Assembly: GCA_036873755.1 (NCBI GenBank)
Contig: JAVTVY010020580.1
Span: forward strand, 16,128-80,127
Source of the DNA: Hanleya hanleyi
Taxonomy: Eukaryota; Mollusca; Polyplacophora; Lepidopleurida; Hanleyidae
DNA: 64,000 nt
Reading direction: 5' to 3'
Shown: positions 1 through 64,000 of the stretch, in pieces
Layout: the number at the start of each line of letters is the position of its first letter
Numbering within the stretch: the stretch's first letter is position 1
Made by a program: the position numbers and the translations under genes
The notes under the pieces: model-generated
What the model saw: only the letters and a program-made list of their open reading frames with translations
The model's database searches: none
Told to the model about the DNA's origin: nothing

Positions 1-285
1 TGTGGGAAAAACCCCACTTGTATCTTCGGGAAGTGACCGAAGAGACACGGACCTGACTGAAGAGACACGGACCTGACCGAGTGGAAAAACCCCACAGACA
101 GGCCAGTACATATCCTATCATGTTCCCAGGTCACGCTCCATTCACACAGACCGGAAGTGACGTCATACGGGACTGGTGGCGCCCCCTGGCGGAAAAAGGA
201 ACCAAGAGTTACCTCCCTGGAAAAGTTGACTTGAAATCCTCTTACATTACTACTCACCCACCATAGCGAATGCCTGCATGGGTTC
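1..285 (-). repeat. Relic of a Polinton-type terminal inverted repeat
   Basis: Fragment matching the right TIR of the Polinton at 20792-48418 (compare 48030-48245). It has two GAAGAGACACGGACCTGAC units (36-80), a GGAAAAACCCCACAGACAGG block (83-102) and the CRE/ETS composite CCGGAAGTGACGTCATAC (151-168). Homology fades after about 170. No coding potential is seen; the short open frame across it is accidental. It shows that the family has other decayed copies nearby. Confidence 0.75.
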
Positions 286-1241
286 AGGACCCTTACTGTC
301 CAGAAGTGTCTTTGAAGTAACTCTGAAGTAACTTTAAAGTGTGGCCATATTTTAACCTTGAAGTGCGAGGCTCAGAGTCAGAAGTGTGCTTGCAGTGTGG
401 GTATTATTTTGTGGCAATGCCATATAAGGGCATTAGATAAGATAAGATAAGATCATTTATTTTGAGTCGGTTTGATAAATACAAACATAGAACGTTAGCT
501 CGCAAGGAGCTATTGTCACCGACTATGTGCAATATTAACAGTGCTAGTGCATAACAAACGTGGCATATTAAATATAAACGAGTAATAAAATTATAAAAAT
601 TAGTCCATATACATTGAAATTGAAATAATATATAGATATATTTTTTTTTTTCTTAAAAAAAGTGTTTTTCTTTTTTTTAATTATTATGGTAATATATCTT
701 TTTGTGTATAAGTATATAATATTTTTTTTTTTTCTTAAAAGTTTATAATAAAAATATGATATATCTTTTTGTGTATAAGTATATATATATATATTGAATA
801 ATAACTTATCATATCACAGACTCAAATTTATTCGTTCTAGTCGCAGTCTCACATATCCCTACACTCACACGCGCCCCTCACGTACACCTGCTTTCACCTA
901 CTCACACACACTGCTCGCACACCCCCAATCACACACCGACGCATGATAGATAATTTTCATGCAATTGTGACGAAAATGCCCGTGACCTGGAGAATGTCAT
1001 TTTCGTTCTACGCTGACATTCTAAATGGCATTGTGAATGGACCGATAATGGTGGATATTCGACTTAACTGTGCGCTGAAACTTTCAGCGAGGGACGTGTA
1101 AATATCCCTGACACGCATCTTGCATCGAAACCGGGCGAGAGAAGTCGAACTGACACGAAATCCAACACCGCCTGAATCTATACTTTCGCTTTATGGGGGC
1201 TGCCATGTTTGGGCCCGCAATGGATTCTGGGAGCCGGAGCC

Positions 1242-1249
1242 TATATAAG
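1242..1249 (+). promoter_or_regulatory. LTR TATA box
   Basis: TATATAAG in the context GGAGCCTATATAAGACGCAG, inside the 5' LTR; the same site in the 3' LTR is 8670-8677. Transcription of the element should start roughly 30 bp downstream. Confidence 0.7.
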
Positions 1250-1910
1250 ACGCAGAGAATGGACGTTCGGCATTCTGTCTCAGACAATCGGCGGGTAAAC
1301 ATCGTGCGGGAGAGCACAGAGACAGGATCGCCGCAAATGCGCCGAATGTGCCGAAAGTACCGAATTGACTGCCGAAACAGCGCCGAACCATCCGCCGAAG
1401 GGTTGGAAAGCCGAGAGCTAAGCCATAGCTTGGGGATAATAGATACTAACACGCACAGTATCTGATGACGAGACGAACCGCCAGACGGGGATAAGATACT
1501 AACACGCACAGTATCTGAAGACGAGATGTCCATCAACGGGAAATACAGAGCACCAAATATCCCACACTGCAGCCCATCACACGGATACCATTTTACATGA
1601 TTACATATACTTGCTCACATACAAGATCGTCGGCCTTCGGGACGGAATAGATCTAATCACACTCACCTACACTAGTTACTCACAGGCCTCGGCTAGGAGT
1701 AACTGATAACACAAGCTTACATCCACTGTACATATTTACACTGCCGCAGGGCTAGAACTATGCTTTGCCGCAAGTCTTTGAATTCTATTACAAATCATTG
1801 ATATTAATTGACATTACACTGTAAGGTAATAATACGCCCCCGAGACCAGGGCATTATTACCACATATATATGCAGACAATCTCAGCCTATTAACTCGTCC
1901 TTGGGTCAAC

Positions 1911-2155
1911 GCCGTGAGGGCCGAAGTCGGGCCGCCGAAGACGTGAAGTCTGCCGAGCCGAAGACGGGTCGCCGAAGACGTGAGGTCTGCCGAGCCGAAG
2001 ACGGGTCGCCGAAGTCGGGCCGCCGAAGACGTGAAGTCTGCCGAGCCGAAGGGGGTCGCCGCCGAATTCGGGTCGCCGAAGACGTGAAGTCTGCCGAGCC
2101 GAAAGGGGCTGCCGCCGAAGACGCTGTGGTGTGCCGTACGGGCCGACGCCGCCGA
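1911..2155 (+). repeat. GC-rich minisatellite in the 5' LTR
   Basis: Degenerate repeats built from GCCGAAGACGTGAAGTCTGCC and GAGCCGAAGACGGGTC modules, about 45 bp per full unit. Open frames on both strands across it are translations of the repeat, not genes. Copy number differs slightly from the 3' LTR array. Confidence 0.85.
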
Positions 2156-2743
2156 AGGGCTACTGCTAGGAGAGGCAGTGATACGGAGAGGATTCCAGAG
2201 ACGATTAATAACGCTTAGATGAACTGGGCCGTGTAATCTTAGACACGGTAGACGTTCCATACAGTCCGGGGCTACGCCTACGACCGGAGAGGAACCAGAG
2301 ACGCCGTACCATACCACGACGAGAGCCAGTCTGGACGAGACTGGGCCGTGACGCGTCATAGATAGGGTCTCATGTATATATTGTATATATTGTATATTAT
2401 TAGTCTTTCTCTTTAAGATAAAGATAACACTTAACGATAACTACCTCTAGAGTAGGGATCTTTATTACAGGTATTGTGCGCGTACAGAGCTGTGTACATA
2501 GCAGAATACAATATTATTACTTGATTATTGCCTTGGTTGTTTCTACAGGTCCCTCCCATCCTACCTCCTCGATCCAGACAAGATGACAGGTTGAATCGGA
2601 CCTTCCTCGTTGGCCAATTCCAGTCATACGAGACTGCGTTCACATCAGCCTGACAATTTGTCACAGGGGCCTGAGACCAGGCCGCCTCAAGTCTCGTGTA
2701 CGCCGCAAGGATAGACGTTTTCTGACCGCTCGAACGTCACAAC

Positions 2744-2761
2744 TGGTGGCAGCGGTGGGAT
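2744..2761 (+). other. Primer binding site complementary to tRNA-Leu
   Basis: TGGTGGCAGCGGTGGGAT begins 2 bases after the 5' LTR. Its complement ends in ...CCGCTGCCACCA, as in the 3' end of animal tRNA-Leu of the AAG/TAG type plus CCA. Reverse transcription would be primed here. Confidence 0.8.
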
Positions 2762-2832
2762 GGTCAACACCGGGAAACCGATGGAGAAGGGACCACGCTG
2801 GGAAGAAACAAGAAATCCAAGCATGACGACTA

Positions 2833-4784
2833 TTGGCCGAACTACGTCCAGCGTACAGCGACTCGCAGTCAGGGAGGACGAGAAGCCGGCGGCAACTGCC
2901 CATAACGCCAACTCCGAGAGACCGAGAAGAGTCACGACAAGGAGTGGGGACCGGACGATCAGCGTTTGGAGCGCCGAAGAGAGTGGATTTGCTGGACCTG
3001 TCCACAGTGGAACTAAACGCAGTGCTATCGGCTCCCCCGGCTGACCTGTCGCCGAGACCTTCGGGGCGGACTTTACCCGACGTGAATGGAAGTTATCGAG
3101 CCCCTAAAGACTCTGGTTCTGATAACCACGGTCTCGGGGGCCGATATGAACACCGTGACGACGATTCGACCGTGCAGATGATGGAAGAGATTGCCGAGCT
3201 ACGACAAACCATCGGGTCTATAGCCGGGACTGTATCGATGATGGCGAGCCAGATGTCCAGATTCACCGACAGTCAGATACGGGAAAAAGAGGCGATCCGA
3301 CGACCGGACATTGCAAACGACGCCGCCGAGCCGAATGCGAGTTGTGGGGCTGCCGAAACGGTTGGTGATTACCGCCGAACCGAATATATGTCCGGATCGC
3401 AGCAGGATTGCGATCAAACGCCACCGCCGCCGAGGAGAGGACGAGATGAGCTCATGAGTTGGAGGCAGCCATTACAGACATCGACCCCTGCGGTTGAGGT
3501 GAGACGACCGATGTTGACCGCGGTAAAGGCAGCTACCTATGATGGGACGACGCCATTATACGGGATTATCTCTCCCATTTCGACCACTGTGCTGCTATCA
3601 ACGGATGGACATACTCACAACAGGGTCAATATCTGGCCGTCGCCCTCCGAGGATCTGCCCAGCAGCTGTTGGCCAGTTTGAAATCAGAACCAGGGAGTGC
3701 CGACTATGGACGATTGAGGGATGCCTTGGAGAAGCGTTTTGCCCCGCCGAATCAACTCGATTTGCACAAAGCGCAGTTAAAATCCAGATGCCGCGAGAAG
3801 TCAGAAGATCTTCCGGGCTTAGCTCAGGCATTAGTTCGGCTTGCACAACAGGCTTATCCCGAGGCCGGAGATGACGTACAGGATACCTTGGCAAAGGATC
3901 AGTTTTTGGAGGCTATTGGGGACGAACTTAGATTTCTTGTATGGCAGACGCGGCCGAAGACCTTAGATGCAGCTGTACACTCTGCTGTAGAAGTAGAAGC
4001 ATTCAAGTCCTCGCAACGCCGTAAGACTTGGGCAACCGCGAAGTCCACGGTTCCTAGTAAAGATGAGGGATTAGCTGCAACCTCCGAGGATGACGAAGAA
4101 TCTGAAGCTCGCCTGAGAAAACAGATCAAAGAATTGATGGAAGAAATAATGCGAAAGTCTCAGCCTCGACCACAGCGACGACCACAAAGATACGCCAGAG
4201 GCCAGCAACGGACGTATGGGAATCGGGAACGAAGTAATGCTTGCTGGTCGTGTGGCAAAAAGGGTCGCTACAGGGCGGACTGCCCGGATGTATCCAAAGC
4301 AGATGACTCTAAATCGCCGAGATTGCCCAAGAATCCTCCCAAAGTTAATACTTCCGGGGAAGCTGGACTCTATTTGCCTGCCCAGATCGGGCCAGTGAAG
4401 ATGTGGTGTTGTGTTGACACGGGGGCGTCGATTTCCCTCCTGAGCGAGAAAGTATACCAGCAGCTGAGTCCGCGGCTCAGACCAGCCTTGAGTAGCCCAT
4501 CTTACGCTAGTATTCGTATGGCTGACGGTACGCTGATGCCCCTGAAAGGTGAAGCTGATTTTAAAATCACTATAGACGGTACCACACGAACACAGAAGAT
4601 GATAGTCGGAGATCTGACAATGGACGCGCTTCTAGGGTACGACTTCCTCAGCACCCACTGTACCAAGATCGACACGGAGCGCCACAGGGTCAAGTATGGT
4701 GGCCGCTACATCCAATGCGAGGTCGTGGGGAGCGCAGGTTGTTACCGTGTAGCCGTGACCGAGACTGTGACTATTCCTGCTTGA
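2833..4784 (+). pseudogene. gag-pr: Ty3/gypsy gag and protease, frameshifted
   Basis: Two overlapping frames: 2833-3681, then 3669-4784. Homology moves from frame 1 to frame 3 near 3550-3562, so this is a small indel, not a programmed shift. The second part holds the capsid-like helical region, then a zinc knuckle around 4240-4285 reading CWSCGKKGRYRADC. The usual third ligand His is Arg, so the CCHC finger is CCRC. An aspartic protease follows with DTGA (about 4418-4429) and LLGYDF. A TGA at 4782-4784 stops the frame. Gag may start at 2833 or at an upstream ATG (2760) in another frame. Confidence 0.85.
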
Positions 4785-5096
4785 GCCGAAGCCGTTGTGA
4801 CAGGAAAAGTTCGTGGTAGGCGAGGTAGGGATGATCGAAAACGAACCGGAGTTTACTCAGAAGACAGGAGCCATGGTGGCCAGGGTCCTCACCGAGGTTG
4901 ACCGTGACTGCGAAGTCACCCTGACGTTTCTCAACTTGTTCTCAGATCCGACTGTAGTCCAGGCCGGGACGCTCTGCGGCCGTATGGGTGAAGTAGAAGT
5001 AGTGGACGACCAAGTTTCGAGTGCTGCCGAAGCGTCGACTCGGAGCCATGCGAAACCTAGTAGACAGAAACAGACCAAGCCCTGGCTGTAGAAGAT
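4785..5096 (+). pseudogene. Protease-RT linker, shifted frames
   Basis: Between the protease stop and RT the reading moves to frame 1 (open 4813-5091, with IENEPEF and KTGAMVARVL), then back to the RT frame near 5060. This linker is normally continuous in pol. At least one stop and two indels disrupt it. Confidence 0.6.
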
Positions 5097-8000
5097 TTGG
5101 TCACCCGATATAATGACCTGTTCGCTAAGGACGATACTGATCTAGGTCGAACGACGAAGGTACAACATCACATAAAGACTGGAAGTGCACCTCCCATCCG
5201 CATTCCGCCGAGGCGACCGCCGATTCACGCCCGTGAAATGATCGATGAGCAAGTCGATGACATGTTACAGTGTGGAGTGGTCGAGCCATCCAGTGGACCG
5301 TGGTCAGCGCCGGTAGTTCTGGTGAAAAAGAAGGACGGGAAAATGCGCTTCTGCGTTGATTACCGTGCTTTGAACAAGATCACAGAGAAGGATGCTTACC
5401 CGTTGCCGAGGATCGACGACTCCCTGGATTCTTTAGCAGGTGCAAGTTGGTGGAGTACCCTTGACTTAATGTCAGGGTACTGGCAAGTCGAAGTGTCCCC
5501 CGAAGATAGATGCAAGACAGCCTTTGCAACCAGGAAAGGTCTGTACCAGTTCCGAGTTATGCCGTTCGGGCGGTGCAATGCGCCCGGGACCTTTGAGCGG
5601 CTAATGGAAGCCATCCTAGCAGGACTCCATTATGATACGTGTCTCGTCTACCTTGACGATATCATCGTTTTTGGACGGACGTTTGACGAGATGATTCAGC
5701 GTCTTGATGGGGTCTTCGAGAGGTTAAAACAACATGGTCTTAAACTCAAGCCGTCCAAGTGTGTCATAGGGGCACGACAAGTCCTTTATCTAGGCCACGT
5801 GGTATCGCAGAATGGGATTGGAACTGACCCACAGAAGATCCGTGCTGTGCGAGACTGGCCTCCACCCGTTTCGCAGACCGAGGTTCGGAGCTTCCTGGGT
5901 CTCTGCAGCTACTATCGACGTTTCATCCGGGACTTTGCCACCATTGCAGCGCCGCTGCATACGTTAACTGAAAAGAAGACAGTCTTCATATGGGACAACA
6001 CAGCGCAGCAAGCCTTCGACACCCTGAAAGACAAGCTGACAACCGCGCCTGTGCTTGCTATGCCAGACTTTCAGCTCCCTTTCATTTTGGACACGGACGC
6101 GAGTAACTATGGCATCGGGGCCGTTTTGTCACAGGTGATAGATGGAGAAGAGAAGGTCGTGGCATACGCCAGCCGTGTGTTGTCGAAGGCCGAACGAGCC
6201 TACTGTGTGACGAGAAGAGAACTGCTGGCTGTTGTGCATTTCGTCAAATGCTTTCGACACTACCTGTTTGGGCGGAAGTTCCTGCTTCGCACCGATCACG
6301 GCTCGCTGAGATGGCTCATGCGGTTCAAGGAACCGGAAGGACAGCTGGCCCGTTGGATTCAGGCCCTTGGCGTATACGATTTCAACATCGAGCATCGTCC
6401 GGGTCGGAAACATGGTAACGCCGACGAACTGAGTCGTATCCCATGCAAACAGTGTGGTCGATCAAGCAGCGATGACGTTCAGGCAGCCGCCCGTGTGATT
6501 GAGATGGTGTCGCCAACCGAAGGGTTCGGCCGAGCCCAGGCCGAAGATCCCGACCTACAACCTGTTCTCGACTGGGTGCGGCAAGGTAGCCAACCAAACC
6601 GGGAAGACGTCAGTCCGTACGGACTCGTCACGAAGAGCCTGTGGGGTGCCTTCGATATGTTGGAGATTTGCGATTCGCTGCTGGTTAGACGTTGGGTGGA
6701 TGACCGTGGTAATGTCAAGCGACGACTGCTGGTTGTACCTCGTTCCTTGCGCCGTAAAGTTTTAAGAGAGTGCCACGACGGTCCCACCGGTGGACATCTC
6801 GGAGTAAAGAAGACTTTAGCGAAGGTGAGGCAGGCCTATACCTGGCCTGGCCTGCAGACGGGCATACGTCAATGGTGCCGAAGCTGCGATGTATGTAACA
6901 GAAGAAAGCAGGCTGGACGCAAACCGCGAGGACCACACAGGGGACAGATGACTGGTTGTCCGGGAGAGAGGATCGCAGTTGACATCCTTGGGCCAATGCC
7001 AGAGACGAACAGTGGAAACCAGTATATTGCGGTCATCGGAGACTATTTTACTCGTTGGGTCGAAGCCGTTGCCATGCCCAACCAAGAAGCTCCTACTGTT
7101 GCACAGGCTGTGGTGGAACACTATGTGACCAAGTTCGGTGTTCCAATGGCGATCCATTCGGACCAAGGCCGCCAGTTTGAGAGCCGAGTTTTCAAAGGGA
7201 TGTGCCGAATTTTGGGGATGAGGAAGACAAGGACGACGCCATACCACCCCCAATCGAATGGCATGATTGAGCGGTTCAACAGAACATTAGCCCAAATGCT
7301 ACATGCCAGTGTTGACCGTCATCCAAGCGACTGGGACTTGCATATACCGCTTGTAGTGATGTCCTATCGTGCTACAACCCATGAGACGACAGGGTTCTCG
7401 CCGAATATGATGGTGTTCGGGAGAGAAGTCTCTCTGCCGTCTCACTTGGTACTGGGAGCTCCTCCACGTCAGCAAGTGGAACCTACAGAGTGGGTAGGAG
7501 AACTACGGGACGAGATGGACGAGATTCATCGTAACCCCCGGGAAGTGACTGGGAAGAGCCTTCGGCGCCAGAAGAGGGTATATGATAGCAAGGCCTTTCC
7601 GCAAAAGTATAAACCTGGAGATCAGGTTTACCTGTACATTTCTGCTCCAAGACGTGGAAAGAATCGGAAACTACGAGACCGCTGGGCAGGACCATACGTG
7701 ATAAAGGAAGCTCTCACGGACGTGACCTACCGCATTGCAGATGCGGACGGAGGTCTCCGGGTTGTTCACCATGACAAGCTCAAGCCTTTCTATGCTCGTG
7801 AGATGTCCACCAGTGAGTCAGAAGAAACGTCTGGCGACGATGGAGATGTAGAATCAGATGATAGCGTCGGACATGGGGCTATCTTTCCTTACCCCATGGA
7901 ACCATCGACTGTCGTCAGAACGCCGACTGTTGACCGGCGACCTCGATTGACCCGGGGCGGCCGTGAGATACGGCGACCACGGAGATTTGCCGATTTCGAG

Positions 8001-8129
8001 GTTGATTTGCAGTCTGCATCACCATTGGATCTCGAGATGGAAGCTTTACCCCCGGCCGAGGCCGAGACAGAACCGCGGCGGACGACCCGAGGTCGAGTGA
8101 TTAGACGCCCCGCGCGTTATCGGGATTAA
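5097..8129 (+). CDS. pol: Ty3/gypsy pol: reverse transcriptase, RNase H, integrase
   Basis: Uninterrupted 1010-codon frame; the first codon is a TTG and the true protein would be continuous with protease. RT: FCVDYRALNK (about 5350), LDLMSGYWQV, and catalytic YLDD (about 5650). RNase H: DTDASNYGIGAVLSQ (about 6092) and TDHGSLRWL. Integrase: HHCC zinc finger (H...GGHLG...CRSCDVC, 6775-6900), catalytic D in VDILGP (about 6980), D in HSDQGRQFE (about 7160) and E in MIERFNRT (about 7270). A GPY/F-type domain (GPYVIKEAL, about 7690) follows. The basic C terminus is low complexity. All catalytic residues are present. Confidence 0.95.
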   Translation: MVTRYNDLFAKDDTDLGRTTKVQHHIKTGSAPPIRIPPRRPPIHAREMIDEQVDDMLQCGVVEPSSGPWSAPVVLVKKKDGKMRFCVDYRALNKITEKDAYPLPRIDDSLDSLAGASWWSTLDLMSGYWQVEVSPEDRCKTAFATRKGLYQFRVMPFGRCNAPGTFERLMEAILAGLHYDTCLVYLDDIIVFGRTFDEMIQRLDGVFERLKQHGLKLKPSKCVIGARQVLYLGHVVSQNGIGTDPQKIRAVRDWPPPVSQTEVRSFLGLCSYYRRFIRDFATIAAPLHTLTEKKTVFIWDNTAQQAFDTLKDKLTTAPVLAMPDFQLPFILDTDASNYGIGAVLSQVIDGEEKVVAYASRVLSKAERAYCVTRRELLAVVHFVKCFRHYLFGRKFLLRTDHGSLRWLMRFKEPEGQLARWIQALGVYDFNIEHRPGRKHGNADELSRIPCKQCGRSSSDDVQAAARVIEMVSPTEGFGRAQAEDPDLQPVLDWVRQGSQPNREDVSPYGLVTKSLWGAFDMLEICDSLLVRRWVDDRGNVKRRLLVVPRSLRRKVLRECHDGPTGGHLGVKKTLAKVRQAYTWPGLQTGIRQWCRSCDVCNRRKQAGRKPRGPHRGQMTGCPGERIAVDILGPMPETNSGNQYIAVIGDYFTRWVEAVAMPNQEAPTVAQAVVEHYVTKFGVPMAIHSDQGRQFESRVFKGMCRILGMRKTRTTPYHPQSNGMIERFNRTLAQMLHASVDRHPSDWDLHIPLVVMSYRATTHETTGFSPNMMVFGREVSLPSHLVLGAPPRQQVEPTEWVGELRDEMDEIHRNPREVTGKSLRRQKRVYDSKAFPQKYKPGDQVYLYISAPRRGKNRKLRDRWAGPYVIKEALTDVTYRIADADGGLRVVHHDKLKPFYAREMSTSESEETSGDDGDVESDDSVGHGAIFPYPMEPSTVVRTPTVDRRPRLTRGGREIRRPRRFADFEVDLQSASPLDLEMEALPPAEAETEPRRTTRGRVIRRPARYRD

Positions 8130-8374
8130 TGTAATTCGGCAGTGTTTGGTCAGTGCCGTGAAGCAGGGACCTGATGTCTCCTCCTTCAGTGACGACCCAG
8201 CAGACAGCTGAAAGGAACGTCTGATGTAATTCTACCGTATTGAAGCCTTTGTTATTATACTGTGGATTATCTACACTTTCGGAGAAAGGACTGCGTGTTC
8301 ATTCTACTCATCTGTGATTGGTAGCTGTGCCGAGCTCCACGACGAGGGCGTCGTGTTTTCGAAGGCGTGGGTAG
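8130..8374 (+). other. Ty3/gypsy 3' untranslated region and polypurine tract
   Basis: Non-coding stretch between the pol stop and the 3' LTR. The bases just before the LTR (GAAGGCGTGGGTAG, 8361-8374) are purine-rich and are the likely plus-strand primer, though a weak match to a polypurine tract. Confidence 0.5.
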
Positions 8375-10156
8375 TGTGACGAAAATGCCCGTGACCTGGA
8401 GAATGTCATTTTCGTTCTACGCTGACATTCTAAATGGCATTGTGAATGGACCGATAATGGTGGATATTCGATTTACCTGTATTAACTGTGCGCTGAAACT
8501 TTCAGCGAGGGACGTGTAAATATCCCTGACACGCATCTTGCATCGAAACCGGGCGAGAGAAGTCGAACTCTGTTGATCTGACACGAAATCCAACACCGCC
8601 TGAGTCTATACTTTCGCTTTATGGGGGCTGCCATGTTTGGGCCCGCAATGGATTCTGGGAGCCGGAGCCTATATAAGACGCAGAGAATGGACGTTCGGCA
8701 TTCTGTCTCAGACAATCGGCGGGTAAACATCGTGCGGGAGAGCACAGAGACAGGATCGCCGCAAATGCGCCGAAAGTGCCGAAAGTGCCGAATTGACTGC
8801 CGAAACAGCGCCGAACCATCCGCCGAAGGGTTGGAAAGCCGAGAGCTAAGCCATAGCTTGGGGATAATAGATACTAACACGCACAGTATCTGATGACGAG
8901 ACGAACCGCCAGACGGGGATAAGATACTAACACGCACAGTATCTGAAGACGAGATGTCCATCAACGGGAAATACAGAGCACCAAATATCCCACACTGCAG
9001 CCCATCACACGGATACCATTTGACATGATTACATATACTTGCTCACATACAAGATCGTCGGCCTTCGGGACGGAATAGATCTAATCACACTCACCTACAC
9101 TAGTTACTCACAGGCCTCGGCTAGGAGTAACTGATAACACAAGCTTACATCCACTGTACATATTTACACTGCCGCAGGGCAAGAATTATGCTTTGCCGCA
9201 AGTCTTTGAATTCTATTACAAATCATTGATATTAATTGACATTACACTGTAAGGTAATAATACGCCCCCGAGACCAGGGCATTATTACCACATATATATG
9301 CAGACAATCTCAGCCTATTAACTCGTCCTTGGGTCAACGCCGTGAGGGCCGAAGTCGGGCCGCCGAAGACGTGAAGTCTGCCGAGCCGAAGACGGGTCGC
9401 CGAAGACGTGAGGTCTGCCGAGCCGAAGACGGGTCGCCGAAGTCGGGCCGCCGAAGACGTGAAGTCTGCCGAGCCGAAGGGGGTCGCCGCCGAATTCGGG
9501 TCGCCGAATTCGGGTCGCCGAAGACGTGAAGTCTGCCGAGCCGAAAGGGGCTGCCGCCGAAGACGCTGTGGTGTGCCGTACGGGCCGACGCCGCCGAAGG
9601 GCTACTGCTAGGAGAGGCAGTGATACGGAGAGGATTCCAGAGACGATTAATAACGCTTAGATGAACTGGGCCGTTTAATCTTAGACACGGTAGACGTTCC
9701 ATACAGTCCGGAGAGGAACCAGAGACGCCGTACCATACCACGACGAGAGCCAGTCTGGACGAGACTGGGCCGTGACGCGTCATAGATAGGGTCTCATGTA
9801 TATATTGTATATTATTAGTCTTTCTCTTTAAGATAAAGATAACACTTAACGATAACTACCTCTAGAGTAGGGATCTTTATTACAGGTATTGTGCGCGTAC
9901 AGAGCTGTGTACATAGCAGAATACAATATTATTACTTTATTATTGCCTTGGTTGTTTCTACAGGTCCCTCCCATCCTACCTCCTCGATCCAGACAAGGTG
10001 ACAGGTTGAATCGGACCTTCCTCGTTGGCCAATTCCAGTCATACGAGACTGCGTTCACATCAGCCTGACAATTTGTCACAGGGGCCTGAGACCAGGCCGC
10101 CTCAAGTCTCGTGTACACCGCAAGGATAGACGTTTTCTGACCGCTCGAACGTCACA
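8375..10156 (+). repeat. 3' LTR
   Basis: 1782 bp, partner of 966-2741. TATA at 8670-8677 and minisatellite at about 9345-9590, which has one extra GTCGCCGAATTCGG unit compared with the 5' LTR. The poly(A) site of the element should lie in this copy. Confidence 0.95.
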
Positions 10157-10299
10157 CAATTCTCGTAGAAAAATTTAAATAAACAGCGGAACATAATAAA
10201 AAAAAGAAATGAAAATGATGAGATCATAGGTGTCGACAGTCCTTATTTTACAAAACAAAAATGAACCTATTCAACCCATTTCCTTATTCTTGTCTTGAA

Positions 10300-11028
10300 T
10301 CAGCTTAAGGTAGGGGATTGTTTGATATCATCAGGTAAACTGTTCCATAATTTTGAACCGATATACTTGACAGACGACAGTCCAAATCTCGTTGTTCTGA
10401 CTTTAGGAATTTCAAGAGTAAGAACACCTCGTAAGTTATAATCACATTTTTTGAGTTTGAATAGTTCTTGTATATATATCGGGGAATGTCCATGTATTGC
10501 TTTGTATACTTCAGTCGCTAACCGTCTTTTTCGTGTGTGTTCTAAACTAGACATGTTAGCGCGTTCTAATAATGATTCATACGAACTATTAAAATCCATG
10601 AAAACCGAACGAAGGCCTCGCTCTAAAAGTTTTTCAAGTCTGTTGATGTCATAGACTTTAGTCGGATACCACACTAAAGGGCAATATTCGAATACGGAAC
10701 GCACATAACAACGCAACGCCGTCAATTTAACGTTCACGTTGAGAACTCGGCATAGCCTTTGTAGAGCATTTAATTGTCGGCTTGCTCGTAAACACACTTG
10801 ATCAATATGTGCAGAAAAGTTTAAATCCCTGTCCACATGAATACCGAGGAGCTTAACACAATGGTCTGCTGCGATAGCCGTCCCTGCAATATGCATGTTA
10901 ACTTCTTCAGTTGATCCTAATGTGATCAACTGAAACTTTTCAGGGTTCGCTTGCATTTTATTTTCAGCAAACCACTTGATACAAACGTCGCTTGAAACAG
11001 ACAAACTCTGAACGGCATCTCGAAGCAA
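10300..11028 (-). pseudogene. LINE reverse transcriptase, C-terminal fragment
   Basis: 242 residues homologous to the thumb and C-terminal part of non-LTR RTs of the CR1/L2/Jockey type. Visible landmarks are KMQANPEKFQ, VKLLGIHVD, FEYCPLVWYP and the terminal KLWNSLPDDIKQS. The catalytic palm (FADD box) lies upstream and was lost by 5' truncation at 11049, so this piece cannot be active. Confidence 0.85.
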
Positions 11029-11560
11029 CTTCTCTACAGCACTTAACGTATTGAAGTCACAATGAAGTCACTTGGAAGTGTTTTTGAAGTGTGCCTAAAA
11101 TATGTTAATTAAGTACTGCAAAGGCACGTCATCGACACTTCCACAGAAGGGTAACCTTCATAGGCACTTCTGAAGTGCTCTTGAAGTACCTAATTAGAAT
11201 AATTGAGGCCCTTCAATGTCCTTATATGGCAAGGTACTTCATCCACTCTTCTACAGGAGGATACCTTTCATATGCTCTTGAAGTACATTATTAGTATCAT
11301 AGCAAATCCGTGTAATGAAAGGTATGTATAGCCACGAGCTATTTACTTTCCCGGAAAAGAAGACACAAATATATATTTGAGCACAGAACGTTTTATTATT
11401 CATTTAAATATTTACAATAAACCTGATTGTTCTTAACAAGAAACGTGTAGTTTATATAACCGCTAGCACTAATTCTTCAGACAAAATACAGCACAGTACT
11501 ATATATGTATGTATTTACATGCAGTCTTTGGTATGAGAATTTTTTGCAGTATTAGTATTA

Positions 11561-12802
11561 TTATTCAAGGGTGACAGTGTTCTTGTCCAACTTGAACTTG
11601 AAGCAGCAGATGTTTCGAAGGATAGTTTGTTTTAGTTGCCCTGAGGTCCACTTGGATGTAATCCAACCTTTGCTGAAACCCACCAGTCTGAATTGTGAAC
11701 TTCTTGGCCTGTGGCGATAAATACATGCATATAATTAAAACCTGATCAGTTGTTTTTATGGTTCCTTATGACATGCAATCCAGTTTTTCTTTTTTTTTTA
11801 ATACACTCAGGATGATTGAATAGGTTGATTACCATAACGGGTAACTTGGAACACATCCGTACGATTTACAAAAGATTGATGAAGATGTCTATTATCCTTT
11901 CTTTAGTACTCCATGATATACAACAAGGGAGATAAACAGTTTGTGTGACGTTCTAACCAATATACACTATGAAGAAATCAACCATACCTAGGTGTGCTCA
12001 TTACATTTTCCGTCAGTCGAGTGGCTGCTTGAAGTGAGCCGAGTTCCTTGTGGCAGCTGTATTCTGGAATATGAAAGTATACAATGTAAGAAGCCATTAG
12101 AATTAAAGAGAAACAATCATGTGATTTTTTATAATTTGTCTTTGTTAATTTCTGGTTCAACTAAATCTCCATACAGGGTTTCAAATAACAAATAAATGCT
12201 TATTAACTACAAATTGTATTCTTAAATTTTTGAAATGAAATAAATGTATGAAATGAAGTGTTCTCATTTCTCAAGAAGTGGGTAGAAATGTACAATTGAA
12301 GTGTGTGCAGATTCTTAGCTTTGGTATATAGATATAGTGCAATCAATAGACAAGGAAAATATAGCCTGTTATAATGATGAAAAGTCTAATCATAACACCT
12401 TTTTTGATTACAGCTAAAAATAGGCTATGCTAACATTTTATTATCAATATATTTTAAAACATATTTCTTTACCATTTTGTCAAAAATCTGGTTTGGAAAT
12501 ATTCTACAATCTTCTGCAAGGAACAAAAATCAATAAATTTTATAAATCAATAAACAGTTCAAAACAACAAGATAATTTATTTAGAGCTACCATCCCCAAC
12601 CAGTTAAATCCACCTGTTTTGAAATGAACAGAAAGTATACAAGCAGTTTTGTGATAAAAATATCTCACCCTCAGGGGATTTCCTCCAGGGGTGCATGCCA
12701 ATCTTCATATGAGGTCCCCAAGCCTGGGGTTTCCAAGCTGACAATTCACACAATCATAACAATGGCAATTAATCCACACTGCCTTGATCAACCTGGGTAG
12801 AT
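11561..12802 (-). pseudogene. Small spliced gene, copy A (exons 2-5)
   Basis: Exons on the minus strand: 12802-12793, 12737-12669, 12063-11988 and 11708-11561. Each has AG acceptor and GT donor boundaries, and phases join to one frame ending in TAA at 11561. The same exons with the same lengths occur in copy B. Exon 1 (near 13087) is damaged: a ~37-bp segment holding its donor is missing compared with copy B, so copy A may not splice correctly. The product family is not recognised. Protein pieces include AWGPHMKIGMHPWRKSPE and LVGFSKGWITSKWTSGQL. Confidence 0.5.
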
Positions 12803-13706
12803 CTGAAAGGGATATTGAGACAGAGATATGGATATTTCGCCATGTTATATGACCCGTTAAATTTAACTGCAATTATAAGGTGGAGTACATTATTACAACC
12901 TGCAGTCCATATACCAAAATATTTATTGAGGCCAATATCAATTTTTTAATATGCCAAGTATACGTCAAGGGAAACTTGTTGATAAAATAAATAGCTGATA
13001 CTCCCAGGTCTACATCACTGTTCAGCTCAGTTCTTTGCTTATTAAGTTATGAAAAACAGAGCACTCACTAGCTGCACTCATCACCATCTGCAATACAGTT
13101 CTTCAAACCTCCATACATGTAGTTCTAGCTTAACATGAACAAATCCATCTGATTTTTGCAGTTGGAGAGGTCAGCTATTTTGTTTGTTTTCGACTGGTGG
13201 CGCCCCCATTGTTCAATTAAATGTTCAAGGGCAGATAACTCCACCCATTTTGACAAGACAGTTCAAAAGAAAAAGACTATCAGAAACAGAAATTATATAC
13301 ATATTATATTTAGTGATAATAATGAAGAGGATAATATAAAGTACTCTTTAATAGGTATTTTTTTGTTGCTGACATTATGTTAGAACTGATTCTTCTAAAA
13401 ATATTTTCCCATTTTGTCCAATTTTACTATAAAATCATGGATTTGGAATGATTATAAAATCTGAATTCAACAAGATTACTTATCTAATATGATAGTGTTT
13501 TGATAACACTAATATGTGAGAGACTGATATTATTAATATCTTTATTTTATTCAAATAGAAACCCATGGTACTGATGACTTTAGAAGACCCAAAAAAGTGT
13601 TCACAGTTCTGAGTAATATGTCAGTAATCACATGTGAAAAATTTACACAGTTGCAGCTATTTTGAACTGTGAAGTACAAATCTGATGTTTAGTGGTTTCA
13701 TTGAAA

Positions 13707-13833
13707 CACCCGGTGCATTATGGGGCATATCCAAGATGGCGGCGTCTGTCTTCTGGTTCAAGATGGTGGCACGTCCGGTGTTGAAAACTGACAATTTTGA
13801 CGGAATTTGGTCATCTGGTGTCGAAAACTGGAC
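13707..13833. other. Spacer between the two direct repeats
   Basis: 127 bp with two AAGATGG motifs, one in CCAAGATGGCGGC, which fits the YY1 binding consensus. Nothing coding is seen. Confidence 0.4.
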
Positions 13834-14014
13834 CTTTGAAGTAACTCTGAAGTAACTTTAAAGTGTGACCATATTTTAACCTTGAAGTGCGAGGCTCAGA
13901 GTCAGAAGTGTGCTTGCAGTGTGGGTATTGTTTTGTGGCAATGCCATATAAGGGCATTGAAGTCACAATGAAGTCACTTGGAAGTGCTTTTGAAGTGTGC
14001 CTAAAATATGTTAA

Positions 14015-14504
14015 AGGTGAAATGCAAAGGTTTTTAGATTCTCCTCTTTACCTTTTATATAGGTTGAATAATTATAGAAATACCAGTCTATCTGATTCAC
14101 TTAGTTAAATTTAAATTATTTTGTCTGCTAGAATCTTTTTAAAAGTTGATACTCCTAGCACAGCTGAATTCAGATTTGCAAAACGTCATCGCTTATCTTT
14201 TCTTGATTGTGACATCACGTCAGACCAGCCGCCCGGAGACTGAACGTTACAAGTATTGACGCTCGGCCAGGTGGTCTGATGTGACGTCACAAAACAGCGT
14301 CAAACAAGGGCAGATAAGCGACGCGGATTTCATTTCTCAAATTGGCCGGGCTTGAGATGCCAACTTTGAAGCACTTTTCAAAAGCTACCAGGAGACAAAA
14401 TACTTCAAAAAAACCAAACGAAATAAATAGGCTGATATTTCCATCATTAACTAGCCCACGAAGAATATATAAATGAAAATATTGAAAATCTTTGCATTTC
14501 GCCT
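14015..14504. mobile_element. Foldback MITE with TTAA target duplication
   Basis: 490 bp flanked by TTAA at 14011-14014 and 14505-14508. The inner ends are inverted, AGGTGAAATGCAAAG and CTTTGCATTTCGCCT, with one mismatch. Internal sequence is also largely self-complementary (GCTTATCT...AGATAAGC; GTGACATCACGTCAGACCAG...GGTCTGATGTGACGTCAC). Copy A lacks it. TTAA targeting suggests a piggyBac-like mobiliser, but the termini do not prove it. Confidence 0.8.
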
Positions 14505-14956
14505 TTAAGTACTGCAAAGGCACGTCATCGACACTTCCACAGAAGGGTAACCTTCATAGGCACTTCTGAAGTGCTCTTGAAGTACCTAATTCGAATAATT
14601 GAGGCCCTTCAATGTCCTTATATGGCAAGGTACTTCATCCACTCTTCTACACAAGGATACCTTTCATATGCTCTTGAAGTACATTATTAGTATCATAGCA
14701 AATCCGTGTAATGAAAGGTATGTATAGCCACGAGCTATTTACTTTCCCGGAAAAGAAGACACAAATATATATTTGAGCACAGAACGTTTTATTATTCATT
14801 TAAATATTTACAATAAACCTGATGGTTCTTAACAAGAAACGTGTAGTTTATATAACCGCTAGCACAAATTCTTGAGACAAAATGCAGCACAGTACTATAT
14901 ATGTATGTATTTACATGCAGTCTTTGGTATGAGAATTTTGTGCAGTATTAGTATTA

Positions 14957-16519
14957 TTATTCAAGGGTGAAAGTGTTCTTGTCCAACTTGAACTTGAAGC
15001 AGCAGATGTTTCGAAGGATAGTTTGTTTTAGTTGCCCTGAGGTCCACTTGGATGTAATCCAACCTTTGCTGAAACCCACCAGTCTGAATTGTGAACATCT
15101 TGGCCTGTGGCGATAAATACATGCATATAATTAAAACCTGATCAGTTGTATATATGGTTCCTTATGACATGCAATCCAGTTTTTCTTTTTTTTTAATACA
15201 CTCAGGATGATTGAATAGGTTGACTACCATAAAGGGTAACTTGGAACACATCCGTACGATTTACAAAAGATTGATGAAGATGTCTATTATCCTTTCTTTA
15301 GTACTCCATGATATACAACAAGGGAGATAAACAGTTTGTGTGACGTTCTAACCAATATACACTATGAAGAAATCAACCATACCTAGGTGTGCTCATTACA
15401 TTTCCCGTCAGTCGAGTGGCTGCTTGAAGTGAGCCGAGTTCCTTGTAGCAGCTGTATTCTGGAATATGAAAATATACAATGTAAGAAGCCATTAGAATTA
15501 AAGAGAAACAATCATGTGAATTTTTATAATTTGTCTTTGTTAATTTCTGGTTCAACTAAATCTCCATACAGGGTTTCAAATAACAAATAAATGCTTATTA
15601 ACTACAAATTGTATTCTTAAATTTTTGAAATGAAATAAATGTATGAAATGAAATGTTCTCATTTCTCAAGATGTGGGTAGAAATGTACAATTGAAGTGTG
15701 TGAAGATCCTTAGCTTTGGTATATGAATAGTGCAATCAATAGACAAGGAAAATATAGCCTGTTATAATGATGAAAAGTCTAATCATAATTGATTATACTT
15801 TTTCTGATTACAGCTAAAAATAGGTTATGCTAACATTTTATTATCAATATATTTTAAAACATATTTCTTTACCATTTTGTCAAAAATCTGGTATGGAAAT
15901 ATTCTACAATCTTCTGCAAGGAACAAAAATCAATAAATTTTATAAATCAATAAACAGTTCAAAACAACAAGATAATTTATTTAGAGCTACCATCCCCAAC
16001 CAGTTAAATCCACCTGTTCTGACATGAACAGAAAGTATACAAGCAGTTTTGTGATAAAAATATCTCACCCTCAGGGGATTTCCTCCAGGGGTGCATGCCA
16101 ATCTTCATATGAGGTCCCCAAGCCTGGGATTTCCAAGCTGACAATTCACACAATCTTAACAATGGCAATTCATACTGCCTTGCCTCTACCTGGGTAGATC
16201 TGAAAGTGATATTGAGACAGAGATATGGATATTTCTTTGTGAAAGCCATGCTTACCCATTAAATTTGACTGCAATTATAAGGTGAAGTACATTATTACAA
16301 CCTGCAGTCCATATAGCAATATTTATTGAGGCCAACATCATTTTTTTAATATGCCAAGTACATGTATGTCAAGGGAAACTTGTTGATAATAATAGCTGAT
16401 ACTCCTGAGTCTACATCACTGTTCAGCTCAGTTCTTTGCTTATTAAGTTATGAAAAACAGAAAAATTATAGTTATATTTATAATTTACTTACCATATCAC
16501 TAGCTGCACTCATCACCAT
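14957..16519 (-). CDS. Small spliced gene, copy B (five exons)
   Basis: Model on the minus strand: exon 1 16519-16493, exon 2 16199-16190, exon 3 16137-16069, exon 4 15458-15383, exon 5 15104-14957. Exon lengths 27, 10, 69, 76 and 148 sum to 330, giving a 109-residue protein with one stop. Every boundary has AG/GT; the exon 1 donor is GTAAGT. Predicted start is MVMSAASDM. The protein is rich in Trp, Lys and Ser and has two adjacent cysteines near the end; no known domain is recognised. It may belong to the surrounding TIR element or be a captured host gene. The first exon could extend farther upstream. Consistent phase across a 10-nt micro-exon is the strongest support. Confidence 0.55.
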
Positions 16520-17275
16520 CTGCAATACAGCTCTTCAAACCTCCATAATTCTAGCTTAACATGAACAAATCCATCTGATTTTTGCAGTTGTCAGCCATTT
16601 TTTTTTGTCGACTGGTGGCGCCCCCGGTGTTCAATTAAATTTTCAAGGGCAGATAACTCCACCCATTTTGAAAAGACTATCAGAAATTATATATATATTA
16701 TATTTAAACAAGTGATAATAATGAAGAGGATAATATAAAGTATTCTTTAATGGGCAGTTTTTGTTGCTGACATTATGTTATGTTAGAACTGATTCTTCTA
16801 AAAATATTTTCCCATTTTGTCCAATTTTACTATAAAATCATGGATTTGGAATGATTATAAAATCTGAATTCAACAAGATTACTTATCTAATATGATAGTG
16901 TTTTGATAACACTAATATGTGAGAGACTGATATTATTCATATCTTTATTTTATTCAAATAGAAACCCATGGTACTGATGACTTTAGAAGACCCAAAAAAG
17001 TGTTCACAGTTCTGAGTAATATGTCAGTAATCACATGTGAATATTTTACACAGTTGCAGCTATTTTGAACTGTGAAGTACAAATCTGATGTTTAGTGGTT
17101 TCATTGAAATCGAGATTTGATGTCACTGAGTGAAATCAAATCAGCCAACTTTAAGTTGGGATATTCCCAGGGCCAATTAATATCATTGGAACTTGTATAT
17201 ATGTAGTTCTAATTTATAATGTTATGTTACCGTAACAGTTGGTGGGAAAATTCCAATAATCTAGAAATCCTATTG

Positions 17276-17465
17276 GGTTCAATCTTATAGGATTTTTCAG
17301 AATCTTATAGGATTTTTTAGAATCTTATAGGATTTTTTTAATCTTATAGGATTTTTTCAGAATCTTATATGATTTTTCAGAATCTTATAGGATATTTTAG
17401 AATCTCATATGATTTTTTAGAATCTTATAGGATTTTTCAAATTTTTTTTTTAGAATCTCATAGAT
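17276..17465 (+). repeat. 21-bp tandem array, AATCTTATAGGATTTTTCAG
   Basis: About nine units of AATCTTATAGGATTTTT(C/T)AG with single-base changes and one T-rich interruption. AT-rich and non-coding. Confidence 0.9.
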
Positions 17466-17499
17466 ATTTTTTGTAAGGGGAAGTCCCCTAAGTTATGCT

Positions 17500-17800
17500 A
17501 TAAAACTGACAAAGTCCAAGAAGTGTCTTTGAGGAGTACCTTAGATTATGCCAAACAATAACTAAGTCTCAGAAGTGTCCCTGAAGTCCCCCAAGTTTTG
17601 TTGAAGAACTGACAAAGTCCATGAAGTGTCTTTGAGGAGTACCTTGGATTATCCCGAACAGAAACCAAGTCTCAGAAGTGTCTCTGAAGTCCCTCATTTT
17701 TTGCTATGAAATTGACAAAGCCCATGAAGTGTCTTTGAGGAGTTCCTTGGCTACTGCCTTTTTCTAATGAAGTACCTATGAAGTGTGCCAGTATTTTTCT
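17500..17800 (+). repeat. About 115-bp tandem repeats rich in GAAGTGTC
   Basis: Three degenerate units of TGACAAAGTCCATGAAGTGTC ... TTGAGGAGTACCTTGG, subterminal to the right inverted repeat at 17869. The same GAAGTG words occur beside the left end, as is usual for transposase-binding subterminal repeats. Confidence 0.7.
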
Positions 17801-17889
17801 CTGTTGTTGAAGTGCCTTTTCAGTGTACTCTTCAGAGGTACTTCTAGGCACACCTCACATGAAGTGTGACACCTCTGGACAGTAAGGGG

Positions 17890-18295
17890 AGTTTCGTTGA
17901 GTGAAATCCTCATGTCTCTGTCTCAACCCTTCGTATGGCGCATGCCTGGGTCCTAGCTCTGGTATAGCCTTGTTCTATACTACGTGAGAACAACGCTATG
18001 GCTGTAAACCAGTCACCAGATGGAGTTGTTGGGAAAATGCTGTACGGGCAATATTTGCCGAACCAGTTGACCATAACCAATAAAATAATTCGATTCTATG
18101 TCCAGTTACCTTTCATAAAAACACCTTGTTTATCAGCGACTGTCCATTTTTAGTCTTACAAGACGTCTAAACACGGACGAGGGGGGGGGGGGTAAAACTG
18201 TCCGCATCGCCGTTGTGCGTGTAGTGCTTATCGCGAGTTGTTGTGGCGCGTAATCAGCGTTCTGATCGATTCAAGTCGCCCACATACTATCAAAA
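17890..18295. other. Unassigned sequence with a G homopolymer
   Basis: No gene recognised. A run of 12 G lies at 18181-18192. Sequence after about 18200 leads into the LINE fragment. Confidence 0.4.
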
Positions 18296-18961
18296 TATAA
18301 GGACTCTCATCATGTAACCCTGGGAGGTGATTTCAACTCTTCTCTCCTAATGCGACCGGACAACTCTAGAGACAAAACACTAGTAGCATTCATCAAACAG
18401 ACAAAGCTCACATCCTGTGCTAATAGTAAACAGATGACCTTTTTCCACGTGAACGGCATCGACCAAGCGCAACTGGACTACAGAAAAGAAGCACCTTCTT
18501 GCTGCAAGCAAAATTTTCGAAACGGACGCTGTAAATACTTCAGACCACACTCCCGTGACGATCACATAAAGGTTATGTTGGCAGCTAAATCCACCCCGAA
18601 CCCTGTCCTCAGCAATCCGACGCCTAAACCGATCAACTGGGAAAATCATAAAATCATGTATGCTGAAACAGTCAAAGACCTCCTAGACCCATGCAAAGAG
18701 TGCATTACCGAATTTGACATCTCATGTGAGGTGAAAAGACTCGAACTGACACTTCACACGGCAGTTCAAGTAGCATCCGGCAATCCCAAATCAAAAAAGT
18801 CCAAAGCCGGAATACGTTATATCAAACCAGAAACTCTGAATGCCATAAAACGAAGTAAAGCTGCGTTCCACAAGTGGAAGGTAGCTGGACGACCAAGATC
18901 AAAACTCCATCCTACCTCGAAGGCAAAGGACGATGCACGGAAACAACTAAGAAAAATTTAG
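18296..18961 (+). pseudogene. LINE endonuclease (APE-type) C-terminal fragment
   Basis: Open frame with the endonuclease core GGDFNSSLL (18323-18349), followed by IDQAQLDY and SRDDH, which correspond to the late APE motifs around the catalytic Asp-His. The SDH-type motif is altered and several residues are mutated. After the domain comes a Lys-rich linker that in LINE ORF2 precedes RT. The fragment is cut at about 18961, directly before the AGTAGTATAG terminus at 18969. Confidence 0.7.
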
Positions 18962-18968
18962 CGAATAG

Positions 18969-20260
18969 AGTAGTATAGAAAGCGTAAAAAAGGTCCCATT
19001 TTCCAGGAAGGTAACTCTTGATGCCCCTGATGGTTTTTGACATATTCCTGGTTATCTCCCCTGATTCGAACATTTGCATAATAAATCTATGAGACCGCGT
19101 CGAGGTCGAGTGCACTATAGTTCCGATCTCTATTTGGCATGTATTCCTCCGCGGTGATGCGGTCTGGTGGTGATGCGGTCGCGGGAAAAAGCTGTCCCCA
19201 GACATCAAGTACGCTGCATGGTCCGATGGGGTCGTATGAGGTATCAATGTAAAGCATTTATGAAGGGGCATCTGATGGGCTGGGTGTGGGGTTGAAATAG
19301 CGTCATTCTGCGCATGCGCAGTAGACCAAGGGTATGGAAATAGACGTTTTGGGGTCTAGGGGAGCCATTAATGGTCCGATGGAGTTGAGTGAGGTATCAA
19401 TGTGAAGCCTATGTGAAGGGGTATCTGATGGGCTGGGTATAGGGTTGAAATATCGTCATTCTGCGCATGCGCGGTAGACCAAGGCTATGGAAATAGACGT
19501 TTTCGGATCTAGGGGAGCCACTATTGGTCCGATTGGGTCGAGTGAGGTATCAATGTGAAACCTATGTGAGGGGGCATCAGATGGGCTGGATGTGGGGTTG
19601 AAATATCGGCATTCTGCGCATGCGCAGTAGACCAAGCGTATGGAAATAGACGTTTTCGGGTCTAGGTGGGCCACTCGTGGTCCTATGGAGTCGTATGAGG
19701 TATCAATGTGAAGCATATGTGAGGGGGCATCTGCCTGGACTAGTGTCTCGGTCGTTGTCAACATTCTGCGCATGCGCAAACAGTGAATTGTGGGAAAAGG
19801 GTATGAAAATAGACGTTTTGGGGTCGAGGTGGGCCACTCGTGGTCCTATGGAGTCGTATGAGGTATCCATGTGAAGCATTCGTGAAGGCGCATCCGAAGG
19901 GGTGGGTGACACGTGGAACTGACGTCATTCTGCGCATGCGCAGTAGACCAAGTGTATGAAAATAGACGTTTTGGGATCTAGGGGAGCCCCTAGTGGGCCG
20001 ATTGGGTCGAGTGCGGTATCAATGTGAAGCCTATGTGAGGGAGCATCCGCCTGGACTAGTGTGTCGTCCGTGTTCAACATTCTGCGCATGCGCAGACAGG
20101 GAATTGTGGGAAAAGGGTATGGAAATAGACGTTTTCGGGTCTAGGAGGGCCACTATGGTCCGATGGAGTCATATGAGGTCTTATTTTGAAGCTCTCGTGA
20201 ATGAGCACCCGTCTGGTTCGTCCAAGAGTCCAAGAGTGTTCTGGTCGTAGTATAGAAATA
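18969..20260 (+). repeat. About 154-bp tandem array with NRF1-type sites, Polinton-like left terminus
   Basis: Starts with AGTAGTATAGAAAGCG, similar to the Polinton end at 20792 and the terminus at 54990. After ~230 bp, about seven units follow (GAGGTATCAATG marks at 19238, 19391, 19543, 19697, 19860, 20013 and a diverged one at 20174). Six carry TGCGCATGCGCA or a one-base variant (19309, 19462, 19615, 19767, 19931, 20082), followed by GTATGGAAATAGACGTTTT. Related blocks recur at 57250-57600. Non-coding. Confidence 0.85.
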
Positions 20261-20791
20261 AGACCACTTCGACTGGCACAGTTGAGGTGTAGAAGATCGG
20301 TTAGCTGATACATTACATTCCGCAACTGTTCTAGATGAAAGCTATTTCTGTGAAGGGATTTTATTCTACCAAATATTCAGCGATTACACATAATGTTACT
20401 ATCCAAACAATATATTTCGGTCGAGCTCTACCAGATACTGTCAAGAAATCCAAGATGGCCCTCATGATGGAATCACGATGGCATCACGATCTTGGAAGGT
20501 AATTACGGTTTTTAATTTGGTTTTTATTTTCATATTTCTTCCTAAAGAACTGCAAAAACTAATAAAAATGATAGATACTACTCAGCTTTGGCAAAATAAA
20601 TTACATTCGAGAGCTTACAGCCGAAATACCTTGGGCAAAAGATGGACTTATTAAGTTCACAATGTGACTTTCTGGGGACACAATGTGGCCGCCATTTTGA
20701 ATTTTCCCATGAACAGTTGCGCCTAGAACACTGCAATTAGGCTAAACATGGCCTGAAATATTCAGTCAGGCATAAACTATTCAGTCAGTTA
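20261..20791. other. Left flank of the Polinton
   Basis: No gene or repeat recognised. The six bases before the element are CAGTTA; the six after its right end are CAGGCA, so no perfect 6-bp target duplication remains. Confidence 0.4.
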
Positions 20792-20820
20792 AGTAGTATA
20801 TAGTGCGCATTAACCCGCGT

Positions 20821-20875
20821 ATTGACCTTTGACCTCAGAAATTTGCATATCACGTGCCAGAGGTCAAAGGTCAAT
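20821..20875 (+). promoter_or_regulatory. Terminal control block: inverted DR1 pair, octamer, E-box
   Basis: Perfect 16-bp inverted repeat, ATTGACCTTTGACCTC (20821-20836) and its complement (20860-20875). Each half is a DR1 nuclear-receptor element (AGGTCAAAGGTCA). Between them are ATTTGCAT, the octamer recognised by POU/Oct proteins (20841-20848), and CACGTG (20851-20856). The octamer lies 50-57 nt from the element end. The arrangement repeats in the right TIR at 48335-48389. Binding is inferred from consensus only. Confidence 0.7.
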
Positions 20876-20972
20876 GAGTGCACTTGAGTTGACCTGTATC
20901 CTTTCATCTTGTCTTTGACCTTGGATCATGCTTAGACATGTTAGGGCTGGGGGTTTTCCATCACGTGCGGTA

Positions 20973-20987
20973 TGACGTCACTTCCGG
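20973..20987 (-). promoter_or_regulatory. CRE/ETS composite site
   Basis: TGACGTCACTTCCGG, a CRE directly abutting an ETS core. The same site lies in the right TIR (48223-48237), the relic at 151-165 and the related terminus at 55175-55189, so it is conserved across the family while nearby sequence diverges. Confidence 0.65.
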
Positions 20988-21264
20988 TCTGGGTGAATGG
21001 GGCGTGACCTGTGAACCTGATATGACATGTACTGACCCGTCTGTGGGGTTTCTCCCTACAATGTCGTTCACCTTCGTGTTTTTTTGGTGAGGTGCGAAGA
21101 GTACGTCCGTGTCTTTTCGGTGATGTCCGTGGGAACATGATAGGCCATGTACTGTCTGTGGGGTTTTTCCCGCCAGAATTTCGCTTCCCAGTCTGGGGAC
21201 TTATATCCGGGTCCTTTAGCTGTGTCTTCCGGGTACATCCGAGTTTACACGGGAACAGTCGGGT

Positions 21265-21495
21265 AGTTACGGAGGAAGACACGGAGGTGACCGAAGATGT
21301 CACGGAGGTGCCCGAAGAGACACGGAGGTTATCGAAGATGTCACGGAGGTCACCGAAGAGACACGGAGGTGACCGAAGATGTCACGGAGGTTACCGAAGA
21401 GACACGGAGGTGCGCGAAGAGTCACGGACGTTACCGAAAAGACACGGAGGTGACCGAAGAGACACGGAGTTTGCCGAAAAGACACGAATGTCACG
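21265..21495 (+). repeat. TIR minisatellite, CACGGAGGTGACCGAAGA units
   Basis: About twelve units of 18-21 bp with alternating GACCGAAGAGA and GACCGAAGATGT. Mirrored at about 47500-47725. Similar arrays mark relic or derived termini at 36-80, 59680-59770 and 60815-61005. Confidence 0.9.
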
Positions 21496-21503
21496 GAAAA
21501 ACG

Positions 21504-21539
21504 TATAAAAGAGGGAATTTTTAGGGAATTGCTTCATTC
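21504..21539 (+). promoter_or_regulatory. Core promoter of the polymerase gene inside the TIR
   Basis: TATAAAAG at 21504-21511 and CATTCA at 21534-21539, a 30-bp spacing that fits TATA to cap site. The copy in the right TIR (TATA complement 47475-47482) pointed at the CARD-PC4 gene before the LINE separated them. The ATG of the polymerase frame is 21654. Confidence 0.65.
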
Positions 21540-21653
21540 ATTGCCCTGCCGATCGGAGCTACCTGACCAGCCTGAGCCAGCCTACCTGAGGAGTGACCAG
21601 TCTACCCGAGGAGTGACCAGCCTACCAGTGGAGCCTGAAGCCAGACCGATAGC

Positions 21654-24600
21654 ATGAGACGTGGAGAAGATTTTCCAGAGGATCCAGGAGCGCCACCGGC
21701 TGAAGTCTTACCCGAAGACGAGCGTGTGAGTGCGTTGTGCCGCCGTCACTGGACCACGATACGCCGTTTTCTCCACCGTCACCGTCGTCTATTGGATTTG
21801 TATAATTTTCGGTTGGATGACCTCACATATCTTCCTACTTACGCCGAGAACATTTTTACAGATCAGGTGACAGCCTTCAAATTGAATGTGACATTTGGGT
21901 ATATCTTACGGCACAAAGAGACGGACCAACTGCGGTATTTCTACCCCAGTAATAATTCCTATGTGTTTGACCAGCCGTTCACGGTCACGGATGCTATTTC
22001 TCTGGAGCCACTCATCGACCAACTGACTACGTTGGATCCATTGGAATGGGCCCGGTTGCAACGTCCCAACACCAAATGGGCTGTAGAAATGGTGACGAAC
22101 GTCACATTTTTCGTCACGAAAATGAGAAATCACCCCGTCGGCGCTCCTGTTATTCTTCCGCCTTGGCTGCTCAATCGAAAAGGACTATGCGTTAGCGAGA
22201 GGCTCAAACGGCCCCTACAAAGACCGGAAATGTCTGTTTCGGTGTTTGGCCGTTCATTTGGACCAGTGTAATTCTAGGAATTGTGATAGAAATGCAACAC
22301 TGTATTGGGAAGAGTATCTAGAGGCGCAAGATATTGACCCGCGGCAGTTCCGGGGAGTCCCATTCAAGCATTTGGATGTCGTGGAAACACTGTTCCACGT
22401 GAATATCTTTGTGTACCGTTTACTACCGGAGGAGGAGGAGGAGGAGGAGGAGGATACATTTGTGGCTGAATTGGTTCATCGCTCAACAGAACGGTATGCC
22501 TCTACGATGAAAGTCAATGTCTTCGACAACGGAGGGGTGAGTCATTTTTCGCTGATTCACGATATGAGCCTGTAAGCGCAATCCTACAGTTGTTCTCAAT
22601 GCCATCGTGTGTTTGACCGTTCATACGACTTACATCGGCATGAGAAGACTTGTGACAACGCTGTGAAACGCAAATTTCCTGGTGGTGTGTACCATAACAC
22701 GCCTACTATTTTCAAAGACCTGGCTGATGAGGGGATTGTCATACCACTAGAGGACCGTTATTTTCCCTACGGGGCGTGTTATGATTTCGAGGCCATTTTG
22801 GAACCCATGGACATTTTCTCAGCCAAAACGCAGTGGACACAGCGCCATATTCCCCTGAGTGTCAGCATTTCCAGCAACGTACCCGGCTATGACGCTGCAC
22901 CTGTCTGTTTCGTGTCCACTGGGGACTCCCATGAGTTGATTACTCGGATGATGGAGTATTTAGAGGCAGTGAGTGCGGCCAGTACAGAACTGTTGGTGTC
23001 CAAGTTCGAGGACGTGCTGGACCAACTCGACGATCGTATTCCTACACCTGGTGTATCCTTCAGCGACGATGAAGAGTCGGAAACGGAGTCGGAGACGGAG
23101 TCGGAGTCGGCGATGCAGGACATTCAGCCGGAGGCTGTACCCTTACCCAAGCCGTATGCGGAGAAACTGAAGTTACGCTTCCTACAATACCTAGGCCAGT
23201 TACCTGTGCTCGGTTTCAATTCGGGGCGATACGATTTGAACATGGTGAAGGAATTTCTCTACCCTTACTTGTCCCAGTCCGATACCATCAAGTCCGTCAT
23301 CAAAAAGATCAACAACCACATTACAACACATATACACCACATCATTCCATTTCCTGGATGTACGCAACTACTTAGCTTCAAATTACAGCTACGATCAGTG
23401 GGTAAAGGCCTATGACTGTGCACAAACCAAAGGGAGGTTCCCTTACACCTATATGTCAACGCTCGACCACTTGGAGGAAACACAGTTACCACCCCGGGAC
23501 GCTTTCTTCGACGATCTGAAGCAAGTGGAATGTCCAGAAGACACGTACCGGGAACTACAGCAAGTAGGGAACGACCAACATATGCAGACCTTGCGTGATT
23601 TCCTGGTGTATTATAACAACTTAGATGTGGTTCCATTCCTCGAAGCGGCCGAGAAAATGGCCCAACTCTTTCGGGATCAAATGCGCGTGGACATATTCAA
23701 AGAATGCTTGAGTTTACCGGGTCTCGCCCTTCGCCATCTTTTTCAAGATTGTTCCACATACTTTTCACTCATACAACAAAAAGACGCGGATATGTATGAT
23801 TGTTTAAAGCAGAATATCGTCGGCGGACCTAGCCTTATTTTCCACCGTTATCACGAGAAGGACGTCACCACCCTTCCAGGTGGGAAACCCTGTGCCAAAA
23901 TCATCGGATTTGACGCCAATGCCCTGTATCTGTGGTCTCTCGCCCAACCTATGCCCAGTGGGCATTATGCACGCTGGTTGGCGGAAGGCCAGCATTTCCG
24001 ACCTGAACGTACACCGTACAAGCATCTGGCTGACCAGTGGTTGGACTGGGAAGCCGATCGACGGGGAATTTCTATACGACACCAAACCAACGCCACAGAT
24101 AAGCGGATAGGAGATCGTCGACTCCCCGTGGATGGGTTTGCTATACTCCACAATAAACTCACCGTATTCCAATTTTACGGGTGTTACTGGCACGGCCACC
24201 AGTGCCATTCCAACGCTGGCCGCTTCAACGAACGACGTGGAAAATCGGTGGAAGAACTACGGGCAGAAGTGGTGGAGAACGGGGATTACGTGAAAGAGAT
24301 GGGGTACCAGCTCATCGAAATGTGAGAGTGTGAATTTCACACCATGTGCCAGCCCTCCCATACTTACGTCGCTTCCTTAAAGCGCGAGAGTACCCTCTCA
24401 GTCGTTCCGTGGACCTCTACGGGTTTGTAGAATGCGATCTGCATGTTCCAGACAATCTCAAGCCACTATTCGCCCAGTGCCCACCCATCTTTAAAAACAC
24501 GCTGGTGAGTCGGGATGACATTGGAGACACCATGGGCGCTTATGCTGAGCAACACGAATGCCTGCCTCGTCCTCGTCGGATGCTGATCGGGAGCATGTGG

Positions 24601-25542
24601 GGAGAAAAAATCTTGCTGGGTACCCCTCTGCTACAGTGGTACATGAGCCACGGCCTCGAAGTGACGCCAGTGTTCCAAGTCCTTCAGTACGTACCGAACG
24701 ACTGTTTTGCGGGGCATGCCGACATCGTCACATCTGCCCGTCGTAAAGGCGATAAAGATCCTAGTCAGGCCATTATCGGCGAATCCTGGAAACTCACGGG
24801 CAATGGTTACTATGGAAAAACGGTCACCAACCAAGACAAGCATGTCAACGTGAATATCTGCACCACCCAACAAGCGCGCAAAAAGATCAACTCGCCTCTG
24901 TTTCGATCCGTGGACGTCATCGATGATGATACGTACGAAGTCAGTTCAGCCAAGAAGACCATTCGTTACAACCTTCCACTCCAAATTGGATGTATGGTAT
25001 ACCAGGTGGCCAAGCTGAGGATGCTGCAATTTTTATACGATTTCATGGCGGTATATTTCAATCCATCAGACTGGCAACTCATGGAGATGGACACGGACTC
25101 TGCCTACATGGCCGTCTCTAATGCGGATTGGGAGTCACTCGTCAAACCTGAATTACGTGCGCAGTATGAGGCGGAACGGGACCAGTGGCTACCTCGACGC
25201 GAGCATTACCAGTACAACAAGCGGACGCCGGGTCTCTTCAAGTTAGAGTGGAGTGGAGATGCCATGATCGCCCTGTCGTCCAAGACGTACTATTGTTACG
25301 GAGGTGATGGAAACAACAAGTTTAGTTGTAAAGGCGTCAACCGACGTGACCCTGCCATCGACAAAGCCCTCTACCTGGGCGTGCTGCAAAGCCAAGCCAG
25401 TGCGAGTGGCACTAACAGAGGATTCCGGGTCGTCGACCACCAGATGCGAACCTACACCCAGAAACGAGATGCTTTCACATTTTTCTATCCGAAACGGAAA
25501 GTCCTTCCCGATGGAGTCAGTACCACCTATCTGGACTTGTGA
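21654..25542 (+). pseudogene. polB: Polinton protein-primed DNA polymerase B, broken
   Basis: Homology runs through 21654-22271, 22246-22575, 22609-23415, 23453-24325 and 24346-25542. Lesions: a frame change around 22150-22250, in-frame TAA at 22573-22575, a frameshift near 23320-23345, TGA at 24323-24325, and a frameshift near 24340. Seen in order: N-terminal region, a C2H2/C2HC-like finger (about 22590-22660), exonuclease motifs YDFEAI (about 22780), GFNSGRYDLN (about 23213) and YYNNLDVV (about 23610), polymerase motif A DANALYLWSL (about 23910), motif B GNGYYGK (about 24800) and motif C DTDSAY (about 25090). Catalytic residues persist in the fragments. Unlike the three related ORFs at 58-62 kb, it has no N-terminal C2H2 array before this region. 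Confidence 0.95.
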
Positions 25543-25602
25543 AACTTTTTTGATAGTATGAGTTAAACTAGTACTGTAAAAAATTAACATACACCTGTAA
25601 CA

Positions 25603-25688
25603 GTCGGGATGGCCGAGTGGTCTAAGGCGCCGGTTAACAGTGCTGGTCTGCGCAATGCAGGTCGTAGGCTCGAATCCTACTCCTGACA
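25603..25688 (+). tRNA. tRNA-Leu-like gene with abnormal anticodon loop
   Basis: 86-nt class II cloverleaf: acceptor GTCGGGA/TCCTGAC, D arm with GCC...GGC, anticodon stem CCGGT/GCTGG, variable arm CTGC-GCAAT-GCAG, T arm GTAGG-CTCGAAT-CCTAC. A box TGGCCGAGTGG and B box GGCTCGAATCC are intact. The body matches animal tRNA-Leu(CAA). The anticodon loop is TAACAGT, so U33 is replaced by A and positions 34-36 read ACA. It lies between the convergent polymerase and protease genes. It may be a decayed capture, a tRNA-derived SINE head or an odd suppressor-like tRNA; decoding function is doubtful. Confidence 0.7.
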
Positions 25689-25705
25689 GTGTTGCCCAAC
25701 TGTAT

Positions 25706-25818
25706 TGTTCACATTCTTTGTACATATTTTAACCATTCTTGTTCGCCTGAATATAATTGTAACTCTACTGTTCACATTCTTTGTACATATTTTAACCCTT
25801 CTTGTTCGCCTGAATATA
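25706..25818 (+). repeat. Two 50-bp direct repeats after the tRNA
   Basis: TGTTCACATTCTTTGTACAT...CCTGAATATA starts at 25706 and again at 25769 (63-bp period), ending in an A-rich run. It could be the tail of a tRNA-derived SINE or 3' processing sequence for the converging genes. Confidence 0.75.
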
Positions 25819-25897
25819 AAAAAAAGTCAAAACGTCACTTGTGTTTTCATGAATTTTTTATTGAACATCAATGAACGTCAGAACAATAAGAACGCAT

Positions 25898-26371
25898 TTA
25901 AGACAACCAGAGAAATGGGGCATGCACATTAAAACGAGAGGCAACCCAGGCGTACACTAAGACATCACGGTCTTCGGCTTGAAAATAAGCATCAAACATA
26001 TGTACAATCGTTTGCATAGAAAGTCCTCTACTCCGGTGGGTGAGATAAAACACACAGTACTGTCCGCATACACTACTCAAGGGTCCTTGTAATCTTTTAG
26101 TATTCCAACGCCACACTGTAGTAGATTCGTCCATGAACTGGGTCAAATCGGGATGCACGGGTGCAAGTCCGTAGGAATCAAAGTATTCTCCTTGACCCCG
26201 GGCGTCCACGTATACAGCCACCCAATGTTCACCCGGTCGAGTACCAGGGTCAGTATTCAGAATGTAGGCCGCAGGAGTGGATGGGGTGGGAAAGACATTG
26301 CGTGCAAACACACCTCGAAAGGGTACCCGGGGATCCCGCTGGAGTATGGTCATGAGCTGCTCTGTATCCAT
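25898..26371 (-). CDS. Adenovirus-type cysteine maturation protease
   Basis: 157 residues from the Met at 26371; the frame is open upstream to 26434. The C5 family catalytic set is visible: His in GEHWVAVYVD, acidic residue in YFDSYG and nucleophile Cys in SSVCGQYCVFYL. In adenoviruses and Polintons this enzyme cleaves capsid and core precursors in the immature particle. It is the last gene of the minus-strand virion cluster, 100 bp downstream of the major capsid remnant. The frame is intact, though slightly shorter than usual. Confidence 0.9.
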   Translation of the reverse strand: MDTEQLMTILQRDPRVPFRGVFARNVFPTPSTPAAYILNTDPGTRPGEHWVAVYVDARGQGEYFDSYGLAPVHPDLTQFMDESTTVWRWNTKRLQGPLSSVCGQYCVFYLTHRSRGLSMQTIVHMFDAYFQAEDRDVLVYAWVASRFNVHAPFLWLS

Positions 26372-26473
26372 GACTCTAGCTGGCTTAGTCACACAGGACG
26401 TTCCTTTGCTGATCCACGGTGATGACGTTATCAAACTCGGCGTACCAAATCACGTTAATGGTATGGAGTAGAG

Positions 26474-28168
26474 CTACCGAGAAACGCAGTTTCCTTTCTT
26501 GAGCAAGGCCAGTTGATGATCGTGTTCCAAGGTAGGGGTGAGGGCGAAGGCGAACAAAGTGTACCCACTGGCAAAGTCTCGTCGAGTGATGGTATTTCCT
26601 TCGTCCTGATTGTTTTGTCCTGTGGCTGTAAACAGGTTCAGGTAGCTCCGCATATAGTGATGGTTACCAAAATCCGGTTGTAACGGCCGGGCTGGGATTT
26701 GATGACCGGCCACGTGCAGTGCCACAAAGTTGATGTTGAAATGTTGAAAGTCGAACGGATTCTCTGTCCACTGGCCATTGAAACTGGTATTGGTGACACA
26801 CGCCAGGGTAAGACGTTTAGGCAGATCCCCTAGAAATAAATTTTCACGATTGGCCATCATCGTACCTGCTGGCACAGAGAACACCTTGGTCTGTACGCGT
26901 CGGACGGGGTACAGGGCTGGTTTTTTCGATAAGGCTTCCATGTGACTCACCAACACCCCCTGTTGCATATCCACCGTACGGACAAACAGGGCTGCATCTT
27001 CTATGATGATCTTGTAATGGGCGGGATCTCCACCGGCCATCAAAGCGAAAGTGGGTGGGGAACGGATCAACTTGATCTTGATGGATACGCCGTTCATCAT
27101 GTAGCGGTCTTGCAGGAACAGATCGGCGTGCAGTCGTCCCATCATATCCACGGACCGGCTACCGGCTGCGATGGCCGAACCCGGTATTGGCAATGGTGGT
27201 CGCATCCATTGCTCCGGGTGTATCTCTGTAGTAAAGTGGGGCTGACAAGTGTGTTCCACCAAGCGCCTCCACTCAAAGTTTCTCAAATTTGGCGATACAT
27301 ATCGCATGCTGATAGCAAAATACGAACGTAGCGTGCAAGATAAATGGCGCTACGTTTCGTAACTTGTGTCTAATTCCGCTTAACCCGGGGCTAGGGGCTA
27401 GGTATGAACCCATGTACTTCAAGATCCTCATGGTACTCATATAAACAGTCACAATCAAAGCGTGACTGAGATACATCATTCTTTAGATGACGACTTTACA
27501 ACGAATATTATGGATTAAGAATACTGATCAGCGATACGGATTTGATATTTTTGGAACATCATGATGTCTTGCCGGCATCATTGAAAACTGTTGACCGCTT
27601 CTCTCTTGCAGGAAACAAGCCTATGTTTGTGTATACTATGATTGTCTTTTTGAATTTGGTGCTAATACTGTTATATGGAATATGGAATAGGTCTTTGGAT
27701 TATGGACGCGGATATTCTCTAATGGACGACGGCTGGATTATGAATGACGGACTAGACGCTTGTAATTTTGGCATCTTCTCCGTACGACAACAGCGTCTCG
27801 ATGTAGGCTCGGTACGGGTACGTATTGGTGGACGTGCTGATGAGTTTATCGCTCAGACTGATATCCACCTGTTGGAACAGCGAGTGCAGCCAGAGATTCA
27901 CCGGAGCTACGACCGCATCGACCGCGATGTCCGTCCCGTCTCCGTTCACTACTTTGGCTTTCACGTAAGGGTAGGTGTGATGTAAATCCAGGTAGGCCGT
28001 ATCTTTGTTTTCAATGGTAAATTCCAGCGGTCCCGTGCCCGTCAGGCTAGCCAGGGGCCGATGTTCTACCCAACGACCTTCGGCGACACTGGTCTGTGTG
28101 GAGGGAATAGTCCACAAACCCAATTCACTGTTGGTAGACGGACACGACTCGGAGTGAATGAATGCCAT
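26474..28168 (-). pseudogene. Major capsid protein (double jelly-roll), interrupted
   Basis: N-terminal part at 28168-27752 (138 codons) begins MAFIHSES and ends near YIETLLSYG. C-terminal part at 27307-26474 (277 codons) contains RLHADLFLQDRYMMNGV and SGYTLFAFALTP. Both are typical of the Polinton hexon-like protein that forms the icosahedral shell. The halves are in the same frame but separated by about 445 bp without capsid homology and with stops. The start codon overlaps the stop of the upstream core gene (TAATG, 28166-28170). This lesion alone would prevent particle formation from this copy. Confidence 0.9.
27308..27751. other. Unidentified sequence interrupting the capsid gene
   Basis: About 445 bp between the two capsid halves, AT-richer than its surroundings and with no recognised domain. 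No clear inverted termini or target duplication seen. It is probably an insertion combined with a small deletion of capsid sequence. Confidence 0.5.
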
Positions 28169-28569
28169 TATGCGAAGATGCCTCTCCTCTTCTTCTTCTT
28201 CTGGGATGTGCGTCGTCGGTGTGTTGGCTGTCGAATGACTCTACCCTGTGATGGGGGTTGTCTTTCAAGGGCTTTGGCCACCAAGACGCTGCCTGCTTCT
28301 TTGGCCCGTCGTTTCAAGGCTTGTCGGGGTGCCGTCCCACTCAAGACATCACCGACCACTTGCAGTCCACTGCGTACCGCTTGTTTGCCCACCGCTTTTA
28401 CGCCACGTGTCACCAGAGGTAAGAACGTTTTCACGAAGCTTCCCACTATGTTTCCCAGCCCGTGACCTCGTTGCATGCGTGCACCGCTAAAGATCGGACC
28501 TCCACCTCCCGTTTGTTTCTTGTAATAGTCGGCATAGCTGGCCGTATGACACTGGTAAGGCACGTACAT
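28168..28569 (-). CDS. Polinton core / minor virion protein (pX/pVI-like)
   Basis: 133 residues. A central Gly-rich and basic amphipathic stretch includes GGGGPIFSGARMQRGHGLGN, followed by GSFVKTFLPLVTRGVKAVGK, then a strongly basic tail (RRRTSQKKKKRR). This resembles the small basic core or membrane-active proteins of adintoviruses and adenovirus pX/pVI, which bind DNA or the inner capsid. Role inferred from composition and position between penton and major capsid genes. Its ATG lies at the penton stop and its stop overlaps the capsid ATG. Frame intact. Confidence 0.75.
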   Translation of the reverse strand: MYVPYQCHTASYADYYKKQTGGGGPIFSGARMQRGHGLGNIVGSFVKTFLPLVTRGVKAVGKQAVRSGLQVVGDVLSGTAPRQALKRRAKEAGSVLVAKALERQPPSQGRVIRQPTHRRRTSQKKKKRRGIFA

Positions 28570-29357
28570 TATACGAAGTGGGGAGAACGTGCTTGTCGGA
28601 AATGAAGTGTCAGCACCACTTTCCCTCGTTCGAATGCCACCGGGCGTCCCGTGTCATCTCTTATATCCACCGTGATCGTCTTGATATCGGTGTGTCGTAC
28701 GGGTAGGTGGAGTATGTGGTTGAAACTCTGGGTGACTTGATCTCCATACTTCTTTCTAATGGGGACCACCCGTAACAGAGGTGTGTTGACATCTCCCACA
28801 ACGTGGTTGTCGACCACGTCCGAGTAGACGTAGAGTCCGTACATACCCACTTTCATATCCATCGCAATGTCGCCTTCGTCGGTGGTTGGGCCCGGGTAGA
28901 CGGAATAAGGGAGACCTAACATTTGCTGTAGGGTGGGGCTGAGTTTGACACTCACGTTGAGGCTGAGAAGGATACAGGCCTTGTCGTTGAGTGTGTTGTA
29001 ATCGAACTCCACATGATTCTTGAAGGGATAGGATTTGACGGGTTTTGAATTATTCGTGACTACCCGTAGAGACTTATAATGCATCAGTGTTCTCAAGCCA
29101 TCCATGAACTCTTTGGGGGTATCGTATTGGCTTTCGGGTAGGGTCAGCCGGGTTACTTTGCCTTCGTAGGTCACCTCGTATCACACGTCGTTGTCTCGCA
29201 CGTTGTTCCACGAGTTAGTGTATTGCATATCCACGAGTCCGCATTCCCATCGTCCAGGTAAATGCAACGGTTGTGGTAACCGGGTCACGTACTTGGCCAA
29301 GGTGTTGTCAGGAAACACATCGAACGAACTGTTACTGGGCCACCTGAGGTAAAGCAT
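28569..29357 (-). pseudogene. Minor capsid (penton) protein, single jelly-roll, one nonsense codon
   Basis: The frame from ATG 29357 to 28569 would give 262 residues but has one in-frame TGA at 29183-29181. Downstream of it 201 codons are clean. Recognisable parts: MLYLRWPSNSSFDVFPDN at the start, then GMYGLYVYSDVV and FNHILHLPVRHTDIKTI toward the end, as in Polinton pentons that occupy the five-fold vertices. The single stop suggests recent decay. Confidence 0.85.
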
Positions 29358-29432
29358 GACAACTGAGCTTTTCTGCTTTCGCTCCCGGCTTTAATAGTGT
29401 CCCCTAGTAGGGTTCCACCCTAGTAGGGTTCC

Positions 29433-30161
29433 CTAGTAGGGATCCCAGGTCTTGGGAATCCCCTTCCGTCGTGATCGGCGCGGTGTGGCCGGCATGGAGG
29501 TCGCATAGGGGTGAAAAGAACGTCCCCGCCGTGAGGGTGTTTTGGGAGGGGTGTGCGGTTGCCATTCCCAGGTATCGGGAAGTCGAGAGGGTGCTTGCAT
29601 CCAGTTCCAGCGTTCACGATTTCCTACCAATTCTCGAGGGACGTGTGTGTCTTTCAACGCTCTAGCAAAGGCTTCCCAACCCGGTGGATTAGAGTGTTTG
29701 CGAGAACGCACCGTATCGTTGATCAGATCGGTGATATGAGACCCCGGGACCGCTTGGTTTCGAATAAGCAGCTGCCCCTGGTCGGTCCAACCCATATCAG
29801 GATTCTGTTTCACCCGGTCCAACAATAAACGAGCCTTGGTCTTGAATGCCTTAGGGACACTGGCCAACACCTCCTCTTCGAGCTGAGGTGAGGCAGAGGA
29901 TGAGGTTGGTGTTGGTGTGGGTGGTGTGGGTAGTGTGGGTGTTGAACCACCTCTATATTGATCCATAAACGTCTTGTACCGGTTCAGCGTCTGATGGTAA
30001 AGTTGAATTTTCTCGTGATCGGGCAGTCGGCGTTGAAGTATACTATTCATCTCTTCATCGAGGGACTGCAGTTGTTGTACCGTGGCAGGAACAGGGTAGG
30101 GTGATTGCAAACTTTGTAACAGTCGAGGTTCGACCAGCATCATTTTTTTCGTATGTTCCAT
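29433..30161 (-). CDS. Conserved Polinton protein of unknown function (242 aa)
   Basis: Starts MEHTKKMMLVEPRLL. A predicted helical segment follows (LDEEMNSILQRRLPDHEKIQ), then a Pro/Thr/Ser linker (PTLPTPPTPTPT), a second conserved block with GSHITDLINDTV and PGWEAFARAL, and a basic C-terminal tail. This two-block layout is familiar from other Polintons and their fragments in animal genomes, where it sits in the virion gene cluster. No enzymatic motif; probably structural or scaffolding. The start is next to the stop of the upstream gene. Frame intact. Confidence 0.7.
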   Translation of the reverse strand: MEHTKKMMLVEPRLLQSLQSPYPVPATVQQLQSLDEEMNSILQRRLPDHEKIQLYHQTLNRYKTFMDQYRGGSTPTLPTPPTPTPTSSSASPQLEEEVLASVPKAFKTKARLLLDRVKQNPDMGWTDQGQLLIRNQAVPGSHITDLINDTVRSRKHSNPPGWEAFARALKDTHVPRELVGNRERWNWMQAPSRLPDTWEWQPHTPPKTPSRRGRSFHPYATSMPATPRRSRRKGIPKTWDPY

Positions 30162-30162
30162 G

Positions 30163-30501
30163 TTAGCGTCCCAAGATGGATCCTACTAACGGTCCCAGTA
30201 CGGAGGCTGCTAATGGCGCGAGGAGTGCCCCGAGAAATCCACCTCGCTGTAACACCTGTTTCTTTTTCTTTAAACTTCCCGTCTTCTTCACCAGCGTTCG
30301 GAGACCCGTCTTGTGCCGTTGCAATTTCCCTTTCTGCAGGGGACTGAGGGGAACATTCCCTTTTAACACATTATGAGCGACTTCACACAAGCACCGTACC
30401 AATCCCGCGTCCGCCCCGCGCACCAGGGCCCGGACCACCTCCGGGGGCGCGCTGCGTAACATGCGGAGCGCCGGTGCGTGCTTCCGTATTCGCGCAGACA
30501 T
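30163..30501 (-). CDS. Small conserved Polinton protein, basic with hydrophobic C terminus
   Basis: 112 residues: an N-terminal Arg-rich helical part (LRMLRSAPPEVVRAL), a conserved centre (EVAHNVLKGNVPLSPLQKGK), a run of Lys (LKKKKQVLQRGG) and a Gly/Ala/Leu-rich end (LLAPLAASVLGPLVGSILG). The end looks like a membrane-active or membrane-inserting segment. Homologues accompany Polinton capsid genes. A pVI-like membrane-disrupting role is an inference. Only one base lies between its stop and the next ATG. Confidence 0.7.
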   Translation of the reverse strand: MSARIRKHAPALRMLRSAPPEVVRALVRGADAGLVRCLCEVAHNVLKGNVPLSPLQKGKLQRHKTGLRTLVKKTGSLKKKKQVLQRGGFLGALLAPLAASVLGPLVGSILGR

Positions 30502-30540
30502 GATGAGAAAGTGAATGGTTTGAAGTGCGCTCTTGTTCTT

Positions 30541-31150
30541 TTATTTGGGCGTGTACACCGTCTGGAACTCTCCGGGAAAAATGTGGGTCCGCAATCGAAG
30601 TGCCGAAGGTGTCCCTTGTTTCAAGTCGATGAGTAGGTAGCCGTGGGCCTCCTGGGTGGCATCTTCAAAGGCTTCCCGAACAAAGGCCGTGTTTTAGGGT
30701 ACATCTGTTTCGCCAGGTGCATAATTTGTGACGCGTCTCTGGGGTTTTTGAACAACACCACATACTGGGCATTCAAACTGATGTTCCTGTGCTCTTTGTT
30801 CTTACTGAAGAGATTTTGGACGATGTAGATGATACTCAGCCGACGACGATGACTTCCTTTGGTAAAAAGCCGGGTGACTCGACTATCCGTTTCGGTCATC
30901 AGATCATCCACGACCACCAACGTGTCTTCTGGGTATCCTCTGGGGGTAATCCTTCCACCAAGGTAAGTCCAGGCCTCCGTGCCAGTTCCTCGTACGCAGG
31001 CTGTCAAGCTCCATAACACCAAAGGATGCGGGCCACGGGAGGAGAAATGAGGGCTGGCTCCTCGATGAGACGTTGAACGAAGTGTGTTTTTCCCGACCCG
31101 GTCGGTCCAGCGATGAGACACGTGAAAGGATGCTGCCACCGTGGATCCAT
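30541..31150 (-). pseudogene. Genome-packaging ATPase (FtsK/HerA-type), two frameshifts
   Basis: From ATG 31150 the first frame contains Walker A, GPTGSGKT (about 31110). Walker B, LVVVDDLMTE (about 30905), and the downstream YIVQNLFSK and ALNAQYVVLFKNP-type blocks are in another frame (30621-31139). The C terminus, ending at 30541 after QTVYTPK, is in a third. Frameshifts lie around 31020-31090 and near 30670. In relatives this enzyme pumps DNA into the capsid. All catalytic elements are present but not in one frame. Confidence 0.85.
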
Positions 31151-31154
31151 CCAG

Positions 31155-31606
31155 TTATTTGGTGTTTTGGGCTAAGCGTTCAGAGGCCCACCACCGTTGT
31201 TGCGGATCCCAGCGTGGATCGTAGTCTGCAGGATACCGTTTCCGTGGTAATCGTGGTACAAGACCTACTACAGGATAGGTCTCCCTGCTCCTGTCCCTCG
31301 TGAGAGGTGTACTGTTCGGGCCTAGAGTAGTGGTTGCGATGATCGGGGGTACTCTGCTGAAGATTGAGGGTTCCTTCGTTGGGTGTCGAATGATCTCCCT
31401 GCTACTCGGAGCTACCCTCGTGATGGGTGTACACTTCGTGGTTGCGATGATCTCCCTGCTGAAGATTGAGGGTTCCTTCGTTGGGGGTCGAATGATCTCC
31501 CTGCTACCCGGAGCTACCCTCATGATGGGTGTACTCTTCGTGGATGCGATGATCTCCCTGCTGAACGGATCAGCTCTCGTGATGTTTGGTGCTTCGAAGA
31601 TGATGG

Positions 31607-31640
<34 letters not shown>

Positions 31641-31814
31641 AGCGTAATGACGTTGAGGTGGAGGGGTTGAGAGGGTAGGTAGGCAGGCTATCAGGTACGC
31701 CAAGTCGTAGAAGACACCTCCAAACAACACACCTAGAAGTGTTAGTATACACACGACAGTACCGACTTGTCCTTTTCGAGTACGCAGCAGTAAAGGAAGT
31801 TGTGCACTATGCAT
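31155..31814 (-). CDS. Putative single-pass membrane protein with internal repeats
   Basis: 219 residues. One strong transmembrane segment near the N terminus (VGTVVCILTLLGVLFGGVFY, about residues 17-45) follows a short basic stretch. Then a polyasparagine run of 11 (about 60-70) and about two and a half repeats of 35-41 residues with REIIATTKCTPITRVAPSSR-type units and TKEPSIFSR. The C-terminal block has DPRWDPQQRWWASE. No family recognised. Placed between ATPase and integrase, it may be a virion or envelope-associated protein. The repeats are near-identical at DNA level, so recently expanded. Confidence 0.6.
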
Positions 31815-31858
31815 GGTACAACCCTAGACTGAAGGCTGTAGGAGATGTGAGGTAGAAT

Positions 31859-32977
31859 TTATATCCGTTTCATGTCACGGGCAGAGACCCAGGAATTAAA
31901 CGAACTGGGCCAACCTTGCCATTTGACGAAATGATAGGGGATGCCACGTCCACGTTCCGTTTTCAAAATCTCCTCCATCGTGTAGTAGCCTTTCTGTGTT
32001 TTTACGACCGGTTGTAATTCTGCCTCGTAAAACGTGCCTTGCAGTGTTTCTCCTTGTAGATCTTCCAGTTCATAGACGTGTGGATTTCGGGGACTATGGC
32101 GAGCGATGACAAAATGCTCATCACTCCAGTTGGGCAAGCAAGTTTTCTCAAATTGTCCTTTGACTTTACTGATCCGTACCACATCTCCGCGTTTGTAACG
32201 GGGTGAAGACCCTTCTTCAGGCGGTGAGTAGAGCGTACGGCGCACTTGATGTTCGTTGCGTTCCGTCACATCGATGGGCGCCCGTTGGATACTGCGATGA
32301 TAGGCTCGACTGTACCCTCGAACCAGTTGAGGTAGCACATCGATGTACCGTCGAGTGTTTTTGGCTGTTAAATACTTGTACATCCGACCTTTCAAGGTCC
32401 GATTGAACCGTTCTATCACAGAGGCTTTGGTTTCGTTGTACACCTTCTGTTTCTTGAGAAAGGCTTGAAAGTGTCGATTGAGAAATTCTGTGCCTTCATC
32501 TGTTTGCAAATAGAGAGGTTTGCGACCTGTCTTGAAAATCTGCCGGAACGCCTGTACAAGATTCTCCCCTGTTTTGGTCCGGATGGGTACCACCCAGGCG
32601 ACCTTGGACAAAATATCGATACAGGTCAACATGTACCGATGTCCATCATTGTGGGTAGCAAATCGACTCATATCGACCAAATCTGCCTGCCATTGTACGT
32701 CTATGCCTCCTACGATGACTCGGTTACGGCGAAAATGCCGTCGGGCTGCTCGATGTAAGCTATAAGTGTCTTGGGTTTTTAACCATTCGCGAACTTCCGC
32801 TCGACTGATGCCTTGGGACTGCGCAGCTCGACCGAGCGCTCCCACAGCGCTATAAGCGGCTGGACTGTCTGGACTGTAATACAATTCCGTTAACACCTTA
32901 TCCACATGTGTTGTACCCTTATCCTTTCGGGTGTCCCTACGGGTCTCCCTACGGGTGTCCCTACGGGTTCGCTTCAT
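31859..32977 (-). CDS. int: Polinton integrase (retroviral-type) with chromodomain
   Basis: 372 residues, frame intact. A basic N-terminal (RRDTR)n tail is followed by a zinc-binding-like region, then the DDE core: D in QADLVDM, D in LQTDEGTEF and E in ASVIERFNRT. The C terminus has a chromodomain (YYTMEEILKT ... YHFVKWQGWPSSFNSW), which in other elements reads methylated histone H3 tails and biases insertion toward heterochromatin. It would join Polinton ends to target DNA, usually with a 6-bp duplication. Being intact while polymerase is broken may reflect chance. Confidence 0.95.
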   Translation of the reverse strand: MKRTRRDTRRETRRDTRKDKGTTHVDKVLTELYYSPDSPAAYSAVGALGRAAQSQGISRAEVREWLKTQDTYSLHRAARRHFRRNRVIVGGIDVQWQADLVDMSRFATHNDGHRYMLTCIDILSKVAWVVPIRTKTGENLVQAFRQIFKTGRKPLYLQTDEGTEFLNRHFQAFLKKQKVYNETKASVIERFNRTLKGRMYKYLTAKNTRRYIDVLPQLVRGYSRAYHRSIQRAPIDVTERNEHQVRRTLYSPPEEGSSPRYKRGDVVRISKVKGQFEKTCLPNWSDEHFVIARHSPRNPHVYELEDLQGETLQGTFYEAELQPVVKTQKGYYTMEEILKTERGRGIPYHFVKWQGWPSSFNSWVSARDMKRI

Positions 32978-33008
32978 GATGCGACTGACGCTCTAGACTG
33001 TGTGGCTC

Positions 33009-33358
33009 CTATAGATATAGTACCTCATCGACAATGGGGACTACTTGTTCCAAAGCCGTCCATAGATCGGGGTCCAGTGTAAAACCACCGTCGTTCAGAC
33101 AGAGGAGTCGAGCGAAAAAGGGATCGCAGAAAATGTAGACGTCGTCACACAGGTGAATGCTATCACCGTCCAGGTCACCCAACAACACCCGTTTCAAGGT
33201 AGTCCATCCTTCCGGTGACAAAGAGACGTGCGCTTTGGGTTCAGGCGTACACCAACACCGCTATCGATGAGGTCCGCTCGTTTGGGGTACAACAATAGGG
33301 TGCAGCCAGGTGTAAGCTTCCGGGTAGCCACAGTCCCTTCTTTCACCTCGGGGTGTAG
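33009..33358 (-). pseudogene. PC4-like small protein, copy 1
   Basis: Clean frame 33009-33221 (LSPEGWTTLKRVL... VYIFCDPFFARL... GGFTLDPDLWTALEQVVP); homology seems to continue upstream with a frameshift near 33225-33235. The pattern of beta strands, a Gly turn, then TL-P-x-W-xx-L followed by a helix and acidic end resembles PC4/SUB1 ssDNA-binding domains. Sequence similarity is weak. It is tandemly duplicated with the next copy. Confidence 0.4.
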
Positions 33359-33699
33359 TTAGTCATCCACCTCGGGGAGTACATCTTTCAGTGCCATCCA
33401 TAAGGGTGGACAGAGTGTGATATGGGTACCTCCACACTGTTCCAACCGGGGAAAAAAGGGAATCCTCTCCAGCAGTGCGTATGTGCACACCGACTTCCAT
33501 GTGCATGAAATCCCTTTCAGGCTCTTTTCCCTGTAACAATCGTGTCAATAGAGTCCAGCCTGATAGCATAACAAAATCTTCACCTTCTGCGGTGCGTCTT
33601 GGACCAGCTCCAGGTGATCGTCATTGACGATGAGGTAGACGTCGGACGTCAGTTGGAATAACGCAAGCTCTGTTCCGCTCGCTGCCGTGGTGGGGAATG
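33359..33699 (-). pseudogene. PC4-like small protein, copy 2
   Basis: Clean frame 33363-33569 gives LSGWTLLTRLLQG and MEVGVHIRTAGED. In another frame the homology goes on to ITLCPPLWMALKDVLPEVDD, ending at a stop at 33359-33361. It therefore matches copy 1 along its length but has at least one frameshift near 33450. No ATG is seen directly after the cap-like motif. Confidence 0.4.
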
Positions 33700-33730
33700 A
33701 AAAGCGAACGGTTAGAGAGGTGGCTTTATA
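33694..33730 (-). promoter_or_regulatory. Core promoter of the PC4-like gene
   Basis: On the minus strand TATAAA (33730-33725) is followed about 30 bp later by CATTCC (33699-33694). Same spacing and cap-like motif as the promoters at 21504 and 34747. Confidence 0.5.
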
Positions 33731-33829
33731 GTGTACCTGTTGGGTAGGGTTTTATACACCGTGTGAGTCATGGGCACTTGCTATACTCGCTTGCGCCATA
33801 AGGTCAATAAGGTTAGAAATGCGCTTTTT

Positions 33830-34740
33830 TCTACTACGCCCTGTGAATCGGGCCCCCCCCTTCGTGAAAGTCCGTCATTGTTCGGTAGTGTAATGTTATT
33901 TGTATAGGATTTCATTTAACATGAAATTTCACTAGTCAAAGCTTAAGCACAAAATGAGGATTGTAAATTAACCCAGGAAGAATGCCGAGACACTTTGGAC
34001 CAATCGGCATCATCCTGGGTTAAGGGTGGTGATTTTTAACCCACGATTTCATAGTGCCGAGCTTGGTGGGATTCTGGCATTTTGTGTAATGTTATTTGTA
34101 TAGGAATTCGTTTAACCTAGAAATTCACAGTAGCGAGCTTCAGCCTAAAACAGGATTGTAGATTAACCCAGGAAGAATACCGAGACACTTTGGACCCATG
34201 GTAAGACGATCATTCATCGAATGACTAAGTCCCAAATAAGAGCCAATCAGTGCGTTTTAGACAACCAATCGACATCATCCTGGGTTATTGTATGGGACTT
34301 CAATTTAACCTAGGAAATCGCTATTGAAAGCTTGGTGGGATTGTAGAGTTTTGTCAGTGCGCATTTGTTTTGGACCAATGAGAGCCCCTAATTGTTAACC
34401 TAGGAAATTGTCATTGAGACCTTGGAGAGATTGTAGCGTTCACTATTGTCCGTCAGCATTGGTATACGAATTCATTTAACCTGGGGCTCATAGCTTGAGC
34501 CTAAAAAAAGAAGATTGTAGACAGAATACCGAGACACTTTGCACCCATTGACATCATCACAGGGTAGTGATTTTTAACCCACGATTTCACAGTAGCGAGC
34601 TTGGTGAGATTGTGGTGTTCTGGTAGCGCGCCTTTTTGGACCAATGAGAGCTCGCTATTTCAACCAATAGATTTGTCCGAACGAGGCGCCAATCGACGAG
34701 CTTCGCGCCTTTTAGACAGCCAATCGATATCCACCCCATT
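33830..34740 (+). repeat. Repeated upstream control region with CCAAT boxes
   Basis: About four degenerate units of roughly 200 bp sharing TAACCCAGGAAGAATGCCGA, GAGACACTTTGGACC, CATCATCCTGGGTTA and TTTAACCTAGGAAAT. Many CCAAT words lie on the plus strand, densest near the gene at 34810. The region separates the minus-strand integrase/PC4 cluster from the plus-strand H3-tail-like gene and probably serves as an enhancer. No ORF of note. Confidence 0.6.
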
Positions 34741-34782
34741 TGAGCTTATAAACTCCCAGCCCAGCGTAGAGAAGCACATTCA
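34640..34782 (+). promoter_or_regulatory. Histone-like promoter: four CCAAT boxes, TATA, CATTCA cap
   Basis: CCAAT at 34640, 34664, 34689 and 34720; TATAAA at 34747-34752; CATTCA at 34777-34782, 30 bp downstream. The ATG at 34810 leaves a leader of about 30 nt. Clustered CCAAT boxes, TATA and a PyATTCPu cap with a very short leader are classic for replication-dependent histone genes. Confidence 0.65.
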
Positions 34783-34809
34783 ATCACAATTTCTTTTCGT
34801 GAAGACAAC

Positions 34810-35190
34810 ATGGGCAAGACTAACCTGGTGGCGAAGATGTCTACGGGCGGAGCGAAAAGAAGGAGGAGAGAGACCCATGAAGAAAACAGACAAACCAGTC
34901 ACCTATGGGAAGATCGCCGACAGCTGGCGAGAGCCGTAAAAGCCTTTTGGCTAGAAGAAATAAAGAAATGGGCCCGGAACAACACCAACATGACTCGACT
35001 GGCGTGGCACGATCTGCACCATCTTGTCACCAGGGCACCGCCCGATTTACAGGGAGAAGACTGGTTGGCCGCCTTAGATGATGTGCTGAAACAGCCCCAA
35101 CCAGTCGTCCCCGAAGTCCAGCCCGAGTTCATAGATATTGGGGAATTGGCAGAAGCCCAGGCAGCTGCCCAACAACAGCGGGACCAATAA
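34810..35190 (+). CDS. H3-tail-like protein, histone-type transcription unit
   Basis: 126 residues, intronless, in good start context (ACAACATGGGC). Counted from Gly1, residues 1-18 are GKTNLVAKMSTGGAKRRR. Thr3, Ala7, Ser10, Thr11, Gly12, Gly13 and Arg17 coincide with histone H3 in the same register, with Lys/Arg swaps at 2 and 8. Position 9, a key methylated lysine in H3, is Met. A basic RRRRE patch follows, then a helical region (QLARAVKAFWLEEIKKWARN ... DLHHLVTR) and an acidic, Pro/Gln-rich end. No clear histone fold is visible. Flanked by a histone-like promoter and a histone 3' stem-loop. Function unknown; chromatin interference is an inference. Confidence 0.6.
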   Translation: MGKTNLVAKMSTGGAKRRRRETHEENRQTSHLWEDRRQLARAVKAFWLEEIKKWARNNTNMTRLAWHDLHHLVTRAPPDLQGEDWLAALDDVLKQPQPVVPEVQPEFIDIGELAEAQAAAQQQRDQ

Positions 35191-35252
35191 CAACAACAGC
35201 CCGGGGGGAGAATTCCCCCTTCCTGAGACAACAGGGTAAAAAAACATCCAAC

Positions 35253-35268
35253 GGCCCTTTTCAGGGCC
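35253..35268 (+). terminator. Histone-type 3' stem-loop
   Basis: GGCCCTTTTCAGGGCC: six-base stem and TTTC loop matching the metazoan replication-dependent histone mRNA stem-loop, flanked by CCAAC and AACCA as expected. It lies 62 nt after the stop of the gene at 34810-35190. A purine-rich CGAAAGGGGA about 11 nt downstream could be the U7-binding element. Implies processing by SLBP/U7 without a poly(A) tail, in S phase. Confidence 0.85.
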
Positions 35269-36004
35269 AACCAGTCCTTCGAAAGGGGACTTTTTAATCT
35301 GGCACATTGAAATTAACATGAGGTCCTACAATCTCCTCTCCTCTATGAATGACACACTAACGTGGTAAGGTTGCCTAAAGTAAGTGAGCCGAAAGTCCAT
35401 TTATTTCAAGTTCACCGTACTTTTAACACAGTCGTGCAGGTGAAATTGGGCTTTTGAAACGTGGAAAATGAAAACAAATACAGTTTTATGCAGCCGTTAG
35501 CTCTATGAAATTTTCAGGGTTACACGATAACATGCCAAGGTATAAATTTAAAGTTGTTTTAGATCTCAACTGGTGTTTATTAAAAATTTAGCCCGCTTCC
35601 AAATCTTGCAGAAAGCACACATCATTTTGTCTTTTCTTTCTGGCCATGATGTCTAGACAGATTTCGCTGACGTCCGCGCGCCCTCAGCCTTCTACGGTAG
35701 AGAATAAAAAAGCGGGCTGTCGGTCGTCTGCTACACACATTCATTTCACCTTCCCCTTGCATAGAGTGAACACTGACACACATGAGTTGAATTTCTAATA
35801 TTTATTAACAGTAGAATGAACATAAGAGTTTCATCGGTTCTTTGTGTTAAATTTCTAAAAGCATTATACGGTGTCACCATGATGGTAGAATGAACATAGA
35901 ATGAACATAGCATGAACATAGAATGTAGGAATACGGTAACGTGTGAATGTTCAATATTTAGTTAACAAGACTTGTTTGAAATCATGTCTTTCATGTCTGA
36001 ATGT
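35269..36004. other. Intergenic region with short direct repeats
   Basis: Mostly AT-rich. GAATGAACATA occurs four times around 35889-35920. A ~45-bp segment (GAATGTTCAATATTTA...CAAGACTTGTTTGAA) occurs at about 35946 and again at 36001, the second copy being the end of the 72-codon gene. No gene beyond the micro-ORF below is supported. Confidence 0.5.
35588..35647 (-). CDS. Possible 19-codon micro-ORF
   Basis: ATG at 35647, product starting MARKKRQND, stop at 35588-35590, AATAAA complement at 35577-35582 immediately after. The poly(A) signal and compact context are the only support; the length is well within chance. Confidence 0.2.
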   Translation of the reverse strand: MARKKRQNDVCFLQDLEAG

Positions 36005-36223
36005 TCAATATTTAACCAACAAGACTTGTTTGAACTCTTCCGTGTCTTTTTGCCACGCGTGCATGAATAGGAAGGCCGCAATCTGCTCACGGGGAATTCT
36101 CGGTGGACAGACCGCTTCCAATGCCTCTGCGATTTCCGACTCGTTGATGTCGTGTAACACCTCAGTCATCAGCGCGTCTGACGGTGCCGCCCAAGGATGC
36201 GGGCCATCCAGACACGTATGCAT
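36005..36223 (-). CDS. Unknown 72-aa protein downstream of CARD-PC4
   Basis: Starts at ATG 36223, two bases beyond the stop of the PC4 frame. Contains acidic helical stretches (LHDINESEIAEALEAV, REQIAAFLFMHAWQ). No domain recognised. Tight spacing suggests either a separate small gene or the displaced C terminus of the preceding protein. Confidence 0.45.
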   Translation of the reverse strand: MHTCLDGPHPWAAPSDALMTEVLHDINESEIAEALEAVCPPRIPREQIAAFLFMHAWQKDTEEFKQVLLVKY

Positions 36224-36225
36224 GT

Positions 36226-37195
36226 CTAACGATCCGACACAGCCTGCACATTGTTGGATACGCTCACCTTCAATGCGCGGTTTAAGATGATTTCAATGTA
36301 CTTTTTGTAGATATACTCAGACAGCTGGTCACGCAGAGCTCCAGAAATTTCGGGTGCGAGGTGCTGAAGCTTCCGCCACGCAGGTATTTGCAGGGTGACT
36401 CCCTCGGGTAAGGGAATACGCGTAGTATCTTTCTTTAACTTCCATTTACGAATATGTACCAGCAGCATGTTGTTGAACATAGAACAGGTGAGGAAGACAT
36501 CGTCTCCACAACAAAATTTATGTTCGATGTGGTTCTCAATGACCGCCTCGACGACTTGACTTTGTGTGTATCTGTACTCTTTTCCATTGCTCAAACGTCA
36601 AGGCAATATGCTTAGGTGGTTTATCGTCCCAACCTGGTGCATTAAAGTGCACTTGCTCATCTTTCACGGTTACAGTTAAATAGGGCGTGAGCTCCCAACT
36701 GGTGATCTGGGCCGCCTGGTAGGCCTGCTGGATGATATCATTCATCTGCTCCACAGACATAGGCGTTAGCATCTCTTCCTCCGCTTGCTGAGGCTCTTGC
36801 TGAGGCATTATTAAAGGTGTTAGTTGGGAACGTTTGGCTGGTAGATAGGACTCTTCCGGGTCTTCCTGGGCACGTTTGCTACCTGTACTCTCTTCGGGAA
36901 TGTCTATGACTAAGGTATGTTCCTCGGGTTGAAGTAGAGAGGCTATTCCCGCATTCCCCGTCTCTCTCAGCGCCTCCAAGAAGGCCTGAAATGCTAAAGG
37001 ACCTCGGCGTGGTAGAGTGTCCATGAGGGCTCTGTTTCGTGCTGTATTGGTATTCTGTGCCATGATGTCTTCTTCCATGTATGTAGTGATTACGTTTCTC
37101 AACAGAAGCAGATCACATAGTTCGGCCACATTCATCATCTCACTAATGATCTGGACACGGTGCTGCATCAGCTTAGCTCGGTCAGAGGAGTCCAT
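36226..37195 (-). pseudogene. CARD - PC4 - PC4 fusion protein, frameshifted
   Basis: First frame, 37195-36536 (219 codons): residues 1-90 form a CARD (MDSSDRAKLMQHR, MEEDI, LPRRGPLAFQAFLEALRETG, ASLL). A linker with a KR-rich patch follows, then a PC4/SUB1-like half ending HIALTFEQWKRVQ. Second frame, 36594-36226: a clearer PC4 domain (CCGDDVFLTCSMFNN, LLVHIRKW, GVTLQIPAWRKL). The frames overlap by 59 nt, so one indel near 36560-36590 probably split one gene. CARDs mediate apoptosis and innate-immune assembly; PC4 binds ssDNA. The leader lies in the right TIR, so the gene originally shared the TIR promoter. Confidence 0.75.
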
Positions 37196-37230
37196 GGCTG
37201 TTCAGGCAGGTCTTGAGTAGGCTGGTCAGG

Positions 37231-37279
37231 CAGGCTGGTCAGGTAGCTCCGATCGGCAGGGCAATGAATGAAGCAATTC
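37231..37279 (-). repeat. Inner segment of the right TIR
   Basis: Complement of left TIR 21526-21574 (GAATTGCTTCATTCATTGCC ... ACCTGACCAGCCTG). It is cut off from the rest of the right TIR by the LINE at 37280-47456. Confidence 0.9.
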
Positions 37280-37307
37280 ATTGATTGATTGATTTATTGA
37301 CTTTTAA

Positions 37308-37337
37308 GGGCCGCTTCCCTTACGGATTTCGCGGCCC
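37308..37337 (-). other. LINE 3' terminal hairpin and (AATC)n tail
   Basis: GGGCCGC (37308-37314) and GCGGCCC (37331-37337) form a stem; toward 37280 on the minus strand an AATCAATCAATCAAT tail follows. 3' hairpin plus short repeat tail is typical of LINE RNA recognised by its own RT. Confidence 0.7.
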
Positions 37338-37924
37338 ACCAAATAGATTACATAGGTATTTACATGTGTGTTCTTGACTGGAATATGTTTTGTCTATGCT
37401 TTATACAATAACGACTATTTACAAGGTAAAGTTCTATGTACATGGAGTAGTGGAAAAGGAGTATATACAAACGTAAACAAGTATTAAATAGTAATTGGCA
37501 GTTATTTTACAGTTCCATTGTTCTCTGCATTATTATTTTTAGTTCTTTTCTGCCCCACCGCCGGCCAGGAAAACCCCCGGTATAGTACTTTGTCGCCATA
37601 CTCGAGGAAACCTGCACCCCATCCCAATGCGGCACGGCTCACCCAAATGGGGCTTTGGGTATTTGTCGTCAGTTCGTTTGGTTTGTTGAGATCATAAGCG
37701 GGTAGATGTATCGGTGCTATTCCTCTGGTCCAGAATCTGTTGGTTTTCTAGTGTTTTTGTTGTTCATTTTTCCTTTAATAATGACTTGGTAGCTTCTGTT
37801 AGGTCAGTTCGTCGGTGTTGTTGTTTGTCATCTCCTGGTCCACTGTTTTCTGTTTTTGGGGCGTTTCTTTTTTTCTGTTTTTTTAAATTTTACTTTCCCT
37901 GGTTTCCGTCTTGTTTTCAGTGAT

Positions 37925-38500
37925 GTCTGCTCCTCATGGCTCCCAGTATGGCCCGTCGCATAGACCGGTAGAACAGCTCCTGGCCTAAATGGTTTAGGTG
38001 GACTCCGTCGTGGATTAGGATTTGTTTTTGGGGGTGGATCATTCACCGGTGTTTCAAAAAGTGGCCATTGTGTTTTTACTTAGTAGTTGGTTAAGTTTTT
38101 GAATTTTATTGTTGTAGGAATGGACCGAAATGTGCCGAGTTACCTGATGGAACACCAGTTGACTGATGTAGATCCTCGGAATTTGGAATTTGGTCTGGAG
38201 TTCACCTATCAGGGCCATGATGTCGTAGTAAATTGCCGATTCATTCTTGTAGGAGTCAGCATCATTTCCTCCAATATGGAGGATGAGTAGGTCAGGATTT
38301 GTCTCCCATATGAGGTTTTCCAGTTTGTTCGAGTTTCGTAGGCTCCCGACTCTGGCCCCGCCAATACCAAAGAATCGAATGTCCTGGCCTGTGCCAGAGT
38401 CTAGCCTAGAGCCCGGGACTTGTTTTCGAAGGATACTGCTCTCCAGTCTATGGACGTAGCTCGAGCCGACGATGATGATCTTCATCAAGTTCATTTCCAT
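37925..38500 (-). pseudogene. SGNH/GDSL-type hydrolase domain in the LINE, frameshifted
   Basis: Frame 38500-38054: block I IIIVGSSYV, block II GIGGARVGSL, block III HIGGNDADS. After stops near 38020-38054 the catalytic Asp-His block DGVHLNHLGQELF is in another frame (about 38035-37950). SGNH esterases occur in ORF1 of some CR1/L2-type LINEs; here it follows ORF2, which is unusual. It may be a third ORF or part of a different element. Confidence 0.75.
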
Positions 38501-38629
38501 TTCTGAAAGTATAAAATGAAAAGTGTGTAGTTTTCATTTTTGTGAGTGACATTATTTGTATACGTGGTTGTTTCTTGGACGTGTGCTAATGATTTATGTC
38601 CTTGATTGTTGAATCGGCCTTTAGGTTTT

Positions 38630-38995
38630 AGAGGCGAATGTGGTTACCGGCCCACACGGAACATGGTATCTCCGGTGCCCACATTGCCTATTGTATTGCG
38701 AAAGAGAGATTTTTGGCCAATATTCTCCAGGGATGTTGATTGGTCTTGGCCTCCGATTTTTGAGACTAATGTGGCAACCGGCCCACTCGGAGCATGGTAT
38801 CTCCGGTGCCCACATTGCTTATATTTTATTGCGAAAAAGAGATTTTTGGCCAATATTGTCGCAGGGATGTTGATTGGTCTTGGCCTCCGATTTTTGAGAC
38901 TAATGTGGCAACCGGCCCACACGGAACATGGTATCTCCGGTGCCCACATTGCCTATATTTTATTTCAAAAGAGAAATTTTGGCCAATGCTGACAT
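38630..38995 (-). repeat. About 133-bp tandem repeats, three units
   Basis: Units begin near 38637, 38768 and 38902 with AATGTGG(T/C)AACCGGCCCA and contain GGTATCTCCGGTGCCCACAT and GATGTTGATTGGTCTTGGCC. Located directly after the ORF2 stop, in the LINE 3' region. Confidence 0.85.
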
Positions 38996-39309
38996 TGTTA
39001 GTTAGTGGTGCGCATGCACGGGGCTAGTGTATAATAGCCAGCAGTTTTGATAAAATTTATTAAGGACTTGAATACCTGTTTTCTAACGGGGGGCTTAGGG
39101 TTTAATATCGCTGGTAATGTTAAGGGAGTGTTGAATTTTTTTTTAAGTCGTTTCTAAGTGCCTTGCGTTGTGGGTAGTGTTTAGGGCATTCAAGTAGGAC
39201 ATGTTCTATTGTTTCTTCTACATTGTTGCATGCGGTACAGAGTGGTGAAGTGTTTTTCAGAAGTCCGGTTTTGCCTAGTTGTCCCCCGCCGCAACGCGGC
39301 CGGGGACTT

Positions 39310-41190
39310 TAAAATGGTTCTTGCTTCTTTGTGTCCGTGGATGTCCGTGTGTCCGTCCATGTCTGTTCGAAGCGATAACTTCCTAACGCTTTGTTGGATT
39401 CTTCCGAAATTCGGAATATGCATTCCTTGCGGCAAGACGCCAGTCCGTATTGCATTTCAGCAACATCTGCCTGAAGGTGGCGCCACTAGTTCTTGCTTCT
39501 TTGTGTCCGTGGATGTCCGTGTGTCCGTCCATATCTGTTCGAAGCGATAACTTCCTAACGCTTTGTTGGATTCTTCCGAAATTCGGAATATGCATTCCTT
39601 GCGGCAAGACGCCAGTCCGTATTGCATTTCAGCAACATCTGCCTGAAGGTGGCGCCACTAGTTCTTGCTTCTTTGCGTCCGTGGATGTCCGTGTGTCCGT
39701 CCATGTCTGTTCGAAGCGATAACTTCCTAACGCTTTGTTGGATTCTTCCGAAATTCGGAATATGCATTCCTTGCGGCAAGACGCCAGTCCGTATTGCATT
39801 TCAGCAACATCTGCCTGAAGGTGGCGCCACTAGTTCTTGCTTCTTTGCGTCCGTGGATGTCCGTGTGTCCGTCCATGTCTGTTCGAAGCGATAACTTCCT
39901 AACGCTTTGTTGGATTCTTCCGAAATTCGGAATATGCATTCCTTGCGGCAAGACGCCAGTCCGTATTGCATTTCAGCAACATCTGCCTGAAGGTGGCGCC
40001 ACTAGTTCTTGCTTCTTTGCGTCCGTGGATGTCCGTGTGTCCGTCCATGTCTGTTCGAAGCGATAACTTCCTAACGCTTTGTTGGATTCTTCCGAAATTC
40101 GGAATATGCATTCCTTGCGGCAAGACGCCAGTCCGTATTGCATTTCAGCAACATCTGCCTGAAGGTGGCGCCGCTAGTTCTTGCTTCTTTGCGTATGTGG
40201 ATGTCCGTGTACGTCCGTGCATGTCTGTTCGAATTAAGCGATAACTTTCTAACGCTTAGTTGGATTCTTCCGAAATTCGGAATATGCATTCCTTGCGGCA
40301 AGACGCCAGTCCGTATTGCATTTCAGCAACATCTGCCTGAAGGTGGCGCCGCTAGTTCTTGCTTCTTTGTGTATGTGGATGTCCGTGTACGTCCGTGCAT
40401 GTCTGTTCGAAGCGATAACTTTCTAACGCTTAGTTGGATTCTTCCGAAATTCGGCATACGCATTCCTTGCGACAAGACACCAGTCCGTATTGCATTTCAG
40501 CAACATCTGCTTGAAGGTGGCGCCACTAGTTCTTGCTTCTTCGTATCCGTGAATGTCCGTGTACGTCTGTTCGAAGTGATAACTTCCTAATGCTTTGTTG
40601 GATTCTTCCGAAATTCGGAATATGCATACCTTGCGACAAGATGCCAGTCTGTATTACATCTCAGCAACATCTGCCTGAAGGTGGCGCTACTGGTTCTTAC
40701 TTCTTTGTGTCCGTGGATGTTCGTGTACGTCCGTGCATGTCTGTTCGAAGCGATAACTTCCTAAAGTTTTGTTGGATTCTTCCAAAATTAGAATACGCAT
40801 TCCTTGTGACAAGACGCCAGTCCGTATTACATTTCAGCAACATCTGCCTGAAGGTAGCGCCACTGGTTCTTGCTTCTTTGAGTCTGTGGATGTTCGTGTA
40901 CGTCCGTGCATCTCTGTTTAAAGCGATAACTTCCTAACGCTCTGTTGGATTCTTCCGAAATTCAGCATTCACATTCCTTGCGACAAGAGGTCGGTCCGTA
41001 TTGCATTTCACCAACATCGGCCTGAAGGTGGCGCCACTGGGTCAAAATAGATTTTTTTTCCGTGTACATCTGTTCGAAGCGATAACTTCCTAATGCTGTG
41101 TTGGGTTATTCCGAAATTCGGAATACGCATTCCTTGCAACAGGACGCCAGTCCGTATTGCATTTCAGCAACATCTGCCTGAAGGTGTCAC
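39310..41190 (+). repeat. 172-bp satellite array, about eleven units
   Basis: GTTCTTGCTTCTTTG marks at about 39316, 39488, 39660, 39832, 40004 and 40176 give an exact 172-bp period. Later units drift (172-178 bp) and decay. Each has GAAGCGATAACTTCCTAACG and the palindrome TTCCGAAATTCGGAA. The first units are almost identical, so recently amplified or homogenised. Since 172 is not a multiple of 3, frames across it are not genes. Confidence 0.95.
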
Positions 41191-43526
41191 CACTGAGTTT
41201 CTCTTCTTCTTGTCCGTTCCAGTCAAAATGGGCCTTCAATTTTGCTATATGAAATCATTCTATTCCACATCATATGATTTACCCTAAAGCTTTTGCATGA
41301 ACCATATTTTATTTCAGAAGTATAATGTGAAATAACTGGCGGGGATCCCCGCAGTACTGAATCCCTGATTTTTGAATTTCGTGTCATCTTAAACGAAGGA
41401 CAACATTTCCTTCAATTTTGCTAACAAATAATTGTATTGCACATCATAGGATTTACCCTGAAGCTTCTGCACCAATCATTTGTCTACACACGTATATTAC
41501 TATATTAATTACAACTGTGTTCCTAATGTTTGGGTGCACACTGTGCATGTGATCAATTTCCTGAATTGAACTGAATTCAACCTTGCTGGTCTACAGACTG
41601 ACAGATGATGGCATGCAGTTGTCAGTGCAGTTGTTAATGTACAGGGAGCTTTCTATGAATGAGTTGCAACCCCAAAAGGCTTAAAATTTATCAGGCACAG
41701 ACCCATGTTTTTACCCCTCTGCCATTTTTGGCCATGGGGTATTGTCATCATCTTGTACGTCCGTCTGTCCGTACGTCCGTTCGTGAGCGAGATAGCCGGA
41801 AAACTGTTTCGCTGATGAGTTCCAAATTTGGTATGCTTATTTGCCTAGTCAAGGACCAGAAGCCTATAGAATTGGGACCTGATTGGTACCTTAGCAGCCA
41901 TCTTTAATTTCATGCAAAATGGATAATGATCCATATCTCGGAAACCATTCAACTGTTCAATACGAAATTTGATATACATGTACATCATCGATACATCAAG
42001 CAACTTTCAACGAATTACCAAACAAGCTTTTCTGATTAGCTGGGAACCCTGGATGCCATCTTTAATTCATGCGAAATCGATAATGATAGCATACATATCT
42101 CGGTTACCATTCATTTGTTTTATATGAAGGTAGGTATGTATCATCAATACATCCAGATACTTTGAATCGGGACCTGATTGACTGAAAACCTTTGGTGGCC
42201 ATCTTTAATTTAGGCAAAATCATTAATGATCTATCTCTGATTCCGTTGGAGTGCTCAGTGAAAAATTTGGTATACATCATTGATGCATCAAGAGACTTGC
42301 GATGAATGACAGATCTGGTTTCTCTGATTGGGCGGAAATCTTGGCGGCCATCTTTAATTTATTCAGAATCTTTAATGATGTTTATCTCTGATACCATTCA
42401 AATGTTCTATACGAAACTTGATTTACAGCATCGATGTATGAAGAGACTTGCATTAATGAATAACCACATTAGTTCCTCTGAGTGACGGGAAGGATGGGCA
42501 ACCATCTTTAATTTATGTAAACTCATTAATGATCTCTATCTCTGACACTGTTCAAATGCTCAATGTAAAATTTGGTATACATTATCGGTGCATCATCTCG
42601 GTTACTTCTACACGATGTGCCTAGGATACAGTACTATACTATACACAATTTTTTGTAATTCAGCATCGCAGAAAACCACCATCGATTGCGTTTTCAATGG
42701 TAAAAGGGTTAGGAAAGAACTAAAAATATACTTCAATGCAGAGTGATTTTGATTGACGCCAGAAATCGCTCAGAACGCTTCTTCGGCGATCTAGACCCCA
42801 GGAGCATCTGGGGCCTGGGCGGCCCCTGGATCCTCACCTAAAGTGCAATGATAGTGGCCGTACCACTTTGAATTTGCTTCCGACGCCCCTGTATTAACAG
42901 ACAGTGTCAACATACTGTTCCAGCTGTCTCCCGTTCAGTGATTGGTCATTTGACCCCGCCATTTTAAACTAATACGAGCATTTTCATTGGATCACTATTA
43001 GATAAGACCCACCCCAATCTTCATACACAACCATGTGACTGTCTCAGTTGACTGATGACATAGCGCGGCCTCGTTTTTGAATCTGCCGTCTAACTGGGAA
43101 AATGTTGTTGTTGCTGCATCAGCCGATCATAGCCCCCTGTAGAAGATACTATAGGCTAATACATGTAGGCTACCATGCCATGAGATGATGCTTGGGATTG
43201 CATTTCGCTCACTTGCACCTACAGGTCGCGACAACTGGTGGCAATTTAAAATTTGGTTTCCGGGCAACAGGTTGATGCCTCCAGCTTCTCGTCAAATTTG
43301 GTTTGCAGATAATGCCTTGAGATGTCACTTGGGGATGCTTCTCGGTGCTTCACTCCATGGAAACTATATCACAGAAGCAATCAACTTTCAGTCAATCGTT
43401 CTGAGTTGATCTTAAAACTTGGGAAGGCAGAAAGACCCTTCCACATCCAACGCCTATGAAGCAGCAGTTGCCTCCCTCATGTATATCCCCTAAGACCAAC
43501 AATGCTAAAAAATATTGCTGCCATTT
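41191..43526 (+). repeat. Remainder of the TIR element, with degenerate ~150-bp repeats
   Basis: From about 41740 to 42620, five or six diverged units share GCCATCTTTAATTTATGC, AATGATCTATCTCTGA and GAAATTTGGTATACATCATCG. The first follows GTACGTCCGTCTGTCC, as at the start of a related satellite family. 42640-43526 has no gene that I recognise. Confidence 0.7.
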
Positions 43527-46500
43527 CGGCGGGGGACCTAGCATCCTCTGGCTGCTTGTCTTAGTCTTGTGATGATGCGGTCATCACGCTTATTGTCTAA
43601 CTGGAATCCTTGGACTTGTCTTTTATCTCCATCAAGAACCTTATGTAACCATCGTCCACGTTCTTCTTCGTTCCATTCCTTTTGTCACTTGCTATCTATT
43701 TTGCGTCTAATGATAATGTTGAGTTCCTTATATCCTAATCCTATTGTCACATCGTGTGTAGTTTTTGCAAGACTGTCTTTGGCAGTTTGGTTGGCTGCTT
43801 CGTTACCTCTGATGTTGACATGCGCGGGGACCCAAGCTAAAATGGCGTCTATACCCTCGTTGTGTATTTGTGTACAGATATATTCTATTTTGTGTATGAG
43901 ATCAGGTCTACTGTTAGATATAGAATTTTCAATGGATGTGAGTCCACTAAGGGAATCGCTGAGTATCACAGCACGGATTGGTTTGTGCTCGATGATCCAT
44001 TCCAGAGCCTTAATTATAGCAATCAGTTCACTAGTGTATACAGACATATTGTCTGGAAGTTTGAAACCATTTTGTATGTTGAGCTCAGGTATAACAAAAG
44101 CTGATCCTGTGTTATTACTTGTGTTTTTCGATCCGTCTGTATAGATTTTAAGTAATTTTTCCAGTTTTGGTTGATATATTCAAGGGTGGTGGCTCTTATA
44201 AAGTCTGGGTTGTCCTTCTTTGTGAGGTAGTCGTGTATACTTGTGTCAACGTGGGGCGACTCTAATTCCCAGGGTGGCCTAGTGATTTTGTCTGTGTCGC
44301 AGATGTGTGCGATGGGTATTTCGTGTTCTCGGAATAGGTTATTTACGGTGTAGCCGAGGGGGGCGGAGTCTTTTTCCCAGTTTTTCTTTAAATATTCATA
44401 TTCACTTTTATCTTCAAAATTTTTGTGGCATGGGTGATTATTGCCCTTAGCTCTAGTTTTTCCTGCATATTTCAGGGACAGTTCCTGTTTCTCATTGGTT
44501 TCTATTTGAAGACTACATAAGGCGGTTCCCTTGAAGGCTCCAGTAGCTATTTTTAAAGCAGAATATTGGATGTTGTCTATTCTTTTTAGTTGTGCAGTGT
44601 CTTACATGCGGATTGGTAGGCGATGGACCCGTAATCTATTTTTGACCTAATAAGAGTTTGGTATAATTTTATCAAACTATATTTACTCGCTCCCCAGTTT
44701 GTCCCAGACACACACCTCATGAGGTTCAGGTCCTTATTGCACCGAAGAACTAGTTGATCGATGTGGTCTTTCCATGTGAGTTTTCTGTCAAAGATCATAC
44801 CTAGATATTTAACACTATTTTTGATGTGTTTATTGTTTAAGAATATAATACCCGTTCTTTTGAGAGCGGAAAATTTGAAGCCCCATTTATCCACCCAGCC
44901 GCTAATTGTATCTAGTGTTTTTTGCATTATACCTGTAAGTTTTTTTATGGAACGTGCGGTTTTCCAGAGGGCGGAATCGTCAGCAAATAGGGACTGTTCT
45001 ACTTCTGGATGTTTCGTGTCAATTTCATCGGCTAGGCCATTGATGAGGATGTTAAAAAGGGTGGGGCTAATGACGCTTCCCTGAGGGGTACCGTTGTCTA
45101 GTTGATGGTCGGTGGATAGGGTGTTTCCTAGGCGAACTTTAAAATTTCTGTTGTTTAGGAAGTTTTTTATCCAGTGTTGCATTCTTCCCTTAATCCCAAG
45201 TTTGCTTAATTGAATAATTATGCCGTCCTGCCATACACGGTCAAATGCTTTTTCTATGTCTAGAAAGATACCTATAGTGTGTACTGATGTTTGGCATTTC
45301 CCTTTTTTATTGAGTGTTGTAATCTGGCTATATGGTCTAACGTACTTCTGTTCTTACGAAAGCCGCTTTGGGTTTTGTTTAATAAGTTGTTGTTTTCCAT
45401 ATGAAATTCCAGTCTATTCTTTACCATGGTTTCCATTATTTTGCATAGATTTGAAGTGAGAGAAATTGGGCGGTAAGAGCTGCTGTCTGATGGATCTTTA
45501 CTTGGTTTTGGGATTGGGATAACGATAGATGTTTTCCATTTACTTGGAAGTTGTTTGGTCTGCCAGCTGACATTAATTAGTTTCAAAATTAGTTTCTGTG
45601 TTTTATTTGGTATGTGTTTAAGGATCGTGTATCCTAGTTTGTCTTCACCAGGTGAGCTCTCTTTTTTTACAGTGTATAGCTTTGCGGTATTCATTAATGT
45701 TGAAGTCTGCATTGAGATAGTTTTCTAGATGATCGTCCAAATCGTTTTCTATCGTTGTCTCTTCCTTAATTTTTCTGAATTCTGGTTTCAGGTTGCTATC
45801 GCTACTGTTTGAAGCGAAAGATTCGGCGAGGTGTTCTGCCTTTTCTTTGTTCGTTTTTTTAGTTTTGTTCAGTACAGGGACTGTGTTTGTTAACTTTCCT
45901 TGTATATTTTTTATTTTGTTCCATACTTTTTTTGAATTGGTTTTGGTATCTATAGTGTTGCAAAAGTCTTCCCAGCATTTGGATTTAGCTTCTTTGACAC
46001 TTTTTTCAGCTATGATTTTGAGTTCCTTGTAGTCCGCGTGATCACTTTGGAGCCTACTTTTATTGAATTTTCTAAGTGCCTTCTTTTTGGCCGCAATATT
46101 CTTTGCACACTCTGGGTTCCACCAGGGTACCGGGTTTTTGCTGTGGCGTTGTTGTGATATCGGAATATATTTTTGTGCTATGTTTAGTAGTGAATTTGTA
46201 ATGTTTTCATTAAACATCTCTGGATCGGAATTGAATATCTCGTCATGATTTAGGCTTTGACAGTCTTTCTGGAAGCTTTTCCAGTCGGCTTTGGAGTACT
46301 GAAATTTTGGGGGAGGGGGGCGTCTGTCCTTTCAGAGTCCGGTTTTATACTAATTTTCGTCAGAATGGCGAAGTGGTCGCTGTCAATCGTGTCGGGAATT
46401 ACTTCCCATTCGGATTTAACAGCTAGATCAGGGGAGACAATAGTTAAATCTATTGCAGATAGTTTACCGGTGTTCATGTCTATTCGCGTCCCGTGGCCAT

Positions 46501-47098
46501 TATTTAAATAGCACAGGTTGTTTTGGTCAAGCCATTTTTCCACTACTTGGCCTTTTTCGTCTGCCTTGATGCAATTGTCGTCCCAAATGGGGTTATGACT
46601 GTTGTAATCACCACATATGATAATAGGGGAGTTAAATTTCTTTGTGATGTTGTCCAGTTCTTTTGGGGAGATTTTCTTTAGACTTCCTGGGGCATATAAA
46701 TTAAAGATGTTAATAGGTTTGTTATTGAAGAAGACCTGAATAGCGTGCCATTCGAGATCGTCACTGGTAGGGTTTTATCTAGTTCTATGTGAATCAGGTC
46801 CTCTTTTATTAATATGAGGTTTCCCCCTAGTGCACCTGTAAGTCTGTCTGATCTATACGGCTTATATCCGTTTATTGTAAATTTATTTTTTCCTGGCTTC
46901 AGAAAAGTTTCCTGAACACAAATTATATCTGGGTTGATTTCATTTACTAAGACTTTAAGATTGTCCCCGTTTTTCCTGATGCTTCGGGCATTCCATTGGA
47001 GTACGGTGAATTGTTTATTGAAAATTGGGTTGTTATGTATTACGCGGTGGGTCTAACCTATTGTCCCAGGTGTTCTCATATTAGAGGTGTTGAGGGCG

Positions 47099-47425
47099 CT
47101 ATTGTTTTTCTTGGGAGTTGATGTTTTTTTTTGTATTTTGGATTTTACATGCTATTATTTCTTTGGGGTTAAATTCCCAATTCAAGAAGTCTTGAGCAAT
47201 GCGGGCTATTATGTCAGCTTTGTTTGTTTTGAGGTTGGCATTGTGAACTGAGTTAATAACAATGTTAATAAAGCCTAGGAATTCGATTTTACTCAAGCTA
47301 ATTGTTTCGGGGTTGTCCGCGGTTTCTGACTTCATTGTTTGTTCTGTCACTGGTGCCTTGTTGTTAATTGCTACTTCGCTCACAGATTTTCGCAGGTCTA
47401 TTGTTTCTCTGAGTTTTTGGTTCAC
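47099..47425 (-). pseudogene. LINE ORF1 C-terminal fragment
   Basis: 108 codons ending close to the ORF2 start, with the pattern of LINE ORF1 C termini (LKTNKADIIARIAQDFLNWE). The N-terminal part is missing because the LINE is truncated at 47456. Confidence 0.5.
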
Positions 47426-47456
47426 TTTTGTTTCTCTGACTGCTTCTGCGTAGGAG

Positions 47457-48418
47457 ATTCCCTAATAATTCCCTCTTTTATACGTTTTTCCGTGACATTC
47501 GTGTCTTTTCGGCAAACTCCGCGTCTCTTCGGTCACCTCCGTGTCTTTTCGGTAACGTCCGTGACTCTTCGGGCACCTCCGTGTCTCTTCGGTAACCTCC
47601 GTGACATCGACATCTTCGGCCACCTCCGTGTCTCTTCGGTGACCTCCGTGACATCTTCGGTAACCTCCGTGTCTCTTCGGGCACCTCCGTGACATCTTCG
47701 GTCACCTCCGTGTCTTCCTCCGTAACTACCCGACTGTTCCCGTGTAAACTCGGATGTACCCGGAACACACAGCTAAAGGACCCGGATATAAGTCCCCGGA
47801 TGTAAACCACAGATGAACAGGTCAGTACACGCATTCCTATCATTCAATATGACCTTGAACTATCACCTGATCTCCCCGTGATTCCCCAAATACAAGTCAG
47901 TACACGCATCCCACCAATGGTATTGCTAAAGGACCCGGATATAGGGCAATCCTTGCGAACGTGCAACAATGTTGCAATTCGGGGAGCCAGGTGTTCGGCA
48001 CGTGACAACCTCAAGCAGACGACAGCGAAATTCTGGCGGGAAAAACCCCACAGACAGTACATGGCCTATCATGTTCCCACGGACCTCACCGAAAAGACAC
48101 GGACGTACCCTTCGCACCTCACCGAAAAAAACACGAAGGTGAACGACATTGTAGGGAAAAACCCCACAGACGGGTTAGTACATGTCCTATCAGGTTCACA
48201 GGTCACGCCCCATTCACCCAGACCGGAAGTGACGTCATACCGCACGTGATGGAAAAACCCCAACCCTAACATGTGTAAACATGATCCAAGGTCAAACACA
48301 AGATGAAAGGATACAGGTCAACTCAAGTGCACTCATTGACCTTTGACCTCTGTCACGTGATATGCAAATTTCTGAGGTCAAAGGTCAATACGCGGGTTAA
48401 TGCGCACTATATACTACT
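47457..48418 (-). repeat. Polinton right terminal inverted repeat (outer part)
   Basis: Complement of 20792-21529 with one extra ~220-bp segment (about 47798-48020). That segment holds degenerate TIR-like words (ATATCCGGGTCCTTTAGC, GCGTGTACTGACTTG). Ends in ...ATACTACT at 48418. Contains the mirrored CRE/ETS and origin-like blocks. Confidence 0.95.
48335..48389 (-). promoter_or_regulatory. Right terminal control block: inverted DR1 pair, E-box, octamer
   Basis: ATTGACCTTTGACCTC (48335-48350), CACGTG (48354-48359), ATGCAAAT (48362-48369) and GAGGTCAAAGGTCAAT (48374-48389). The octamer is again 50-57 nt from the end. Mirror image of 20821-20875. Confidence 0.7.
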
Positions 48419-49078
48419 CAGGCAGTTCCATCTTGCTAGCTGTCTTCTATACCGAAATAGCTTGGAAACTTCTAAAAAGTGCCCATGATTTCCCGCCTTG
48501 GTCAGGTAGGGTTACCGTTCATTGGTTGCTATATTATTCAGACTATGTTGCCACCCCATGATCTGCTTCACTATATTAGATCAGCCATTGTGTAAAATTG
48601 GACAGGAATTGAACAGAAAGAAAAACCTGTAGCTTGACCAAGAGATCTTTCTTTGATCCTCATGGCTTTTCGTAGCTTTTGGGACGCCATCTTGGATTGA
48701 CCCACTTTTTTATACTTAGCTACCACTCTGACATGGCCAGCAGGGTTTTTTGTCACCTACAGGTATCACGTGATAAGAAAAACATCATGAAGCTTTGCCC
48801 CTCAAGAAGGTACCAATAAGTAAAATTTCGGGTCCTAGCTCATGGACTAAAGGTAGACCTACAATTCTCATGGCATCAGACAGTGTACCTCCAAAGTACT
48901 GTCAGATATGCCGATATTTTGGCCTATGTTGTTGTTTGTTCGGACATCCCTCCTTTCATCTAGGAGCACCCTCGTTGGAGGTAAAAACATAGATATTAAA
49001 AACATAAAACACTTGTGTTAAGATCTCATAGAGTACGTCTAAAATAACTTATATACAACGCGACTAGCTCTCTCTCTC
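48419..49078. other. Right flank of the Polinton
   Basis: No gene, repeat or conserved motif recognised. Confidence 0.4.
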
Positions 49079-49114
49079 TCATTGATTGGCTATTATCACA
49101 CTTCTCTCTGTATG

Positions 49115-49845
49115 CAGGGCGAAACACAGTAGTATGATGGCCGAGAAGGGACATCGCTGTATTGTGTTATGAATCGGGACCGACACACGAAGGCAGGATG
49201 CGAAGTCGCGAAGGCAGGATGCGAAGTCGCGAGGCCAGGATGCGAAGTCGCGAGGCCAGGATGCGAAATCAAAACAGCGAAGCGCGAAGTCAGGATGCGA
49301 AGTCAGGATGCGAAGCGTGAAGTCAGGATACGAAGTCGCGAGGCCAGGATGCGAAATCAAAACAACAAAGCGCGAAGTCAGGATGCGAAGTCAGGATGCG
49401 AAGCGCGAAGTCAGGATGCGAAGTCACGAGGGCAGGATGCGAAATCAAAACAGCGAGGCGCGAAGCGCGAAGTCAGGATGCGAAATCAAAACAGCGAAGC
49501 GCGAAGTCAGGATGTGAAATCAAAACAGCGAAGCGCGAAGCCAGGATGCGAAATCAAAACAGCGAAACGCGAAGTCAGGATGCGAAATCAAAACAGCGAA
49601 GCGCGAAGTCAGGATGCGAAATCAAAACAGCGAGGTGCGAAGCGCGAAGTCAGGATGCAAAATCAAAACAGCGAGGCGCGAAGCGCGAAGTCAGGATGCG
49701 AAATCAAAACAGCGAGGCGCGAAGCGCGAAGTCAGGATGCGAAATTAAAACATCAGCATTGCGCATGATCCTATCAAAACGAGGCCGGTTTGTAGCCCCG
49801 ATTCCTAATATACATTGTAGGGGCAATTGAAGATTATTGCTGGTT
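49115..49845 (+). mobile_element. LINE 3' end with minisatellite, plus orientation
   Basis: Starts inside the last codons of a LINE ORF2 (shared with 52900-52950 on the other strand), then about 550 bp of GCGAAGTCAGGATGCGAAAT and CAAAACAGCGAAGCGCGAAG modules, then a unique tail ending near ACATTGTAGGGGCA. Its repeat-encoded open frames on one strand are not proteins. Confidence 0.8.
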
Positions 49846-50606
49846 GTTGTTATCACAGCAACGGAGGAAGTAAAATTATTCTGATGTGTATCTTTTCTTT
49901 GCATTACTGATGTTTTATAGAAATTCACAAATGGTATTTGAATATATTTTCAGCTCTGGTGTTTCGGGAATGATTAAAACCAACCCGAATAATTGATAAT
50001 TTATACTGAAGCGCTCAAAGCTTGCTTAAGACTCTATGTCAGCCTGGTGACTGTTCAGGTTGACATTTTTATTCCAATCTTGCCAAATTTCCAGTTAGCC
50101 TGGTGTGTGAATGGGCCATACCATCTAGGAATAATTGAGAATTATTGCTTTCCAGATAAATTGGTCTTTATATATAGTGTATATAGTGTAATTTTTCATG
50201 CTTGGCAAACACGGGCTCTCGCTTTAAAATATGGCCACGTATGAGTATTATAGTAAGCTATATGATAATTTAGTGATTCTAAAAAAAAATAGAAATTATA
50301 AAATTGAAAAAAATTAAAATTTTAAAATTAAAAAATATATATCTCTGACACAACAGTGCTACTTAGCCTAGACTCGTACCTAGCCCTCAACTCACACGCA
50401 CCATAGAGCGATAGCGAATTGGAGCTGGGTACGAGTCTATACTTAGCCCTGTGTCCTAAACGATCCGGGCCAATTCTAAGATGGAGCCAGGAGGTTTGTA
50501 CAAATTTAGGATTGATGATATAAAATGTGAAATCAAGGTTCAATATTTCCATACATCCTTATTATGTGCTAATAAATATATACACACGGAAACATATATG
50601 TTATTA

Positions 50607-50729
50607 ATCGATTGTTTTCGTATTGCCTTCGTATTGACCTGAGGGTCGCCGTATTGGCCCGAGGCCGCAGGCCGAGGGTCAATACGGCGACCCGAAGGTC
50701 AATACTAAGGCTATACGAAAACAATCGAT
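50607..50729. repeat. Near-perfect palindrome, MITE-like
   Basis: Arms of about 58 bp: ATCGATTGTTTTCGTATTGC ... and its complement ending ...ACGAAAACAATCGAT, around a GAGGCCGCAGGCC centre. Few mismatches. Flanks TATGTTATTA and TCATAATATT show no clear duplication. Confidence 0.7.
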
Positions 50730-51008
50730 TCATAATATTTTTATTAATTAACATTTACTGGCCGTGTTCTTGTTTTTCCAATCTTGAGTGGCAGCATCCG
50801 CTTCTTGCTCTGTAACAGGTTTAAATCGTTTTAAATCGTCTCCACATATCTCCTCAAACTCTAAAATTCCACCCACGAACCCCAACCTGTAACCATCTCG
50901 GTCATCTATACGCGGTAAGACTGACCCTGGGATCGTATGTATCCATTTTCAGCCTACTTTCGGCAAATGCAAGAGGGAATTTCCAGAAATCAATACCACG
51001 TGACTTCG

Positions 51009-51461
51009 TCAGCCAATCAGCAAAAGTCGACGTAACCCTAACGTAACTCGCCATTTTCGAATCATGTGATGCCCTACTTGTTCAAAATTACAGATCCACC
51101 ACACCTCTTGTATGATAGGAAAGTTATTCATACCTATATATTTTGTAAGCCCAGGCAATATCTGTTTCAGAAGTGGCATGAATACGTGTAATTTATCAGA
51201 TTTCTCGAGTCTGTTCTCCGCCGGATGAAGGCCGAACAGAATCCGGTAAAACACCGGATATCGCTCCGCGATAATGGAGACACACGATTCGCAAGCCATC
51301 TCATGGATGGCGAAGTGTACGCAAATGCCACGAACCCTTGAATAACACGCTCTGCGCTCGCCATCGCGCTGAACAAACAATACTGCTGTTGTCTGTTTCT
51401 CCAGTCGTCGGTCCTTACTGCTAGTTACGGCTGCACTCGTTGACCTCGGCCAATACAACAT
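51009..51461 (-). other. Unassigned 150-codon open frame
   Basis: Higher GC than its surroundings; contains SVSIIAERYPVFYRIL-like and KLHVFMPLLKQILPGLTKY stretches. No domain recognised. After ...LTKYIG the minus strand reads TATATAG|GTATG, a possible splice donor, so it might hold a host exon. Could equally be chance. Confidence 0.2.
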
Positions 51462-52309
51462 TCAACCCGGCCAATACAGCTTTCAACTCGGCCAATACAA
51501 CTCGGCCAATACAAGCCGGGTTCGACATGACGTATGGACAGGCCGTTTTACACTGTATTCGGGTAATAACATACACAGTCAATTAATAAGATAGACTATT
51601 AACAAGCAGTAAGATAATTAGCGGTTAATTTGGGGCTATTGTCTAAAACTCGTATGTTCGTCACTCCATGCCAAACGTCTACGTACAGGGTAATATCATA
51701 ATTCGCGAACATTAGGCTGGTTAAAAAAGTTTCCTGTTTAGCATCACCGCCCGTCCCGAATATTCGGCCGCCCGTATTTTTTATTTCTATTCTTTTTTTC
51801 CTCCTCATCTTTGGAATCGACGCTCCGAGACCGAAGTCAAGCGACTCAGAAGTAGATATCTCAATAAATGTACACTAAAATTTATTGAAACTAGACCCAG
51901 ATACAAGCCAAACGATTTTTCTGTTCAATAAACTAGTTACATCATTCATCCGACGATGCATATAGTTTGGGGTCCGAAGTCGAGATTCGTCAAGGCCGAG
52001 GCCGCCAAACATTGTCAATTTATTGTTTCTCTGTTTACATCAACCCGTTGAAATATAAGCATAAATAAAGAGATATTCTTGTATATTCTGTATGGTACAA
52101 ATCGGCCGTGTTCTAATTCATTTCCAGAATTCCCCGTCAGTATCCACCACAGAAACAGCCAAATCAAATAGTTCGATAAAACAGGCTTTGGGTGTGCATT
52201 TATAACTTGCACAGTTATAAACCAGAATTGAAAATACACAAATTGATACATATTTGTTCAATTATTATTCGAAATTCAAAACCATCTATCACTGAGTGAT
52301 AATACCGCA

Positions 52310-53530
52310 TGCCCCTACAATGTATATTAGAAATCAGGGCTACAAACCGGCCTCGTTTTGATAGGATCATGCGCAATGCTGATGTTTTGATTTCGCATCC
52401 TGACTTCGCGCTTCGCTGTTTTGATTTCGCATCCTGACTTCGCTTCGTGCCTCGCTGTTTTGATTTCGCATCCTGACTTCGCGCTTCGCTGTTTTGATTT
52501 CGCATCCTGACTTCGCGCTTCGCTGTTTTGATTTCGCATCCTGGCTTCGCGCTTCGCTGTTTTGATTTCGCATCCTGACTTCGCGCTTCGCGCCTCGCTG
52601 TTTTGATTTCGCATCCTGCCCTCGCGACTTCGCATCCTGACTTCGCGCTTCGCATCCTGACTTCGCATCCTGACTTCGCGCTTCGCTGTTTTGATTTCGC
52701 ATCCTGGCCTTGCGACTTCACATCCTGACTTCGCGCTTTGCATCCTGACTTCGCATCCTGACTTCGCGCTTCGCTGTTTTGATTTCGCATCCTGGCCTCG
52801 CGACTTCGCATCCTGCCCTCGCGACTTCGCATCCTACCTTCGCGACTTCGCATCCTGCCTTCGCGACTTCGCATCCTGCCTTCGTGTGTCGGTCCCGATT
52901 CATAACACAATACAGCGATGTCCCTTCTCGGCCATCATACAGTAGTCTAGATAGGTGTTCCACTTTTGACAATAGGATAGAGTTCTCCGTATTAGCGGTG
53001 TCTAGAAGGTCTGGGAGTATTTTGCTGACGTCTAGGACAATCTGCGTAAGGACGCGTGGATCAGACTGAGCATGTTCTGCTAAATCCTCGTGGTGCGCTG
53101 ATGTGAGTAGCCTGATAAGTTTGTTGACTGGATCTTTCCGGAAGCTTTGTAGTCTGCTGCAGGTAGCTACGAAGTGAATTAAGTCCTCTGGTCCATCGTC
53201 ACAGAGGCGACACGTCGCGTCTACTGCATACTGGTTGAATCTGGCACGGTTTGATTGAAGGATGTAACATCCGGTGAGAAGCTTGACTTTTACGCAGGCT
53301 CTCTGTACGTCTCTTGGGCAGTCGTATACCGATGTCCAGACGTGGTGAGGTTTACGAACTCCACAGGCATCAAGGTTCAGAAATCTAAGCGAGGTCTTTG
53401 TCATTGCTTCATTTTGAAGAACGGAGGTCCAGTAATTGTTAATCGCTTTTTTGACTTTCTGTTTGAAGGTGTTTCTGTTGGGTGGGTCCAGCAACAGTTG
53501 GGTGGCAGATGGGAGGTTGTATTTATACAT
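52310..53530 (-). pseudogene. LINE ORF2 C terminus plus 3' minisatellite, minus orientation
   Basis: From 53530 the frame shows a LINE C-terminal domain with Cys-rich CRLCDDGPEDLIHFVATC and surrounding helices (VKLLTGCYILQSNR). It runs on into the same CGAAGTCAGGATGCG minisatellite as 49115-49845 without a stop. The element ends near 52310 at the same 3' boundary. 5'-truncated within ORF2; no RT remains. Confidence 0.85.
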
Positions 53531-53539
53531 CTATATATC

Positions 53540-54989
53540 TACTATTCGTCACAAACTAACAAACTGACAATGGGATAATGGCAACAATAAAACGTGTATT
53601 GTTTTCTGCATTCAGACAACGCTGTAGGGAGAAGTTCGTCACGTGTTACTTATGATTGTTCTTCGCCGCACAGCGCCCCACCCCTCTACTGGAGACATGG
53701 TCTTCATGATCTGTCTCCAGCAGTCAGGGTACGCGGAAATGTAGATATTCTATTCAGATGTAAGAATACGTACTGACGATAGGGAATGATGAGACAGGGA
53801 AAAGGTGGAGAAAATAGATCAAATATCACGAAATCGACTATACATAGAAAAATTGTGTTATAGCTTATTCATATATGAACTTAATAATAAATGATAAAAT
53901 AATGATGTTTTCAAGGCTAACTTTGCCTCATCCACAAACCATTGCAACGAGCCAATGCTTCAAGTCGATTGTTTATCTCTGAACACGTCTGAAACTTACC
54001 ACTATGTCATACTTGATCTCAACATTAGGGAACCTAACAACAAAAGTCTGTCAATAAACATCTCTATGTATTACATTCGGCTTAGGGACCATTCAAAATT
54101 TATCCTGAGGGGGGGGGGGGGGCGGTGGAATTTAAGGGGGGGTCACCAATAACTTCGAGCCCTACGAAGGGGGGGTCATGTGTAACTAGACTGTGTGTAG
54201 AGGGGGGGTCATCAGTAACTTGATAAATGATGATGATAAATGGACAGCTATTCAGCTAGGATTTCTTGAGCTTCTGTATGAATTTCATGTTTTTAGGTCG
54301 AAGAACCAGGCTGGACTTTAGATCAGGAAACACATGTATCAGAACACGGCTTTGTTTATCCATGGAGCCTACTAAAACAGTAGGCTCTATGGTTTATCAT
54401 AAGCCTAAACAGCATACAGTACCATAGATAGACCTATGTTCTGTTAGCATTAATCTCTGTACAAACCTCCTGTAGTGTAGTAGGACATGAGACTGGTAAA
54501 TGGCTTTATAATCATATTTACTCTTCTCGAGATGTATTAAAAGCTAGGCCCCTATTCATACCAGCTAGATTTGAGTTACTACACAGTGCATCTAGCAAAT
54601 CCTTTATCTAAACACATCCAGGTGCAGTGCAGCCTGGACATTGTGGACATTGACTAGCTAAATGAATATAGCCTGCATTTTGAGACTGAAACAAACCATT
54701 CAATAATTTATGCTGCCCCAAAGTTGAAGAAATAAATTGTGGCGTACTACAAGACAAGTTGTACTGACGGTAGTTTATGTCATGATGAGGATAATATTAT
54801 AAAATATAATAATTTTAATAGTTTTATAATAATAAAACACCGTCTATTTTTTGCAGGGTTTTTGTAGTGAAGCCGACATGATGAATGCATGAAATTAATC
54901 ATGTCAGATTCGTCCGAATTTTTATAAAGTTTATCTCTGTGTCAGTATAACAAACATAACCTCATTGTTTCTCTGAGCGGTTGTATGTA
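53540..54989. other. Low-information region with G-runs
   Basis: No gene seen. Four G-runs of 7-14 bases at about 54109-54210, separated by GTCACCAATAACTT-like words, could fold as G-quadruplex. A small hairpin (GGAGCCTACTaaaacAGTAGGCTC) lies near 54365-54388. Confidence 0.45.
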
Positions 54990-55344
54990 AGTAGTATAGA
55001 AAGAGGGATTCGACTCTCTTTTTTCGGGCGCACGAAAGTGGCGCAGGTTATTTGCCTATGTTCAATGGCTAGAAATGGCAAATCGGGAACCCTCAAAATT
55101 ATGGTAAGGGAGGTAACTCCAGTTCAAGGTATGAGATTTTGTGGCGGTGTTCTGCGCAAGTGTGACGTCATGTATGACGTCACTTCCGGTCTGGGTGAAT
55201 CGGGCGTGTGTATTCCTCCGCGGTGATGCGGTCTGGTGGTGATGCGGTCTGCCTCCGCGGAAAAAAAGTAGTCCCCAGACTTCAAATACGCTGCATGGTC
55301 CGATGGGGTCGAGTGAGGTACCAAAGTGAAGCATTCGTGAAGGG
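54990..55344 (+). repeat. Polinton-like terminus (AGTAGTATAG) with CRE/ETS
   Basis: AGTAGTATAGAAAGAGGG at 54990, CRE at 55163-55170, and CRE/ETS TGACGTCACTTCCGG at 55175-55189 followed by TCTGGGTGAATCGGGCGTG, nearly the same as 20973-21006. Then CCGCGGTGATGCGGTCTGGTG, shared with 19149-19175. This ties the array at 18969 and the region after 54990 to one family of Polinton-related elements. Confidence 0.7.
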
Positions 55345-56395
55345 GCATCCAGTCATGGGTGGGTGCATGTAAAATTAGGATTTGTTCCCGAAAATATAAA
55401 AAGCGGAACACGGACTGTACCCCTAAAATAGGGGAAAACCCCTATCACCTCTAGCCAAAAGGGCTAATATCGGTCCCCGGGCGTATTGGGACCTGCCTAT
55501 CAAGTCAATGGGGTGGGTGCATGTAAAATTAGGATTTGTTCCCGAAACTATAAAAAGCGGAACACGGACTTTACCCGTGAAATAGGGGAAAACCCCTATC
55601 ACATCTAGCCAAAAGGGCTAATATCGATCCTCGGGCTTATCGGGGCCTGCCTATCAAGTCAGTGGGGTGGGTGCATGTAAAATTAGGATTTTTTCTCGAA
55701 ACTATAAAAAGCGGAACACGGACTTTACCCCTAAAATAGGGGAAAACCCTATCAACCCTAGTCAAAAGGGCTAATATCGGTCCCCGGGCTTATCGGGGCC
55801 TGCCTATCAAGTCAATGGGGTGGGTGCATGTAAAATTAGGATTTTTTTCCGAAACTATAAAAAAGCGGAACACGGACTTTACCCCTAAAATAGGGGAAAA
55901 CACCTATCAACCCTAGCCAAAAGGGCTAATATCGGTCCCAGGCTTATTGGGACCTGCCTATCAAGTCAATGGGGTGGGTGGATGTAAAATTAGGATTTTC
56001 CCCCGAAAATATAAAAAGCAGAACACGGAATTACCCCTAAAATAGGGGGAAACCCCTATCAACCCTAGTCAAAAGGGCTAATATCGGTCCCCGGGCTAAT
56101 CGGGGCCTGCCTATCAAGTCAATGGTGTGGGTGCATGTAAAATTAGCATTTTCGCCGGAAATATAAGAAACGGAACACGGACTTTACCCCTAAAATAGGG
56201 GAAAACCCCTATCACCTCTAGCCAAAAGGGCTAATATCGGTCCCCTGGCTTATCGGGGCCTGCCTATTAGTCAATGGGGTGGGTGCATGTAAAATTAGGA
56301 TTTTTCTCCGAAACTATAAAAAGCGGAACTCGGACTTTACCCCTACAATAGGGGTCTGTATTATACAATATACGGGGAAATGCCTGTATGGGGTA
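55345..56395 (+). repeat. About 153-bp tandem array, seven units
   Basis: GGGTGGGTGCATGTAAAATTA marks near 55359, 55509, 55667, 55818, 55973, 56128 and 56277. Each unit has ACTATAAAAAGCGGAACACG (TATA-like), paired CCCCTA/TAGGGG words and AGCCAAAAGGGCTAATATCG. Non-coding. Confidence 0.95.
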
Positions 56396-57270
56396 AGGGG
56401 ATGGTCATTTTTTTTCGTGGGCTTTACTATGGGTTGTGGGGTCTCGTTTTTCTCGTCTCGCCAAGAAAAACACGATGGGAGGGGTCCCGGAGCGAAGCGG
56501 TGAAATTTTTGGAAAAAGTCACCGAGGTCTGTATATAGGCCTATAGGCTGGCTATGGGGGGTATAGGTCCATCTTGCAAAATTCACACACGTTCATTGTG
56601 ATATGTGTTGTTTGGTCTTGTTTTTCACGTCTCGTCATTTAGAACACGATGGGAGGGGTCCCGGAGCGAAGCGGTGAAATTTTTGGAAAAAGTCACCGAG
56701 GTCTGTATATAGGCCTATAGGCTGGCTATGGGGGGTATAGGTCCATCCTGGAAAATTCACACACGTTCATTGTGATATGTGTTGTTTGGTCTTGTTTTTC
56801 ACGTCTCGTCATTTAGAACACGATGGGAAGGGTCCCGGAGCGAAACGGTGAAATTTTTGGAAAAGTACCATATAGCCCATATAGTCCCATAGGCTGGCTA
56901 TGGGAGGGATAGGTCCATCCTGGGAAATTCACACACGTTCATTGTGATATGGGTTGTTTGGTCTTGTTTTTCACGTCTCGTCATTTAGAACACGGTGGGA
57001 AGGGTCCCGGAGCGCAACCGTGAAATTTTTGGAAAAGTACCATATAGCCCATATAGCTCCATACTGGCTATGGGGGTATAGGTCCATCCTGGGAAATTCA
57101 CACACGTTCATTGTGATATGGGTTGTTTGGTCTTGTTTTTCACGTCTCGTCATTTAGAACACAATGGGAAAGTCCCGGAGCGAAACGGTGAAATTTTTGA
57201 AAAAAGTTCAGCGAGGCCTGGGTAGATCCATATAGCCCCATACTGGCTATGGGTGTATAGGTCCATACTG
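56396..57270 (-). repeat. About 178-bp tandem array (left palindrome arm)
   Basis: Five units with TTCACACACGTTCATTGTGATA, CACGTCTCGTCATTTAGAAC and GGTCCCGGAGCGAAGCGGTG; marks near 56580, 56757, 56932 and 57106. Mirrored at about 63140-63995. Confidence 0.9.
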
Positions 57271-57391
57271 GGTGGACGTTTTGGGGTCTAGGTGAGCCCC
57301 TTATGATCCTATGGTGTCGTATGAGGTCTTATTTTGAAGCTCTCGTGGAGAAGCATCCGATTGGGCTAATGGTTCGTCCGTTTTCAATATT

Positions 57392-57770
57392 CTGCGCATG
57401 CGCAGTCTGGCCGTAGTATAGAAAGCAGGCATGTTGGGGGTATGTGGGGGTGTGTTTGGGGTAGAGATGGACCACTATGGGTCCAAATGGGTCGTGGGAG
57501 GTGTCAAAGTGAAGCTTGTGTGGGGTAGAGTCAGACTGGCGTGTTTTTAGTGCAAGTCGCGTCAACCTGCGCATGCGCAGTTGGGTGTAGTTAGTAAAGT
57601 GGCCATTTTGGGGGTGCGTGGAGGTGTGCTTGGGGTAGAGGGGGACCATCCTTGGTCGTGGGAGGTGTTATTTTGTAGCTCTCTGGGTGTACAGCCCCAG
57701 TTGAGGGATGTTCTCGTTATCTGTGACGTCATCGGTGACGTCATCAGTACGAGTAGTAGCGAAAGTGGGC
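57392..57770 (+). promoter_or_regulatory. NRF1-type and CRE sites
   Basis: TGCGCATGCGCA at 57392-57403, a variant CTGCGCATGCGCAG at 57568-57581, and two TGACGTCA in GTGACGTCATCGGTGACGTCATCAG (57723-57747). Same modules as the array at 19-20 kb. Mirrored at 62664-63015. Confidence 0.6.
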
Positions 57771-57919
57771 ATTTTAGGAAAGTGCAGGAAGGTATTTGGA
57801 GTAGAGAGGGACCATCCTTGGTCCGATTGTTTCGTGGGAGGTGTCATCTTGTAGCTTTCATGGTGTACATCCCCATTTGAGGGATGTTCGCGTCATCTGT
57901 GACGTCACCAATCAATAAT

Positions 57920-58054
57920 ACCACCACACACACACACACTACCACACACCACCACCACACACCACCACCACACACCACCACCACCACCACCACCACCACC
58001 ACACCACACACCACCACCACCACCACCGGGCGTTGACGGGCGTCAACGCCCGGT
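57920..58054. repeat. CCA/CAC microsatellite with a short palindrome
   Basis: (CCA)n/(CACA)n run to 58026, then CCGGGCGTTGACG and its complement separated by two bases (58027-58054). Mirrored at about 62341-62490. Confidence 0.85.
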
Positions 58055-58393
58055 GGTGGTGATAGCTCACGTGGGTCGGAACTCCGGAGCTCGGAGCTCC
58101 GCTGTATTATACAATCGGATAGCGGTTGTCTTGAATAACAACAAGTTCAGCAATGTTCATACAGTTTATTATCCCCAATGTTACATCATACCCAGGCTGG
58201 GGGAGCCGCCCTGGGTAGGTTTAGTATGTTCGCAACAAAACAAATTGAAATATAAAACACCATGCTTTATTATTTAACGCACCGTCACATTAGGAACAAG
58301 TGTTTACTGAGCTCTATTCAACGATCAGCATTTAGACATATAGAGTATGTACGTATGTATGTTATGCCATTCATCAGTGCATGGGTGAAGCAT

Positions 58394-59290
58394 TTAGCCG
58401 ATGGGGTGGTCGGTCAGCTTGGTAACGAAAAACGTGACATTGGTCATACTCTCCACTGTCCACTTGGTGTCGGGACGTTGTTGTTGGGCCCATTCCAAGA
58501 CATCCACGGTGTCCAGTTTCTCCAGCATCGTCTCTAGCGACACCCTATCCGTGATGGTAAGCGATTGGTCAAATACCCGGATGTTACTGCTCGGGTAAAA
58601 GTATCGGACTTGGTCTGTCACGTTATGCTGCAGCACATAACCAAACGCCAGATTTAATTTGAAGGACGTAGTTTGATCGTTGAACATGGCTTCCACGTAG
58701 CTGCGTAAACGGGCGAGGTCGGTCAGTCGGAAATTGTAGATATCTTGAATAGGGCGATGACGGTGGAAACAGTGCCGTATCATGGGCCAATGGCGCCGAT
58801 AGATGTCACTCACTGGATGGTCTTCGTGTAACAGATCGCTAAGAACATTTATGGGTTCATCCGCGAAGTGTACTTTGCTCTCCACGTCGTACAAATTCTG
58901 ACCCAAAGTCTTGTCGTCGGAATTTGACTGTTGAATTAGGAGGATATCATCATCATCGGCCTTCGTGCGGTGGGTGGGAGTTCCCGCTGTCTCGATACTG
59001 TTGCCTACGGGCTCCTCTACCTGCAAACTTGGCTGCGGATCAGGGTGTTGTGTACGTTGGTGTCGCAGCAACAGACTGGGCAGTTTGAAAAGTCGACCAC
59101 ATTCCTCGCATAGATGCTTGGGTGTCCCATGCACTGTCCGTTCATGACACCGTAGACTGTCCTGGCGAATAAATAGTTTCCCACACCTCGTGCAGCTATA
59201 CCGGGTGGTTCCGTCGTGCTTGGTGGCCTCATGGCAGCGCAAGTCGTGCAGACGAGTAAACTGCTTCTGGCAAGTTGTGCAAGTGAACAT
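58394..59290 (-). CDS. C2H2 zinc-finger protein with Polinton PolB N-terminal region, left arm
   Basis: 298 residues, intact. Three C2H2 fingers at residues 1-80 (CTTCQKQFTRLHDLRCH, CTRCGKLFIRQDSLRCH, CEECGRLFKLPSLLLRH). A linker of about 75 residues follows, then a block (about 155-298) homologous to the first frame of the Polinton polymerase at 21654: IYNFRLTDLARLRSYVE, SFKLNLAFGYVLQH, RYFYPSSN, TNVTFFVTKL. It stops at HPIG, where polymerase continues in the full element. AATAAA complement at 58265-58270. No exonuclease or polymerase motifs, so not catalytic. May bind DNA near element ends. Promoter missing in this arm. Confidence 0.8.
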   Translation of the reverse strand: MFTCTTCQKQFTRLHDLRCHEATKHDGTTRYSCTRCGKLFIRQDSLRCHERTVHGTPKHLCEECGRLFKLPSLLLRHQRTQHPDPQPSLQVEEPVGNSIETAGTPTHRTKADDDDILLIQQSNSDDKTLGQNLYDVESKVHFADEPINVLSDLLHEDHPVSDIYRRHWPMIRHCFHRHRPIQDIYNFRLTDLARLRSYVEAMFNDQTTSFKLNLAFGYVLQHNVTDQVRYFYPSSNIRVFDQSLTITDRVSLETMLEKLDTVDVLEWAQQQRPDTKWTVESMTNVTFFVTKLTDHPIG

Positions 59291-59314
59291 CTTGGTGGTT
59301 GACAGAGTGTCTGA

Positions 59315-59420
59315 TTCCGTTCACGTGACCGGAACTGACCTTTGACCCCGGCGCGCGTTAACAATACCGGATAAAATTGCGCGCCGGGGTCAAAGGTCAG
59401 TTCCGGTCACGTGAACGGAA
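59315..59420. other. Perfect hairpin with terminal control motifs (head-to-head ends)
   Basis: 42-bp arms, 59315-59356 and 59379-59420, fully complementary, with a 22-nt loop. Each arm has TCACGTGA, CCGGAACTGACCTTTGACCC (DR1) and GGCGCGC. Outside, 59446-59453 is the octamer ATGCAAAT. The motif set matches the Polinton end at 20821-20875, so this looks like two related element termini joined at their tips. Confidence 0.75.
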
Positions 59421-59439
59421 GCGGAAGTGACCTCGCAGA

Positions 59440-59820
59440 GATCATATGCAAATGTCACTTCCGAGCTCTGAGCTCCACTCGCTTTGAGCTCCAAGAGCTC
59501 CGATCCAAGAGCTCTGCCACACGGGAGCTCCCACCATCACCACCACCACCGGGCGAGGTCCGGCATCTTCAGTCCGGGTCTTTTCGGTGACGGAGTGTGA
59601 ACATGATAGCACATGTACTGACCTGTCTGTGGGGGTTTTCACACAATGTCGTTCACTTCCGAGTTTCTTCGGTCACTTCCCGAAAAGACACGAAGGTGGC
59701 TGAAGAGACACGGAGGTCACCGAAGATGTCACGCAGATCATCGAAGAGACACGGAGGTGCCCGAACATGATACCAGCTAGCGTGCTATAAAAGGGAAGCG
59801 GCCTGGCCGTTTCATCAGAC
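59440..59820 (+). promoter_or_regulatory. Diverged Polinton TIR with promoter of the middle gene
   Basis: Octamer at 59446, an ETS-like CACTTCCG, GAGCTC-rich stretch, then TCTTTTCGGTGACGG, ATGTACTGACCTGTCTGTGG, and CACGGAGGTCACCGAAGATG units (59690-59770), all shared with the main TIR. TATAAAAG at 59786-59793 and CATCAG 27 bp later serve the gene at 59839. Confidence 0.7.
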
Positions 59821-59838
59821 ACTCTGTCAACCACCAAG

Positions 59839-60753
59839 AGGTTCACTTGTACTACGTGCTCGAAATCATTCACTCGTCTGCACGACTTGCGCCGCCATGA
59901 GGCTACCAAGCACGAAGGAACCGCCCGGTATAGCTGTACGATATGTACACTATCGTTTCAGCGCCCGGATCATTTACAGCGCCACACACGTGCACGCCAT
60001 GAAGTACCCAAGCGTCCATGCAAAGAATGTGGTCGGCTTTTCAAACTGACCAGTCAGTTGCTGCGACACCAACGCACGCGACACCCTGTTCCGCAGCCAC
60101 GTTTGCAGGTAGAAGAGCCCGTAGGCATCAATATCGAAACAGGGGGAACTCCCACCCATCGCACGAGGGCCGATGATGATGTCGCCCTAATTCAACAGCC
60201 AAATTCCGACGACAAGACCTTGAGCCAGACTTTGTACGACGTGGAGGGCAAAGTACACTTCGTGGACGAACCCATAAATGTTCCTAGCGATCTGTTACAC
60301 GAAGACCATCCAATGAGTGACATCTATCGGCGCCATTGGCACATGATCCGGCACTGTTTCTACCGTCATCGCCCTATTCAAGATATCTACAATTTCCGAC
60401 GGACCGACCTCGCCCGTCTACGCAGCTACGTGGAAGCCATCTTCAACGATCAAACTACGTCCTTCAAGTTGAATCTGGCGTTTGGTTATGTGCTACAGCA
60501 TAAGGACACAGACCAAGCCCGATATTTTTACCCGAGCAGTAACATCCGGGTATTTGACCAACCGTTTACCATCATTAACCGGGCGTCGCTAGAGGCGATG
60601 CTGGAGAAACTGGACAACGTGGATCCCTTGGAATGGGCCCAACAACAACACCCCAACACACAATGGGTCGTAGAGAGGGTGACCAATGCCACGTTTTTCG
60701 TTACCAAGCTGACCGACCACCCCCATCGGCTGAATGCGTCACACATGCACTGA
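59839..60753 (+). pseudogene. C2H2 / PolB-N gene, middle copy, start codon lost
   Basis: Same layout as 58394-59290. The expected ATG is AGG at 59839; the next in-frame ATG (59887) would delete most of finger 1. An extra C near 60720 shifts the last codons past the usual stop (ending ...ASHMH). Otherwise open, with diverged fingers (CTTCSKSFTRLHDLRRH, CTICTLSFQRPDHLQRH), so it is a separate, older copy. Confidence 0.75.
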
Positions 60754-60814
60754 TGAATACCATAACATACCGTACATACTCTATATGTCTACATGCTGAT
60801 CGTTGACGGTACGG

Positions 60815-61010
60815 AGGTGACCGAAGAGACACGGAGGTGACCGAAGATGTCACGGAGGTCACCGAAGAGACACGGAGATCCATCCGGGTTTACACGGGAA
60901 CAGCCGGGTAGTTACGGAGGTGACCGAAGAGACACGGAGGTGACCGAAGATGTCACGGAGGTGCCCGAAGAGATACGGAGGTTACCGAAGATGTCACGGC
61001 TCGGCCCTCG
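60815..61010 (+). repeat. TIR-type minisatellite before the right-arm gene
   Basis: CACGGAGGTGACCGAAGAGA and CACGGAGGTGACCGAAGATG units in two blocks around ATCCGGGTTTACACGGGAAC, which is also in the main TIR (21238-21257). Homologous to 21235-21330. Confidence 0.85.
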
Positions 61011-61073
61011 ACTTGGGGATAGTTGAACTGAGTGTGCTAAAAATAGATCACCAGCTAGCGTGCTATAAAGGGA

Positions 61074-61115
61074 AGCGGCCTGGCCGTTTCATCAGACACT
61101 CTGTCAACCACCAAG
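61074..61115 (+). promoter_or_regulatory. Promoter of the right-arm zinc-finger/PolB-N gene
   Basis: TATAAAG at 61074-61080 (one A shorter than the middle copy TATAAAAG), leader ATCAGACACTCTGTCAACCA and the ATG at 61116. The left arm lacks this region. Confidence 0.55.
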
Positions 61116-62011
61116 ATGTTCACTTGCACAACTTGCCAGAAGCAGTTTACTCGTCTGCACGACTTGCGCCGCCATGAGGCCACCAAGCACGACGGAACCA
61201 CCCGGTATAGCTGCACGAGGTGCGGGAAACTATTTATTCGCCAGGACAGTCTACGGTGTCATGAACGGACAGTGCATGGGGCACCCAAGCATCTATGCGA
61301 GGAATGTGGTCGACTTTTGAAACTGCCCAGTCTGTTGCTGCGACACCAACGTACACAACACCCTGATCCGCAGCCAAGTTTGCAAGTAGAGGAGCCCGTA
61401 GGCAACAGTATCGAGACAGCGGGAACTCCCACCCACCGCACGAAGGCCGATGATGATGATGTCGCCCTAATTCAACAGTCAAATTCCGACGACAAGACTT
61501 TGGGTCAGAATTTGTACGACGTGGAGAGCAAAGTACACTTCGCGGATGAACCCATAAATGTTCTTAGCGATCTGTTACACGAAGACCATCCAGTGAGTGA
61601 CATCTATCGGCGCCATTGGCCCATGATACGGCACTGTTTCCACCGTCATCGCCCTATTCAAGATATCTACAATTTCCGACTGACCGACCTCGCCCGTTTA
61701 CGCAGCTACGTGAAGCCATCTTCAACGATCAAACTACGTCCTTCAAATTAAATCTGGCGTTTGGTTATGTGCTGCAGCATAACGTGACAGACCAAGTCCG
61801 ATACTTTTACCCGAGCAGTAACATCCGGGTATTTGACCAATCGTTTACCATCACGGATAGGGTGTCGCTAGAGACGATGCTGGAGAAACTGGACACCGTG
61901 GATGCCTTGGAATGGGCCCAACAACAACGTCCCGACACCAAGTGGACAGTGGAGAGTATGACCAATGTCACGTTTTTTGTTACCAAGCTGACCGACCACC
62001 CCATCGGCTGA
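61116..62011 (+). pseudogene. C2H2 / PolB-N gene, right arm, one frameshift
   Basis: Near-identical to the left-arm gene but missing one G near 61710 (AGCTACGTGAAGCC against AGCTACGTGGAAGCC). Frame 61116-61751 therefore ends early and the rest is in 61616-62011. Poly(A) signal AATAAA at 62134-62139. Since the left-arm copy is intact, the lesion arose after the inverted duplication. Confidence 0.85.
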
Positions 62012-62340
62012 ATGCTTCACCCATGCACTGATGAATGCCATAACATACATACGTACATACTCTATATGTCTAAATGCTGATCGTTGAATAGAGCTCAGTA
62101 AACACTTGTTCCTAATGTGACGGTGCGTTAAATAATAAAGCATGGTGTTTTATATTTCAATTTGTTTTGTTGCGAACATACTAAACCTACCCAGGGCGGC
62201 TCCCCCCGCCTGGGTATGATGTAACATTGGGGATAATAAACTGTATGAACATTGCTGAACTTGTTGTTATTCAAGACAACCGCTATCCGATTGTATAATA
62301 CAGCGGAGCTCCGAGCTCCGGAGTTCCGACCCACGTGAGC

Positions 62341-62500
62341 TATCACCACCACCGGGCGTTGACGCCCGTCAACGCGCGGTGGTGGTCGTGGTGGTGGTGG
62401 TGTGTGGTTGTGTGTGGTGGTGGTATTGATGGTGGTGTGTGGTGGTGGTGTGTGGTGGTGGTGTGTGGTAGTGTGTGTGTGTGGTGGTATTATTGATTGG
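62341..62500. repeat. GGT/GTGT microsatellite with palindrome (right arm)
   Basis: Mirror of 57920-58054, with a different repeat number and one substitution in the CCGGGCGTTGACG palindrome. Confidence 0.85.
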
Positions 62501-62663
62501 TGACGTCACAGATGACGCGAACATCCCTCAAATGGGGATGTACACCATGAAAGCTACAAGATGACACCACCCACGAAACAATCGGACCAAGGATGGTCCC
62601 TCTCTACTCCAAATACCTTCCTGCACTTTCCTAAAATGCCTACTTTCGCTACTACTCGTACTG

Positions 62664-63015
62664 ATGACGTCACCGATGACGTCACAGATAACGGGAACAT
62701 CCCTCAATTGGGGCTGTACACCCAGAGAGCTACAAAATAACACCTCCCACGACCAAGGATGGTCCCTCTCTACCCCAAGCACACCTCCACGCACCCCCAA
62801 AATGGCCACTTTACTAACTACACCCAACTGCGCATGCGCAGGTTGACGCGACTTGCACTAAAAACACGCCAGTCTGACTCTACCCCACACAAGCTTCACT
62901 TTGACACCTCCCACGACCCATTTGGACCCATAGTGGCCCATCTCTACCCCAAACACATCCCCACATACCCCCAACATGCCTGCTTTCTATACTACAGCCA
63001 AACTGCGCATGCGCA
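62664..63015 (-). promoter_or_regulatory. CRE and NRF1-type sites (right arm)
   Basis: TGACGTCA pair in GATGACGTCACCGATGACGTCAC (about 62662-62684) and TGCGCATGCGCA at 62829 and 63004. Mirror of 57392-57770. Confidence 0.6.
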
Positions 63016-63099
63016 GAATATTGAAAACGGACGAACCATTAGCCCAGTCGGATGCTTCTCCACGAGAGCTTCAAAATAAGACCTCATACGACACCATAG

Positions 63100-63995
63100 G
63101 ATCATAAGGGGCTCACCTAGGCCCCAAAACGTCCACCCAGTATGGACCTATACACCCATAGCCAGTATGGGGCTATATGGATCTACCCAGGCCTCGCTGA
63201 ACTTTTTTCAAAAATTTCACCGTTTCGCTCCGGGACCCTTCACATTGTGTTCTAAATGACGAGACGTGAAAAACAAGACCAAACAACCCATATCACAATG
63301 AACGTGTGTGAATTTCCCAGGATGGACCTATACCCCCATAGCCAGTATGGAGCTATATGGACTATATGGTACTTTTCCAAAAATTTCACCGTTGCGCTCT
63401 GGGACCCTTCCCATCGTGTTCTAAATGACGAGACGTGAAAAACAAGACCAAACAACCCATATCACAATGAACGTGTGTGAATTTCCCAGGATGGACCTAT
63501 CCCTCCCATAGCCAGCCTATGGGACTATATGGGCTATATGGTACTTTTCCAAAAATTTCACCGTTTCGCTCCGGGACCCTTCCCATCGTGTTCTAAATGA
63601 CGATACGTGAAAAACAAGACCAAACAACCCATATCACAATGAACGTGTGTGAATTTTCCAGGATGGACCTATACCCCCCATAGCCAGCCTATAGGCCTAT
63701 ATACAGACCTCGGTGACTTTTTCTAAAAATTTCACCGCTTCGCTCCGGGACCCCTCCCATCGTGTTCTAAATGACGAGACGTGAAAAACAAGACCAAACA
63801 ACACATATCACAATGAACGTGTGTGAATTTTCCAGGATGGACCTATACCCCCCATAGCCAGCCTATAGGCCTATATACAGACCTCGGTGACTTTTTCCAA
63901 AAATTACACCGCTTCGCTCCGGGACCCCTCCCATCGTGTTTTTCTTGGCGAGACGAGAAAAACGAGACCCCACAACCCATAATAAAGCCCACGAA
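63100..63995 (+). repeat. About 178-bp tandem array (right arm)
   Basis: Five units mirroring 56396-57270, with CACCGCTTCGCTCCGGGACC and GTTCTAAATGACGAGACGTG in each. Unit order and variants match the other arm. Confidence 0.9.
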
Positions 63996-64000
63996 AAAAA

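Follow-up and report, generated by a model that had tools for sequence, protein, structure and literature searches.

Replication-dependent histone genes of metazoans have a promoter of CCAAT and TATA boxes, a short leader, an uninterrupted open reading frame of histone size and a canonical 16-nt hairpin beyond the stop codon. The S-phase histone mRNAs are described, in the available portion of one paper, as the only animal protein-coding transcripts that lack a poly(A) tail (PMC12819152). Histone-related genes also occur in animal DNA viruses and their descendants. Bracovirus histone H4 and the single viral histones retain a highly conserved histone fold, and their tail matters for the effect on the host (PMC9145170 and PMC12819152, in the accessible sections). 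The 'Histoid' genes of adomaviruses and tailtomaviruses encode remote histone-like proteins of small animal DNA viruses, and one such gene in a clam data set is combined with adintovirus-like virion genes (PMC11071296, in extract). Among relatives of the Polintons, a scan of 8300 Polinton-like virus (PLV) genomes at the Rfam gathering cut-off gave histone 3′UTR stem-loops (n = 6); the available text does not tie the six to any gene, host or function, and places none in cryptophyte PLVs (PMC12220804).

We have analyzed a 64-kb stretch of DNA, the window, in which a Polinton carries a gene, P0001, that shares with replication-dependent histone genes the promoter boxes, the short leader, the uninterrupted reading frame of histone size and the hairpin, which starts 62 nt past the stop codon. 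Unlike those genes, it lies inside a mobile element, encodes a protein with no detectable histone core, has a downstream element that is not convincing and has a hairpin scoring 3.4 bits under the RF00032 cut-off. The gene is laid out as follows.

33952-34640, + strand: duplicated array upstream, with four more CCAAT boxes (34000, 34243, 34265, 34375; repeat families D15, D16, D20)
34641-34724, + strand: four CCAAT boxes of the proximal promoter (starts 34641, 34664, 34689, 34720)
34747-34752, + strand: TATAAA box
34777-34782, + strand: CATTCA initiator (30 bp beyond TATAAA)
34810-35190, + strand: P0001, uninterrupted open reading frame of 126 aa (ATG at 34810, stop codon ending at 35190)
35253-35268, + strand: histone-type stem-loop GGCCCTTTTCAGGGCC, with a 6-bp stem and UUUC loop (full Rfam match 35248-35293)
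35272-35292, + strand: downstream region with the purine-rich GAAAGGGG (35281-35288), at the position of the histone downstream element
35579: ATTAAA, 311 nt past the hairpin
35703-35708, + strand: AATAAA, 435 nt past the hairpin

A sequence-only reading of this DNA had described the four CCAAT boxes, TATAAA, CATTCA 30 bp on, the reading frame, the hairpin with its flanks and the purine tract, and had assigned the gene to a Polinton. Every one of these components is present, and the Polinton context is borne out. As in other Polinton/Maverick elements, terminal inverted repeats (TIRs) enclose genes for a type B DNA polymerase (PolB), a chromodomain integrase, a protease, an ATPase and capsid-type proteins, several of them in interrupted frames, together with extra cargo.

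20792-48418: Polinton, its right TIR split by a retrotransposon
20792-21574, + strand: left TIR, beginning AGTAGTATATAG (inverted repeats 97-98% alike, ends read)
within 20792-21574, + strand: left-TIR promoter, TATAAAAG (21504) followed by CATTCA, in front of the polymerase gene
21681-25539, + strand: PolB in four frame pieces (similarity to the L004 polymerase)
25943-26374, − strand: protease (Pfam and L004 similarity)
26388-28168, − strand: major capsid protein, in pieces (similarity to L004 ORFs)
28183-28539, − strand: small basic protein, within the core-gene block 25943-31150
28575-29354, − strand: minor capsid protein (similarity to L004 ORFs)
29595-30161, − strand: PW-like protein (similarity to L004 ORFs)
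30544-31150, − strand: packaging ATPase, in pieces (similarity to L004 ORFs)
31859-32977, − strand: integrase with chromodomain, open frame (PF00665; PF00385 just under the cut-off)
36226-36594, − strand: PC4-like protein, neighbouring cargo convergent with the P0001 gene
36536-37195, − strand: CARD protein, neighbouring cargo convergent with the P0001 gene
37280-47456: LINE-like insertion of 10.2 kb (reverse transcriptase pieces, TGAT-rich end, 4-bp duplication ATTC)
47457-48418, − strand: outer part of the right TIR (inverted-repeat comparison)

The core genes were located by tblastn with the ORFs of two Polinton contigs from symbiont or MAG assemblies, L004 and L009, and the capsid and PW names are ones we assume from likeness to those ORFs. 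Pfam supports the protease and integrase inside the window, where the capsid-type ORFs have no Pfam match; in L004 the polymerase matches PF03175 (E = 2.8e-9), the ATPase the adenovirus IVa2 model (8.5e-5) and the protease its family weakly. For the integrase, the best-ranked relative comes from the chiton Liolophura sinensis (63% identity), with amphioxus proteins next among the named matches listed; this makes a mollusc or some other marine invertebrate the probable host. The inner 49 nt of the right TIR (37231-37279) are separated from the outer part by the LINE-like insertion, which interrupts the right-TIR promoter between its TATA box and CATTCA initiator. This right-hand promoter, whose left-TIR counterpart stands before PolB, apparently drives the CARD and PC4 cargo.

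Other features of the window are recorded here. Tandem repeats of about 20 nt, of the GACACGGAGGTNACCGAAGA type, occupy 21192-21500 and 47486-47800 in the TIRs, and large arrays of repeats of about 150-175 bp lie at 38.6-42.6 kb inside the LINE-like insertion. A tRNA-like sequence lies between PolB and the protease gene (25603-25688; Rfam tRNA, 40.1 bits), which ARAGORN assigns to tRNA-Cys with the odd anticodon ACA; 558 tRNAs were counted in PLV/virophage genomes, according to the available text of PMC12220804. Beyond the TIRs, the stretches 58397-58858, 60019-60723 and 61718-62008 resemble the N-terminal part of the L004 PolB (39.8, 34.3 and 41.4% identity), and ORFs there match C2H2 zinc-finger models. 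A Gypsy-like retrotransposon at about 1242-8670 has aspartic protease, reverse transcriptase and integrase, and the repeated TATATAAG...CATTC stretches on either side of it are probably its LTRs.

The hairpin, flanked by CCAAC and AACCA, is the sole match without mismatch to GGYYYTTTTNARRRCC in the window, and 300 first-order Markov shuffles give an expectation of 0.0067 such hairpins per 64 kb. A comparison was made of the 184 perfect hairpins of 6-bp stem and 4-nt loop on both strands of the window and of 16 Polinton fragments. This hairpin alone agrees with the histone consensus at 16 of 16 positions; its own complement reaches 14 and the next independent hairpin 12. In RNA folding it appears in both the minimum-energy and the centroid structure, beside other hairpins. 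The Rfam family Histone3 (RF00032) matches over its full model (positions 1-46) with 30.6 bits. The E-value is 1.4e-6 for a stretch of 1 kb and, with all 4227 families, 9e-5 for the 64 kb. The score is 3.4 bits short of the curated gathering cut-off of 34 bits, and the match is unlisted at that level. The sequence-only reading had held that a stem-loop below the model threshold would refute it; the score is literally below by that amount, although the match is full length, the core aligns without any non-standard pair and the flanks fit the histone consensus. Taken together, sequence and covariance model strongly support a predicted 3′ end of histone type.

The promoter also resembles that of a replication-dependent histone gene, with multiple CCAAT boxes and a TATA box. 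The four same-strand CCAAT boxes, which we take to be of NF-Y type, span 84 bp. Of 200 shuffled windows, 13 contain at least four same-strand boxes within 120 bp at some place, and the window itself has another cluster of this kind at 51450; the promoter cluster is thus notable mainly for its location. TATAAA and CATTCA at like spacing are found also in the left TIR, before the polymerase gene (2 sites, against 0.2 expected), and looser TATA-like/CATTC pairs, for which no chance level was computed, occur elsewhere in the element at 35703, 33730, 30545 and 28665. As such pairs recur within the Polinton, the CATTCA initiator is not specific to histones. It is an element-wide style of initiator.

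P0001 lies between the integrase gene and the CARD/PC4 pair, on the opposite strand to them, and starts in the context ACAACATGG. The length of the reading frame is unremarkable on its own (P = 0.06-0.10). Its codon score in frame 1 is 0.193, compared with −0.018 to −0.172 for the other five frames; ten ORFs of the element, each left out in turn, range from −0.114 to 0.090, several of these ORFs being parts of a single gene. Codon usage like that of the element's genes indicates that P0001 is coding.

The P0001 protein matches no family in Pfam, even with E-values as high as 10, and none in PHROGs. It has no relative among 5.8 billion proteins and none found in IMG/VR, and its match in the PDB is poor. 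The protein search weighs little as a negative, since it was insensitive: it drew a blank with the CARD protein too, though the CARD domain is clear. No core or linker histone is recognizable, and residues 22-126 are similar to H3, H4, H2A and H2B at the level of shuffled sequences. The protein has a basic N-terminus followed by a body that is predicted to be helical and is acidic on the whole. A single-sequence model (pLDDT 69.7) has an unstructured tail and helices at 13-57 (long), 63-75, 83-93 and 110-124. In structural comparison the model matched various helical proteins only moderately well, and none of the 47 matches listed is a histone.

The N-terminus is the exception. In residues 1-20, MGKTNLVAKMSTGGAKRRRR, there is a likeness to the H3 tail, the first 14 aligning in register and without gaps to the sequence that we take as the H3 reference. 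In register 0, residues 2-14 score 31, for which P is 2.3e-6 under whole-protein composition and 1.4e-4 under N-terminal composition, and P0001 ranks first of 2418 peptides, itself included. The peptides compared were those of the window and of 27 loci that start at an ATG and stay open for at least 40 codons. Taking the best over four histones and three offsets gives P = 0.001 for 14 residues and 0.006 for 20, and an unconstrained local alignment with H3 starts at residue 1 in both proteins (P = 0.014). Residues 10-20 are also H4-like (GGAKRHRK; offset 1, P = 0.0018), and stretches rich in Gly, Lys and Arg match easily. Because of this H4 likeness, and because the H3 comparison was made post hoc, after the likeness had been noticed, we treat the tail as a suggestive trace, the sole one of a histone in the putative protein.

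We consider, with moderate confidence, that P0001 is an accessory Polinton gene whose mRNA would be made like that of a replication-dependent histone gene and tied to S phase, and that it was perhaps built from parts of an H3 gene. The CCAAT and TATA boxes would drive a short intronless transcript. The hairpin and its Rfam match suggest that host SLBP would bind the stem-loop and the 3′ end be formed there, giving a non-polyadenylated mRNA that would be translated and stable mainly in S phase, a timing that should benefit a self-replicating DNA element. The protein might act on chromatin or on host histone-handling factors, these being its most likely targets. The sequence-only reading had proposed capture of a histone transcription unit. 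The H3-like start agrees with this circumstantially, and histone-like ends together with such a start would suit a captured H3 gene that either eroded or served as the base on which the present gene was assembled, with loss or replacement of the core; the lack of a Pfam family and of core-histone similarity in residues 22-126 does not agree with it. Descent from an H3 gene, and mimicry of its tail, are speculative.

The strongest alternative accepts the hairpin as truly histone-type and denies that the gene was ever a histone: an ordinary accessory or virion gene would have gained or evolved an SLBP-binding 3′ end, the H3 likeness being a coincidence of a basic N-terminus. The body unlike any core histone, the predicted fold of long and short helices with no histone among its 47 listed matches, the H4 likeness of the N-terminus and the element's own style of initiator all favour it, as do the six histone 3′UTR stem-loops in the PLV/virophage collection (PMC12220804, available text). 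Against it stands the match to the H3 tail in exact register (P = 2.3e-6 to 1.4e-4) in the sole gene with a histone 3′ end. We give this alternative somewhat less than an even chance.

A second alternative concerns the fate of the transcript, which might still be polyadenylated downstream, the hairpin then being an intermediate or serving stability or translation. The purine tract is no convincing downstream element: its region can form a second hairpin, and its pairing with what we take to be the 5′ end of human U7, which may differ from that of the host, is no better than that of shuffled sequences (P = 0.40). Both AATAAA and ATTAAA follow. Hairpins and poly(A) signals coexist in C. elegans and some human histone genes (accessible parts of PMC1924863 and PMC9756948), and the C. 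elegans genes have a different, putative downstream element, with AATAAA following closely (PMC1924863). On the other side, the signals here are far from the hairpin (311-435 nt), whose flanks match the histone consensus, and the AATAAA belongs to a TATA-like/CATTC motif as well. It may be a back-up poly(A) signal or the TATA-like box of another CATTC motif. We regard polyadenylation as unlikely. This second + strand motif (35703-35742) lies 3′ of the hairpin; between it and the PC4 gene a single + strand ORF of at least 90 aa begins, 35943-36290, and it runs into the PC4 gene.

The third alternative is decay, in which gene and hairpin are unused remnants of an old insertion, perhaps a rearranged host histone fragment in a dead Polinton. 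This copy is damaged, since PolB, ATPase and the major capsid gene shift frame within the match, and a LINE-like element splits its right TIR; the P0001 gene may thus be dead as well. The TIRs are nevertheless still 97-98% alike, and the reading frame, promoter boxes and hairpin are all intact, with coding-like codon usage, which makes this account improbable. Chance, with both the ORF and the inverted repeat behind it being random, could explain the unremarkable ORF length, yet it is disfavoured as very improbable by the rarity of the hairpin, even with position and strand not yet counted, by its Rfam E-value over 64 kb and by the codon score.

If the histone-like gene that we favour does encode an H3-like tail, a further step can be contemplated. 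P0001 has Met at the position of H3K9, within AKMSTGG and in register with the H3-like tail, a resemblance of sequence only. An S-phase-expressed decoy with Met for K9 (G-K-T-N-L-V-A-K-M-S-T-G-G) might trap H3K9 methyltransferases while chromatin is rebuilt behind the forks, as H3K9M does, and so let the element escape silencing. There are precedents for this logic in the available texts on H3K9M, which traps the H3K9 methyltransferase Clr4 and binds G9a (PMC5030085), and on EZHIP, a natural K27M-like inhibitor (PMC6513997). P0001 has in common with these K-to-M inhibitors the Met at the critical position, and the likeness is otherwise one of letters; we consider the decoy a long shot.

How does P0001 compare with other Polintons? 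The comparison set comprised 16 Polinton fragments that carry an integrase and come from prokaryote assemblies (L001-L016; 97,076 bases), mostly short, with three over 10 kb (L004, L009, L010). They apparently entered bacterial MAGs and symbiont genomes as contamination of eukaryotic origin, for example those of Escarpia and Solemya symbionts and an Ignavibacteria bin, which has five. The hairpin pattern occurs in 0 of the 16, and a permissive Rfam scan of them (E up to 10) gave no Histone3 match. P0001 had no convincing tblastn match, the best (E = 0.33) being in L025, outside this set. The sequence-only reading had looked to a pairing of related ORF and stem-loop in other Polintons, and these fragments and IMG/VR provide no such pair. 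The hairpin is thus not general in Polintons, but with most fragments short, uniqueness is not implied.

That reading also knew of no Polinton with such a 3′ end. For animal Polintons our search agrees: in literature from which subscription journals were mostly absent, it gave no report of a histone hairpin in one, nor of a hairpin linked to a particular gene of an element of this class. Their relatives are another matter, given the six stem-loops of the PLV survey (PMC12220804, available text). Those are hairpins of the RF00032 type too, and differ from ours in having no stated gene context; a scan at the gathering cut-off would miss the present one, at 30.6 against 34 bits. The terms stem-loop, Polinton and Maverick do not occur in the accessible text of a review of viral histones (PMC9145170), nor does stem-loop in that of the 'Histoid' paper (PMC11071296). 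Bracovirus H4 and the single viral histones stand apart through their highly conserved histone fold, and P0001 has no Pfam match; the 'Histoid' genes, compared with it by description only, differ in being defined by remote protein similarity to histones. Viral histones, and histone stem-loops in Polinton relatives, were thus known; an animal Polinton with the hairpin tied to a defined gene appears to be new, no report of one having been found in the literature covered.

If our interpretation is correct, a selfish DNA would have hijacked the cell-cycle switch of the histone stem-loop for a protein with no recognizable histone core, and the stem-loop ending would let a gene be timed to the host's S phase by simple means. 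The six unexplained stem-loops of PLVs suggest, as far as the available text of the survey goes, that the present hairpin may not be a lone case (PMC12220804). Were the likeness to the H3 tail functional, a transposon-encoded histone-tail mimic would join the silencing arms race, and if the decoy reading were true, it would be a natural, transposon-encoded K-to-M histone mimic.
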